NCBI GenBank assembly: GCA_033439265.1
Contig: JAVTVX010000017.1
Location: forward strand, 715,001 to 779,000
Origin: Dillenia suffruticosa
Taxonomy: Eukaryota > Streptophyta > Magnoliopsida > Dilleniales > Dilleniaceae
Length of the DNA: 64,000 bases
Reading direction: 5' to 3'
The position numbers and the translations under genes were made by a program. Each line of letters begins with the position of its first letter. Position 1 is the first letter of the stretch. Shown in pieces: positions 1 through 64,000 of the stretch. The notes beneath the pieces are model-generated. The model saw nothing but the letters and a program-made list of their open reading frames with translations. It did not search any database and had not been told where the DNA came from.

Positions 1-709
1 AACTTATTACGAATTTCGTCATTTCTAATTCTATCTCTTCTAGTTTTTTCACACATCCACCTAAATATTCTCATTTCTGTTACAACCATCTTTTGTTCTT
101 GTTATTGTTTAATAGCCTAACACTCAGTACCATATAATAGTGTAGATCTAACCGTCATTTTATAGAACTTTCCCTTCAGATGTAATGGTATCGTCCGATC
201 GCAAAGAACTCCGGATGCCTTTCTCCATTTCATTCAACCCGCTTGAATCCTATAGTTCACATCTCCATCTATATTGCCATCATTTTGAATAATAGTGCCT
301 AGATATCTAAATCGTTTATTTTTTTGGGACATCTTACCCATCTAATCTAATCTAATCGTTTCTTCATCATTTCTATAACTATCGCTAAACCTACATCTCA
401 TATATTCGGTTTTCGATCTACTCAATCTAAACCCTCTGGATTTTAGTGTGAATCTCCATAACTCTAGTTTAGCATTAACGCTCTCTCTAGTTTTATCAAC
501 TAGCACTATATCATCTGCAAAAAGCATACACCATGGTATTTCATCTTGAATATTTTTTGTAATTTCGTCTATCACTATTGCAAAAAAGAGGGGATTTAAT
601 ACCGAACCTTGATGGAGTCCAATGTTAATGGGAAAACTATCACTCAAACCCCCGCAAGTTCTAACGCCGGTTGTACCTCCCTCATACATATCTCTAATGA
701 GATTAATAC
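1..709 (-). pseudogene. RTE-type LINE reverse transcriptase, truncated
   Basis: This is the C-terminal half of the reverse transcriptase of a non-LTR retrotransposon, which normally copies element RNA at the nicked target. The open part (689-342) shows the palm region in order: IGLHQGS, then the catalytic FADD box (LFADDIVLVDKTR), then the RTE-typical GFRLSRSKTEYM. Reading on to base 1, the same strand gives matches to the thumb and connection region (RFRYLGT, then [12 protein letters not shown], then LLYGTEC), but with in-frame stops. The N-terminal endonuclease is absent because the right end stops at about 705-711, where the EIPR1-like repeat starts. The left end runs off the window. RTE clade is an inference from motif spacing and wording; the reverse transcriptase call itself is secure. 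Confidence 0.88.
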
Positions 710-929
710 ATTCAGGGTAAAAGGAGAAAATTTCATATAAGTTCTCCCTCTTCTTTGGTCCTTGTTATTCAATTGTCTATTTCTTTAGTGGGTCCCAGGA
801 AACTTTTTTATTGCATTGAAGTTTCACTCACTTGTTAAAAGCAAGAGAAAATGGAAATCCACAAAGTGTAAATATTTCAGTTGCAAGTTAGAAATTATTG
901 AATTAGTAACATATACTTTACGACAATAC

Positions 930-2330
930 CTGTGCAGTTTTCCTTGAGGAATCTAAGCTCCATAGTAGAAGATTTTCCTCATCAACGCTGATCAACTTAT
1001 TCTGCCTCCCAGACGGCCACCAGAGAACACTAAAGAAAGGGGTGGAATGTGAACTAGTTGAACAAATAGATCTAGGACTATAAAACTCAACTCAAATACA
1101 GCACTTCAACAACCAAGGCACAAAATATCCCTTTTTTTTTACAAACATATGCATAAATCTCAAGTTTATTTAACATAGGTTTGGCCATAGTGCACTCTAT
1201 TGGATAAGTTACGAGACTTTTATTTATTGGAATACACATCCAGTGAAAGAACGTGCCACATAAATTTAAATGGACACAACATAAGGAGTTTAAACCTTGT
1301 TAGCCAAGGTTTAATGCCTATGCTAGTGTTAAATCAATCAGAGGCTAGAGGATAACGCTTTAAATGTTTGCCTTATGTCATGCCTCCAATATGAAAAGTC
1401 TTTCAGATTCACAGTGTTGCACAAGGCATTATAATTGGCCGTATAACTCGGGAATCCGCCATATTGCTGCTCCGTATGTCTCACCTTCAATAATAGAAAA
1501 CCCCATTAATCAAATCTACCCTAAGGTATTACACCTTGTCGGACAAGATCGGGAGAAATTGTGCCTAATGATTGGCATGTTATGAAGGTCAAATTTGTCA
1601 GAACCTTGAAAGTCCCTCCAAGATCAAGAACCCTTACTTAATCAGAGTAAACAATTCTAAGAGATGGGTCTCAGTGGATTTCCGATTACAAGGTGGAGGC
1701 AAGAGTATGCAAAATTCATGGTGACAACAATCCACATAAACCCTAAAAAGAAAATCCAAAATAACAAGGGCGAAGATGATACATACCAGAAAAGAAAACG
1801 GTAGAGAAGATACGTTGATCGAAGGGACAAGAAGATAGGTCCCAGATCTCACTAGGGTGAGAAAACAAACCCTCGCAGATCAATTCCGATCCACCAGATG
1901 AAAGCCGGATCAGATGGACCTGAAAGATTCCCAGATATTTTTTTACCAAACTTCAAATTCAAGATCGAATATCCCCCGAATTAATCAAGCCCAATCAAAA
2001 TCGTAATCAAGGTTAGCAAAAAAATAATAAGTTAAATTAGAAGAAGACCTCGTTTTCTTCTTTGAGACTGAGGGTTCCAGTCAAGAAAGTGGTGTGATCA
2101 GTGTCTGCCTTCACATCCGAAATGCATCTGGCCTGGACGTGAAGATTCAGATCAAAATCGTAATAGAGTTTTGACCAAGATGGAGAGAGAGAGAGAGAGA
2201 AGTGTGGCTTTAGGGTTTGAGGGGAGAGTGTTTGACCTGATGCTTGAGACCATAGCCAATGCCCCAGCTCCTTCTTGATGCTGTGACCGTTACAACAGGT
2301 GGGCTCCTTCCACACCCCCCTCAAGACTCC
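930..2330 (-). pseudogene. EIPR1/TSSC1-like WD40 pseudogene, copy A (type D, 5' half)
   Basis: EIPR1 (TSSC1) is a WD40 protein that works with the EARP/GARP tethering complexes in endosome-Golgi traffic. The minus strand holds exon-sized matches with good splice sites: exon 1 remnant ending at 2237 (GIGYGLKHQ then GT), exon 2 2132-2048 (ARCISDVKADTDHTTFLTG), exon 3 1919-1787 (HLIRLSSGGSELICEGLF and DQRIFSTVF), exon 4 near 1485-1435 (TYGAAIWRIPELYGQ) and exon 5 1030-930 (KLISVDEENLLLWSLDSS). The start codon region is deleted: the 5' UTR sequence joins directly to codon 7 or so, removing ATG and the first residues, and exon 4 is cut short. No later exons follow, so most of the WD propeller is missing. 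The homologous repeat block begins at 711. The family call is from memory of plant EIPR1 sequences and is strong. Confidence 0.82.
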
Positions 2331-2334
2331 TCAA

Positions 2335-3440
2335 AATACTTCTATAGATCCGCCCCTCGCCTCTAGTATAAATCTTACTATTTCTCTCTCTCTCTCTTTT
2401 CTTTTCCCTTTTTACCCTTGCCCATTATTTGGCGTGACTAAAGATAATGCTAGGAAGAATACGAAGTCTAAATTATTATAAGTTGACCAATTTTAAATAT
2501 TTAGTTAAAACAAATAAAATATGTTAATATTTAAATTTTAGAATCCGTAAACTCGTTATAATATAAGGTCATATAAAATTTGATTTATTTATTATTATTA
2601 AGTGAACATAATAAAATTTATTAATAACATTTCAAAAATATTTGTCCCCTCTGGTGAGACTAAAATTTGATAAGAAAAATATGAATTTGATTACATAAAA
2701 TATTCATAGTTCCTTCTGGTTAGAAAATTTGAATTTATAGTTTTGAGTTTGGAATTTTTTGATTCCTATTATGGGTATCTGAAATCAAATTTTGACTAAT
2801 TTGATTTAAATGTCTGTGAGATCCTATTTATGAGTCGACTCTTTCAGCATAATTTTTTTCATTTCACTGAATTAACTGTGTATTGATTACCTATTCATCT
2901 TCAAGAGATCAAGTAGCCGCAACTCAATAAAGAGAGTCCGTGATTAAAATGAATCACCCCCCATTTTTTTATATGTTCCGAAACAGAATGGTTTTTTATT
3001 TTAAGGAAACAAGGTTGAATAAGATTCAATTTCAAATATAATGTATAACTGTAATATATCAAAGTGACTAAAATATAGTTTCTGAGATTCAAGAACTAAA
3101 TATTGAATTTCGATTAAACACTAACACATTTGATTTACAATTTGAAAATATACCTCTAAAAATGGTAACAATAATATAATAATTACAAAATCATAAGAAA
3201 ATTCATTATTGTATCGAAATTATTTTGGGTCATATACAAAGTCAAGCAAGCCCATATGTAATTTTTCACCGGGAGGAAAGAAAACTTTGCCGGAGATGTG
3301 AAACCATAAACTTAAAACCAATTTCAATTTCAATTTCAAATACCACCATGGTAGAATCGCAAATCCCGATCATCAAATTCCAAATCCTCAAGCCCCCGCT
3401 CGTCTTCATCCTCTTCATCCTCATGCCCCGATTCATCATC
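2335..3440. repeat. Upstream flank of copy A, part of the tandem unit; no gene
   Basis: AT-rich DNA without a convincing gene. It begins with the CT-rich presumed promoter of the EIPR1-like copy (about 2340-2420). That block recurs at 9425-9520 and 30300-30420 and, in a variant form, at 7310-7440 and 27300-27425. The stretch 2900-3350 is repeated at about 10650-11060 upstream of the second F-box gene's 3' end. Nothing else is recognised. Confidence 0.6.
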
Positions 3441-3441
3441 A

Positions 3442-4465
3442 TCATACTTCATCCGAATCCGAGGTATATAAATACGGGTCTACCTCTGACTCAAAATCCT
3501 GAGCATGAGTGAATTCATTGGAATCTCTCACTTCCACCACAATCTGTGGGCCCAATACTGTTAGACTTGGGTACTCGTGAATGTGGTTAGCCAAGTCCAC
3601 TTTCCAACAACCTCTCAAGTCCAAATGTCGGAGATGTGAACAGCTTGAGAGAATTTTTAGAATACTTTCATTTTGGAATTTAAGGTAGTTGATTCGGAGA
3701 AATTTGAGTTTGTGCATGGCGGCGGCTATGGCAACAATCTCTTCATCCTGTGAGATTTCGTCAAATAGATTGTTTGGGAGCACGCGGCGGCACAAACCCT
3801 CTAGTGGGCAGTTCTTTCCGACGGCCTCTAGGGTTTGAGCTCCCACGTTCATACAATAGCTTAAATCTAAAAATCTTAAATTAGAAAATCTTCCGGCATG
3901 CTCTACCACTACGGCGTCACTCATTCTTCCTTCGGGTACTAATAATTTCTCAAGCGTTACCACTGTCCAAAAAATAAGCAAATATTATCGATAAGTGAAC
4001 AAATATTTCTATACCCCAACCTTTTTTTATTCACTGTCCTAATATAAAATTTTCAATTCCTATCAGCAACCCAAAAAAAAAAAAAAAGACAGAGAGAAAA
4101 TATGTAATATTAGAAAGAAATCAACAAATTGTGTGCTAAAAATACTTACTCTCAGCAACGAGAGAGAATAGAGTGTCATTCTCCAGACCTGCGATGCAGA
4201 GACTACGTAAACATCCAGATGATCGATTGAGGAGAAATCGCAGCATCCGCTCAACCATGGCAGTATCCCCAGCATGCTCAAGACACCATTTTCCGAGGTC
4301 CACGTCTTTCCAGCTGCAAGGATCCATCACTGCGTTTCCCCATGACTTGCACAAGCTTGGAACTACACCAAGTTTTTCTTTCAGAGGCACTTCGTTCATT
4401 ATGGCGGCAAGAACATCGGCAGGTAGCTCGGCCCATCGCGGATACCCATTTCCCATATTTTCCAT
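3442..4465 (-). CDS. F-box/LRR protein, copy 1 (shortened C-terminus)
   Basis: Two exons, 4465-4150 and 3962-3442, joined by a 187-bp intron (donor GTAAGT, acceptor CAG), give 278 residues. The N-terminus is an F-box (about residues 10-55: WAELPADVLAAIMNEVP, then SLCKSW, then DPCSWKDVDL), which in this family binds SKP1 in an SCF ubiquitin ligase. The rest is a short leucine-rich region (FSNLRFLDLSYCMN, HKLKFLRINYLKFQ, CSHLRHLDLRGCW) for substrate choice. It resembles the plant SKIP1 / At3g48880-like F-box group, an inference. The reading frame ends just after YTSDSDE because of one extra base relative to copy 2, so the acidic tail is lost. It is otherwise intact. The substrate is unknown. 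Confidence 0.8.
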
Positions 4466-4469
4466 CTAA

Positions 4470-6720
4470 TTAATTTTCATTCAAAACAACGACTTGAGAC
4501 AGAAAGAAATAAGAAAAAAAAATAAAATAAAATGCATATCAATCTTCGTCATGGATTTAATATAGTAAAATAAATTTTTTTTTAATTATTTTTCTGTGTT
4601 AGTTTAAAGGTTATTTTCTCAGGAACATTATTTTGAATGTTAAAAAATTGAGATTAGAGGTTGTGATTAGTGTAAGAAAGAACCATTAATAAGATCAATA
4701 AAAAATGCGTTACCACAAGCTCGGATCAATGTTTTCAATCATCACAAGCTATATATTAAGATTTAAACACTAAAAATTCATAAACCCCTAAAGGCAAAAG
4801 AACAAATCCCACCTAATCTATCACACAAAAAGGCAAATCAAAAGAAAGAATTGCATGGTTAAAAGATATATATAAATGTATATTATTTAATCAATTTGAG
4901 TGATACTTTTTCATAATTAAATTTAGCATGAGAAAGAAAAATCTACAAAGAATAAATTTTCTATATTAAAATATGCTTTTAATGAGTATCAGATACAACA
5001 AATTAGAATCATTAAATAACATTAAAACAAAATAAAATATGTCAGAACAAATACAAAACTCATCTTATAAATCATCACCAAAAGTCAAAATTAAAATCCT
5101 TAAACCCCTCGAAAAGAGGAATAAAACCTATCAAATCGATTAACTAAAAGCGAATTAATAAGAAAAAATTGCATGGTTGGAAGAAAAAAATGCTATTGCT
5201 CATACTAAACTTGACCCGTTTTTATATAACTAAATATAGCCCGAAAAAGAAATACGGGTGGGGAAGAGTTCCATGTTAAAGATACCACATGAAAGCTTCT
5301 CCTCTCAAACCAATAACACCAAAGCAGAACAATAGGAAGAAATGCATGATTGAAAAATCGGACGGCAGAAATATAGGGAAATGATTATATGAACAATAAC
5401 AAGAAAAATGTTTAGAAATGAAAGTAAACCAATAAACAGCAACTGGGATTGCAGAGACTCACCTTAAGATGAATATAGTATTCGAAATTGACAAGAAAAC
5501 AAAGCCCTCAAAACCAGGGAATCACTCTCTTAGCACAAAATAAAAGACTTAATATAGATGTGACGTACAAAAAGTGCACATATAGTGTGCTTTATATATT
5601 GGTTACAATCCATCAACTTTCTATAATTTTTATAAAATGATGAAGACTATTGAATCGTTATTTAATAGAAATGAATTATCTTCCTATCATACTTTATAAA
5701 AAATAGTCACCGTTAGATGAGAATAAAACAGCCAATAAACTCCATAAATGTCAATATATAAAAGTTAGGGGAGAAAAACCCAATAAATCGGTATTATCTT
5801 TTAAGAGAAATATAGGGAAATGAATATATAAACAATAAGAAGAAAAATGTCTAGAAATAAATATATAAACAATTAGGAGAAAAATTAGAAACGAAAGTAA
5901 ACCAACTTAGAGCACTTATATCGAAAAGATTCACCTTAAAATTAAATAGTAAAACAACAATAGAGTTGAGAGAAACAATAGTATTTGAAATTAAAAATAA
6001 AATAAAATAAAATAAAAAGAAGAAACAAAAACAAAAGCAAAGCTCTCAAAACTTTATATTGATATGGATTATAAAAAAGGAACATATGGTGTGTTTTTTT
6101 ATATTAGTTATAATTCACAAACCTTTTCTATAAACCCTATAAAAAAATAACCCTTCGAAACACTAACCCGTTGGATCATATTTTCTCATATAAGCCAATA
6201 CTATTCCAATATTGGATAGTATGTGGGGTCCCAATATCGACCGTCTATAGCTCAAACAGATTCAACACGATTTAAATAGAAGTTGCGTTGAGACTTTTCG
6301 TATAAGTAAATAAAAAAAATTAAAATTTTAAAATTTTTTTAAAAAAAAAAAATTAAGGTGTTCAGATTATAATGGCAAAATCGATCTTCTACACGATGAA
6401 GAGTTTTCAATATAAATTAGACAAAAATTAATAATAAAAAAGAAATTTAGAAAATTTTATTATTTTATTTAATCTTTCTGCAGTTTACATATCCTTCTTT
6501 ATCTGTTTTTTTAGAACATTAAACGTTTAAACATGTTAGAAAAAAGAAAAAATACTGTCATTTTGTGAAATATCATAAGCCTCACCATATATCATACTAG
6601 GAAATAAGCAGCACGTTGATAAATTAAAATATATTTTTTGTAAAAATGTTGGGTTTTGCATGTAACAACTAATTTTTTTAATAAAATAAACTTAAATTAT
6701 AATTAAATTAATTATATATA
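4470..6720. repeat. AT-rich downstream flank of tandem unit 1 (paired with 12700-15960)
   Basis: No gene recognised. The block is upstream of F-box copy 1 and is collinear with 12700-15960. Shared landmarks are the ATCAATGTTTTCAATCATCA stretch (about 4728 and 12952), the 'gaaagcttctcctctcaaacc' region (about 5292 and 13897), the 'ccaatattggatagtatgtgg' region (about 6206 and 15356) and the closing attaaattaatta (about 6702 and 15934). It keeps the empty site for the SINE found at 14398 in unit 2 (around 5821-5840). Confidence 0.72.
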
Positions 6721-6784
6721 TATATTTTTTAAAAATGTCTTATCTTCCAAGGAATATTTGCTCCATATTTGAGTGTGGCAGTGG

Positions 6785-6935
6785 CTTTTTTCGTTGTCCC
6801 ATATATATATATATGTGTATGTGTATATATGTATGTATACAAATATATATGTATGTATATGTATATATATGTGTGTATATATATATGAATGTATATGTAT
6901 ATATATATATGTATGTATATGTATATGCTTTTTTG
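6785..6935. repeat. Cryptic (TA/TG)n simple-sequence repeat
   Basis: An impure alternation of tatata, tgtatg and tgtgta over about 150 bp, at the edge of the duplicated block. The apparent open frames on both strands here (Tyr/Ile/His-rich) are products of the repeat and not genes. Confidence 0.85.
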
Positions 6936-7134
6936 CAGCACATAAAAATGTGCTACTTATGTTAAGCAAAAAATATGTCACAATACTCATTTTGGTCAAG
7001 GTCATGGTCACGACAAGCAAGAGTGGAACTCTGTTATATTTTAACTTAATAAAGAAAAACACTGCTAAAGCTTAGTCATGACCAAGCTTTGTACTAGGAA
7101 TAGAAAAGGCTACTTGTGTTTTATCTAACCCCAA

Positions 7135-7300
7135 TACCTGAGGTCAATACCTGAGGAACGCCCCTGCATATTTTCCACCCGGCTGAGAAGTTTGAACAGT
7201 GAAGACGCTCTTCTTCTCTGAAGTGGGGTGGTCATTCAGCTCCTTCTTCATGCTGTGACCGATGCAACAGGTTGTAGGCTCCTTGCATATCCCTGCCACT
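7135..7300 (-). pseudogene. EIPR1-like pseudogene, copy B1 (exon 1 fragment, type C)
   Basis: Only the 5' UTR and the start of exon 1 remain: the minus strand reads MQGRSSGI and is then replaced by a local duplication (cctcaggtattg twice) before the homology ends at about 7135. Exons 2-5 are absent. The 5' UTR landmarks (ggctgagaagtttgaacagtgaag, gatgctgtgaccg) match copies C and D. The block continues on the right into the type C upstream sequence shared with 27280-27960, which shows it is the remnant of the third element of tandem unit 1. Confidence 0.72.
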
Positions 7301-7309
7301 CTCCTCCAC

Positions 7310-8064
7310 TAATTAGATTAAATCAACATGCTTCTATTTTCTGTTACTCGTAGATCTGCCCCTCGTGTATAAATATTACTATTTCTTCCCCCCCACTCCC
7401 TTTCTCTCCCTTTTTTTTTTCTTTTTCCCTTTCCACTTGCATGTAAGACAAGGAAAGAATATTTAAGAAACAAAAGTAACATAAAATTCATTTGAACTGC
7501 AAGAAAACTTCGTAAATAAAGGAGATGCAAAGAACTAAAGCTTGGCATCCCTTAGCAAAGCCTTCCATAAAAACTGCAATCTCTAATTTCTATTTAACCT
7601 AATTTTCCTGCTTTTGGATTTCTTGAAATTCATTTTGTTTTTATCTCGAGTCTGAATTAAATTGTAAATCAATTTGAACGATCGCAGTAACGTTTTTTCA
7701 AGCTTCAAGGTGAACAATATATCAGTTATGTTGTTTCTCATGTCACAAGTAGTTCCAAGTGCCAATTGCTTTCCTATTGAGCATCCATATCTTTTTGAAG
7801 AATCTTACATTACAAGCCGAGTAGGTAAGAATGTGAAAAATTACAGGAGAGTTGAAAATGAAGTTGGGGCAAAGATTATATCAATACCATACAGAGAATT
7901 CGGTTAAATTCAACAACATCAAGAAGGGTCATGGCTTGGGCATCAAGTACCAGATTGAATAATAGATGAAAATTAGAGAACCAAGAGTATAGTAAGAATA
8001 ATCAAAGATATCAAACAACCAGGGGAACCAGGAAAGATGTTCATGGAAGATATCTAAATTTGAC
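7310..8064. repeat. Type C upstream block, duplicated at about 27290-28119
   Basis: A CT-rich promoter-like start (7370-7440), then unique-looking sequence that is repeated almost whole at 27350-28119. Both copies hold a plus-strand stretch reading VVPSANCFPIEHPYLFEES (or the close variant in the second copy) directly after a possible CAG acceptor (clear in the second copy at about 27768). I do not recognise it. The second copy is interrupted by an AT-rich insertion, so it may be a gene fragment or chance. Confidence 0.6.
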
Positions 8065-9045
8065 AATACATTCAGGGTAAACACAGAAAATATTCATATA
8101 AGATCTCCCTCTTCTTTGGTCCTTGTGATTCAATTGTCTATTTCTTTAGTGGGTCCACGGTAACGTCTTTATTGCATTGAAGTTTCACTCACTGGTTAAA
8201 AGCAAGAGAAAATGGAAATCCACAAAATGTGAATGTGTCAGTTGCGAGTTAGAAAGTATTGAATCAGTAACATATATTTTATGACAATACCCGTGCAGCT
8301 TTCGGTGAGGAATCTGAGCTCCATAGTAGAAGATTTTCCTCATCGATGCTGATCAACTTATTCTGCCTTCCAGACAGCCACCAGAGAACACCATAGGGGA
8401 GATAGAATGTTAACTAGTTGAAGAAATAGATCTAGGACTATAAAACTCAACTCCAGTACAGCACTTCAACCACCTAAGCTCAAAATATCCTCATTTTTTT
8501 TTTCTTTTTTACAAAGATATGGATAGATCTCCAGTTTATTACACATTGATTTGGCCATAGTGCACTCTATTACATAAGTTACAGGACTTTTATTTATTGG
8601 AATACACATCCAGAGCAAGAACTTGCCACATAAATTTAAATGGACACCACATAAGGAGTTTAAACCTTGTTAACCAAGGTTATATGCTTACACCACTGTT
8701 AAATCAATCAGAGACTAGAGGACAACACTTCAAACATTTGCCTTATGACTGCTGCACAAGGCATTACAACTACATTAGAAATATGACAGTGGATGTCATC
8801 CTTGGCAAGACGATCATCCAGTCCAAGCTATTACCATCTGCATGTTATGAGTTAACTACAACAATACAACCATGCAATCATTCCATGACAAACAAAACCA
8901 ACAGCTTTTAAGAGTTCAATCAAGTTAATCAAATGTCTAGTCACCATAGCCCCCAGTGCAATTCTAACAGATGGGTCCCAGTGGATCACCGATTACAATG
9001 TGGAGGCAAAAGTATGCAAAATTCATGGTGACAACAATCCACGGA
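8065..9045 (-). pseudogene. EIPR1-like pseudogene, copy B2 (type D, exon 5 only)
   Basis: Collinear with the 3' part of copies A and D from the 'acattcagggtaaa' landmark. Exon 5 survives at about 8388-8292 on the minus strand (encoding the LISIDEENLLLWSSDSS-like WD stretch). Compared with copy D, about 500 bp holding exon 4 is deleted at about 8975. Homology then stops at 9045, so exons 1-3 are gone, and only the promoter-like CT block resumes at about 9425. It cannot encode a WD40 protein. Confidence 0.75.
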
Positions 9046-10424
9046 AACATTTAAAAAAATTATTTCAAAACCTGGCGAACAGATTCCCTTCTTAAAAATA
9101 ACTTTTTTAGTAAATAAAAATTTAAAAAATAACTTTAAAAAAAAACTCTTTAAGAGGAACTTTTTCTTTTTCTTATTTTTTATACCTCATCTTTTTAGAA
9201 AATATGTTTTTTTTTATTTTATTTATATTCTCACTTGAAAAATATGAAATTTTAAGTATATTCATGTCATAAATTTATTTACTCTCGTATTCTTTTTTTA
9301 ACTTTAATTTTATTTTAAAAATTATAAAATTTATTTATTTTAAATTATTAATTTCTACTTCTTCTTTCAACTTTCAAAAGAGAAGAAAAACTAAAATAAA
9401 TCCCATCAAACGAGCATTTTATTTTCTCTCACTCGTGGATCCGCTCCTAGCCTCCCGGATAAATATTACCATCTCTCTCTCTTTTTTCTTTTCCCTTTTT
9501 GCCCTTGCCTATTATTTGGAGTGACTAAATATAATGCTAGATAAAATAAAATAATGTGATGATCTATATTATAATAATTCAACTAATTTTAAATATTTAG
9601 TTTAATTAAATAAAATATACTAATTATTTGATTCAAAATTGATGAATACTAATACGATATAAAATTTGATTTATTTTATATTATTAAATGAACATAATAA
9701 AATTTATTTGTCCATCCTCCGGTGAGATTAAAATTTGATAGGAAAAATTATGAATTCAATTACTTATAATGATCAGAGTTACTTTTAGTTAAAAAAATTT
9801 GAATTTTTAGTTTTGCGTTTTGAATTCTTTTTTTATTATTCTTGATATTTTCTTTCTTCTCAACATAAAACATGTAAACAATAAGGGAAAATGTACAAAT
9901 TACTAAAAAAAAATAAAATTATATTACTATTATATCCTCTTTATAAAATAGATTATAACTTAAGTGTGTATTAAATTTTGATAAATGAGCAAATTTCTTC
10001 TTAGTAATAAAATTTTTAAATCACCAATATAGAAAGAGCTTAAATATTATATCTGTTAGTTGAACTAAAATAAATTTTTGAATATTTATCAATTTTATGT
10101 CATACATTGAATTTGATAAAATTGTAAAAATGCATATAGTTTGTAGTTTTTTATTTTTTATTTTTTTATTTTTTTTGATTTTGACACTATCGGTATACAT
10201 CCATGACTCGTACCAAAATAACTTATTGATATGCTACCCTAACTTATATGATTTTCATGATATTTATGCACAAGTCAATCTTCGGCCGAGAGAGAAGGGC
10301 GAGAGAGGAATTGGGCCTACCCCCTGATGAGAAAAATTAGTGTACATATTTAACATACGACAATATTTTTTCATTTCAAATCTTCATTTTTTTAAATAAA
10401 TTTAGTGATTTCAGATTCAAATTC

Positions 10425-10471
<47 letters not shown>

Positions 10472-11060
10472 CATTTCAAAATATTTTTATTTTTGAAACA
10501 TTTTTAAAACGTTTAACATACTAACTAGTCCACTGTCTTTCCAATTAATGTGGGACAGACCCTCCCATTCTTTTTTACCTTTAAGATTTTTTTATTTTTT
10601 TATTTTTTTTTTTCCCTTAGAAAACCTCCCCACTCATCTTCGGGAAACCCGTAAAGGCAATTAAATAAACCGAGTCCGTGATTAAAGAATTACCCCATAT
10701 TTTTGCTTATTTCGGTATAAAGTGGTTTTTCATTTTAAGGAAACAAGGTTGAATAAGATTCAATTTCAAATATAATGTATAATAGATCAAACAGACTAAA
10801 TTAATTCAAGATTTAAATGTTGAATTTTGATTTATAATTAGAAAATATATCTCTAAAAATAGTAACAATAATATAATAATTCCAAACTCATAAGAAAATT
10901 CATTATAGTATCAGAATTACAAAGAGACATCTATAAAGTCAAGCCCATATGTTATTGTTTTCAGAGAGGAAAGAAAACTTTGCCGGAGACATGAAACCAT
11001 AAATTTAAAACTTAATTATTGAAAGAGAATTTAACTCTTACCAAATCCGTCTTGAATATC
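9046..11060. other. AT-rich spacer; no gene recognised
   Basis: The first ~375 bp replace the deleted exons of copy B2 and are A/T homopolymer-rich. From about 9425 the sequence follows the upstream flank of copies A and D, then about 10650-11060 follows 2900-3350. A pure (AT)n tract of about 40 bp lies at 10430-10468. Small open frames here look random. Confidence 0.6.
10430..10468. repeat. (AT)n microsatellite
   Basis: An uninterrupted run of AT dinucleotides of roughly 38 bp, likely to be length-polymorphic. Confidence 0.9.
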
Positions 11061-11089
11061 ACCATGGTATGATCACAAATCCCAAATTA

Positions 11090-12687
11090 TCAAAATTCCA
11101 AATCCTCAAGCCCCGGCCCGTCTTCATCCCCTTCATCCTCAAGCCCCAACTCATCTTCATCATATTCATCCGAATCCGAGGTATATAAATATGGGTCTAC
11201 CACTGAAATATAATGCCGAGCACGAATGAATTCATTGAAATCTCTTATCACATCCTCGATGTGTGGCCCCAAAACTGTTAGACTTGGGTACTTGTCAATG
11301 TGGTTAGCTAAGTTCACTTCCCAACAACCTCTCACGTCTAAATCTCGGAGATCTGGACAGCTTGAGAGAACTTTTAGAATACTTTCATTTTGGAATTTAA
11401 GGTAGTTGATTCGGAGAATTTTGAGTTTGTGCATGGTAGTGGCTATAGCAACAACCTCTTCATCTTGCGAGACGTCATGAAATAAATTGTTTGGGAGCAT
11501 GCGGCGGCACAAACCCTCTAGTGGGCAGTTCTTTCCCAGGGCCTCTAGGGCTGGAGCTCCCACATTCATACAATAGCTTAAATCTAAAAATCTTAAATTA
11601 GAAAATCTTGCAGCATGCTCTACCACTATGGCATCACTCATTCTTCCTTCCGGAAGTAATAATTTCTCGAGTGTTACCACTGTCCAAAAAATGAAGCAAA
11701 TATTATCAGTAAGTGAACTATTATTTCTGTATTTAACTAATGAATGCAATTTATGGGTTATTGTGCAATACTCAATATAAGTATTTTTTAGCATGTACTT
11801 GACATAATTATCGGTAGTTAAGGTTTGCACCATTATTTGTACGCTTTGGAGATTTCGAGATTGTTGAGTTAGGAAGGGCGACATCTTTCCAAGGACTAAA
11901 CTTGGCTGTTGGCGTGCTAATAAGCATTGATTTGGACCATGTGGCAATGGATCTTACATGCTAGTAGGCATCAACCAACTTGGATCTATATTAATGAATC
12001 ATATACCAGAACCAGGGGCCAAGCCAAGAATTGTGCAGTATGCAAATACCTTAATCCCCAGCCCCCCCTCCTTTTTTTTTTTTAAATATACATGTATTAG
12101 CGATATCTTAATAAATACCACTAAAAATTTTTGTAATATCGCTAAAAATTTTCAAAATACTACTAAAAGACCTTAGATATATTGCTAAAATTCTTCAAAA
12201 TATAGTTTCTTTTGTAAAAGTTATTATCTATGCCTTCTCTATCCCTACCCATTTTATATTTTATTCGCTCTCCTAATATAAATTTTTCAATTCATAGTAG
12301 AAACCAAAAAGAGAAAGTAAATCATATAATACCGGAAAGAAATCAATAAATTATGTGTTAAGAATACTTACTCTCAGCAACGAGAGAGAATAGAGTGTCA
12401 TTCTCAAGACGTACGATGTAGAGATTACGTAAACATCCAGATGATCGATTGAGGAGAAATCGCAGCATCCGCTCAACCATGGCAGTATCACCAGCATGCT
12501 CAAGACTAAATTTTTCGAGGTCGACAATTTTCCAGCTGCAAGGATCCATCACTGCTTTGCACCATGACTTGCACAAGCTTGGAACTACACCAAGTTTTTC
12601 TTCCAGCGGCACTTTGTTCATTATGGCCGCAAGAATATCAGCAGGTAGTTCATCCCATTGCGGATACCCATTTTCCCTATTTTCCAT
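11090..12687 (-). CDS. F-box/LRR protein, copy 2 (full acidic tail)
   Basis: Two exons, 12687-12372 and 11679-11090, give 301 residues with the same splice phases as copy 1. The F-box lies at about residues 10-55 (WDELPADILAAIMNKVP, SLCKSW, DPCSWKIVDL), followed by leucine-rich segments (FSNLRFLDLSYCMN, MHKLKILRINYLKFQ, CPDLRDLDVRGCW). The C-terminus is an Asp/Glu-rich tail (DSDEYDEDELGLEDEGDEDG) that copy 1 lacks. By family it would be an SCF substrate receptor (SKIP1 / At3g48880-like), with unknown target. The intron is 692 bp, swollen by an insertion of about 500 bp. The continuous minus frame through the 5' part of exon 2 into the intron is not coding. Confidence 0.82.
11736..12235. mobile_element. 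Unidentified ~500-bp insertion in the F-box copy 2 intron
   Basis: Aligning the two F-box introns by eye, homology breaks after 'ttatttctgta' (about 11735) and resumes in the 'ctatccctaccca' pyrimidine stretch (about 12235). The sister intron at 3963-4149 lacks the segment. The insertion contains a poly-C/T stretch at about 12057-12085 and near-repeats of 'atatcgctaaaaattttcaaaatac'. Terminal repeats or a target duplication were not evident, so the element class is open. Confidence 0.5.
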
Positions 12688-12699
12688 CTAATTAATTTA

Positions 12700-15600
12700 T
12701 CAAAATGACGACATGAGACAGAAAAAGAAATAAGAAAGAAAATTAAAATGAATATTAGTCTTCGTCATGGGTTTAATATGGTAAAATAATTTAAAAAATA
12801 TTTTTTTTTTTTGTGTTAACACGACCCTAATTTTCTCATGAAAATTATTTTGTATGTTAAAGACTTGGCACCAGAGGTTGTGATTAGTCAAAAGATGTAG
12901 CAAAGAACCATTAATAAGATTGATAAAAAATGTGTTACCACAAGTTGAGATCAATGTTTTCAATCATCACAAGCTATATATTGAGATTTAAAAACCAAAA
13001 ATTCATAAACCCCTAAAGGGAAAAGAACAAATCCCACCTAATCTATCACACAAAAAAGCAAATCAAAAAGAAAGAATTACATGATTAAAAAACATATATA
13101 TTATTATTTGATCAATTTGACTGATACTTTTTCATAACTAAATATAGCATGAAAAAAATCTACAAAAGAATAAATTTTCTATGTTAAAAGATGCTTTTGA
13201 CCGGTGTTAGATATGACAAATTAGAATCATCGCATAACATTGACATAAATATGTTCTGATTCTAACTAAATATAGCATGAAAAAAGATTAGGAAAACAAT
13301 AAAATTTCAAGTTAAAAAATACTCTTGAATAGTCTTAGATAGGCAAATTAGAACCATAATCTAGATCGACAAAAAAATGTGTTTTGCCACAAAACAATAT
13401 CCGAAACATTATTTGAGGGGCAATTACTATATTCGGTGTCAAAATTAAAATCCTTGGCCTTCTAAATAGAAAAATTAATCTTACCAAATCAAGTGTGGAG
13501 AAAGCAAATCAATAGAAGAAATGCATGATTAAAAAAATTATTTATCAAATTTAGTTAACCGTTGTTATTTATAACTAAATGTAGCCCAAAAGAAGAAAAA
13601 AAAAAGAAAAAAGAGAAAAATAAAATCTGTTAGAACAAATACAAAACTCATTTTATAAATCATCACGTACCAAATACTGCATTGGAAAGTTAAAATTAAA
13701 ATCCTTAAACCCCTCAAAAAGAAGAACAAAACCTATCAAATCGATTAACTAAAAGCAAATTAATAAGAAAAAATTGCATGGCTGGAAGAAAAAAAAATAT
13801 GCTATTTCTCAGACTAAATTTATGTAACTAAATATAGCCCCGAAAAGAAATAAGGGGGGTGTGGGGGAAAGAATTCCATGTTAAAGATACCACTTGAAAG
13901 CTTCTCCTCTCAAACCAATAACAATAGAGTATTCAAAATTAGATTTAGAAATGAAAGTAAACCAATAAAGAGCACTTAGATCGTAGAGACTCACCTTAAA
14001 ATTAAAGAAGAACAAAACAGTAGAGTGTTCGAAATTGACAAGAAAACAAGGCCCTCAAAACTAGGGAATCACACTCTTAGCACAAAATAAAAACTTGACA
14101 TCAATGTGAGGTACAAAAAGTGCACATATAGTGCGCTTTATATGTTAGTTACAATCCACAGGCTTTCTATAATTCCTATAAATGGTAACTGTTTGAAATG
14201 GTGACCGTTGAATTGTTATTTAACATAAATGAATTATCTTCCTATTATGTTTTATAAGATATAGTGATCGTTGGATGAGAATAAAACAAGTATAAACTCC
14301 ATAAATGTCAATATCTAAAAGTTAGGGGAGGAAAAAAAATACCAATGGACCAGCATTATCTTTCAAGGAAAATATAGATAAACGAATATATAAACAAAAA
14401 AAGGACCCACCCGGTGCACAAAGTGCTCTCCGATTTAGTACGGGAGTAGGGGGAGGGTGGACATATATATACACAGCCTCCCCCGTGCATTTTTTGTAAA
14501 AAAACTGTTTCCACGCCTCAAACCTGTGGCCTCGAGGTCACCAAATAAGCAACTCTACCATTGCGTCAAAGTTCGCCTTCTAAACGAATTTATAAACAAT
14601 AACAAGAAAAATGTTTAGAAATGAAAGTAAACCAACTCCGAGCACTTAGATTGTAAAGACTCATCTTAAAATTAAATATTTTTTTTTAATGAATAAAGAG
14701 TTAAGAGAAACAATAGAGTACTTGAAATTGACCCAAAAAAAAGCTCTCAAAGCTTTATAGTTTATATTGATGTGAGGTAAAAAAATAATAATAAAAAATA
14801 AAAGTTGAACATATGGTGTGTCTTTTAGATTAGCTATAATCCATGAGCTTTCTATAAACCCTATCCAATGATAACCCTACAAAAGAGTGACTGTTGAATA
14901 ATATATTATAACAGGAACTAATTATTTTCTTGTTAAATTTTATTAAAAAAATAAGAATAATAACTATTGGATAAGAATTAAACCGCTATATATTCCATAA
15001 AGGTCAATATAATAAAGTTTTAACCAAAAAAAAAGAAAAAAAAAACCCAAGAAATCAGCCTTATCTTTCAAAGGACATAGCATGGTGTCACTTTTGAGTT
15101 GGTGGGGTTAGAAAATTTTGGAGGGAGGATTGGAGTCTTACACTTCACCTCTCAATATTGAAGATACGATACGTTCTTTAGAAGTAAATGCGAAGTTAGC
15201 AAATTTTGATTTTACCTCCTTAAAAAAGTAATTTTTTATCTTTGTTTTATATTCTTAGATGCTATATGTAGCTTGATGACTTGTATTTTCTTTTGTGTGT
15301 GTGTGTGTGTGACAAATTAAGAAAAATGATTTTCTCATATAAGCCAATACCATTCTAATATTGGATAGTATGTGGGTCCCAATATCAGCTATTTACAGCT
15401 CAAATAGACTCAACATGATTTAAATATAAGTTGCCTTGAGGCTTTTCTTCTAAGTATATATAAAAGAATTAAAAAAGACTAAGGGTGACCTAAAAATGGC
15501 ATTTCACTTTATCAAGCATATATGGACTCGTAGTTGTTAAAATCAATTACAAATTACAAAATGAAACCTATAGGACTGATTAAAAAACATAAAATATAAA

Positions 15601-15960
15601 AAAGCACACATTGGACACAAGACCTTGGGAAGAAATAAAATACTCATAATAAAGAGAGTAATGTACATATAATCATTTGCTAACATGATACCAACAAAAA
15701 AAAATATACATATAAATTGAACAAAAATTAAAAATAATAAAGAAATTTAGAAAATCTATGTTAGGTATTTATATATCCTTCTTTATCTGTTTTTTTAGAA
15801 CATTTCATTGTTTAAACATGTTGATAGAAGTTGAACTTTTTTTTTAGATAAAGCAAAATATTTTTTTTGGTAAAAATGTTGTTTTGCATGTGACAACCAA
15901 AATCTTTTTAATATAATAAACTTACATTATAATTAAATTAATTATTAAAAAAAAGAAGAA
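12700..15960. repeat. AT-rich downstream flank of tandem unit 2 (paired with 4470-6720)
   Basis: No gene recognised. Collinear with unit 1 but about 1 kb longer, through the SINE at 14398-14580 and an extra region around 13200-13600 that itself repeats local motifs (atatagcatgaaaaa, aaattagaaccat). A short (GT)n tract lies at 15294-15311. Confidence 0.7.
14398..14580 (-). mobile_element. Au-like SINE with target-site duplication
   Basis: Read on the minus strand, the element starts GAAGGCGAACTTTGACGCAA and carries a tRNA-like Pol III promoter: an A-box-like TGGTAGAGTTG and a B-box-like GGTTTGAGGCG. Next come the GGAAACAGTTTTTTTAC and CGGGGGAGGCTG stretches, the GTGCACCGGGTGGGTCC end and a T-rich tail, which is the Au SINE layout known from many plants. 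The target duplication of 19 bp is at 14379-14397 and 14581-14599 with one mismatch (taaacgaatatataaacaa against taaacgaatttataaacaa). The sister unit at about 5816-5840 has a single copy of this site and no SINE. Confidence 0.85.
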
Positions 15961-16611
15961 GAAGTCTTATCTAATACCACTATTTGAGTTAACATTAGGC
16001 CTGCCAAACACTAGAACTTATATAAGGTGAAACAACACCTACAAAAAGGTTTAGAATCATAAAATCAAAATAATTTATACCAATGCAGCCTATTGCCATT
16101 GCAAGTAATAGGTTTGGATTTTTACTCAATTTAATTAACAAACTTCATCAAAGGCATTTTCATTCTTCTAACATGTGATTAGAATATATATTTGACATTT
16201 TGAGACTCAGATCCACTTTCCATTAATCCTTCTTAATTAGCTGAGTTAAGAGAATGACAAAAGTAAAGGAAAAATAAAGAGTCACAATTAAAGTGAGAAA
16301 AGAGAAGTTGAACATATTAGAACACTAGATTTTGATTAAATTCGGCAAAGAAAATTCCCTATTAGAGAGATATGTGATCATTTTGCAAAATTAAAATAAA
16401 TTAAAAGAAGATGAAGCTAAGTCACCAAAAGTTCTAACTCCAACTCACCAAAAAAAAATATATTTTAAATCCTTCTCTTCTTTGCCTTTAAAAAATAAAA
16501 TAAAATAAAATATCTCCCTCACTTCTGTCATACCCACACTCCCTTTTCTTTCATCTCCTCTTTCTTTCCTCTCTCTCCCACCCACAACAATAGATCATTT
16601 TTGAGTGTCGA
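15961..16611. other. AT-rich spacer; no gene recognised
   Basis: Unique-looking sequence to the right of the duplicated flank, ending in a pyrimidine-rich stretch (16510-16590). No open frame or RNA gene stands out. Confidence 0.5.
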
Positions 16612-16784
16612 TGTCGAGCATATCGATCAGTAGACGTGGATCAACCATTTGTGATGAAGTCGTCAACCATCAACTCTGAATTCATAGAAGCATCTCTCTT
16701 CTTAAACCTATTTGCCTGTTAGCCACGAAACTCCGCCATTGTCGATTCTGTATTTCTCTTTTGTGAATCAAAATAATTAATTCC

Positions 16785-16815
<31 letters not shown>

Positions 16816-17224
16816 AACCTTGCAATTCACTAGCATTGACAATGATTTTGTGTGAATTGAAACCCATCTCTTCTACACTGCACTCAAATCTATCTATCAT
16901 ATATTAGATGAAATTGTGTCGAGCATATCGATCATTAGACGCAGATCAACCATTTGTGATGAAGTTGTCAACCATCAACTCTGAATTCATAGAAGCATCT
17001 CTCTTCTTAAACCTATTTGCCTGTTAGCCACGAAACTCCACCATTGACGATTTTGTATTTCTCTTTTGTGAATCAAAATAATTAATTCCCCCCCCCCTCT
17101 CTCTCTCTCTCTCTCTCCAACCTAACCTTGCAATTCACTAGCATTGACGATGATTTTGTGTGAATTGAAACCTATCTCTTCTACATTGCACTCAAATCTA
17201 TCTATCATATATAAGATGAAATTG
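16612..17224. repeat. Two-copy tandem duplication, ~305-bp unit
   Basis: Copies at 16612-16916 and 16917-17224, both starting tgtcgagcatatcgatca and ending agatgaaattg, differ at few positions. Each contains a (CT)n microsatellite (about 16785-16810 and 17096-17120) that differs in length and in a poly-C lead. No coding frame is conserved across the copies. Confidence 0.9.
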
Positions 17225-19480
17225 CTATGCCAAATCTGGAGTCACTTTAAGAGAATCTCAGTTCGATCAATAAAGGTTTCTATCTCTCTAAAAAAATGAA
17301 TGAAAAATCTAATTGTACATGAAATCGACAAATCATTAAGATTTGTTTCTTTTAATAGATCTCGATTGCGAAAGAAGATGTAAGTTAAATTTTATTCAAT
17401 TATTAGGCATTACTAATCATTAAATTCAAAAAGCTTGAACAATATTCTCAGAATATAACATACCTGTTGATTCTCACCAAAAAAACTCTTTATCCAGGGA
17501 GTATATTCTCTTGCTTGACACTTTTTATCACTTTATGTTACACAGACCCTAATGGGCGAGGAGAGGATCATTTTATATGTATTTACCTGTAATCCGGTAC
17601 GCCGACCAAGAAACCTTTTCAATGGACAAGTATAAATCAAGTCAATCATAGCAATCTCATAAAATTGGCAAGTAAAAGTCTTTCTTATTTACATAATATA
17701 TATTATAATCAGGTCACATTAATATGTATATACCTTATGTAAAACTCTATTTTAATGTGAAGATGAGAAAATATCGTGAAGTGTGAGGAAGAACAAAAGG
17801 AGGGGTGTGTTTGGAAATTAGGAGGTTGATTTTAATTTATTTTACTATATTTTATTTCATTGTTAATTTTTTCAATTAAAGAAAGAGTTTTTGGTAGGAA
17901 TGTAAAATTTTTTACAAAAAATAATTTTTTTTAAAAAAAATAAATTTAAATTATCATTATATAAACAATTTTTATATTAAAAAATCTTACATAATCTCAA
18001 AACATTTGAGCAGACCCTAAAATGTTCCTTAGGAATTGGCCATGAATTCTTACTAGATCCATTCCATCCTGATGGGACGAGTGTGAATATTTAGTCCCAC
18101 TTAGGTAGGCCGGACGGGACAGGCCATCTCAAAAGGCTTAAAAAGGGGGGGAACATAGAAACGCTTAGCACGGCAACAGCGAAACTCTCTCTCCCTTTCT
18201 CTTCTCCTCTAAGATAATCAAGAGCTCATGGCGACTATTTCTCTCTTTTCCAATGATCAGATGCACACTTTTTCCTTCTTCTCCTCGATCCGATGATTGA
18301 ACCTCAAGGATCTTACATCTCTCTCCTCTTCAAAGATGATCAAAACTAAAACGACAATGATCAGTCTCTTCTTTGACGATCAGTTGAAGACGGCAACTCC
18401 GATAAACTCTCTCTCTTCTCAATCCTCCATTTCTTTCTCTCATCTATAATTTGGGTTTTCACTTCTCTGTCTCTTTCGTGTACAATTATGATTGGATCAC
18501 CATAACCAATGACGACTGTAGTAAACTCTCTCTCCATTTCCCTATCTATATCTCTTTCCAGATAAATATTGATTGATGGTTGAAAAAATTTTAAGCAATT
18601 TGTATGGAAATTTTTGAGAAGAAAGTTTTTTCTCAAATACCTCCACTCTTGTTTAGGTATTTTTGAAGTGAAAAATTTTGAAAAAAATTTGAAAGATTTT
18701 TCACAAATACTTGTTAAGTTTTTTTTTTTTGAATGATGGAATGACCTGTACTGACCCGCCACCACAATTTTGTCGTCTCACCTAAAATACAGGAGGGAAT
18801 GGGCCCATCCCCGTCAAAGCCCCATCCCAGACAAGCTTGGAATAGGACGAGACAAAATTCCCATGCTAACAGCTTGGATAAAATCATAAATGTTTGTTAA
18901 TATTAGCTAACAATGCTAGGGAGAGAAATTTCTGTACAACAGAAATGAAATTTTAAAAACTTTAAATGTTACAAATAAAAAAAGAAAAAATTATTTGTTA
19001 TAAAAAAGTATAATTTAAAACCTCAATAAGTAATTTTCATTTTCATTTTCATTTTCTTGGTTTGCCCTTCATGTATTGAGATGTAACTCAACCTAAAGTG
19101 TGCTGCTTAGAAAATCATTGCTTCTCGTATAAAAATATGTGCAGATAATACAAGGTATATTGTGTTAGAGCAGAGGATATTTGCACCTACAAAATCGAGT
19201 TGCAAGTTATAGGCTGGATCAAATAGATAACTATTCCCTTGTAGCACATTATTGATCATTGTAGCACAGGACAGTCCAACCTTATTGATTATAAATAATT
19301 TGGAAGGGATATATGGTATCATCAAAATACTAATGTGATACTAATATAATATAAAGGCGCCCAATAGTGTTCGAGTTAGCACATCCAAGATATAATATAT
19401 GGGATTCTTATTGTTTTAGAAAATAAAAAATTCTTTAATCAAGAAAAACAGACAAAAGTTCATTTTGAGGAGATGCATGG
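17225..19480. other. Spacer; no gene recognised
   Basis: Mixed AT-rich DNA. Around 18030-18180 and 18740-18870 the sequence is richer in G/C (gggacgag, gggatgggc) and may be a degraded transposon. The minus-strand open frame at 18765-18361 is low in complexity (CT-rich stretches) and has no recognisable domain. Confidence 0.45.
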
Positions 19481-19499
19481 TAGAAGGGCAAAATGTGTG

Positions 19500-20260
19500 A
19501 AATATTATTATCACAAATTTACCCCAAGGAATTATGCCTTGTCAGTCAAGAGTATGAGAAAATTTGCCTAATGATTGGCATGTTATGAAGGTCAAATTTG
19601 TCACAACCTTGAAAGTCCCTCCAAGATCAACAACTAGGAGTGAACAATTCTAAGAGATGAGTCACAGTGGACATCCAATTAAAATGAAGAGGCAAGAGTA
19701 TGCAAAATTCATGATGACAAAAACCCACATAAACCCTGAAAGGAAAATCCAAAATAACAATGGTGAAGATGATACATACCAAAAGAGAAAACAGTAGAGA
19801 AGATACGCAGGTTGAAGGGACAAGAAGATGGGTCCCAGATCTCACTAGGGGGCCAAAACAAACCCTTGCATATCAATTCCAATCCACCAGACAAAAGCCG
19901 GATCAGATGAACCTGAAAGATCCCCAAAATCTTTTTACAACAAACTTCAAATTCAAAATCGAAATCCCCCAAATTAATCGAGCCCAAATCCAAAAATTAA
20001 AAATTAAAAAATAAGTTAAAAGAGACCTCATTCTCTTCTTCGAGACTGAGAGTTCCAGTCAAGAAACTGGTGTGATCCGTGCCTGCCTTAATATCTGAAA
20101 TGTATCAGGCCTGGACCTTATTAAAATCAAAATCCTAATTGGGTTTTGAGAGTGAGAGAGAGAGAGAGAGAAGGGCAGGTTTAGGGTTTGAGGGGAGAAT
20201 GTCTGACCTGATAAATGAGACCATAGCCAATACCTGAGGAACGTCCCTGCATATTTTCCA
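19500..20260 (-). pseudogene. EIPR1-like pseudogene, copy C (type C, exons 1-3)
   Basis: The minus strand keeps a proper start: ATG near 20252, MQGRSSGIGYGLIYQ, then a GT donor at about 20206. Exon 2 (about 20113-20032) has the family stretch DHTSFLTGTLSL but its second codon is a stop (TGA where the other copies have AGA). Exon 3 (about 19912-19780) encodes the HLIRLLSGGLELICKGLF segment with several substitutions at conserved positions (IWDPSS, NLRIFS). Homology ends near 19480, before exon 4. Its own upstream region was split from it by the 6.9-kb nested insertion that begins 100 bp upstream of the start codon. Confidence 0.82.
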
Positions 20261-20393
20261 CCCAGCTGAGAAGTTTGAACAGTGAAGGCGCTCTCTGAAG
20301 TGCTGTTCAATTCATTCGGTTTCTCCTTGATGCTGTGACCGTTACAACATAGGCTCCTTCTGTTGGAATTTGGAGTGCGGAAGCTTTGTTGGT

Positions 20394-21857
20394 TGATAGG
20401 ATTTATATAAGTGTAATATTTGCGATTGATTTTGTATTATTTTGAATAAATATTACACTAATATTTATATTTTGTGACATTTGATTTAGGAGGAGACTTA
20501 TTATGGAAAATGAAGAAAAATGAGCTAAATTGGAACAATTTTGTAAAGTATGGAAAATTAGACAGCAATGTTCTTTCATTAGCACGTGAGCACGTGGATT
20601 TCAAGAGACAAGTAAGAGATTTTGAAGATTTACTGCAGTAAAAATTTCCTTTCCCAGTTACACATTCAAGAAGAAATTGGAGTGGATTTGGAATATTGAA
20701 AATATTGAAGAATTTTATTTCATTCCTAATATTTAGGAAAAGAAATTTTTAAAAATGTAAATTTCTTAGATATTATGTTTTAGAAATTTTACTTTTTACT
20801 TTTTGCTTTATTTTTATTTATTTAATAGTTATTAGGGTTAGAAATATTTATTTTTTACAAATAGGAAAAATTCTATTTTCTTTAGGGTTTCTACTCCTAT
20901 ATATATATATAAGTGTTCCATATTATAGGAGAGAACTTTTTGAAGGAGGCAACCCCCTTGGGGGCAGTACTATTCACGTCTACAGTAGCAGCCGGCAGCC
21001 ATTGTCCATGTAGCCCAACATCTTCTTTTCATTTTTAATTTAATTTGTGAGTTTTTCTTTTTAGATGATTTTGTTTTAATTTATTTTTCTAGTCAAAGGA
21101 TTATTGAAATCTTGATAAATGATGATTGTGAGATCTAAATGATTTTATTTGTTTGATATTTGTGGGTATTTATTTAATCTCTATGCTTAGTGTTTATGAT
21201 TGTTTTGGAATTGTTAAATAGAGGTTTATGTTTAATAACCCTAAAATATTTAAAAACAGCAAGATTTGTGTGTTTTTAATGGAGTGGTAATTGACATAAT
21301 TTTATGGCCTCGCAAGCGGTAGGATTTATGTCAAAAGATTAGGTAATCTAATTTAAATAAATCCAGGTTAGAATTTACTGATTAGAATTGGGTCTCTCTA
21401 GATCTTAATGCTGTCGGAATATTAAATCCAACGAGAGTCTCTTGGGTTGTCTTTCGATTAGGGAAGTAATTAATGATGATATCTTGATTACTGAAGAAGT
21501 ACGGAGAAATTGGTCGCTTTGTGGTACTTAGTGACTATAACCAATTTATTCGCATAATATCGAGTAATTTTTGTATCGATGATCAATCAAACACATCAGA
21601 GTGAAAATAACTCCTTTGGCTAGATTTTCTCTCATTGACATCCTTTCCTTTAATTGGTATTATCTCATCATTTTATTTTAGTTAATTTTCATTTATTTGT
21701 TTGCTTAGTTATTTTAGATTATTTCATCAAAACCCCCCATATTTTTATTTTCCTTGAAAGAGATAAATCCGCCGTTCCCTGTAAATTCGACCCTGCTCAC
21801 CCCAGACTCGTCTTAGTGAAGTAGGTAATTTTATTTTTGGTTGTTTGACGACACACC
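20394..21857 (+). repeat. 5' LTR of the Athila-like element
   Basis: Begins TGATAGGATTTATATAAGTG and ends GACGACACAC(C). Near-identical to the 3' LTR. A TATA-like tatatatata lies at about 20900, just before the conserved 'ggagagaactttttgaagg', and is a plausible promoter. Confidence 0.93.
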
Positions 21858-21863
21858 AAATTT

Positions 21864-21881
21864 TGGCGCCGTTGCCAGGGA
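21864..21881 (+). promoter_or_regulatory. Primer-binding site (tRNA-Asp type)
   Basis: TGGCGCCGTTGCCAGGGA lies 6 bp inside the 5' LTR. It matches the usual plant Gypsy/Athila primer site TGGCGCCGTTGCCGGGGA at all but one base, complementary to the 3' end of tRNA-Asp. Confidence 0.88.
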
Positions 21882-22006
21882 ACGGTGTTAAGTGATTTAT
21901 TTCTTTTAAATTTTGTTTCTTTTTATGTTTTTAGGACTAATATTTGCAGTGAATTTACTGAAAATTTGTCAACGACATTGAAAAGAAGGATTTTAAACAT
22001 TCGGAT

Positions 22007-22906
22007 ATGACCGGTCAAAAGACTTTAAGGGAGTTGTTATTTCCTGATTTTAATGAACATACTTTTTGCAGTGATTTTTCTAATATTGAGACTCTCCGTC
22101 AATTTGAAATATGGCAAGATGTTCCAACAAGGGTCAATGAGGTGAGTAGTTCTTCCCTCGAACATAAAATAGATTCTCTAATTTCTATTGTGGAAAGATT
22201 TGTTGTAGGACAAATCCAACAAGTGAAAGCATGTGGTATTTGCTCGAACATGGGGCATCCAACCGATAAGTGTCCCATTCTTTATGATAATCCATATTCG
22301 AACCCCTACAATCAAGGTTGGTGGGATCAACCAAACTTCAGTTATGGAAATTGGCCACAAGAGTTCCAACAACAACCACAATGCCGACTACAATTTCAAT
22401 CTCAACAACCCCCTTCAAATCAAGGTATGTCTATAGAAGAGATTGTTAAAAATTTGGCTAACAGTACTCAATTGTTTCAATAGGAAACCCAACGGTTACA
22501 ACAGGAAAATCAATGATTTTAACTAGAGACAACAACCTGCATCCAAAACTTGGAAAATCAGGTGTCGCAACTAGCAACGACCATAAGTCAAACGGAGAAA
22601 AATAATTGGAAGTTAACCTCTCAAGTAGAGATCGACCTGAGAAAAAACATGAGTGTTATGGTGGTCAAGAATGAAAGGCAACTGCAAGACAACTCATCGA
22701 CAACTGAAGGAGATAAAGAGGCCGAACAAGCCAAAGTATCAATATTAAATGAATCGGCCACGAAGGTAAGTGAGGAACCGAACAACTCAAATTTGAAACT
22801 AACTATCTCTCCTCCTTTTCCTGGTAGGTTGGCTATTCCGAGGAACAAGATGATGAGAAGGAGATGGACTTCACTGTTCATGACTCTTTTGTGCAAAATA
22901 AATTAA
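22007..22906 (+). pseudogene. gag remnant of the Athila-like element
   Basis: The first open part (22007-22483) is a fused stub of gag ending in a zinc knuckle: CGICSNMGHPTDKCP fits C-x2-C-x4-H-x4-C, the RNA-binding motif of the nucleocapsid. It is followed by the typical Asn/Tyr/Gln-rich stretch. After stops at about 22483 and 22516, the frame continues with the family's LENQVSQLATTI motif and the PPFPGRLA stretch near 22810-22840. Most of the capsid part is deleted between the start and the knuckle. It is defective, but the family assignment is clear. Confidence 0.8.
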
Positions 22907-23091
22907 ATTTTGTGTTTGAAGAGAATTTTACAAATAATTTTGCACAATGGGATAAATTTTTTCAAGACAAACTCCCATATCGAAAACAATTTATGGTAGG
23001 CCAAAAAGTCCTTTATTTCAATTTAAGATTGAAATTCATTCCAGGCAAGTTAAAGTCAAAATGGACCGGACCGATATTTGAGCGAGGTTGA
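22907..23091 (+). pseudogene. Integrase C-terminal remnant
   Basis: The plus strand encodes FMVGQKVLYFNLRLKFIPGK and then LKSKWTGP, the end of the Gypsy polyprotein after integrase. Directly downstream is the 'gggaggcaacccaa' sequence usual after pol in Athila-like elements. It lies only a few dozen codons after the gag remnant, so one deletion removed protease, RT, RNase H and the integrase core. Confidence 0.8.
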
Positions 23092-23227
23092 AGCGAGAGG
23101 ATCATGTCGAGCCAAAGACACGAAACAAAGGCGCTTATTGGGAGGCAACCCAATATTTTCTTTATTTTTATTTATTTATTTTTATTTATGTTAGCATAAT
23201 TTAGGATTGATTTTCAAAAAAAAAAAA

Positions 23228-23610
23228 AAAACAGAAGTACTCCTTGCTTATGGCGTGCCCACGCCTTAAGCTAAATCCATTTCTGCCCACACAAATCATA
23301 TGGACAGTTTTGCTCCTTGCTTATGGCGTGCCCACGCCCTAAGTGAATTCCATTTCTGTTAAAGGAGCATACATTTCACTACATGACCAGAAACACTCTT
23401 TATTTAGAGCGTGCCCACGTCCTAACTACACATCACTTCTGAAAAAAAAAAAAAAGCAAAAAGAAAAGAAGAGAGAGATAGAGGCGAATTTCACTTCTAT
23501 TTTAACACTTACATTTTATTTTTTTTAGGGTTTCTCTCTCCACCTTGAATCCTCAATAATGGACCAAAATGCTTGATAATTACGGCGTGCCCACGTCATA
23601 GCTCTTTTCT
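23228..23610. repeat. Dispersed GGCGTGCCCACGCC near-palindromes
   Basis: Four copies of a degenerating unit built around the hairpin-forming GGCGTGCCCACGCC: about 23252, 23322, 23409 (gcgtgcccacgtcc) and 23583 (ggcgtgcccacgtca). Each sits in a similar context (ctccttgcttat before the first two). Arms are 6 bp with a 2-base loop. They lie between the pol remnant and the 3' LTR. Confidence 0.75.
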
Positions 23611-25127
23611 CTAGTTCGTTGGAATTGTTCCTCTATTCTCCACTCTACTCTAGGGGAGTATTGTTCTCACCTTTCTCTTTTATTTGTTTGTTTTTTTTTT
23701 CTTTTATTTTGTTTGATTTATTTATGCATTTTTTTTTATCTCTTTTAACTTAAGCATACATTGAGAACAATGTATGATTTAGGTGTGGGGGGATGTTAGG
23801 TGTTTTTCTCTTTGTTTTGGTTTTTGTCACTATATTTGTTTTTTTTTTATTAGTTTAAATTTTGTTTCTTAAAAAAAAAAAAAATTGAAAAAAAAAATTC
23901 CGAGCTTTCTTTGTTGATGTATGCTATTTGGTTGGCTAGAGATATATGAAAAATGGCTTGTATCAATGGCTTTTGTACTTGAAATGATTTCTCATGTCTT
24001 TAATAGTTTTTTTTGAATGATGAGTATGCAAAGATTTGACACAAACCCTACTTAAAAAGTGAGGTTTTGAGCCATAAACGAGCAAATTCATTCTTTGTGC
24101 TCGAGATTATTTTTCTTGATGAGTGATTATCACACTTGAATTGCACATTCTAGAACTTGTATTGTTATGCATTTCGAGACCACATTATAGAATTTTATGC
24201 ATTGACATGATAAAGACACTTAGCTTTTACCCCATTTTGACTTTCTAAAAATCCCTACCTTGATTTATAATCCCCTTAGTGAACCAAATTGAGCCTGAGA
24301 CCCTTTCTTTCTTCAAAACCCTTCAATACAACACTATAACTCTATTTTGGCTGAAGTTTCAACCCTTGTACCAGGGATATATGCAGTTAATTGCATGATA
24401 TTAGTTATATGATTGTCTCATGAGATGTGTATTGATTAGAGTTTTGATGATGATATTTGTTACATATGAAAAAAGGGAAGAAAAAAAAGAAGAAAAAAAA
24501 TGCATTCTTGATAAATTCGTTTCAATCATGAATCGTAGAGAAAAAGGTTGACATATTTATGTGATTTGGAATGTTAGCTATGTTGAGCACACGTGGGTGA
24601 CAAGATCATGAATTTTTGGTGTGCTATCTGTGTGGGGCAAAGGTGTTATCGCAGAAAGAATTGTATAGTTAATTGCATATTATCTTTGGTACATTTTAAC
24701 CCTTGATATTCCCTTTTATCCTACCCCTAACCCTAGTCACGTTACAACCAAATGAAAGACCTTTAGATTGATGCATAAAATTCTAATTTTAAGTGGTGGA
24801 GATTTGATATATTTGCAAACATATGGTAATGTCAATTCCAATGTGTTGATTTGAGTGTTATTTGAAATATTATTCACCCTTTCGAGTGCATAAGAGTGAC
24901 CCCTTGGAGAGGATTGTTAAATCTTGCTGTTTTGATTTCATAAGTGACTGTTGGGATATGTAGTAGTTGTTTTAGTGCGGATCGCTGTGAAATACTTGTT
25001 GTTTCGATTGTATTTTTGGTTTGACTCTTATAGTAATTGTTAACTTGGACGCTTGGAAGAAAAAATAGGTTGAATAGTTTTAATTTTATTTTAGTTAGAG
25101 ATACTTGAGAACAAGTATCATATAAGT

Positions 25128-25138
25128 GTGGGGGAATT
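25128..25138 (+). promoter_or_regulatory. Polypurine tract
   Basis: GTGTGGGGGAATT immediately precedes the 3' LTR (TGATAGGG at 25139) and would prime plus-strand synthesis. A very similar tract, aggtgtggggggatg at about 23780, lies upstream after the family's 'cattgagaacaatgtatga' motif. Confidence 0.75.
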
Positions 25139-26604
25139 TGATAGGGTTTATATAAGTGTAATATTTGCGATTGATTTTGTATTATTTTGAATAAATATTA
25201 CACTAATATTTATATTTTGTGACATTTGATTTAGGAGGAGACTTATTATGGAAAATGAAGAAAAATGAGCTAAATTGGAACAATTTTGTAAAGTATGGAA
25301 AATTAGACAGCAATGTTCTTTCATTAGCACGTGAGCACGTGGATTTCAAGAGACAAGTAAGAGATTTTGAAGATTTACTGCAGTAAAAATTTCCTTTCCC
25401 AGTTACACATTCAAGAAGAAATTGGAGTGGATTTGGAATATTGAAGATATTGAAAAATTTTATTTCATTCCTAATATTTAGGAAAAGAAATTTTTAAAAA
25501 TGTAAATTTCTTAGATATTATGTTTTAGAAATTTTACTTTTTACTTTTTACTTTATTTTTATTTATTTAGTAGTTATTAGGGTTAGAAATATTTATTTTT
25601 TACGAATAGGAAAAATTCTATTTTCTTTAGGGTTTCTACTCCTATATATATATATATAAGTGTTCCATATTATAGGAGAGAACTTTTTGAAGGAGGCAAC
25701 CCCCTTGGGGGCAGCACTATTCACGTCTACAGTAGCAGCCGGCAGCCATTGTCCATGTAGCCCAACATCTTCTTTTCATTTTTAATTTAATTTGTGAGTT
25801 TTTCTTTTTAGATGATTTTGTTTTAATTTATTTTTCTAGTCAAAGGATTATTGAAATCTTGATGAATGATGATTGTGAGATCTAAATGATTTTATTTGTT
25901 TGATATTTGTGGGTATTTATTTAATCTCTATGCTTAGTGTTTATGATTGTTTTGGAATTGTTAAATAGAGGTTTATGTTTAATAACCCTAAAATATTTAA
26001 AAACAGCAAGATTTGTGTGTTTTTAATGGAGTGGTAATTGACATAATTTTATGGTCTCGCAAGCGGTAGGATTTATATCAAAAGATTAGGTAATCTAATT
26101 TAAATAAATCCAGGTTAGAATTTACTGATTAGAATTGGATCTCTCTAGATCTTAATGCTGTCGGAACATTAAATCCAACGAGAGTCTCTTGGGTTGTCTT
26201 TCGATTAGGGAAGTAATTAATGATGGTATCTTGATTACTGAAGAAGTACGGAGAAATTGGTCGCTTTGTGGTACTTAGTGACTATAACCAATTTATTCGC
26301 ATAATATCGAGTAATTTTTGTATCGATGATCAATCAAACACATCAGAGTGAAAATAACTCCTTTGGCTAGATTTTCTCTCATTGACATCCTTTCCTTTAA
26401 TTGGTATTATCTCATCATTTTATTTTAGTTAATTTTCATTTATTTGTTTGCTTAGTTATTTTAGATTATTTCATCAAAACCCCCCATATTTTCATTTTCC
26501 TTGAAAGAGATAAATCCGTCGTTCCCTGTAAATTCGACCCTGCTCACCCCAGACTCGTCTTAGTGAAGTAGGTAATTTTATTTTTGGTTGTTTGACGACA
26601 CACA
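25139..26604 (+). repeat. 3' LTR of the Athila-like element
   Basis: Repeats the 5' LTR with about 15 single-base differences, all transitions as far as I can count by eye, and one 2-bp length change in the tatata tract. Confidence 0.93.
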
Positions 26605-27284
26605 GTGGTTGAGCTAGGGTTTTTGTGTTCAAGTAATGGATTGAAAGTTTTGTGTTTTGTGTATATGAATGTTGAAGAACAACAAAGAAGAAGAGGGTTT
26701 GGATTTGTGAGAATGAACTCAATATATTTTTTTGATGATATATCAAATACATATGACAAAATTGAGACAATGTTCAAAAATACATGAAGACAATTTTAGA
26801 TTCTTAATGCTCTATTCTAAGACTAGTAGGAGACAAGCTCCAAGATATCTTACAAGTGAAGAGATAAGACTTATTTATAGTCTAAAAGGAAAAACTAGCT
26901 GGTAGACACAAACCCAAAAACTAGCCGTTATAAATTCTGTCCATTCTGCCCCTACATTGTTTGGGCTTCTTTTGGACCTACAATATAGTCACTTAGGGTC
27001 TTGATTGGAGCTTCATTTAATAGACTTGAAGTCTCCTTTGAGTGGACCGAAGATGGGAAGTGAATGCGCCTAATTTTGGGCCAAGTTTCTGGGCAGATTT
27101 CTGCTTATGTTGGGCAGCCTTCTTGGGCCATGGTTTGCTTCATTTTGGACCTTTTCTTCCTTTCATTTCCTTAGATTTTTGATTGAATTCGCTCTCCAAG
27201 TTGTTGACAAATTAAGGCTATATATTCGGGAGGCATCCATTCACACATTTCTTAGAATGTTTCATCGTCATCTTCAACACCTTC

Positions 27285-28119
27285 CATATCCTTGCCACAC
27301 TCCTCCACTATCTAAATTAAATCAAAATACTTCTTTTCTCTGTTTCTAGTAGACCTGCCCCCGATGTGTAAATATTACTATCCCCCCCAACTCTCCCTTT
27401 TTCCTTTTTCCCTTTCCACTTGCATGTAAGACAAGGAAAGAAGATTTAAGAACACAACTAACATAAAATTCATTGGAGCTGCAAGAAAACTTCATAAATA
27501 AAGGAGATGCAAAGAACTTTGCAAAAACCACATCTATGTCAACAGGATAAAGCATGGCATCCCTTAGCAAAGGCTTCCATAAAAATTGTAATCTCTAATT
27601 TCTATTTAACCTAAATTTCCAGCTTTTGGATTTCTGAAAATTCATTTTGTTTTTATCTCGTGTCTGAATTAAATTGTAAATCAAATTGAACAATTGCAAT
27701 AACGTTTTTTCAAGCTTCAAGGTGAACAATATATCAGTTATTTTTGTTTCTCATGTCACAGGTAGTTCCAAGTGCCGATTGCTTTCCTATTGAGCATCCA
27801 CATCTTTTTGAAGAATCTCATATTACAAGCCAAGTAGATATTTTCTTTTATATATATATATAGAAACAAGCCCAGTAGGTATGACTGAAAAATTACAGGA
27901 GAGGTGAAAATGAAGTTGCGACAAAGATTATAGAAATAGCATACAGATTTTGGTTAAATTCAACAACATCAAGAAGGGCCATGGCTTGGGCATCAAGTAC
28001 CAGTGATTAAGATTGAAGAATAGATGAAAATTAGACAATCAAGAGCATAGTAAGAGTAATCAAAGATATCAAACCAAGGCAATCAGGAAAGATGTTCATG
28101 GAAGATATTTAAATTTGAC
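27285..28119. repeat. Upstream block of copy C, resuming after the nested insertion
   Basis: Continues the sequence interrupted at 20360: 'catatccttgccactcctcc'-like sequence, a CT/C-rich promoter-like stretch, and then the block shared with 7310-8064. An AT-rich insertion (about 27838-27875) distinguishes it from the unit 1 version. No confident gene. Confidence 0.65.
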
Positions 28120-28344
28120 TATACATTCAGGTTAAACAGAGAAAATATTCATAAAAGATCTCCCTCTTCTTTCATCCTTATTATTCAATTGTCTATTTCT
28201 TTTGTGGGTCCCAGGTAACAATTTTATTGCATTGAAGTTTCACTCACTTGTTAAAAGCAAGAGAAACACGGAAAACCACAAAGTGTAACTATTTCAGTTG
28301 TGAGTTAGAAAATATTGAATCAGTAACGTATAATTTATGACAAT

Positions 28345-30170
28345 ACCTGTGCAGCTTTCCTTGAGGAATCTAAGCTCCACGGTAGAAGATTTTCCTCATC
28401 AATGCTGATAAACTTATCCTGCCTTCCAGACAGCCACCAGAGAACACTATAGAAAGAGATAGAATGTTAAGTAGTTGAAGAAATAGATCTAGGACTTTAA
28501 AACTCAACTCCAATGCAGCACTTCAACCACCAAAGCTTAAAATATCCCTTTTCCCCCCTTTTTTTATTACAAAGATATGCATAAATCTCCAGTTAATTTG
28601 GCATAGATTTGGCCATAGTTTACACTATTATATAAGTTTCCAGACTTTTATTTATTGGAATACACATCCAGAGCAAGAACTTCCCACAAAAATTTAAATG
28701 GACACAATGTAAGGAGTTTAAACCTTGTTAACCAAGGTTTATGCTTATGCTAGTGTTAAATCAATCAAACACTAGAGGACAGCACTTCAAACGTTTGCCT
28801 TCTGGCATGCCTCCAATATGAAAAGTACTCTTTCAGATTCACAGTGTTGCACAAGGCATTACAACTACATTAGAAATATGACAGGGGATAACATTCTCGA
28901 CAATACGATCATCCAAGCCAAGCAATTACCATCTGCATGTTATGAGTTAACGAGAACAATACAACCATGAAATAATTGAATGACTCAAACAAAACAAACA
29001 GCTTAAGAGTTCAATCAAATTAATCAAATGTCCAGTCACCATAGCCTAGCAAAATAAACCAAACTCATAGAACCAATCCAATTATCCCAATACCATGCGT
29101 AAGCACAACCAAGATGGGGCTACAGTACATTTGTGCAATTAGAAACCGACAAAAGCTAAATGATGATATACAGAGGACATAAAATTCCAGAAGGAAAAGG
29201 ACTAGGGCTCCAAATGGGAAACCATGCAGTGTGCATTAAAGCAGGACTAGATACAAACTCACCACTTGATCTTACAAGTATGCGCATCAAGACAGGCAAT
29301 CCACTCCAACTGAAGAGAATTTAATTGGCTGTATAACTCGGGAATCTGCCATATTGCTGCTCCATATGTCTCACCTTCAATAAAAGCAAACCCCATTAAT
29401 CAAATCTACCCTGAGGAATCACACCTTGTCAGTCAAGATCAGGAGAAATTTTGCCAAACGATTGGCATGTTATGAAGGTCAAATTTGTCACAACCTTGGA
29501 AGTCCCTCCAAGATCAAGAACTCTTACTTGATCAGAGTAAACAGATGGGTCCCAGTGGATCTCCGATTACAATGTGGAGGCAAGAATATGCAAAATTCAT
29601 GGTGACAACAATACACGGAAACCCTAAAAATAAAATCCAAAATAACAATGACGAAGATGATACATCCCAGAAAAGAAAACGGTAGAGAAGATACGTTGAT
29701 CGAAGGGACAAGAAGATAGGTCCCAGATCTCACTAGGGTCCCCCCCCCAAAAAAAAAACCCTCACAGATCAATTCCGATCCACCAGACGAAAGTCGTATC
29801 AGATGAACCTGAAGATCCCCAGATTTGTTTTACCAAACTTCAAATTCAAAACCGAATATCACCCAAATTAATCAGGCCCAATCAAAATCGTAATCAAGAT
29901 TAGCAAAAAAAATATTAAGTTAAATTAGAAGAAGACCTAGTTTTCTTCTTTGAGACTGAGAGTTCCGGTCAAGAAACTGGTGTGATCCGTGTCTGCCTTC
30001 ACATCTGAAATGCATCTGGCCTGGACGTAAAGCTTCAGATCAAAATCGTGATAGGGTTTTGAGCAGGATCGAGAGAGAGAGAGAGAGAGAAGGGTGGGTT
30101 TAGGGTTCGAGGGGAGAATGTTTGAGACCATAGCCAATGCCTGAGGAACCTCCCTGCATACTGAGAAGTT
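28345..30170 (-). pseudogene. EIPR1-like pseudogene, copy D (exons 1-5)
   Basis: The most complete copy. On the minus strand: exon 1 near 30162 (MQGGSSGIGYGLK), exon 2 about 30021-29940 (ARCISDVKADTDHTSFLTG), exon 3 about 29810-29680, exon 4 about 29379-29280 (TYGAAIWQIPELYSQLNS, then LDAHTCKIK) and exon 5 about 28449-28348 (DKFISIDEENLLPWSLDSS). Two lesions break it: the exon 1 splice donor is deleted, and the last codons of exon 2 contain a stop (TAG in place of GAG). As in every copy, nothing after exon 5 is present, so roughly the C-terminal two thirds of the WD40 protein is missing. Confidence 0.85.
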
Positions 30171-30299
30171 TGGACACTGAAAACGCTCTTCTCCTGTGAA
30201 GTGGGTTCAATTCATTCGGCCCCTTCTTGATGCTGTGACCGTTACAACAGGTTGCACGCTCCTTCCGTATCCCCATCAAGACACCTCACTCCACTATAT

Positions 30300-31610
30300 T
30301 AATAAAATCAAAATACTTCTACTTTCTGTTACTCGTAGATCTGCCCCTCGCCTCCTGTAAAAATATTAATATTTCCCTCTCTCTTTTTTCTTTTCCCTTT
30401 TTGCCCTTGCCTATTATTTGGCATGCCAGGTAAAACAAAATAATGTGATGATCTATACTATCATAATTCGACTAATTTTAAATATTTATTTAAATTAAAT
30501 AAAATATACTAATTATTTGATTCAGAATTAATGAATACTAATATGAGTTATTATATAAAATTTAATTTATTTTATGATATTGATAATAGAGTATAAAATT
30601 AATTAATCACATTTTTAAAAATACTTGTGGAACCACCAGTGAGTCTAAAGTTTGATTAATAAATTTAAAAAAAAAAAAAGTTTTGAATTTCTGTCCCTCA
30701 TAATGGTCATTGTCACTTCTCCCTAAAAACCTGAATTTGTAATTTCAGAGTTTTGAATTTTTTATTACTGTTGATATTTTTATTCCTCCTAACTAAAACA
30801 AGTAAAACATTATAAAAACAAAGAAAATATACGAATCAATGGAAAACATAAAAATATTAAACCGTATAACGTTCGGTTGTTGGGTTAATTAGATTACCCA
30901 CAATACTTGCAAGAGCGATTATAAGGCATTAGAATTTCCCTCAACAACAAATGCCCGACCCTGTTCAGGGATGAGGACTACTTCTATCCTTGCCATTGTA
31001 TATGAAATTTTATTTATCTATATCTTGTTGCTTCACTGATTTAATACTGATATCATTTAAATAAAATTTTAAATTTAAATCTTAAATATGATATAAATAA
31101 ATATTTGAGAACTTTATCTCGTATCGGTTAAATTCGATTTGAATCAATTTAATCAACTTATATCAATAATTTATATAAAAATATATATATAAAGTTCTTG
31201 TTATCGTAAAAAATAAAAATATTTAATCAAGAAAAATAAGAAAAAAAATCAAATTCTTTCTAAGGCTATATATAATGGGAGAGAAAACATGTGAAATACT
31301 ATCCGATTTATGATGAAATGATATTTACTTCGGTTCAAGTAGGGTGAAAGGGGGAGGAGGACAAGTTTATATAAAAAATAAATAATTAATTAATTAATTA
31401 AAATAAGTATGAACATGAAAAACTTTTCTCTCTCCTTTTGGAATGATTTTTTCTTTCTCATTTATCTTTTTTTTTTTTGGTCTCTAAAAAGGATAAATAA
31501 TTTGTCAAAAATCAAAATTTCTCATAACTCAGGTGCACAAAAAATCAAATATAATTTTATAAAAATAAATTTTATAAAACTACCCGGGTCGTTATTTTTT
31601 TACACTACAT
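30300..31610. other. Right edge of the tandem array and spacer
   Basis: Up to about 30830 the sequence follows the upstream flank of copies A and B2. After that it is AT-rich single-copy-looking DNA with no F-box remnant, so unit 3 is truncated here. No gene recognised. The open frame at 31409-31765 is low-complexity and overlaps the CT tract. Confidence 0.6.
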
Positions 31611-31617
31611 GTACTTG

Positions 31618-31762
31618 TCTCTCTCTACCTCTCTCTCTCTCTCTCTCTTTCTTCACGCCAGGTTCGTGCGTCGATCGATTTCTCGTCTCGCTTCACATTC
31701 ACCGGAAACAGAAGAGAGAGAGTCTGATAGTTCAATTCTCTCTCTCTCTCTCTCTCTCTCTC
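31618..31762. repeat. (CT)n tracts in the 5' UTR of the DUF7796-type gene
   Basis: Two dense CT stretches (31618-31650 and 31738-31762) lie just upstream of the start codon. CT-rich leaders are common in plant core promoters and 5' UTRs. They create spurious Leu/Ser open frames. Confidence 0.8.
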
Positions 31763-31794
31763 TAGATTGGTTGAAGAGAGAGAGAATCGAAAAT

Positions 31795-34212
31795 ATGAGA
31801 GAAGTGGGAGAAGAAGAGACGGAAAGAATGGTAGAAAACCAACAAAATCAACAAAATCAAAAGAACAACAACATTATCGTAAACACGAGATGGGTTACGG
31901 GTCTCTACTGGCGGGTTCTCGTACTCTTCCCTTCTCTCACTTCCCTGATCTTTCTCTCTCTCCTTACCCTCTCCACCGCCACAAACTCCAATCTTTCCCA
32001 TTTTGCCCTCCTCAGAACCTTATTTTACAGCCGTACCCCTCCGAGATCATCATCATTCCAGAGCACCACCGCCGTCGGAAGGGAATCGGAAAAAATAGTT
32101 CACGATACGACGTCGTTTGAGCCGAAGACGAAGGAGGAATTGCTTCGGTCGAGAATCGCGGTGTGCTTAGTCGGAGGTGCAAGACGGTTTGAGCTTACCG
32201 GACCCTCAATAGTGGAGCGGGTTTTGAAAGAGTATCCCAATTCGGATCTTTTTCTCAACAGTCCACTTGACCCGAATTCGTACAAGCTCTCTCTCCTCAA
32301 AATCGCCCCCAGAATTGCTTCAATTCGAATTTTTAGCCCCAAAATTTTACCAGAAAATGAGTCCCAGCTTCGAGTCCTCACCGCCAGCAATTCCCCAAAT
32401 GGAATCCAGGTTCTTTTTAGTTATTTTTTGAATTTTGAATTTTTTTCAGTTATTATTATATTGGTTTGCTTGCATTTGTCGCTAGAAAAAGTAGAGGTTT
32501 TAACTTCGCTTTCCTTTTCTGGGTAGAATAAAGTCGCGGCGGTTTGGTGGATAAATTGGATCTGATCTCCGGAATAGAGCCTAAAGATTAAAGTGAATAT
32601 GAACTTACCATTCTGCCATTTATTGAAATTATATTGGTTGGTTATTAGTATTTATCCGGTTCGGTCATTTGCTTCTGGGATGGGGACTGGCATTAGAGCC
32701 TTAAGATTTGTTCTTCTTTCCATGTGTTGTTTGGTTGTCATTAAACACGCTTTGGTTTGGATTATGCAACGTTAGATAGAGATTGAATGAATTTTAATTA
32801 ATTTTAATAAATGAATTTTAATAAAATATTTATATGAATTATTCGTAACATATTCACAAATTGATTTAAATATGATCAATACATAAACTCATTGATTCAT
32901 CATCATAAATAAAATTCTATTATTCTATCAGTTTTTGCAAATTATTGAGAAAGAAAAAATTGATTTAAATATGATCAATACATAAATATGAATTCTATTT
33001 GTTTTCTTCGTGTCTTGTTATGGGAGTTTGTGAGAAAAGTCTTAGCTTTTGAATTTTGAAAATATATGTCTAGCAATTGACTTTTGGGATTTGTGAAGCA
33101 AAGAATCATGGGAAATTATGAAAGTCAGCTGCGCTGGTTTTCCTAGTGGTGATAGGCCAGTTGATCTTTTCTTGGATGCGTCTTGATTTTGCCAACCATA
33201 ACCATTAATTTCATTCGTTATTCGATATTTATTTTACACACCGTCATTAGTTTTAAGATGAATGACTTAATTTAATCAATGAATTACATTATTTTGATAG
33301 GGATAGTTGTCGGAGTAATTTGTTTATTATTTATGTATATTTTTCGACTTACGAAGTGATGTGCTAAATTCGTAAGGTGAACTTTACTTGGCGTAACATG
33401 TAATTGAGATGGCCAACATGCTTTGCTTGCATTTTCAGGGATTGTTGCAGTACTTCAACCTGGTAGAGGGATGCCTGACATTAATCAAGGAATACCAAAC
33501 CAAGAACAACTTCACATACGACTGGATCATCCGGACCCGAGTAGATGGCTACTGGAACGCACCATTAGGCCCGGAAAACTTCATCCCGGGTCACTACCTA
33601 GTCCCACCTGGCTCAACCTACCGCGGTCTCAACGATCGGCTCGGCGTTGGCGACTTCAACACCTCAGCCGTGGCGCTCTCCCGCCTCTCCCTCATCCCCA
33701 AGCTCGATTCAGCTGGTTTACGCCAGCTTAACTCCGAAGCCTCATTCAAAGCGCAGCTCACAACAAGTCACGTGCCACACCTTACCAAGCGTATCCCATT
33801 TTGCATTGTCACTGACCGGAGATACGGCTTTCCTCCGTCGCGTTTCGGCGTGCCGGTGGCGGCAATGTCTAGCCCGGGGCCGTTGAGTGGGGCTAAGTGC
33901 CGGCCATGCACGCCGGTTTGCGGCGGACCTTGTGTGGCTAACGTCATGATGTTGTTAGATAAAGGTTGGAGCTGGACGGACTGGGGAAATGGTGAGCTTC
34001 AGCTATGTGATGCGCGCGGCCCTTGGGAGAAAAACTGGAATCAGTTATTCGACAAATTGGCTGGAAAGAAATTGGCCAAACACAGAAAGAGAGTTGGTGC
34101 ATTGAAGGTGAGTGAGTGTGTGAATGATTTTGAAGAGATGAGAAGAAGAGCAGGGTTCTGGGATGCGCCTCCTCCTGAAGAGATATGTAAACTCGGGTTG
34201 GATCCAAAATAG
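31795..34212 (+). CDS. DUF7796-type membrane protein (glycosyltransferase-like)
   Basis: Two exons, 31795-32409 and 33439-34212, with clean CAG/GT and CAG borders and phase 0, give 462 residues. The 1029-bp intron has no coding content. A short charged N-terminus is followed by one hydrophobic segment at about residues 40-60 ([20 protein letters not shown]), so it should be a type II membrane protein, probably of the Golgi or another endomembrane. The conserved body starts at [19 protein letters not shown] and includes [30 protein letters not shown] and a Cys-rich [12 protein letters not shown]. This matches an uncharacterised plant-specific family that I recall as DUF7796. A transferase role is suggested by topology and the RVDGYW stretch but is not established. 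I chose the ATG after the CT tract because the upstream in-frame extension is repeat-derived. Confidence 0.85.
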
Positions 34213-35079
34213 TTTCTGGTTTTCCGGGTTCTTATTTTTTTTGTGGGGATGATACAGTTTGTGTATACAGAAAATGGGATGGGGGTATTTTTAGGGATTC
34301 TGTAGATTCTTTCTCTATAAAATTTAAGGAATATAGGAGTTTTTTTTTATTTATTTATTTTTTCTATTCGCCGTGTTTGCTGAAGAGAGCCAGTCCTTGA
34401 AGCCATCTTATATATATATATATATTTTTTTTTTTCTTTTTCTTTTTATTTGTGGGGACTGTCAATGTGAATTTTGAAATTAAAAAAAAAAAGGTCAAAA
34501 CTGGGGAAGAAGATGGGGACGCTTCCATGATATGAGTGGAGTGGTCCACCCTGTTTTTGTGAAGTCGGTAAAAGCGGATATTTATATGATTTTGGTGAAA
34601 CCTCACCCTTTTTTTGTTGTGTGGTGCATGCTAGCTTTCACCTCGCTCACAGACCACACCACATTCAACTTGGTCTTCCATTTTTTTAATATTACTTTTT
34701 CTTAATCAAGATCCACCCCTTTCTCCTGTCCTTTCTGCTTTAAAAAAATCTCTCCATTCATGTTAACACATGAATGTTTTTTTTTTAGTATTATTCAAAT
34801 AATTCTTCAACTCCGTACATACTCCAGCTCGGCTAATGAAGTTTTGGGCCCATAACTAAAAAAAAAATGAAGTTTTGGGCCCTAATTAATGATTAAAGCC
34901 CACATTCATTTCTCTGAAGAATTAAAGCCCATCGTATGAGAAAGATTTAAAGTATGTATTAATTAATTTATTATGTTGAAACATTTCGGATGCATCTTAG
35001 GCACAGCACGCAACATTAATATTACAAAACATAGGAGTCTAAAAACATATAGAAGGCAAATAACAATTGTTACAAGTAA
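34213..35079. other. 3' UTR and spacer; no gene recognised
   Basis: Contains the 3' end of the DUF7796-type gene, an AT-dinucleotide tract (about 34410-34425), and two near-copies of 'gaagttttgggccc' about 30 bp apart (34840 and 34870). Confidence 0.55.
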
Positions 35080-35367
35080 TTACTGAATATAAGAATGGCC
35101 AGTGATGTCAATGTCACGATCACCGGTAGAAGGAGGGGGTCTGTGCTTCGGCCGGGGGTCAGGCCCAACAGGCCCATCTGCACTTTGGGTGTTACTTGCT
35201 GGTGGCTTTACTGGTTTATCCGGTTGCTCCACCTCAGTAGCGTACATTCCACCGCCGCATGCACCTTTAGTAACCGGTTCCATATGCAAGATATATGGAG
35301 GTCGGTGTCTCTTTCCTTCTCTCTCTCCTTTGTCATTCTCTTCTCTTTCTTTCACCTGTTTATCCAT
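35080..35367 (-). CDS. Small hydrophilic protein, possibly seed/stress-type
   Basis: A single-exon frame of 95 residues with no hydrophobic segment. It has a charged N-terminus (KEREENDKGEREGKRH), a central HMEPVTKGACGGGMYATE stretch, and a Pro/Asp-rich end KHRPPPSTGDRDIDITGHSY. The composition (Gly, Pro, Asp, Lys; almost no large hydrophobics) is like LEA-type disordered proteins, but I cannot assign a family. Its upstream region on the minus strand has several ACGT-core elements and a CATGCA box, which fits ABA- or seed-linked expression. I regard it as a real gene because of the non-repetitive ordered composition and the promoter context. Function is unknown. Confidence 0.62.
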   Translation of the reverse strand: MDKQVKEREENDKGEREGKRHRPPYILHMEPVTKGACGGGMYATEVEQPDKPVKPPASNTQSADGPVGPDPRPKHRPPPSTGDRDIDITGHSYIQ

Positions 35368-35451
35368 GCCCTTCTTTAATCTCTAGTCTTACCGGCACTG
35401 CACTCCGTTTGGGCTACACGTATACATCATAGAGGTAATCAAAGGGCCGAA

Positions 35452-35760
35452 GCCACGTCACCTTTCAAGAGACACGTGGCAGCTAAATGGGCTCCCACCA
35501 CACTGTCTTGCATGCAATTTCTGGCACTGCAGCCCTTTATAGCTAGGCCTGGAGCCGACTTAAAGGTCGTCGGGTCCAAATCCATTGGGTCCCGCGAAAT
35601 TAATGTCCAACAGAAAACTCTCCCCCTCTTCCCCCCCCCCCCTTACACGCGAGACACCGTTGATCCGTAGACAATCCCATTTCTATCATGCCACGTATGA
35701 TGATCCCGTGGCAACGTGGGGGATGTAAAATTTATGCAAACAAGGAAATTGAAACGTGGA
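35452..35760 (-). promoter_or_regulatory. ACGT-core (ABRE-like) and RY-like motif cluster
   Basis: Upstream of the 95-residue gene: GCCACGTCA (35452-35460), GACACGTGGC (35471-35480, a G-box/ABRE), CATGCA (35511-35516, the RY core bound by ABI3/FUS3-type B3 factors), a TATA-like CTATAAAG on the minus strand (35535-35542), then CCACGTAT (35691-35698), GCAACGTGGG (35711-35720) and GAAACGTGGA (35751-35760). Several ACGT cores with an RY core in 310 bp is more than a typical spacer shows. Which TATA is used is not settled, and two of the motifs may lie in the 5' UTR. Confidence 0.55.
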
Positions 35761-37560
35761 GAAAACATGAGGTATCACAGCATTTTTTTTTCCTTTACCA
35801 AAAAGTCAAATCGTTCTGGTTGACTTGAAGGTGTTTGACAATGGAAGCACATAGAATCTCGTGACTTTTGAAATTCCTTGCCTAAATGGTAGAATATAGC
35901 GAACTTGCCCATAAATTATTGTTGCTTCTCTGGCATGTTTGGTTCGCTAGACATGAGTCCTTGTATTTTCAGTTAAAGACTAGATTGAAAACCTTTGAAT
36001 ATTCATGCATATGGTCAAACGATTACCTGTAGTTCACTAGGACTCTGTTAATTTTAATCAAATCATGGGAACTAGTGGCGGACGAGGACAGGAAGGGCTA
36101 GGTTAGGGCCTGCATGCTTCGATGATAAGATCGCATACGTTTTTAATTGTGTGTCACAGATTGACTTCACGCGCAACAATTCATTAGGATCATCAACTTT
36201 TATCCTCTTTATTGTCCTTTTTCTAATGTAAAAAATGGAACAATGGTAATGAACTGATCTTTTGAACACGTATTTCTAAAAGTCTTTATTTATTATAAAA
36301 TATCCGATTTAAATTTAATTATTATCTTAAGAGTGAATCCATCGCCACAGTATCTTTTTAATGTGATTAAAATAGTATCTATTTATTATAAAATATCGAA
36401 TTTAAGCTTTAATTATTATTTTCAAAATGAATTTATAGCCGCAGTAATATTAAAATGACAACAACCATTCTAGTATGTACTATATAAGTCGACTATGTAA
36501 GTATACTTACTGCAACCTCTTCCAGCGTCATGAAATTACGGTATATGTCTGATAACTTGATTATTTGAACTTATTTTTGCAGGTAATTCTTTTATTTTAT
36601 CAAACTGTTTGAACCCTTGTTCTCTTGCGCAACTAACTCCATTGCTTTTCTTATTCACTTTCACAAGAACCTCAATTCCAATTCCAATTCCCATGTTCAA
36701 TTTCTCAATTATCATAAGAGAAAGATGCGTAGTTTGTCACTAATGCTTGAAAAAGTTGAAACGTTGTGCTGTGTGCGTGTGTAGAATTGCGCTGTTTGGA
36801 TTCCAAATACAGAGCTTTTCTTCCCAGAGACAGCCAAATGATTTGCAGTGAACTGCATGATTGATGCCAATTTGGTTATATTTGTTTATAGAGAGCACAC
36901 GAGCAATGGTGCTCATAGTTTACGCCTTAGGTGTTCGTGCTCTTGGTTTTGGTCCCAATTCCAACGTGAAGCAGCATTGCCCCAAGATTAGACAGGACCA
37001 CAGCTCCACATTTGGAACGTGCCGGCTGCTCCCCCTTTGTCTTTTCCAGCTGACTGATCTTTTAAATTTTAGTAAATAAATTTTAAATTTTTTCTCCTAA
37101 ATATCTTATCTTAGTTTTTAAAAGCTTGAGAAGACTTGGAACATTTACTATTCAAGAGAAGAGTCACTACCACGAATTGCACTGTAAAGTTCAATTAACT
37201 TTCTAATTAACACACTTCTTTCTTTTGTTTTGATAACTCTAACTAACAGAGTTTTGATTTCTTAATTAAATGAGAATGTTATATATTTTCTTTGGCTTAC
37301 AAATAATAAGCACACCAGGCTGAACATATATATATATTACGCGTCTTTATTTATTTATTTTTTTTATTTTTTTGGAGGGGGGTGGGGGAACGGGTTTTGG
37401 GGCAGAGAAAGGAGGAGGCCAGAGTGTCACGAGCACGTGATGTTCCCTCTCCATCAGAACTGGAAACAGCAAACCAACTTGAGAAACCATTTCACATGAT
37501 CCCTCTCCCTCGAACTACAGCTGTGAGCTGTCTATATTCCCCAACTCGACCCACTCTCTC
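35761..37560. other. Spacer; no gene recognised
   Basis: AT-rich with two near-copies of 'tatttattataaaatatc' (about 36288 and 36378). The small open frame at 36861-37079 has no recognisable domain. Confidence 0.5.
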
Positions 37561-37562
37561 TC

Positions 37563-37570
37563 TATATAAA
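37563..37570 (+). promoter_or_regulatory. TATA box of the DUF241 gene
   Basis: TATATAAA follows a CT-rich stretch and lies 68 bp upstream of the start codon, consistent with a short 5' UTR. Confidence 0.7.
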
Positions 37571-37630
37571 AAGCTCCTTTTTCCCACTCACTTCTTCGTC
37601 AACCAACGAAAACCAAACAAACTCATCACC

Positions 37631-38536
37631 ATGGTTAACAGATTTCGGCGATCCATCTCATTTTCAAACCCCAATCACAGCCGTCCATCTCCACCACCGG
37701 AGAATAGGTTGCATCTCAGATCAACAAGTCTTCCTTGCAGGTCACATCCTCTCTTCTCTCAGCTCAATGACGAGATTAACGAGCTCAAAACATGGGCTTC
37801 TTCCCAATCCCAACTGCAAACTCACACTTCGGCTTGGCTCTGCAATGGCTTAAGCCGGCTAGGTTCCATTCTCGATTCGCTAGACGATGTCCTCCAGCTA
37901 TCTCAGACTCAAGACTCTCTTCGAAGCAGCACTGTCTGGCTCGAGAAGCTTCTAGAAGACTTTCTCCGCTTCCTTGACGCCTATGGAGCCTTCCAGAACC
38001 TTCTGTTGACTCTCAAAGAAGAACTTTCGGCAGCACAAGTTGGTTTAAGACGGAAAGACGAATCTAAAGTCGTTTTGTTTGTCAAGTTCCAGAGAAAATT
38101 GGTCAAGGAAATGAGCAAGCTCTTATCAGCCGTTCGATCAATCAACCGCAGACTGGAAATACAATCTGACGGCGATACTGAGCTGAAGAAAACACTAGTC
38201 AACATAAAAGAAGTGACCGCGGTAGTTTCAGTTGCACTTTTCAGCGGCATTTTATCGTCTTTTGCGACAAACAAAAAGTCGTCGTGGATTGGATTAAAAC
38301 TGTCGGAGAAGGCGAAAAGGTCGAAGATAGAAGAGATCGGCATACAGGAATTTGAAGAGGGTGGAGGCGAGAGATTGTGGAATTTGAGGAAGAAGAGTGA
38401 AGAAGAGGTGAGATTGATTTTGAAGAAAATGCAAAATTTGGAGGGATGTGTCTGTGACATTGAAAAAGGCAGTGAGAAAATATTAAGGCGTTTAATTGGC
38501 ACAAGGGTTTCACTGCTTAATATTTTAACCCAATGA
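37631..38536 (+). CDS. DUF241 / BPS1-like protein
   Basis: A single-exon gene of 301 residues. The start is set by an ideal context (CACCATGG at 37628-37635), although the frame is open upstream to 37382. The protein opens with a Ser/Pro/Arg-rich segment (MVNRFRRSISFSNPNHSRP, then HLRSTSLPCRSHP), followed by the DUF241 helical region (LFSQLNDEINELKTWASS, LSRLGSILDSLDDVLQLSQT, LEDFLRFLDAYGAFQNLLLT) and a C-terminal coiled segment. Plant DUF241 proteins are small intronless genes; the related BYPASS1 affects root-to-shoot signalling, but most members have no known function. Length and lack of introns fit the family. Confidence 0.88.
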   Translation: MVNRFRRSISFSNPNHSRPSPPPENRLHLRSTSLPCRSHPLFSQLNDEINELKTWASSQSQLQTHTSAWLCNGLSRLGSILDSLDDVLQLSQTQDSLRSSTVWLEKLLEDFLRFLDAYGAFQNLLLTLKEELSAAQVGLRRKDESKVVLFVKFQRKLVKEMSKLLSAVRSINRRLEIQSDGDTELKKTLVNIKEVTAVVSVALFSGILSSFATNKKSSWIGLKLSEKAKRSKIEEIGIQEFEEGGGERLWNLRKKSEEEVRLILKKMQNLEGCVCDIEKGSEKILRRLIGTRVSLLNILTQ

Positions 38537-38714
38537 CAAGATGGAAGAAATAAGAAAACGTAACTAAAATTTCAGAGTCTGAACTGATCTGTACAGCCGA
38601 GTTTTCTATTAACGTTCAGATCATGTTAGAAATTTTGTATCCATCTCATAACTTTATTTATGTATTTTAATAAGAAAAGATGAATAATGGTTCACCAAAG
38701 TGTAAAATATTAAC

Positions 38715-38749
<35 letters not shown>

Positions 38750-40419
38750 CAAATATTATGATATTTTAAAATTCTTTTACTTAATTTGAAAGGTATTCTT
38801 TGTTGATATGAAAAGTCATATAAAATTTTAATTTATTTGGTATTTGAATCATTATAAAGTGTTACACATTAAACGACTCAAAATATTAAATACATTCTAT
38901 AGTCATGGTAATTACACATACAAATGGAAGATTGAATGGGTTAGAATAAAAACTGGAATACCAGAAAATAAATGTGTACGTGTTAGAGGGAAAACAAAAG
39001 CGGAAGAATACCAGGAAAAGGGTAAGGTGCTGCGTTTTGGGATGGAAAGGGGTATGCAAATAGACGTTCGGTTTTGTCATGCCCTAGGAGGAAAAAGTTT
39101 TGGGCCAAGCCCAACCCGGCCCCTAAGATTGTAAGGTTGGTCTTTCTTATGTAATTTTCAAAATTTTCCAAGTTAACATTAGATTTAGTCTGGCAATACA
39201 ACTTGATATGGTGCCGGCATAGGCGATTTTAATGCAAAACGTGTGATAATATTAGTCCCATGTCCTTGGGAAATTTTGAGACGGTAATTTTGTGCATTAG
39301 TAGAACAACGTTTAGGTCTGGTCATTGAGACGTGCATGTATATACAATTGGATTAATGGACAGTTGGTTTAATAAGATATGATGTTATATCTCTTAATCA
39401 AGTTGTTGAGTTCGACTGGCGGTTTGGACATGAAAAAACTATATTGGGAGGGTAACCCCCTTAAATGGGTCATTGTAAGTCCCAAACTGAATTAGTCGGA
39501 GTATAACTTCTGATACCGATTGGTATAGTAAAAAAAAAATGTATATATAATTGGTGTATCAAATTCTTTTGAATTGAGTGGTCGAACATTCTATTTTTTT
39601 GATCAAAAGTTTCAAGTTTGAGCCTTAATAATGGTAAAAAAGAATTTAGGAGAGTCAACCCTTAAAATAGGCTCTATAGTGTTCAAACCGGATTAGTCAA
39701 GTAAAATTCGGATATCGATGGTAAAAAAAAAAAAAAACAATTCGTGTGATATGGTAGTAGAAAATAATTACATATTTCTTTGGTTCTTTTAACGTTCGAG
39801 AGGTGGCGGCGTTTATGTTGAACGTTAGATATCTCTATTTTTCTTTTTACCGTTTGTTTTTGTGATATTTGAGAAACTTTGGGTTCAATCATTAAGAAAT
39901 TGAATGTTCTTTTCCAGCGTTGCAATTGCAAAAGACAAATTATTATTAAGGTGTGATTATGGTTAGTTTGAAAAGGGAATTTCATTCAATCATTTGTCCC
40001 CCACCATGCGTCGCTCTCAAATTCAATGCATGGCCATGCAACACAAGGAATTTCAGTCCGCACAGGTTTTTTATATTTTATTTTTTTCATTTTAGACGTA
40101 TTAGAGGATAAACTCCCTCTGATATCTATCTTTTTTATTTTTAATATTTAAAGTTGAGAATTTGATTAAAAGAATATAATATTTTTATCACTGAATCAAG
40201 AAATGATCAGTTCCCAACATATATTTTCTACATATATAATACTCTATCACGAGATCTTACTTAATAACATGAGTGTAATGCTATATCCATTGGTGTTGAT
40301 CCTAAAAGTTATTAAAAGAAAAGTTTACTCAAATAATATAAACGGGGGAATCATCTTTAATCTAGATGCCCATCTTTCACTCACCATCAACCATTAAATG
40401 TTCCATATTTTTCCTTAGA
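38537..40419. other. Spacer between the DUF241 gene and the Helitron
   Basis: AT-rich; an (AT)n tract lies at 38717-38742. Apart from the SINE-like pair below, nothing is recognised. The last bases (…ccttaga) flank the Helitron 3' terminus. Confidence 0.55.
39420..39736 (+). mobile_element. Two SINE-like 3' ends in tandem (tentative)
   Basis: Two related modules end in A-runs at about 39530-39539 and 39724-39736. Each has a 'gggagggtaaccc / ggagagtcaaccc' stretch, then 'aactgaattagtc / aaccggattagtc', a 'gataccgat / gatatcgatggta' stretch, and poly-A. The second has a B-box-like 'gtttcaagtttgagcc' at about 39608. This looks like plant tRNA-derived SINE tails, but no full A box or target duplication was seen. 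Confidence 0.4.
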
Positions 40420-40452
40420 CTAGGAGGTGTACACCGCGCGATGCGCGGTGTA
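40420..40452 (-). terminator. Helitron 3' terminus: hairpin plus CTAG
   Basis: TACACCGCGC (40430-40439) and GCGCGGTGTA (40443-40452) form perfect 10-bp arms around a 3-base loop. On the minus strand this is followed by six bases (CACCTC) and CTAG (40423-40420), then a flanking T. This is the plant Helitron 3' signature, where the hairpin ends rolling-circle transfer and CTRR is the last element base. Confidence 0.93.
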
Positions 40453-43094
40453 GTGCTTTGATTTTGGCTACAAATCGAGGGGAGTTGCCCGGTGTGGTTT
40501 AGTAAAAATTGTATTAATTTCAGTTTTGATTTTGGCTGCAAATTGAGGGGCTAAGTTTTATAAAACTTATGAATGGCAACCAAGCAACATCATACGATGT
40601 TAGTTTTGTACATTCAATCAAAATTTGTTGATTATTTTTAACATTCAATCAAAATAAAAAATATTATAAAAGATTGAATTGAATATTACATTACCTTGGT
40701 AGTTTTGTACTTGGCAGAATTATGTTAGTACCTGTGGGGAACAATGAGTTGGTTCTGTATTTTGTATTTTTGAAATATTAATTTTTGTAATATCATTAGA
40801 TGAAAGGAAAATATTTTTATAGATTCACTAAGAGTTTTATGTAATATTAAAAATCTGGCTATTGTAAAATTTTGTTATATATAAATTTTAGCATTAATAT
40901 TTAATGTTGTACGAATGAGGATTGGTAAATATTAATATTTAGATATTTAATATCTGAATATCAATTTAAATGGTTGTATAAAACGTAAAGAATGTTAAAC
41001 GATAAATCAAAACAAATTGATAAATACTTCTGTGTAATTTAAAACTGTATAAGAATAAAAATTTTTTTATATTTAGTTTTAATATCTGGATATTTATTTA
41101 GCATTAAATATATTATATTAAAATGAGAAAAAAGATTGTATAATTTTATATCTATATATTTAAATATAACGCGTGCTGCGTAGGAAAAGTCGAAAATTTT
41201 ACTATGTAGCACAAGTAGATAGTTCTGTTAAACAGCAGAACCATGATGTTCTGTTATAGTTCTGCTAGATAGCAGAACTATGAAGTTCCGCCAGCAGAAC
41301 TATGAAGTTCCGCTAGAGAGGAGAAGTATGAAGTTCCGCTAGCAGAACTACATAAATTGCTGGTAGTTCTGTGAAATTTAATTTCTGTTTTTTTTTAATC
41401 TGAACATATTTGTAAAATAGGTGTTTGTAAGTATTTAAAAAAATATAATTTTTCTTATTTATCAGAGTAAATGGAAATATTTGTATATATGCATTAAAGA
41501 TTTGTCATAATATTATAATAAAAATATGAATCCTTACTAAACTTGAAATTGATCGAACACCGTATAAAATATATAGGGAACTAAATAAATACGGGAAAAA
41601 TGTATTTGTGGAATGTTATGTTGAGAGCATATAATGGTTTTTGGGCAGCTGTATTCTATTGTTTTTTTGTTGTAAGGCGTGATTGTGAGATCGGCAGAAG
41701 TTGGGTGTGGGGGGCTGCAAGTATAACCATTGTTTGTGTGATTGGTGGAATTGTGGTGGTTCAGTAGTGCGGAGAAGCGGCGGCGGATCCTGTTGTGGTT
41801 GTGCGGTTGGTAGAATCGTGTTGTGGTTCAGTAGTGGGGAGAAGTGGTGGTGGATCCTGTTAAGGGAAGCACCAGATGTTTGTGGTGCCAGTTGTGGTTT
41901 TTTAAAATGGTAGTTTTTTTTTGTGATATTTTGTAGGGTACATTTTATTTAAATCTGAAATAGTTATTTAATGTTAACCATGTCAAATGAAGTGGAAAAA
42001 AATAGTTGGATAATATTAATATTCGTGTAACAATGGAATTATATCAATAAGAATAATGTGTAAGGGAAATATTTGATAAAGTTAATTTTAGAAGATATAA
42101 TATGTAAAAGTTGAATGTTGTATGAAAAAAAAAAAAAAAAAAAAAAGAGGAGGTGTTGTTGATAGGATGGCATGTATGTAAATGTAAGAACGAGGGTTTA
42201 GGAGAATAGGGTATGTCAGTCGTAATAAATGCTCGGATAAGAGTGAGAAAGAGAGTTACGCAAAAGGCGTGATTTTTTAGAAGTCTTGATATCTTTTGGG
42301 ATACGTCTTTTGGCTTTCTTCCTCTTGGTGTCTTTTCTGTTTGCTTGCTTTGTTTTGTTTGTATCCTTTTGGTATTTCTTTATAGTATTTTTTTCAGAGC
42401 GTATTCTTTTGTTTGCTGGTTTTGTTTTTTTGTTCACAGGGTATTTCTCGTTTTGGCGATCTGCTCTGTTTGTTTAATTTGTTGTTTATCCAGAGGAAAG
42501 CACAGTGGAAAGAACAGATATTTTGAAGATAACGGTTGCGAAAACAAGTTCGAAGTAAGTATCGTTAGGTTTATGCGGTATATAGAGTGTTATTGTTTGG
42601 GTGTCTTTGTTATAGAGTCAACTATTTGGGAAAAACAATCAGGGATTTTCAAGAATGGATAAATGGATGCGGAAATGTATTAAATACGCTAAGTTAATCT
42701 ATTGCTATTTGTTTTGTTGTTCTGTTCTGTTTGTTGCATATAGTGAATTTTTGGGTTGTAAAAAGCAGATTGGAAGACAATAGCATAAACGCAGAAAGTA
42801 TGTAACGGGGGAGGAATGTGGGTTTGATGGGAATTTTTTGTCATTTTTTTGTATTTTTTCTTTTGGTTTATTTTGCGATAGACAAAAAAAAAGCTTATGA
42901 AGAAAGACTACAGTATGGTGTGAGGCAAGTATTGTGATCCGAGTTGTTTTTTATGGGATCAATGTTTTAGTATTTTCATGATGGGTGTTGGTACCGCTGA
43001 CCATGTTGTTTGTTTTGATTTTAGATATTGTATAGAAAAGTAAAAAAGTTTAGGTTTAGTTTCAGGGATACAAGGAGTTAATTGCTGCGGCAGA
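40453..43094. other. Helitron 3' subterminal region; no gene recognised
   Basis: AT-rich DNA containing two near-copies of 'ttttgattttggctac/gcaaat.gaggg' (about 40457 and 40530), the palindromic GTTCTG motifs at 41205-41360, a poly-A run (42125-42147), and a T-rich stretch (42290-42480) that may include 5' UTR and an intron of the following plus-strand gene. Confidence 0.55.
41205..41360. repeat. Palindromic GTTCTGCTA / TAGCAGAAC motifs
   Basis: A small cluster of the same core as the big minisatellites, but in both orientations. The clearest is AGTTCTGCTAGATAGCAGAACT at 41258-41279, with 10-bp arms and a 2-base loop. Further degenerate copies (cagcagaaccatg, tagcagaactatgaagttccg) run to about 41360. 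Confidence 0.8.
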
Positions 43095-45147
43095 ATGGCA
43101 AAAGCAGGGAGCATCAGTGAGATCAAGAGCATAATGACGCGCAAAGAATTGGAAAAGACAGCGAAAGAAATGGGTTTAGGTTCTGATTTTCGTTTGAGGT
43201 TGCCGACAGGGGATGAAAGAGCGAATCGAGTAGGAGACAGATCCGTGCCCATGTATAAGGAGTATGTAAGATACGGTGTACGGGTGCCGTATCTAGGTCC
43301 ATTGTCGGTTGTCCTAAAAGGTTGGAATATATTTCCAACTTTGTTGATTCCCAGTGCGTGGAGGTTGATAGTAGCTGTTGTCAGTTTGGTAAGTTTCTGT
43401 CGGTTGAAGTTTGATTTTGAAATTTTGCTCTCTGTTTTCGTTCTAAGAAAGTGTGCAACGGGAGGTGCGAATGAGGATTGGTACTGCGTTCAACCACGTA
43501 AAGAGTCGAACTGGAAGTTTTATTATAGGGAGACTCTTGATAGATCGTGGAAGAGAAAGTTTTTCTTTGTGGAGTTTCAAAACGAAAGTTTGCTGCCTTT
43601 TATACCGTCAGAAGGTGAACCTTTCACATCGGCTTGCAACCCATTAACTGGTGTTTCTGTGCATGGGGATTTTGTGAAATCAGTTGGTAGATATTGTGTT
43701 GGGAAGGGAAGTTCTATTTGGGTGGATACACTCATCCACGATGAGATGTTAATGTTTGCTGGTCTTTTGTTAAATGAGAAAGTGAAGATCGAAAGGGGAA
43801 TTTTGGTAGAGAAAAGAGCAATTGAAGTTGTGGACACTCTAAGGTTTGCACAAGTTGATGACCTGGAGAGAGTGATGACGATAAAAGAAATAAAAAATAT
43901 GATTCAAAAAAAGTTTGAGGGGGAAGTAAGTCAGTCCGATGAGCATACACCAGAAGAGGGTCATTATAGAAGGAAAAGAAAGCTTGTCTGTAGATCTGGG
44001 AGTGAGGAAAGGGATGACAGTGAGGAGGTGAGAAAAGAAAGGGAAGAGAGCGGGGCTGTTGGTACTGTTGGTGAGAACTTGAAGGATTTGGTCATTGTTT
44101 GTGATGAAGAGAATGATTGTCAGAGGAAGGCAGATCTGGGAAAAGAATGTGTTGCAGGGCGCATGGAATTGCTGGGAGAAAAAGAAACAGAGTCAGCAAA
44201 CAATGTGTTAATTGCTTACGGTGGCTCGAGCAGTGTTGCTGCGCCTATGGATAGGTCCAGAGATGCGAAAGAGAAGGGAGTTGCTATCGGTGTCCATCAT
44301 CCAGAGTTCTGCCATTTGGATTTGGAAGAAGGGAGAAAGTTTGGGGATGGAATTGGTTTTAGTGACAAGGAAAGTTTATTGAACCAGTTATCCTTGGAAG
44401 AAGGAGATGATGCTGTCATGAATTTTTTGCTTCAGGTAGTTTTTCCATAGATGTTATGATTTTTGGGAAATATAACGTATCATATATTTGGTATTAAATA
44501 TACAATGTGTCAAATCAGAATTTTTTTACTTGCGTGTGTATATTTTTTTGAATTAGGCTGCCACATTTGTTAAATTTCAAAGACTGCGAAAGAGAAGAAT
44601 AATAAATGAGATGCATGGGAAGTTGGAGGAGAATTCTGATCTGACTGCTGCTGCTGCTGAAAGGATAGAAGAGCTGACCACAATGTTAAAAAAGAAGGAA
44701 GGAATGTTGGAAACATTGAAGGCCGATCTTCAATCATCTTATGAAATCAGCAATGCAGCTATATCAGAATGTGAGAAGTTGGATTCTATACTGAGAAAGA
44801 CTGAGGGTGAGTGGCGAGCTGCTTTAAAATTAGCAGAGGAGAGAGGCGATGCTCTGAAGGTTTCGGAGAAAAGGGTCTTAGAAATTCAGCAAGAATACGA
44901 GAGGAGAAATGAAGAACTCATGGAGAAACTGAGAAAAACCGAAGAAATTGTCCGGAGAGCTGGACTGGAGGAACCATTTTTGGGGGCCAAGGAAAACGAG
45001 AGTTCATCTGGATTGCAGGTTAAAGGTTTTGGTGGTTTTCTCGGTGAAGAAATCAAGGATGCGGGTTCTCGCGTTGCTTCTCTTCGAGAAGATTTGAATC
45101 GGTTGAAGAAAAAATCTGATGGATCAACATGTGGACAGGTTTCGTGA
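43095..45147 (+). CDS. Transposon-like plant gene with coiled-coil tail, inside the Helitron
   Basis: Exons 43095-44435 and 44557-45147 (CAG/GTAGTT donor, TTAG acceptor, phase 0) give 643 residues. Residues about 50-170 resemble the plant 'putative gypsy-type transposon' domain (PF04195-like): VRYGVRVPYLGPLSVVLKGW, then a hydrophobic RLIVAVVSLVSFCRLKFDFE, then WYCVQPRKESNWKF and WKRKFFFVEF. The middle is acidic and low in complexity. Exon 2 is a long heptad coiled coil (ERIEELTTMLKKKEGMLETL, then EWRAALKLAEERGD, then EYERRNEELMEKLRKTEEI). It runs opposite to RepHel and RPA, so it is probably a captured or passenger gene. Function is unknown; such proteins are abundant in plant repeats and often mis-annotated as host genes. 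The intact frame suggests recent capture or selection. Confidence 0.6.
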
Positions 45148-45329
45148 ATACTGTTTTGGTGGTTTATAAATTTGGGTTGTACCCTTTCATATTGATTGAC
45201 AATGGAGTATGGTTTTCGGAAACAATGATCAGGTTTTGGTTTATTATTTGGCTTCACTTTATGAGTTTTTTTTTTGATTGGTTTTGTTTTTTTTTGCTTT
45301 GAGGTATAAAGTGGTTGTGTAATCAGGCA

Positions 45330-46045
45330 ACAAGCGACATGGTTCTGCTATGTCGGGGGGGAACTACATGGTTGTGCTATGAAGGGGCGGAACCACATGG
45401 TTTTGCTATGTAGCGGGACCTACATGGTTCTGCTATGAAGGAGAACCACATGGTTGTGCTATGTAGCGGCGGAAGCACATGGTTCTGCTATTTCTTAGGA
45501 CCACATGGTTCGGCTAGAACCATATGCTTCTGCTATGTAGCGGCGGAAGCACATGGTTCTGCTATTTGACGGACCACATGGTTCGGCTAGAACCATATGC
45601 TTCTGCTATGTAGCGGAACCACATGGTTCTGCTATGCAGCGGAACCACATGGTTCTGCTATCTACATGGTTCTGCTATGTAGCGGAACGACATGGTTCTG
45701 CTATATAGCGGGACCTACATGGTTCTGCTATGTAGGGGAACCACATGGTTCTGCTGTGTAGTGGCGGAACCACATGGTTCTGCTATGTGACGGAACCACA
45801 TGGTTCCGCTAGAACCACATGGTTCTGCTATGCAGCGGAACCACATGGATCTGCTATGTAGCGGAACCACATGTAGGGGAACTACATGGTTCTGCTATGT
45901 GGTGGGACCACATGGTTCTGCTATGTGGTGGGACCACATGGTTCTGCTATGTAGGGGGACTTCATGGTCATGGTTCTGCTATGTAGCGGAACTACATGGT
46001 TCATGGTTCTGTTATGTAGTGGTTCATGGTTCTGCTATGTAGTGT
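45330..46045. repeat. Minisatellite array 1, GGTTCTGCTATG core, ~26-bp unit
   Basis: Imperfect tandem units of the type GGTTCTGCTATGTAGCGGA plus ACCACAT, with period changes (short ctacatggttctgctat units and longer tagcggcggaagcacat units). It lies between the 3' ends of the plus-strand gene (45147) and the B3 gene (46509). The 26-bp period keeps all three plus-strand frames largely open, which explains the repetitive open frame at 45800-46042. Confidence 0.92.
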
Positions 46046-46308
46046 AATAACATAAGTATTAAAATATTGTTATAACATATTGAAAATGGAAAAGAATGTA
46101 GGTGATACTTAACTCTATTTAGATTCAGACTGCATAGATCTATTTTTTTAAAAATGGGATGTGAATATGTGCATTTATCAGGAAACATATAAAGTTTAGC
46201 GGGTAAAAAAAAAGAAAAGTAAAGGCATCATGTTATGTCTTTATGTATTCGCCTTTTTAATTTTTTTTCTGCCGTTGTGAAAGTAGTAGTCGTGTTTGTG
46301 TGGGTTGT

Positions 46309-46327
46309 AGAACCACGCGGTGGTTCT
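46309..46327. repeat. Hairpin AGAACCAC-GCG-GTGGTTCT
   Basis: A perfect 8-bp-arm inverted repeat with a 3-base loop, built from the same GGTTCT core as the minisatellite but as a palindrome. It sits about 180 bp downstream of the B3 gene stop. Confidence 0.75.
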
Positions 46328-46508
46328 GTGTCTTGCTGAATGACATCATGGTCCGTAAGTACAAAATAGTATAATAAGCATTTAACTAATGACAGAGAAT
46401 ATGGAATGGATGAGATATAATGAATGCGAAGCATGAACAGTTCGACAGAGAGGGAGAAAAGTGGAAGAATGAGATATAATGATACGGAACGTGAAATGTG
46501 CCATTAGT

Positions 46509-47381
46509 TTATATTTGTGAATACACTGAGTAGGTATGATACCAAGGGAAAATTTTCTCTACTCCGTAGGGATCAAAAATGATAACACAAAAAACTGTTT
46601 CCGATTCTGGAATGAAAACAAGGATATCATTATGATTGAGGTTATGTCTCAGAACAAAAGTGCTCCAGTTCTTCTTAATATGCGTTCCTTGGATTCCAAC
46701 TTCAAGAGATTGTGTTCCAGTCTTCAAAATCAGGGATGGAGTTTTTTCACCATTAATAAAATAGTTGATGAATGGAGGTATTTCCTGATCATTTAAAAGG
46801 GAAAGAAGGAAAATGTCAATATGAAGATGGGTAGGTGATGAATTATAAAAGGAGATATGTATTACTAATTTATATGGATCGGCCGCAGAAAATGCTTGAT
46901 AAAAGCACACAGAATCCGAAATATCCTGAACACAATCAGCTTTCAGTGATGTAGAAACGACCTCTTTCAATAGGGAACAATCCTGTTGTCCTGCAGATTA
47001 ATATTAAATTAAATGATTAATATGAAGATATACATATATCTATATTTCCATATATATACATAGGGTATCATGATTACTAAAGGAAAGTTTTAAATATCTA
47101 AAACCTTGCTCTTCCAGAAAAGTGGGTAACGGAGTTGTCCACGTTAGGTAAACTTGTTTTTGGAATTCACAGAAATGGATGACATGAAAGACAAGATTTC
47201 CAGCGTGTCTAAGAAATAAGGCGTGGTGTTCTTTGATAAGATTACTATCAAGGTATTCCCTTGAGGCATCTTCATAGAGGTTGTTTGCGAGAGGAAAGAG
47301 CCAATCACGCATTCCATGCCTGAATGTTATCCTATCTTGGCTGTGCCGCTGCAATAGCGTTCGAAATTGTACAGGTAAAAC
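46509..47381 (-). CDS. Two-domain B3-like DNA-binding protein, Helitron passenger (5' exons unresolved)
   Basis: Two exons, about 47381-47078 and 46990-46509, join in frame to give about 261 residues plus stop. Exon a starts VLPVQFRTLLQRHSQDRITF, then HGMRDWLFPLA, then KEHHALFLRHAGNLVFHVIHF, a B3 layout (LP..F, G..W, F...H, FHV..F). Exon b contains a clearer B3 half: IPPFINYFINGEKTPSLILK, GTHIKKNWSTFVLRHNLN and HNDILVFIPESETVFCVIIF. B3 domains are plant-specific DNA-binding folds. An upstream exon is likely (about 47640-47490), but I could not fix the start. The gene is downstream of RepHel on the same strand, inside the Helitron's defined 3' end. Captured host gene or element-specific regulator cannot be told apart here. 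Confidence 0.68.
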
Positions 47382-48544
47382 CTGCGTTTTTTAGGTAAAG
47401 AGATTTAAAAGATGTTATCTTTCGGTTTACATAAGCCGATAAAAGATAAATGAATCATAGAAAATGTGGCAATCAAAAAGTGGATACCTGGTCTTTCCTG
47501 CAGCGGAGGAAAAAACAGCAGGATTGTAAATAAGCATCCTGTGGAGTTGAAAGCAAAGCCATTGGTTTTTTTTTCATTCAAGGAGTCACAACACACGCTT
47601 AGTTGTTTTAGTGATGATATTTTTCTTGTTCGGTCCTGAAGAAGAAAGACTGGAACAGATTATCAAGCCTAGGGAGCAGAAAGGATTAGGACGAATAACA
47701 AGAAGCTGTAAAGAAAGAATATATTATGTTCTGCAGTAACCCGTGAGCTCTCTGGCTTTTATTTTGTTTTGTAGTAACCCGTGAATAGATTCCATTGGAT
47801 TTATTTTTATTGGATTTGACCTGTCTGTGAAGAAGTTTTACCTGCCCCTATTGGAACATCCGTTTTATGTATCCGGACGGTGAAAGCGAATCCTGGCACA
47901 TTAATAATTTTGCTCAAAAAATGTTTAAACAAAAAACAATATCCAATAGGAAGTAATTAATGATTATAGAGTATTAGCAGGTAAAACTTAGAAATAATCG
48001 ATCTAATGGAATATATAACGGTGATGCTTTCTATGTGTCTTGTTCGAATAGCAGGGGTTGAGTTAAGTTTTTATTTTGTGGGAATATTAAGTTGTTTGGG
48101 TTGGGAAGGTTCCCTCATATTTAGGCCGCCCTTCTGCATGTCATTAAACTGTTGAAATGTCTAAGTGTTGGTTGTGGACCAAGAAAGTGTTGTTTCTGAA
48201 ATAAGCAAGGTAGAACAATGAAGTTGTCATATCATAGAAAGAAGAAGTAATGGTTGCTTTGTTTGGAAAAAACAGAGGTTTGTCCTGGATGAGTTCCTAT
48301 CTTGAAAGTGGGAAAAAAAAAAAAAGGTAATATCTTATGATATTTTATCCAAGTAAATATTATCGGATGGTAACAAAAGCGTAAGCGCTCTATGGGAAAA
48401 ATCTTAACTTTAAAAAATACATAATAGGTTCTTGATGGAAAAACATTAAATCAGGAAAATGGATGCCTATGAAAATAAAAAAAAGTTAGAAAAAGATATC
48501 ATAAGGTCCTGTTTTTAAAAATAGTATAAAATTCACATTCGTAC
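47382..48544. other. Spacer with possible 5' exons of the B3 gene
   Basis: Minus strand 47640-47400 has an open stretch (LKQLSVCCDSLNEKK) and a 'ctgcaggaaagaccag/gtatcc' acceptor-donor pair that may be leader exons. The rest shows nothing recognisable. Confidence 0.4.
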
Positions 48545-48672
48545 CTCTGAATTCATCAAAATGCACCTTTCATCTTTCGTTATGGTATCTATTGATGTTG
48601 GAACGTGTTGTTTTTTGTGGACCTTTGTTATCCAAGGTGAGTTTTGCGTATCAGGAGTGATATATCTTCACG
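48545..48672 (-). pseudogene. Second copy of the RPA first exon (isolated)
   Basis: The minus strand reads YITPDTQNSPWITKVHKKQH, then SIDTITKDERC, then NSE before a GT. This aligns with exon 1 of the RPA gene at 59816-59673 (DITCDTQNWTSKITVQEKQH, then SINTPTKKQK, then DSE before GT). The flanks also match in nucleotides (cacctctgaat at both donors). No further RPA exons follow on its downstream side, so it is a fragment or the first exon of a rearranged gene. The start codon region is not conserved clearly. Confidence 0.7.
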
Positions 48673-48798
48673 ATAGAACAACTGTGTATGTTGAAAAAAA
48701 TGAAGGAACAAAAATAGAAAATGTGAGGATATGATATTCACGAAAAACAACCGAATAAGAGTGAAAAAAAAAAATGATATATACCTGAATCATGAAAT

Positions 48799-51700
48799 TT
48801 ATAAATCAGCAAGAGCAAATATTTCAGTAAACACAACATTTCTTGTTTTCCGATCGAGTTTTACACCAGCAAATGTTCCAGGAACTATCAGTACCTTAAT
48901 CGCATCAGCTGATCTAGCTCTAGATAACGCAACATAGAGTTGACCATGAGAGAAAACAGGTTCTCGTATATATATTCCAACGTAATCTAATGTTTGTCCT
49001 TGAGACTTGTTGATCGTCATGGCAAAGCATAAACGAACAGGGAATTGTGTCCTTATGAAAGGAATTCCGTTTCTTTCATTGTCAGAGGTCTGGAGTGGGA
49101 TTTTAGGAATAAAAACTGTTTTTCCTGTGTACTGGCCACAAGCAATCTCAGCAGAAATAGAATACCGTCCTAATTCCTTGCATATCAGTCTGGTTCCATT
49201 GCAGAGGCCTTCTGTTGGATTCAAATTTCTGAGCAGCATAACAGGACAGTTTTTTTTAAGTGATAATCTAAAAGGTGGTAGGCCTCTCGGATTTTGGCTG
49301 TTTAAAAAGTCTTCATAATCTCCCTGGTGGCGTTCGTCAACAGTCCTATCCGATGCTATGTAGGTGTGCAGATCTCCAGGAAATCTTTCAATTATAAGTT
49401 CGTTAAGTTCATGAACAGAAGAATTCTTGGGAGCAAGAATGCATCTATTGATCATCTCAGAAGGATCATCTGAATAGAGTGCCATGTCATGGAAAACATA
49501 ATGTATCAATCTGTTGCAAACGAAAACAGATAGGTTGATAATAGAAAACATTATCAGTAATATCATATTGTGTCATTGGTTGTCAGTGTAGATAAGAACG
49601 GATTACCTGTCTAAAGACTCATTTCTATCAGTATATGGTATCACAATATTAGAAGGAAGTGTGATGTCCCCGTTTACGTCGGTTGGTTCTTTCCCTTCAC
49701 CGATTCTCAGTAAGAAATCACAGAACTGTGGATCTGAAAGAGCCCTCATATTTTGTTTCAATGCTAATTTATAGATATCTTTCCACAAAGGTGAATTTAA
49801 AAGGCTTGAGTCAATCAGAACCTGTTTTGAAGCTTTTTCTATGACTGGCAATGTTTGCCTAAAATCTCCACCAAATACAACAACTTTTCCTCCAAAGGGC
49901 ATTTCGCAATCCATTAGATCTTTAAGCAAATCATTTAATGCCTCAATGGATTGTCTTTTTGCCATTGATGCTTCATCCCACAAGATCAGTCTTGATTGAA
50001 TAATCAGTCTAGCAACGGAACTTTGTTTGCTTAACTGACAGGTTTTGGCTTTTGAGAAATCCAAGGGTATCTTGAATCTAGAATGTGCAGTTCGACCTCC
50101 TGGAAGTATAGATGCTGCCACACCTGATGTTGCAACAGGAATTGCGACATAACCTTTAGCTCTCAAGGCAGCAAGCAGTGATCGATAGAGAAAAGTCTTT
50201 CCAGTTCCTCCGGGCCCATCTATAAAAAATGATTGACTTTCGTTAGCAAAAACAGCATCCAAAATTAGATCGAATGCATATTTTTGTTCAGGATTTAGCC
50301 TTGAAGAAAGAAGCAGATCATCAGGATCAATTTGGATGCTTGCTTCAGTGTCAGCTTCTGTTGTGAGTTGTTGTTGATAGTGAAATTCATTGGGATCGTT
50401 TTCTATTTGATAATCAGCTAAACTTTTCCCCATTGAGTAGAGTAGTCTATTCAAGTCAAATAGGACCTTGTGATTTACTTCGTAGGAATTAAGCTGTCCC
50501 AGTTTCACAGCATGGTCATAATCAGCAGAAAGATCACTTTTAAATTTCTCCCATAGAGACGGTGGGTCTGCAGGCGAACAATAACATAAAACAGTAGCAA
50601 ACAGCAACCTAAAAGACGATGGCATCTGAAAGAGGACAGCCTCAGAGAGAGTTTCTTCAATATATTGATCATATCTTAATAGTCCAAGTCTTAGTGCTGC
50701 TTCTCTATAAGAATGAGTTTTTTCTCCTTGAATAGTCAACAAGTCATCAAAAGATGCAGGTGCACGAATATGAGTGAGTAAAAGTCTTAGATAATATCGT
50801 TCGCCTTCCTTCGGACTGACAGTAACCAATCTTCCTATGACCATCTGTCGTTTTCTTTCTGACCATGCCTTTATTCTAGAATTCCAAACAAAATGTTCAG
50901 GAAATTCCTTATATAGGCATTTCAATTGTCGTGCTTTTTCGTTATTTGTATTCATTCTGAAAAATTCAGTTAACATGGTTGTGGAGAAGTCGACATTTCT
51001 CAGCAGATAGGTCAAATTAGATCCATTGTTGAATGAGACAAGCTGGTGATCCGGAAGATGAACCTGCAGAGTATAAACTGCTGGGGTCATTTCATTGAGT
51101 CGGAATTCATAAATTCGCCATAAAGCCTCAGGAGGAGAAATCCACCTTGCTTGCTGAAATTGTTTTATCTCATCAATATCATCAAGAAATCCTTCATCAA
51201 CAATTTGAAAACTCACCAGGTCATGCCCTTTAAAAACATATTTGTAGAGATACTTTACAAGTTTCACAGTAGAACATATCTCAACATTTATATGACAATT
51301 CAACAAGGCAAGTAGATATGGATTATAAGGCACAACCCATCGATTGTCTAAATCATAACCTCGAACTCTAATCATTTTTCCATTATTTCTCCTTCTGTAA
51401 TACGGATATGTATCTTCTCCATGAACGGTGTAATCAGAGAAATTCTTAGGATAATGATTTTTGCATATACCACTTCTCATGCAGGGACAATGCTTATTCA
51501 TATTGCCACACGGACCATGAATCATGTGCTTAACAACAAGGGAATACAAGTAACCATTTTCTTGAGGTATTTCAGCACACACAATTTTATCATATGATTG
51601 TGGATTAAGTAATTTAGACTGCGGCTTCAATATTAGCAACAAGTGAGCGTGAGGGAATCCACGTTTTTGAAACTCGATAACATAAACACATGCTGCAACT

Positions 51701-53958
51701 TCTCCAAAGACTTGCTTTTTTAGAAGTTCATTTTTCAATATCTCAAATCTGGCTCTAAAAATACGAACCAACAGATCTGGCCTATCCTGTGGCTTTTCCT
51801 GATATTTCAAATTGTCCTGAATTTCCTTCCACATAGGATTACATGTCATCGTCAAGAAAATGTCTGGTTTTCCATATTTTTGAACCAAAGCCATAGCATC
51901 TAAATATCGTCGTCTCATATCTCGCGGGCCACCAATAAAAGAAGCAGGCAGTATTATCCTGCGACCAACCTGACGACCCTGTGTCTGACCAAGTGATATA
52001 CTGTCTAAGACTCCTTGTAGAATCTCTGTTCTGATTTCTTTTTGTTTGTTTCTGTAAAATTCAAGTCTGGATGTTTCTATTTTAATGTAGGTACCTACGA
52101 CAAACTGTTGCAGCAGTCTAAGAGTATGTAATAACATAGAGTTGTCGTTATTTCTTATCTGAAGTCTGTAGCAGTAGTATTCTCTTGCTGAAACAGCATG
52201 CTGTCCATATTTGTTTTTCTGAACGACTAAAAAAAAAAAAAACAAATAAGGGGAAAATATCCCTGCTATAAGAATGGGAAGAGTAAGACAAAGATTAAAG
52301 CACCCACCTGTTTCTTCCAAGTTTATTAAATCGGTTGGATGTTCGATTGAGAAAGGATCGATGTTACAATCAGGGAGATCCGTGCATCTTCGTTTTTTAT
52401 ATAACCTCTTAATGCCATGATGCCATCCAGATTCCCCTCTAGGAAACAAAAGAGGATACTGCAAAGGATCATAGCATGCGTAATACGGTTGGACTCGGTA
52501 GCTCGAGTTGGAATGACTGTAAACCTGGATGTGAGGGAGTGAATTAACAGGTTCATCTGTTTCGGTCCAAATGGCAGCAACCTCGGAAGCAGTGGGAAGA
52601 TTATAGACACGTTGATCCAATGTTGGATAACAGTTTAGGATAATTTTATAATCCTGTAGATCATGAAGATATCTCAAGTCCCTGAAAAATCTTGCATAAG
52701 GATTGTGGGAAAGAACGTCGAGAAGGAACCGCAAAATGTTTGGTCTCAATTTGTCAGAGTTTTTAGTTCTCGTCCTTACAGCTTCATCTGTATCATAAAA
52801 ATAGAGTTGAATTCCACATGCTTTGTCCCCTGATGGCACCAAACTGTCCAGCATATGATAAACTTGTCCCTGTACGCGGAAAGTATAGACTCCATGCCTG
52901 TTTTTTGTAAGCTCCTTATCATATTTTGCGGCATACGATGTAAAAGCCAGATTATTATTATACGTACGGATATTTTTACGAAAGTGTTCACATTGTTCAT
53001 CATGCCCAACAATCAGGTGCTTAAGAGAATAAGGCATTGTTGGCTCTACTATAGATATCTCTCCTGTACGACAGCAAAACGATGGGGGTTCCAAATAAAA
53101 TCGTTTAGCGGCACAAAATTCACACTCCGGAGCATCAGGAAGTATAAAGGTTTCCTGCGGGATATTCTCCAATAGAGAGTAGTTTGTCTTCTTCACTCGA
53201 CGACCTACAATTCCTTTTAAATTCAAGGATTGTGTTAGGCTTAAATCATAGAGGCAGGAAATTAAGGAGAAAATGTGCATAGCCGAACAATAACGAAAGC
53301 AGTCTATATAGGATTCAAATCGTAGAGGCATGAATGTGAGGTAGTATATGTTTGATATGGATAACCATCAGAAGACACAAAAAGCCTTTTCTGAAAGCTG
53401 TAAAAATGAGGGAGGGGGAAATCAGTTAGATGCATAGACATTTGTTTTTTCTATTTTGGAAAGCAGCGAGGAGTAAATTTCAACTACATACACAATTTTG
53501 TGAGCACTAAATACGAAGAAGAAAAGTAAGTATAAGCGATGATAAAACGGTTTAATTTATCGGATAGTATTTGAAAGGTTTAAAATTAAGAGGACAAAGT
53601 AGAAAACAGAAAGCTGAAGATATTTGAAAGACTTGCCCGTTGGAGTAGAAGACGATGGAGCTGTTGGATCCAAGTGAGGCGCTGGAGCAAAAGAAGTTTG
53701 GTCATTTTGATCAATGGAGATGGCATGACTAACTGGTTCAATAGAGTTGTCACCGTGTACACCATCAACGGTGTAACCTGTATCCTCAGTATTAAGAAAA
53801 TCGTTTGTATTTTTCTGAATGCGAAAGTCATTATTATTATCTCTGTTTCGTCTTGCAGCATAGGCCTCTCGACGACGGCGTAAAAGTTCATCTTTTTTAT
53901 GTTGCGCCATTTGCGCATATCGCCTACGTCGTTCTGCATTTTTATCGATTCTATCCAT
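48799..53958 (-). CDS. Helitron RepHel: HUH replication initiator plus PIF1-type helicase
   Basis: The transposase of the element: the Rep part nicks and joins DNA for rolling-circle transposition and the helicase unwinds it. Model: exons 53958-53637, 53213-52308, 52226-49607, 49510-48799, giving 1519 codons with no stop. Intron 1 uses a GC donor (CGG/GCAAGT); intron 2 is 81 bp and in frame; intron 3 is 96 bp (CAG/GTAATC). The N-terminus is basic (NAERRRRYAQMAQHKKDELL). Then come the cysteine cluster ECEFCAAKRFYLEPPSFCC, the Helitron-like N domain, the HUH motif GFPHAHLLLIL (about 51664-51632), the tyrosine motif KYLYKYVFKGHD (about 51257-51222), Walker A GPGGTGKTF (about 50218-50192), Walker B ILWDEAS, GGDFRQTLPV, and a C-terminal TINKSQGQT / LYVALSRAR. 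Length and order match plant RepHel. It looks functional. Confidence 0.93.
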
Positions 53959-55290
53959 GTTTCTATGGGATCAGGAAAAAAAATAGCAAAGTATGAAAAT
54001 GAAAGAGGGTAATAACAAAGTGTAGAGTTAGAGTTAGAAGAACCGTAAAGTATAAAATCAAGAATAGAATCAGAACAATAGGAAAAAGGAAAAATGTCAT
54101 AGAGAAATGTCAGACAACACACGGTGTTTCTAGAGGTGCATATCACTGTTGATATGTTGAGCACAAGAATTTCAAAGTATACAATCATATTGTAAAATCT
54201 GTAGGAGTAAAGTTACCTGGTTGCAGAAAACAATGCTAAGTAGAATCGGGACGGTGGATATCGAACCGTATAGCACACGGAAAAAAGCTAACAGGAAATA
54301 GAGAGCACAAACACTGCAAAACACATAAACAGAAGAAAAGAACATAAAAGGAGAAAGAATCGAAGGGAAGAAATTAGCTAGGTATCAACAGAAAAAGCAT
54401 CATACATATAACAAACGAAACAGGGAAAAAGAAAGAAATGGGGTTGCAAGGATTAGCAGGAAGGAAAAAGCACCTGTCAAAAAAAGAAGACAGTAAGAAG
54501 GAAGAAGGTGATGAACGTTTAAAAAAAAAAAAGAGAGGAAGTGTATCTTGAAAAAAAAAGAGAACTCAGACTAAATGCTGAGTAATGTAAGATTTTTTTT
54601 TTTTTTGCGGTACAGCAACATGATGACAATTTAATTAATCTCGTATTAGTTCGAGACGTGTAAAGAAAGATGTTTACTTCTAGGAGAAAAGCAATTTGTT
54701 AAAACATAATGGTTATTGCGAAAATTTGTTTTTTCCCAATTTGTTTTTGTGGTTATGTCCACAGAATGGACTTTGACGTCTCGAATGCATAGTGCTGATT
54801 GCGTGTTTAGCATAGAAATGATAAGACATACATGGTTATTACAACACGCAAGAACAGAAACACGATTTATATATATTGATATCTGAGACGATTGATTTAT
54901 CGGTGGATTTATTTATTATTAAGAAAGAAAAAAAGAAACACTGAAACACACACGATACATAGCTATGATTGTTAGTTATATCTTTGCGAACGGTTCGAAA
55001 CAACAAGATAGCATAACACCGTGGGTTGGTGATAACACCCAACAACAATCAGTGCTGTTGATTTTTTGTGTGGATAGATATTTTTTTATTGTGATTGTAA
55101 ATGTCTGAAAAATAATCTAAACCTGCCGTGCTAAGCAGAGTCGTCTACCTGTGCAATTCAGCAGAGGTAAACCGTTTTCGTGTCGAGCTTGTGCTACACG
55201 GGAGAACATATAGTTTTGCTAAACAAAAGAATACATAGTCTACCTAAATAGGAGAAGCACGGAGTTCTGGTGGATATAAAAAAAAACGTT
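53959..55290. other. Helitron spacer upstream of RepHel
   Basis: Minus-strand upstream region of RepHel, A-rich on the plus strand with several A-runs (54520-54600). It presumably holds the RepHel promoter; a specific TATA was not fixed. Degenerate GTTCTG-type motifs begin at about 55140-55270 and lead into the array. Confidence 0.5.
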
Positions 55291-55294
55291 CGGT

Positions 55295-56710
55295 TTTGTT
55301 ATGGTGGTGCTATGCAGCGGGACCACATGGTTCTGCTATGTAGTGGGCCTCATGGTTCTGCTAAGCAGCGGGACCACATGGTTCTGCTATGCAGCGGGCC
55401 TCATGGTTCTGCTACGCAGCGGGACCACATGGTTCTGCTACGCAGCGGGCCTCGGGACCACATGGTTCTGCTATGCAGCGGCACCACATGGTTCTGCTAT
55501 GTAGCGGCACCACATGGTTCTGCTATGCAGCGGCACCACATGGTTCTGCTATGTAGCCGGACCACATGGTTCTGCTAAGCAGCGGGACCACATGGTTCTG
55601 CTATGCAGCGGCACCACATGGTTCTGCTATGCAGTCGGACCACATGGTTCTGCTATGCAGCGGGACCACATGGTTCTGCTATATAGCGGGACCACATGGA
55701 TCTGCTATGTAGCCGGACCACATGGTTCATGGTTCTGCAGCGGGACCACATGGTTCTGTGTAGCGGGCCTCATGGTTCTGCTATGCAGCGGGACCACATG
55801 GTTCTGCTATGCAGCGGGCCTCATGGTTCTGCTATGCAGCGGGACCACATGGTTCTGCTATGCAGCGGGCCTCATGGTTCTGCTATGCAGCGGGACCACA
55901 TGGTTCTGCTATGTAGCGGGACCACATGGTTCTGCTATATAGCGGGACCACATGGATCTGCTATGTAGCCGGACCACATGGTTCATGGTTCTGCAGCGGG
56001 ACCACATGGTTCTGTGTAGCGGGCCTCATGGTTCTGCTATGCAGCGGGACCACATGGTTCTGCTATGCAGCGGGCCTCATGGTTCTGCTATGCAGCGGGA
56101 CCACATGGTTCTGCTATGTAGCCGGACCACATGGTTGATGGTTCTGCAGCGGGACCACATGGTTCTGCTATGTAGCGGGCGCACATGGTTCCGCTATGTT
56201 GCGGGAGCAAACGGTTCATGGTTCATGGTTCCGCTATGTAGCGGGACGGTTCATGGTTCCGCTATGTAGCGGGACCACATGGTCCCGCTATGTAGCGGGA
56301 CCACATGGTTCCGCTATGTAGCCGGGCCACATGGTTCCGCTATGTAGCGGGAGCACACGGTTCATGGTTCTGCTATGTAGGGGGACCACATGGTTCTGCT
56401 ATGTAGGGGCAGCACATGGTTCATGGTTCTGCTATGTAGCGGGAGCACAGGGTTTATGGTTCTGCTATGTAGCGGGACCACATGGTTCTGCTATGTAGCG
56501 GCACCACATGGTTCATGGTTCTGCTATGTAGCGGGACCACATCGGTCTGCTATTTAGCGGAGCCACATGGTTCTGCTATGTAGCGGTGGTTCCGCTATGT
56601 GGCGGAACCACATGGTTCATGGTTCAGCTATCTAGCGGCGGAACTATATGGTTTTGATATGTAGCGGCAGAACCACATGGTTCTGCTATGCACCGGTACT
56701 ATATGGTTCT
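55295..56710. repeat. Minisatellite array 2, GGTTCTGCTATG core, 25-26-bp units
   Basis: About 1.4 kb of tandem units, mostly GGTTCTGCTATGCAGCGGG plus ACCACAT (26 bp), alternating with a 25-bp form ending CCTCAT. A higher-order repeat with a 256-bp offset is visible: the segment starting 'atatagcgggaccacatgga' at 55681 recurs at 55937. The right part (56160-56640) is more degenerate (ggttccgctatg, ggttcatggttc). It lies between the RepHel 5' end and the RPA 3' end. The long overlapping plus-strand frames here (periodic MVLLCSGTTWFCY-type peptides) are repeat translations and not genes. Confidence 0.95.
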
Positions 56711-57018
56711 GACTTTAATTTATTTATTTATTGTTTCCGCTTGAAAACATCTTCTTTTCCGAAAGGGGTGATCAAATTAAGCGACGTGACAATATTAACC
56801 ACGAGAAAACATATTTATGTAAATAACAACGACAAGCGTTCAGTGATAAGTATAATATCTGTCGACACAGCCTTGAGAAACCAAAAAAAGATTGTTTTTA
56901 ATATGTACACAAGCAGTGGCATTGTTGTATGGACACAACAAAAAGACAAAAAGAAAGTTAATTTGGTGGTTCTTCACGGACTACCACAACAAAAGCATCT
57001 TATCACACTGAGTTCAGA

Positions 57019-59816
57019 TCAGTTTTTTTTTTTCTTAGGAAGGTTTACATGTATGGGTTCCGGAAGTTCCCCGCTTTGTAGCGTATCATGTTCCACATCT
57101 TCAAACTTACGAAGCAGCGAAGCTTTGGCTCTGGACGAAGAAGCCGTCGTTTCTGAAATCAACAAAGCAGAACGGTGAAGTTATCACATTATAAATAGAA
57201 TAAGAAGGAAGAATCACAATGCTGGAAAATAATACAGAAGGCGCACCTGGTTGGCATCGAGTTAAAGTAACCAAAGACGAAGAAGAAGGGCCAATGGTAG
57301 ATTGTTCAGAAAGGGAGGGTGTACATGGTTTAGATCCACTTAAAGCAACGAAAGAGGAAGGAGAAAGACCAACGTTGGATTGTTCAGAAAGGGAGGGCGC
57401 ACCACCTGGTTCATATCCTGTTCAAGTAACGAAAGATCTGGTTAAAGTAACAAAAGATGAAGAAGAAGGGTGAAGGGTTGATTATCGAGAAAGGAATAGA
57501 CCATCAGGGTTATATTCAGATGCATCACAATAATATATGACCGTGAACCGCTGTTTTATATCCATTGATTCAGAGCGAACAGGTCTGATGTGCGCAACAA
57601 ATGTTTTTTCTTTGAGTGCTTGGTGGACATCATTGAGCAAGAGTTCAGTGTTCTTGTAAAAAAAACCGGGAAAAATATTAGTATAGCAAATTCGAAAGGG
57701 AACGCGTATGATATACATTTAGTGGTCAGATGAAGAACAAAGAGTCTGAGTAAACTAATATCCGAAACAAATCATGGAGGAATCACATAAATAGAACCTT
57801 GATAAAATGTTCCATTGCTTGAACAGCTGTGAAGCTCAGTAATTTTTCAGCTAACTCTCCAAATACAGATGCAGTTATGTTGCCAGTGTCATCTTGTAAA
57901 TCAACATTAAACCGACATCTATAAAGCACAAAGTATAAACACACAGCAAGAAGATTAGACAACGAAGCAGAGACATTGCAATATGGCTGGAAAAGTCCGA
58001 CTAATAATTCGGGACAACACAAACCATAACATAAATCTGATTAAACGGTGTCAAAAGATACCTTGGTTTGGCCGTTCCTCTTTGGTTGCACGAATTGCAC
58101 AAGAAATCAACATCAAGTGAAGCTGACGTGGAGTGGAAACAATTGCTACAGGCCATGTACCAATATTTTTGGAAAATGTGTTCGAAGGAGAGCTGCACCT
58201 TTACCCATGCTGTCTGAAATGACCTCATAGATGACATAAGCAAAATCCGATGGGTACGAAGAAGCATTTATACGGAAAATCCTTCTGTTTTTTTTTTGTT
58301 GGAAGAAATGACTTACCCTCTGTGCTGCTGTTAGGTTACATATGCTGGTTATTTTTTCAGTTGCTGTGAAAGAGATATCAGGGTTGTAGTAATCGTACTT
58401 TTTATGTCGAATTATATCCTGAAGCAATCCGTCATTTCTCAGAGCCCTAAAAAAGGAATAATTCAGTAATATATAATATCCAATGGCTATATAGGTTGAA
58501 GTCCAAATAACTTTACAAAAAAATCACAATCATTGAATAGTTTATATTCATAACAATTACCAGTTTTTTAGCTGTCGTGCTTCTTGAATTGGAGGATCAA
58601 CAAGGATAGCCGAGTCAAACCAAGTAGAGAGCGCCACACCTTGTAAAAATAAATCTAACAGATAAAATCCGCGGGTATAGGGAAAAAGAAACGAAAAGAT
58701 AAAGGGAGGATGGATTTTTTGTTAATACCGTTGTAAGAATTAACTTTGAGTCTTCTCCCAACAATAACAGGATACGTACGGAGGTTCTGCAAGATCTGTT
58801 CTCCTTCATTGCGGACGAAGTCATCCCAAAAAGATAACTTAAGGCTCTGAAAACTGTTTTTTTGAAAAGATATATCGGTTAAGGTCGCATTACTATTTTG
58901 TTACAGATGGAAAAGACTAAGGGGCCTTACTCTTCATTCACAATCACAAATTTTTGAACAACACAATTCCTTTCTTGTCTAGTGATGTTTGTTGGATCCA
59001 ACGCAGAAATGACAACGGCCAAAATATCTGGATGAAAAGGTAACAAGAAAAGAAGAAAAAGAATAAATATCCCAGTAAAAAGCAAAACATATATAAGCCG
59101 CAAAAATAAATGCGTAGGAAAAAGCAAGATGGATCCACAAGTAAACATACCTACAGATTTGTCTCTCCGATCCATATACTGTGCCAAATCTGTAAACGGT
59201 GCATAACTAAACCTTACAGGCATTACATCATCTTCATTCTTTAATTCCTCTACAAGTGTTCTCGTAGAAATAACCCATTGAGTCTTGATATTGGAGTTCT
59301 GAAACTTTGGAGGGATCGGTCTTACGGCAGCATTTGATACAAGATAAGTTTTATAGATCTGCAACATGGGGCTCATTCTAGGGATGTCTGCATTAAACAT
59401 TATTCCTTCTACTTGAGTACCCTATGCCAACAGAGAGATAAGCACCAGGTTATACATCCTTATATTATTTTCGAGCTAAATTTTTTTTTTTTTATAGCCA
59501 CGATGTTCAAAACGCTGCATGCAAAAAATTATAATTAAGTTGTAAAAATGCGGAATAAGCTCTTGCATCCCAAAAAATAATACGATGGAGATCCATAGTC
59601 GTGCAACCAAAAGATTGAAACATATACGATAAGTTTTTTATTTCAAACAGACCCTAATATAAAAATCCATACCTCTGAATCCACGAAGATGTATTTCTGC
59701 TTTTTCGTTGGGGTATTAATTGATGTTGTAACATGTTGCTTTTCTTGGACCGTGATCTTAGAGGTCCAGTTTTGGGTATCACAAGTGATATCTTTTATAA
59801 GAGAATAATTCGCCAT
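57019..59816 (-). CDS. Helitron RPA70-like single-strand DNA-binding protein
   Basis: A replication protein A large-subunit homologue, typical of plant Helitrons and thought to coat single-stranded transposition intermediates. Start at 59816 (MANYSLIKDITCDTQNWTSK). Exon 1 59816-59673; exon 2 59421-59151 (SPMLQIYKTYLVSNAAVRPI); exon 3 59027-58931 (DILAVVISALDP); exon 4 about 58853-58733 (LKLSFWDDFVRNEGEQIL); exon 5 about 58641-58562; exon 6 about 58447-58314 (DYYNPDISFTATEKITSICN); then a zinc-binding exon about 58215-58062 (WYMACSNCFHSTS and CNSCNQRG, C-x2-C pairs), the third OB fold (about 57920-57795, FNVDLQDDTGNITASVFGE), and an exon about 57660-57490. A Ser/Pro-rich tandem-repeat linker follows. 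The last exon reads SSRAKASLLRKFEDVEHD and ends in PKKKKN at 57019. Exons 1-4 join in frame; the 3' junctions are less certain. Confidence 0.85.
57235..57475 (-). repeat. Three ~78-bp tandem repeats in the RPA 3' region
   Basis: Units share 'gattgttcagaaagggaggg' and 'aaagtaac(c/g)aaaga(c/t)gaagaagaaggg' type sequence. On the minus strand they encode a Ser/Pro-rich linker (PSLSEQSNVGLSPSSFVALS and variants). The plus-strand frame at 57219-57473 is the acidic reading of the same repeats. A minus-strand TGA near 57430 means this part is either entered by splicing (an ACAG acceptor is present) or not translated. Confidence 0.6.
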
Positions 59817-61499
59817 TCTTTAAAAAACAAATAGCAACGGCAACAAAACAGGGCACGGGAAAAAGATCCTGGGAAAAAGCACCATATAAGATTGGAATTA
59901 TGAACATATGTACCTGAAGGAACAATGAATACGCGAGAATTTATGGAGACTGAGCACGATAAATAAAAACAATATTTTTTGTTTTACCGCGCGAGCTCAG
60001 ATCATAAAACGTTTACATGTACAATCCAGAAAATAGCACAACATTTAAGATGCCTCGCAAAAAAATTTCTCCACACAATTTGTTTGGAGTCCCACACCAA
60101 TTCCATCATCACAAACTTAACGTTAGGGGGTCACAGCAATATAAGTTATTGTAAACCCCAAGCATACAGCCATACAAGAATCGGGATGTCACAGCCATAA
60201 GGGGAGAAGAGAAAAGAGAACGGCGAGTAGAAAGCACAAAGAGTAGAAACGCATCAAGGAAACAAAGCAAATTAATTAGCCGAATTATTATAAACGCGAA
60301 AAGAAAAAAAAAACCATCGTGGTAGAGATAAACAAGGGAAAAACAGCAACCTGGTCGAAAGAGAAGAGAAGGTCCACAAATCTTCATGACAAAGAAGCAA
60401 TCGATCCACATAGATATACACCAACAAAGTCACGTCCGTACGAAAGCGAGAACGTGCACTTCATGCACCATAATCATAACAATCAGAAAAAAGCATAACT
60501 CCCATCACCTCAATCCGCCTAAAAAAAAAAAATTTCTGGGCAAAAGAAATATAATAAGGAAAACTTGTTTCATTTGCTCATATATTAATTTGTTTTTTTA
60601 TAATTTTTTTATGTGCTATATTATATTTAATTAATAACAGAGAAGAGAAGAGGGACCCATTTTTGCGACGGGGAATTACATGCTCAGGATCAAACGTTAT
60701 AACACGTGCGTGTTCAGGACAAGAGGTGACAACACAGACAGCATATACCCCCAACATGATTTTTTTTATTTAAATTTACCAGAGAAGACGTATCTGTGTC
60801 TCGAACATCTACTCTCTATTGCGTGTTCACAAGAAGAAAGATCGCAACATATTCGTGGTTAGAAAAAGAGGGCACAACAGACACACCATATTATTGTCAG
60901 TAACATCCAGATTTCTACTGCGAACGAAAGAACAAAACACTGAACCATTGCGCGTTCACGAGGACGCTATAGAACACACACAAACAATACAGGAACATTT
61001 ATATCACTATTTATGTTAGCAGAATCAATTATTCAAATACACGTGAAACACAAGACCACCCAACCACTCTTTGATAGCGACCACTCCTAGAGAAATAAAT
61101 GAAAGAACTGCTACACAAACGTGGAATGGCAGAATCTCATACCAAAATCTCTGACGTGTCCAACAGTGTATCACGAGTTGAGGACGAAAGGTTACGACAC
61201 ATACGTAGTAAGCGCAAAAGGTGACAACAGAAACACAAAAGATAGAGAACAATCTTTTGTTTTGTTTTTTTGTTTTTTTTTAAGTTAACAGAGAAGAGGA
61301 ATCGGTGTCTTCAATATACGGTCTCCATCGGGTGTTCACGAGAAGAAAGGTTGCAAAATAGCAACAGTAAACCGTCTTGACATGAATATTCGCTCACGCC
61401 AAATCTCCGTTTTTCTCGACATGAATATTCCTGTCTCGGGACCTCGCGGGAAAAATTGTTTAACCGTTACCATAGAGCAGGACGGAAAAGTTCGGGCAA
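59817..61499. other. Upstream region of the Helitron RPA gene
   Basis: No gene recognised. Three related modules share '(c/a)cagagaaga(g/c)g' preceded by an AT-rich stretch: about 60640, 60778 and 61281. The last two are followed by 'tgtgtct/ggtgtct', 'tctcyat.gcgtgttca / ggtgttca' and 'cgagaagaaaggttgc'. On the minus strand each reads CTTCTCTG followed by AT-rich sequence, which resembles a Helitron 5' end, but none has the required A before TC. Confidence 0.45.
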
Positions 61500-61668
61500 G
61501 TAGCAGAACCGTCTTGTTCTGCTTCACGAGGTTAGTTCAGCAGCCTCGCAGAACCACACAGTTCTGGCGCACAGCGGAACCACAGTTCTGCTATGCACCA
61601 AGTCACATGTTTCTGTTCTGCGCAGAACAACGCGGTTCTGCTCAGCATGCTCAGACGCACAGCAAAAC
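61500..61668. repeat. Degenerate GTTCTG/CAGAAC cluster near the Helitron 5' side
   Basis: Repeated motifs gcagaaccgtcttgttctgc, cgcacagcggaaccacag, gttctgctatgc, gcagaacaacgcggttctgct. The core is shared with arrays 1 and 2 and with 41205-41360, in both orientations here. This is the best sign that the element continues to at least this point. Confidence 0.65.
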
Positions 61669-62056
61669 CACACAGACCTGTTACACACGGAAAACTCATA
61701 TTCGTACAAGGCCACGCTTCTAGCGCTCTGTCCATGGAGGCCAAATACTCCACGCAGATCGCACAGTTCCTTCGGAAGAAGCAAAACAATAAAGATCGTC
61801 AGAGCATAAAATTTGCCGTTTTCATTTCTTGCCTTCATTGAACAATTCATCCGCGAGACAATGTTTTGGCCACAAGGTTTTTAACACACAAAATACCCGA
61901 AAACCAACAACGGAAAGACCACATCTCTGAAACCAGGACACAATATTAAACCCTAACACAAAAAGCAACTGCAAGAGCACGCAACACCGCAAGATCCCGG
62001 ATATGACAATGGCCTGGAGAACCACCCATTGAGCCGGTGAAGTGCAGAGGTACAAA

Positions 62057-62985
62057 CCTGTTGATTCCATGAGGATTGCTTCTGATAGCTGGTTAACTTA
62101 CATCGATCGAGTCGCATTGTTCCCTAGCCCACGCGAAAAGGCACAGCCAACCAATGCAACATAACCAGCGATCAGAACAATCCCCATAGAACCAACACGT
62201 GTGCAGCTCTCCACTCCTCCGGGTCCATGCGGTTCTCCATTCACAGTCCGCCCAACACCTGCACAATGGCTGCAGAACCAAACCTACACCTTGCCAGCCC
62301 TGCACCAAATCCATGCGCCATCCCTCACCGTGGACGTCCAGTAGCTCTGCAAACACCCCATAAGCAGCAACGTACCCTCCCTGCGGAGACACCTACAAGA
62401 AGCAGCAAAAAAAAGCCCAATCAAAATAAGCCAAACATCCCAAAAGAGGACATCAAACATCCCAAAACTGGGAAAACAAATACAAACCCTCAACACAGAA
62501 AGAACATAGCAACAGTAAACCTGTTAATCCCATGAGGATTGCTTCTCATAGCTGGTTAACTTACGTCGATCGAATCCCAATGTTCCTTAGCCCACGCGAA
62601 AAGCACAGCCAATCAATGCGACTTAACCAGCCATCAGAACAATCCCCAACGAATCAACACGTGTGCAGCTCTCCACACCTCCGGGTCCAGGCGATTCTCC
62701 ATTCATAGTCCGCCCAACACCTGCACAATGGCTGTAGAAACAAGCCTGCACCTTGACACCCTGCACCAAATCCATGCGCGGTCCGTCACTCTGGACGTCC
62801 AGTAGCTCTGCAAACATCCCATAGGCAGCAAGGTACCCTCCTTGCCGAGGCACCTACAAGAAGTAGCTAAACGAAGCCCAATCAAAATAAACCAAACATC
62901 CCAAAAGAGAGGAGAAAACATCCCAAAACAGGGAAAATAAACACAAACCCTGAACACAAAGCAAAATAGCAACAGTAAACCCGAC
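62057..62985. repeat. Two-copy tandem duplication, 463-bp unit
   Basis: Copies at about 62057-62519 and 62520-62985 share the 'atgaggattgcttct.atagctggttaactta' start and the 'ccaaacatcccaaaagag' end, with many transitions between them. Both minus-strand copies have an open stretch starting GGYVAAYGVFAELLDV or GGYLAAYGMFAELLDV, but the frames diverge later, so coding is doubtful. The region is more GC-rich than the rest of the window. Confidence 0.85.
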
Positions 62986-63133
62986 CGTGCATGATCAGCA
63001 ACATAGAAAAGCGGATCCCCTAAAGATTGGGAAAAAGGGTCGGAGCTGAACGTCTACATCCCTACCCCCCAGAGAGAGAAACCTCTATACCGAAAGCAAG
63101 AGCAAACCATCACAACAGACAAGTATAACCTCC

Positions 63134-63690
63134 GCAACGCATCCCAAAACAGGGGAAAAACGCACCAACCCTGAACAAAGAGGAAGAGGATAAATATATT
63201 CGCCACACTTGGAAACTCTGCAAGAGAAAAGCTCGGTGGCCATCTCCAACAACACCCTGAACGACAGTCCCGCACCACTCACAGAGACAAACCTTCAAAA
63301 AGGAAAAACAAAAAGAGAAACCATCAAAACAGAGAGAAGAAGAAAACAAAAACCGCCATAATCGGAGAGGAAGAGGATAAATATATTCGCCACACTGGGA
63401 AACTCTACAAGAGAAAAGCTCGGTGGCCATCTCCAACAACACCTGAACAATAGTCCAAGGCAAACCATCACTACAGACAACGCATCCCAAAACAGGGGAA
63501 AAACGCACCAACCCTGAACAAAGAGGAAGAGGATAAATATATTCGCCACACTGGGAAACTCTGCAAGAGAACAGCTCAGTGGGCATCTCCAACAACACCC
63601 TGAACAACAGTCCCGCACGACTCACAGAGACAAACCTTCAAAAAGGAAAATCAAAAAGAGAGACGATCAAAACAGAGAGGAGAACAAAAG
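63134..63690. repeat. Three-copy tandem repeat with 'gaggaagaggataaatatat' core
   Basis: The block running from 'cgcatcccaaaacaggggaa' through 'gaggaagaggataaatatat', 'cgccacac', 'aaactctgcaagaga' to 'tctccaacaacacc' occurs at about 63135-63262, 63366-63445 (partial) and 63480-63602, with the trailer 'aaccttcaaaaaggaaaa' after copies 1 and 3. The minus-strand open frames here repeat accordingly. No gene is supported. Confidence 0.85.
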
Positions 63691-64000
63691 AAAAACCGCC
63701 ATAATCGGACCTTAAAAAAGGAACACAAAGACAAACCATCACACCAGCAAAGAGAAGAGAAGAAGAAGAAGAGAAGAGAAACTGCCACAATCAATACCTG
63801 AAACCGGACCGATCCACTCGCCCCATTCAGAGAGCGAGATACAAAGGAAGAGAGCACCCGTCCTGCTTTTGTCAAGAGATGAGAACAGAAGACACAGCAA
63901 ACAAAAATGAAGACGCAAAGGTCTAATCACAACGAGTACGAGTCCTCTCAACCACTGCAGACACGTCTTCCGCGAGATCCACAACCAAATCTGGTTGATT
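63691..64000. other. Purine-rich sequence at the window end; no gene recognised
   Basis: AG-rich plus strand (gaagagaagaagaagaag at about 63752) with no recognisable feature. A Helitron 5' end was not identified here. Confidence 0.4.

Follow-up and report, generated by a model that had tools for sequence, protein, structure and literature searches.

Helitrons move by an established rolling-circle mechanism, in which a RepHel protein nicks one strand and unwinds it, that strand is coated by RPA and insertion takes place between A and T. In plants most Helitron copies are described as broken or non-coding (PMC4683698). The wheat element Feng8, which moves itself and Xuan1, is the only plant case we found with experimentally shown new insertions (PMC13286980); the portions of that report used here mention no B3 or OrfX gene, and the term RPA is absent from its main text. 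A second point of reference is the VANC21/VANDAL21 system of Arabidopsis, in which a protein encoded by the element binds a short, arrayed, non-coding motif and removes the family's methylation (PMC5735166). Large size alone is not new in a Helitron, as maize elements reach 39 kb (PMC6431247).

Here we describe an element in Dillenia suffruticosa that lies largely within a window of 64,000 nucleotides, the whole stretch analysed (C17:715001-779000); the copy it contains is called the C17 copy, or W. We consider it very probable that this is a 30.7-kb plant Helitron, recently amplified and apparently autonomous, in which a B3-domain gene and a further gene, OrfX, are kept by selection, with arrays of a short motif as their proposed target. 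At the level of sequence, its four-gene composition and its recent spread are demonstrated. We assign it to the Helitrons on its RepHel gene, its 3′ hairpin followed by CTAG, its 5′ TC, its insertion between A and T and its RPA70-type gene of the plant kind.

Results

Extent and ends of the element

The 3′ terminus occupies 40420..40452 on the minus strand, where a hairpin with 10-bp arms and a 3-nt loop (40452-40430) is followed by six bases, by CTAG (40423-40420) and by a host T at 40419, just as an earlier note on this DNA had described; its DNA fold, at -12.3 kcal/mol (z -6.3), was equalled by none of 200 shuffled sequences. From here the body of the element fills the window on the minus strand (40420..64000) and runs on to window-equivalent position 71140 (C17:786140), where the minus strand reads host A / TCAACAATATAG. 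This 5′ end, which the earlier note had expected to the right, was placed where the C17 and C12 copies diverge, other copies also aligning beyond the right edge of the window, and the element therefore measures 30,721 bp; its C12 sister measures 32,602 bp. The earlier estimate of at least 19 kb thus becomes 30.7 kb with both ends located, and 59816 is not the limit of the element.

At 61360..61388 the C17 copy has a private deletion in non-coding DNA, with a 1,879-bp segment gone and a 27-bp filler in its place. The segment is present in whole or in part in 16 of the 17 other right-arm stretches, the remaining one (L022) having no alignment to the right arm. A search of 40000-64000 against Rfam gave no match. 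In its left part the window has matches to DUF7796 and BPS1 genes, along with a fragment of a reverse transcriptase (31555-34209, 37310-38533, 345-764); the DUF7796 and BPS1 matches, like B3 and F-box-type LRR matches in this genome, are what a plant would be expected to show.

The RepHel and RPA genes

RepHel is encoded on the minus strand in four exons (53958-53637, 53213-52308, 52226-49607 and 49510-48799), the first intron being GC-AG. The stop-free model of 1519 codons proposed earlier was reproduced exactly, but its N-terminus is provisional, because several splice choices, GT-AG ones included, likewise stay open (1529 and 1525 codons, for example; 1472-1549 codons among 20 listed). The key motifs also held up: Pfam profiles identify Helitron_like_N (2e-57), PIF1 (9e-69) and Pif1_2B (2e-15), the helicase being of the SF1 class, and the HUH and two-tyrosine motifs can be seen by eye in the translation. 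In the core exon dN/dS is 0.18 between W and L035 (p 1e-21), 0.24 between W and L036 and 0.23 between W and copy D, and in the N-terminal exon it is 0.38 (W vs L035) and 0.48 (W vs L036). The core exons of the comparison copies contain stops (two in L035, five in L036, two in D), and for the L035-L036 pair the values are 0.50 (core exon) and 1.90 (C-terminal exon). The Rep frames of 896 or 897 aa in other copies are not read as broken: in the two such copies examined, L002 and L003, an intronic poly-T is one T shorter.

The RPA70-like gene (57482..59816, minus strand) turned out to have nine exons that join in frame, from 59816 to 57482, where the first four had been joined before, and encodes 429 aa. 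It matches RPA70 (4gnx, E 8e-18) across the DNA-binding domains, and REPA_OB_2 and Rep_fac-A_C are above the Pfam cut-off; by eye, two more open C-terminal exons are possible, to about 57020. Between RepHel and the B3 exon there is also a decayed second RPA copy (about 48070-48250 and 48406-48683, minus strand), mapped from L035, which consists of the first exon and the 3′ part and is about 70% alike.

OrfX

OrfX lies near the 3′ end of the element on the strand opposite to RepHel (plus strand, exons 43095-44435 and 44557-45147; 643 codons) and has no known domain; Pfam at E<=10 returned three matches, the best at E 0.74 and all far under the cut-off. A suspected resemblance to Transposase_28 (PF04195) was not supported, there being no match to that profile at E<=10. 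Weak coiled-coil-type matches in the second exon suggest that the C-terminus may be coiled-coil-like. An AlphaFold model of exon 1 had a mean pLDDT of 28 and was discarded.

Of five copies, W and L031 keep the frame open; in D, L032 and L033 it is damaged. Across 20 pair comparisons dN/dS ranges from 0.30 to 0.62 in exon 1 and from 0.27 to 0.52 in exon 2, with Fisher p values of 2e-5 for W-L031 and 4e-10 for L031-L032. Genome-wide, with 94 of 1,658 candidates scored, there are at least 102 matches, which merge to 89 places. These were compared, as were those of the B3 exon, with 125 Rep places merged from 149 matches listed (150 of 192 candidates scored). A Rep match lies within 30 kb in the same convergent layout at 61 of the 89 OrfX places, against a random mean of 0.38, and the other three layouts occur 0, 3 and 0 times. 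The standard layout holds for 16/16 places at >=98% identity, 17/20 at 85-98%, 25/31 at 60-85% and 3/22 below 60%, so that at 60% identity or more it is found in 58 of 67. Nineteen of the 22 places below 60% have no Rep nearby among the matches listed (C26:12937307, C10:34440643 and C18:14364898, for example), and these relatives possibly belong to a second element family.

The B3-domain exon

On the RepHel strand, a constrained exon of 162 codons plus stop (46509..46997, minus strand; start exon provisional) resembles the B3 domain. PF02362 matches it at E 6e-4 to 7e-4, with 19.9 bits and thus under the cut-off of 30.1. The exon also matches the host stretch C37:8215745-8216059 (30% identity, E 1.6e-8), which is one of three neighbouring B3 matches and is itself hit by PF02362 above the cut-off (E 4e-11); we infer B3 homology because the profile and the exon both match this stretch. 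The exon gave no match to solved structures, and an AlphaFold model with a mean pLDDT of 38 was discarded. The VANC domain is named DUF1985 in Pfam, and it is absent from the Pfam matches of both OrfX and the B3 exon, which contain no VANC-like domain.

Between W and L035 the B3 protein is 96% identical, while the DNA at 47391-48500 is 90% identical, and dN/dS is 0.15 (Fisher p 9e-5); for W and L036 it is 0.27 (p 0.007) and for pairs without W 0.24-0.70. The comparison of W with D gives 1.0 on nine changes, with part of the exon lost in the alignment, and 0.66 in another alignment. A candidate first exon at 47052-47378 was set aside, as it has no clear constraint (0.81 for W-L035, Fisher p 0.79; 0.57 for W-L036).

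Across the genome the exon has 132 matches, merged to 102 places with the weak matches at C13:11792778, C24:9221339, C11:4721364 and C11:4718400 left out. It lies 3′ of Rep on the same strand in 74 of the 102, most often at a distance near 5.1 kb, and the other layouts number 0, 2 and 0. By falling identity class this layout is seen in 17/18, 25/25, 24/32 and 8/27 places, and near Rep in 66 of the 75 places at 60% identity or more. Six matches at 59-61% identity (C29:24622444, C29:18192066, C35:1686651, C10:34125553, C15:23058053 and C20:9613529) cover residues 25-127 and each carry one TGA and one TAA; they are perhaps another repeat family that acquired the exon.

GCAGAAC arrays

Within the element there are 125 occurrences of the motif GCAGAAC/GTTCTGC, 86 in one orientation and 39 in the other; the 46.3 kb examined outside it contain a single one. 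There are tandem arrays at 45342..46035 (17 copies) and at 55330..56686 (38 copies, with a unit of about 26 bp), and clusters at 41235..41348 (five copies) and 61503..61641 (seven copies), with further clusters to window-equivalent 69920. Clusters span 41.2-69.9 kb, with single sites only in the gene block at 46.0-55.3 kb; of the 125, three fall within the portion counted as coding (8,288 bp), and the remaining 22,433 bp hold 122. Even without the two big arrays GCAGAAC is the commonest complex 7-mer, at 67 in 20.2 kb.

Other copies share this enrichment. In the 10 kb adjoining the 3′ end, L031-L033 (about 90% alike) contain 22, 21 and 16 motifs and L034 (86% alike) contains 71, where about 1.2 are expected; in the gene-less 14.5-kb copy L037, a stretch of 3.5 kb yielded 37. 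For L035 and L036, which are gene-rich stretches, the counts are two and none against an expectation of 0.8-0.9, as predicted if the motif favours non-coding DNA. A 17-base array unit matches the genome exactly 1,415 times, gene-less relatives of 14 kb included, and its reversed control not once; of 100 places listed among the 1,415, 89 are inside or beside known copies of the family and 11 are unassigned. A 22-mer of the array unit folds to a 9-bp hairpin, and the array segment differs between sister copies.

Copies, junctions and age

The earlier note had proposed looking for other copies with the same 3′ end. In the 596 Mb genome searched there are at least 41 matches to it (40 of 233 candidates scored), and 40 of 346 candidates were scored for the 5′ end; end pairs were drawn from the scored matches to both, and their counts are lower bounds. 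At least 13 copies with a Rep match pair the two ends, at lengths of 26.7-38.7 kb, which speaks against the 3′ terminus being that of a different, shorter element. The Rep domain lies 11.0-11.3 kb from the 3′ end in the paired copies, with the exception of C10 (about 8.5 kb). Relatives of 13.6-14.6 kb also have the same two ends, at least six such further pairs having no Rep, OrfX or B3 among the matches listed. The longest paired copy (C11:17509668-17548364) is 38.7 kb, about 6 kb above its sisters. On C31, the paired copies 13496449-13527280 and 13533614-13560349 stand in opposite orientation, about 6.3 kb separating their 3′ ends, and on C1 three Rep matches about 4.5 kb apart (14254709, 14259250 and 14263705) resemble a tandem duplication.

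All 12 of the 3′ junctions examined read CTAG|T, and host flanks differ between the copies examined at junctions. At the 5′ end, compared in L027, L028, L039, L041, L043, L045, L048, L050, L052, L054 and L056, the preceding base is A in 10 of 11 copies and G in the C5 copy. The element begins with TC in six of the 11 (the copy in the window and five of the ten others) and, by eye, with TT in five; closely related elements of both kinds have spread.

Fifteen copies were compared over 3.96 kb (about 3,960 bases). C11, C13 and C35b are identical, C17 is one base off, and the most distant pair differs by 0.8%; we take the spread to be recent because of this near-identity. Substitutions accumulate at about 7e-9 per site per year, and at this rate the youngest group of copies would date back no more than some tens of thousands of years. 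With many near-identical copies at different sites, and RepHel and RPA open, the suggestion that the element was recently active is borne out; the two additional genes and the motif arrays did not figure in the earlier note.

Discussion

The open genes, the termini and the junctions are consistent with a cycle in which RepHel would nick and unwind one strand, RPA would coat the freed strand and the element would re-insert between A and T. The B3-domain protein and OrfX are retained by selection as the element's own parts, and would most likely aid its expression or protection through the GCAGAAC arrays, including those of gene-less copies, in trans. That the two proteins act on the arrays in this way, in trans included, we put forward only tentatively. 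More specifically, by analogy with VANC/VANDAL21, B3 and/or OrfX might bind the arrays in all copies and lift the silencing of their own family only, as an independent parallel; this is a speculative proposal to which we give a rather low probability. The repeated word in non-coding DNA would then perhaps be a tag for self-recognition.

The two additional genes could instead be passengers without a role in an otherwise ordinary large Helitron that captured host genes. Captured gene pieces are frequent in plant Helitrons, which reach 39 kb in maize (PMC6431247), and B3 domains form a host family here. However, purifying selection between diverged copies and the standard layout that most places with at least 60% identity show near Rep (OrfX 58/67, B3 66/75) are hard to reconcile with such a history, and it is because of this selection and synteny that we regard it as unlikely rather than as the leading account. 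It is less likely still that the element is dead and that its open frames merely reflect its youth; the private 1.88-kb deletion of the C17 copy would fit, but it removed non-coding DNA, and sisters with the same open frames reached different sites very recently.

The arrays can be explained in other ways than as targets of a self-recognition system, and here the alternatives weigh more. They might be a by-product of rolling-circle replication, or of slippage at palindromes, and no protein would then bind them, a possibility we take seriously though we would not bet on it; the 9-bp hairpin of the 22-mer unit, the tandem units of about 26 bp and the variation of the array segment among sisters would all be expected. 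Yet GCAGAAC returns as the one core of clusters that lie apart, leads the 7-mers even when the two big arrays are taken away and is over-represented close to the 3′ end in copies that are about 90% alike. Slippage alone leaves a core common to the clusters unexplained, although transfer of sequence between clusters could account for it. It is also conceivable, if doubtful, that B3, perhaps with OrfX, is a plain activator of the element's genes and the arrays its enhancer, with no part in anti-silencing. In plant proteins the B3 domain (Pfam PF02362) serves to bind DNA, and the arrays lie between genes; against this, they also fill gene-less copies, where there is no gene to drive, which is not decisive.

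Together, the arrays and the two additional genes under constraint suggest, in a form open to testing, how a Helitron could evade silencing for the sole benefit of its own family. The family, with at least 13 two-ended, Rep-positive copies, is in addition a natural system in which to study how about 30 kb of DNA transposes by the rolling-circle route.

Comparison with known systems

Among the open-access papers surveyed, including PMC13317346 and PMC12730594, we found no plant Helitron with anti-silencing, B3 or VANC-type motif genes. On the evidence of the alignments, what is new here is that purifying selection acts on OrfX and the B3 exon and that even diverged copies have both in the same arrangement next to RepHel. 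The fungal Helitrons with a TET/JBP dioxygenase (PMC12730594) likewise carry an extra gene proposed to counter silencing, but theirs encodes an enzyme and not a sequence-specific DNA-binding protein, and they are fungal. Rice Mothra and its sister family (PMC4683698) share with our element the TC..CTAG ends, the 3′ hairpin, insertion at A|T and a many-exon RPA gene of the plant type, as well as a RepHel (in the sister family) and non-autonomous derivatives with tandem repeat blocks. Unlike them, the element described here is 30.7 kb long, has RepHel and RPA together and open, is present in near-identical copies and contains two more constrained genes. Wheat Feng8/Xuan (PMC13286980) is similar in its open RepHel (1,676 aa in Feng8), its non-autonomous partners and its AT insertion; the last intron of Feng8 also begins with GC, as the first RepHel intron does here. 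The activity of Feng8, an element both required and sufficient, was shown experimentally, whereas our element is apparently autonomous as judged by its sequence.

VANDAL21 (PMC5735166) is a MULE with a protein of another family, and its binding and loss of methylation are proven, whereas here the argument is drawn from layout and selection. Both systems nevertheless combine an extra element-encoded protein with repeats of a family-specific motif that lie mainly in non-coding DNA and vary in number between copies, so that motif arrays of this kind, a VANC-type trait, are present in a Helitron as well.
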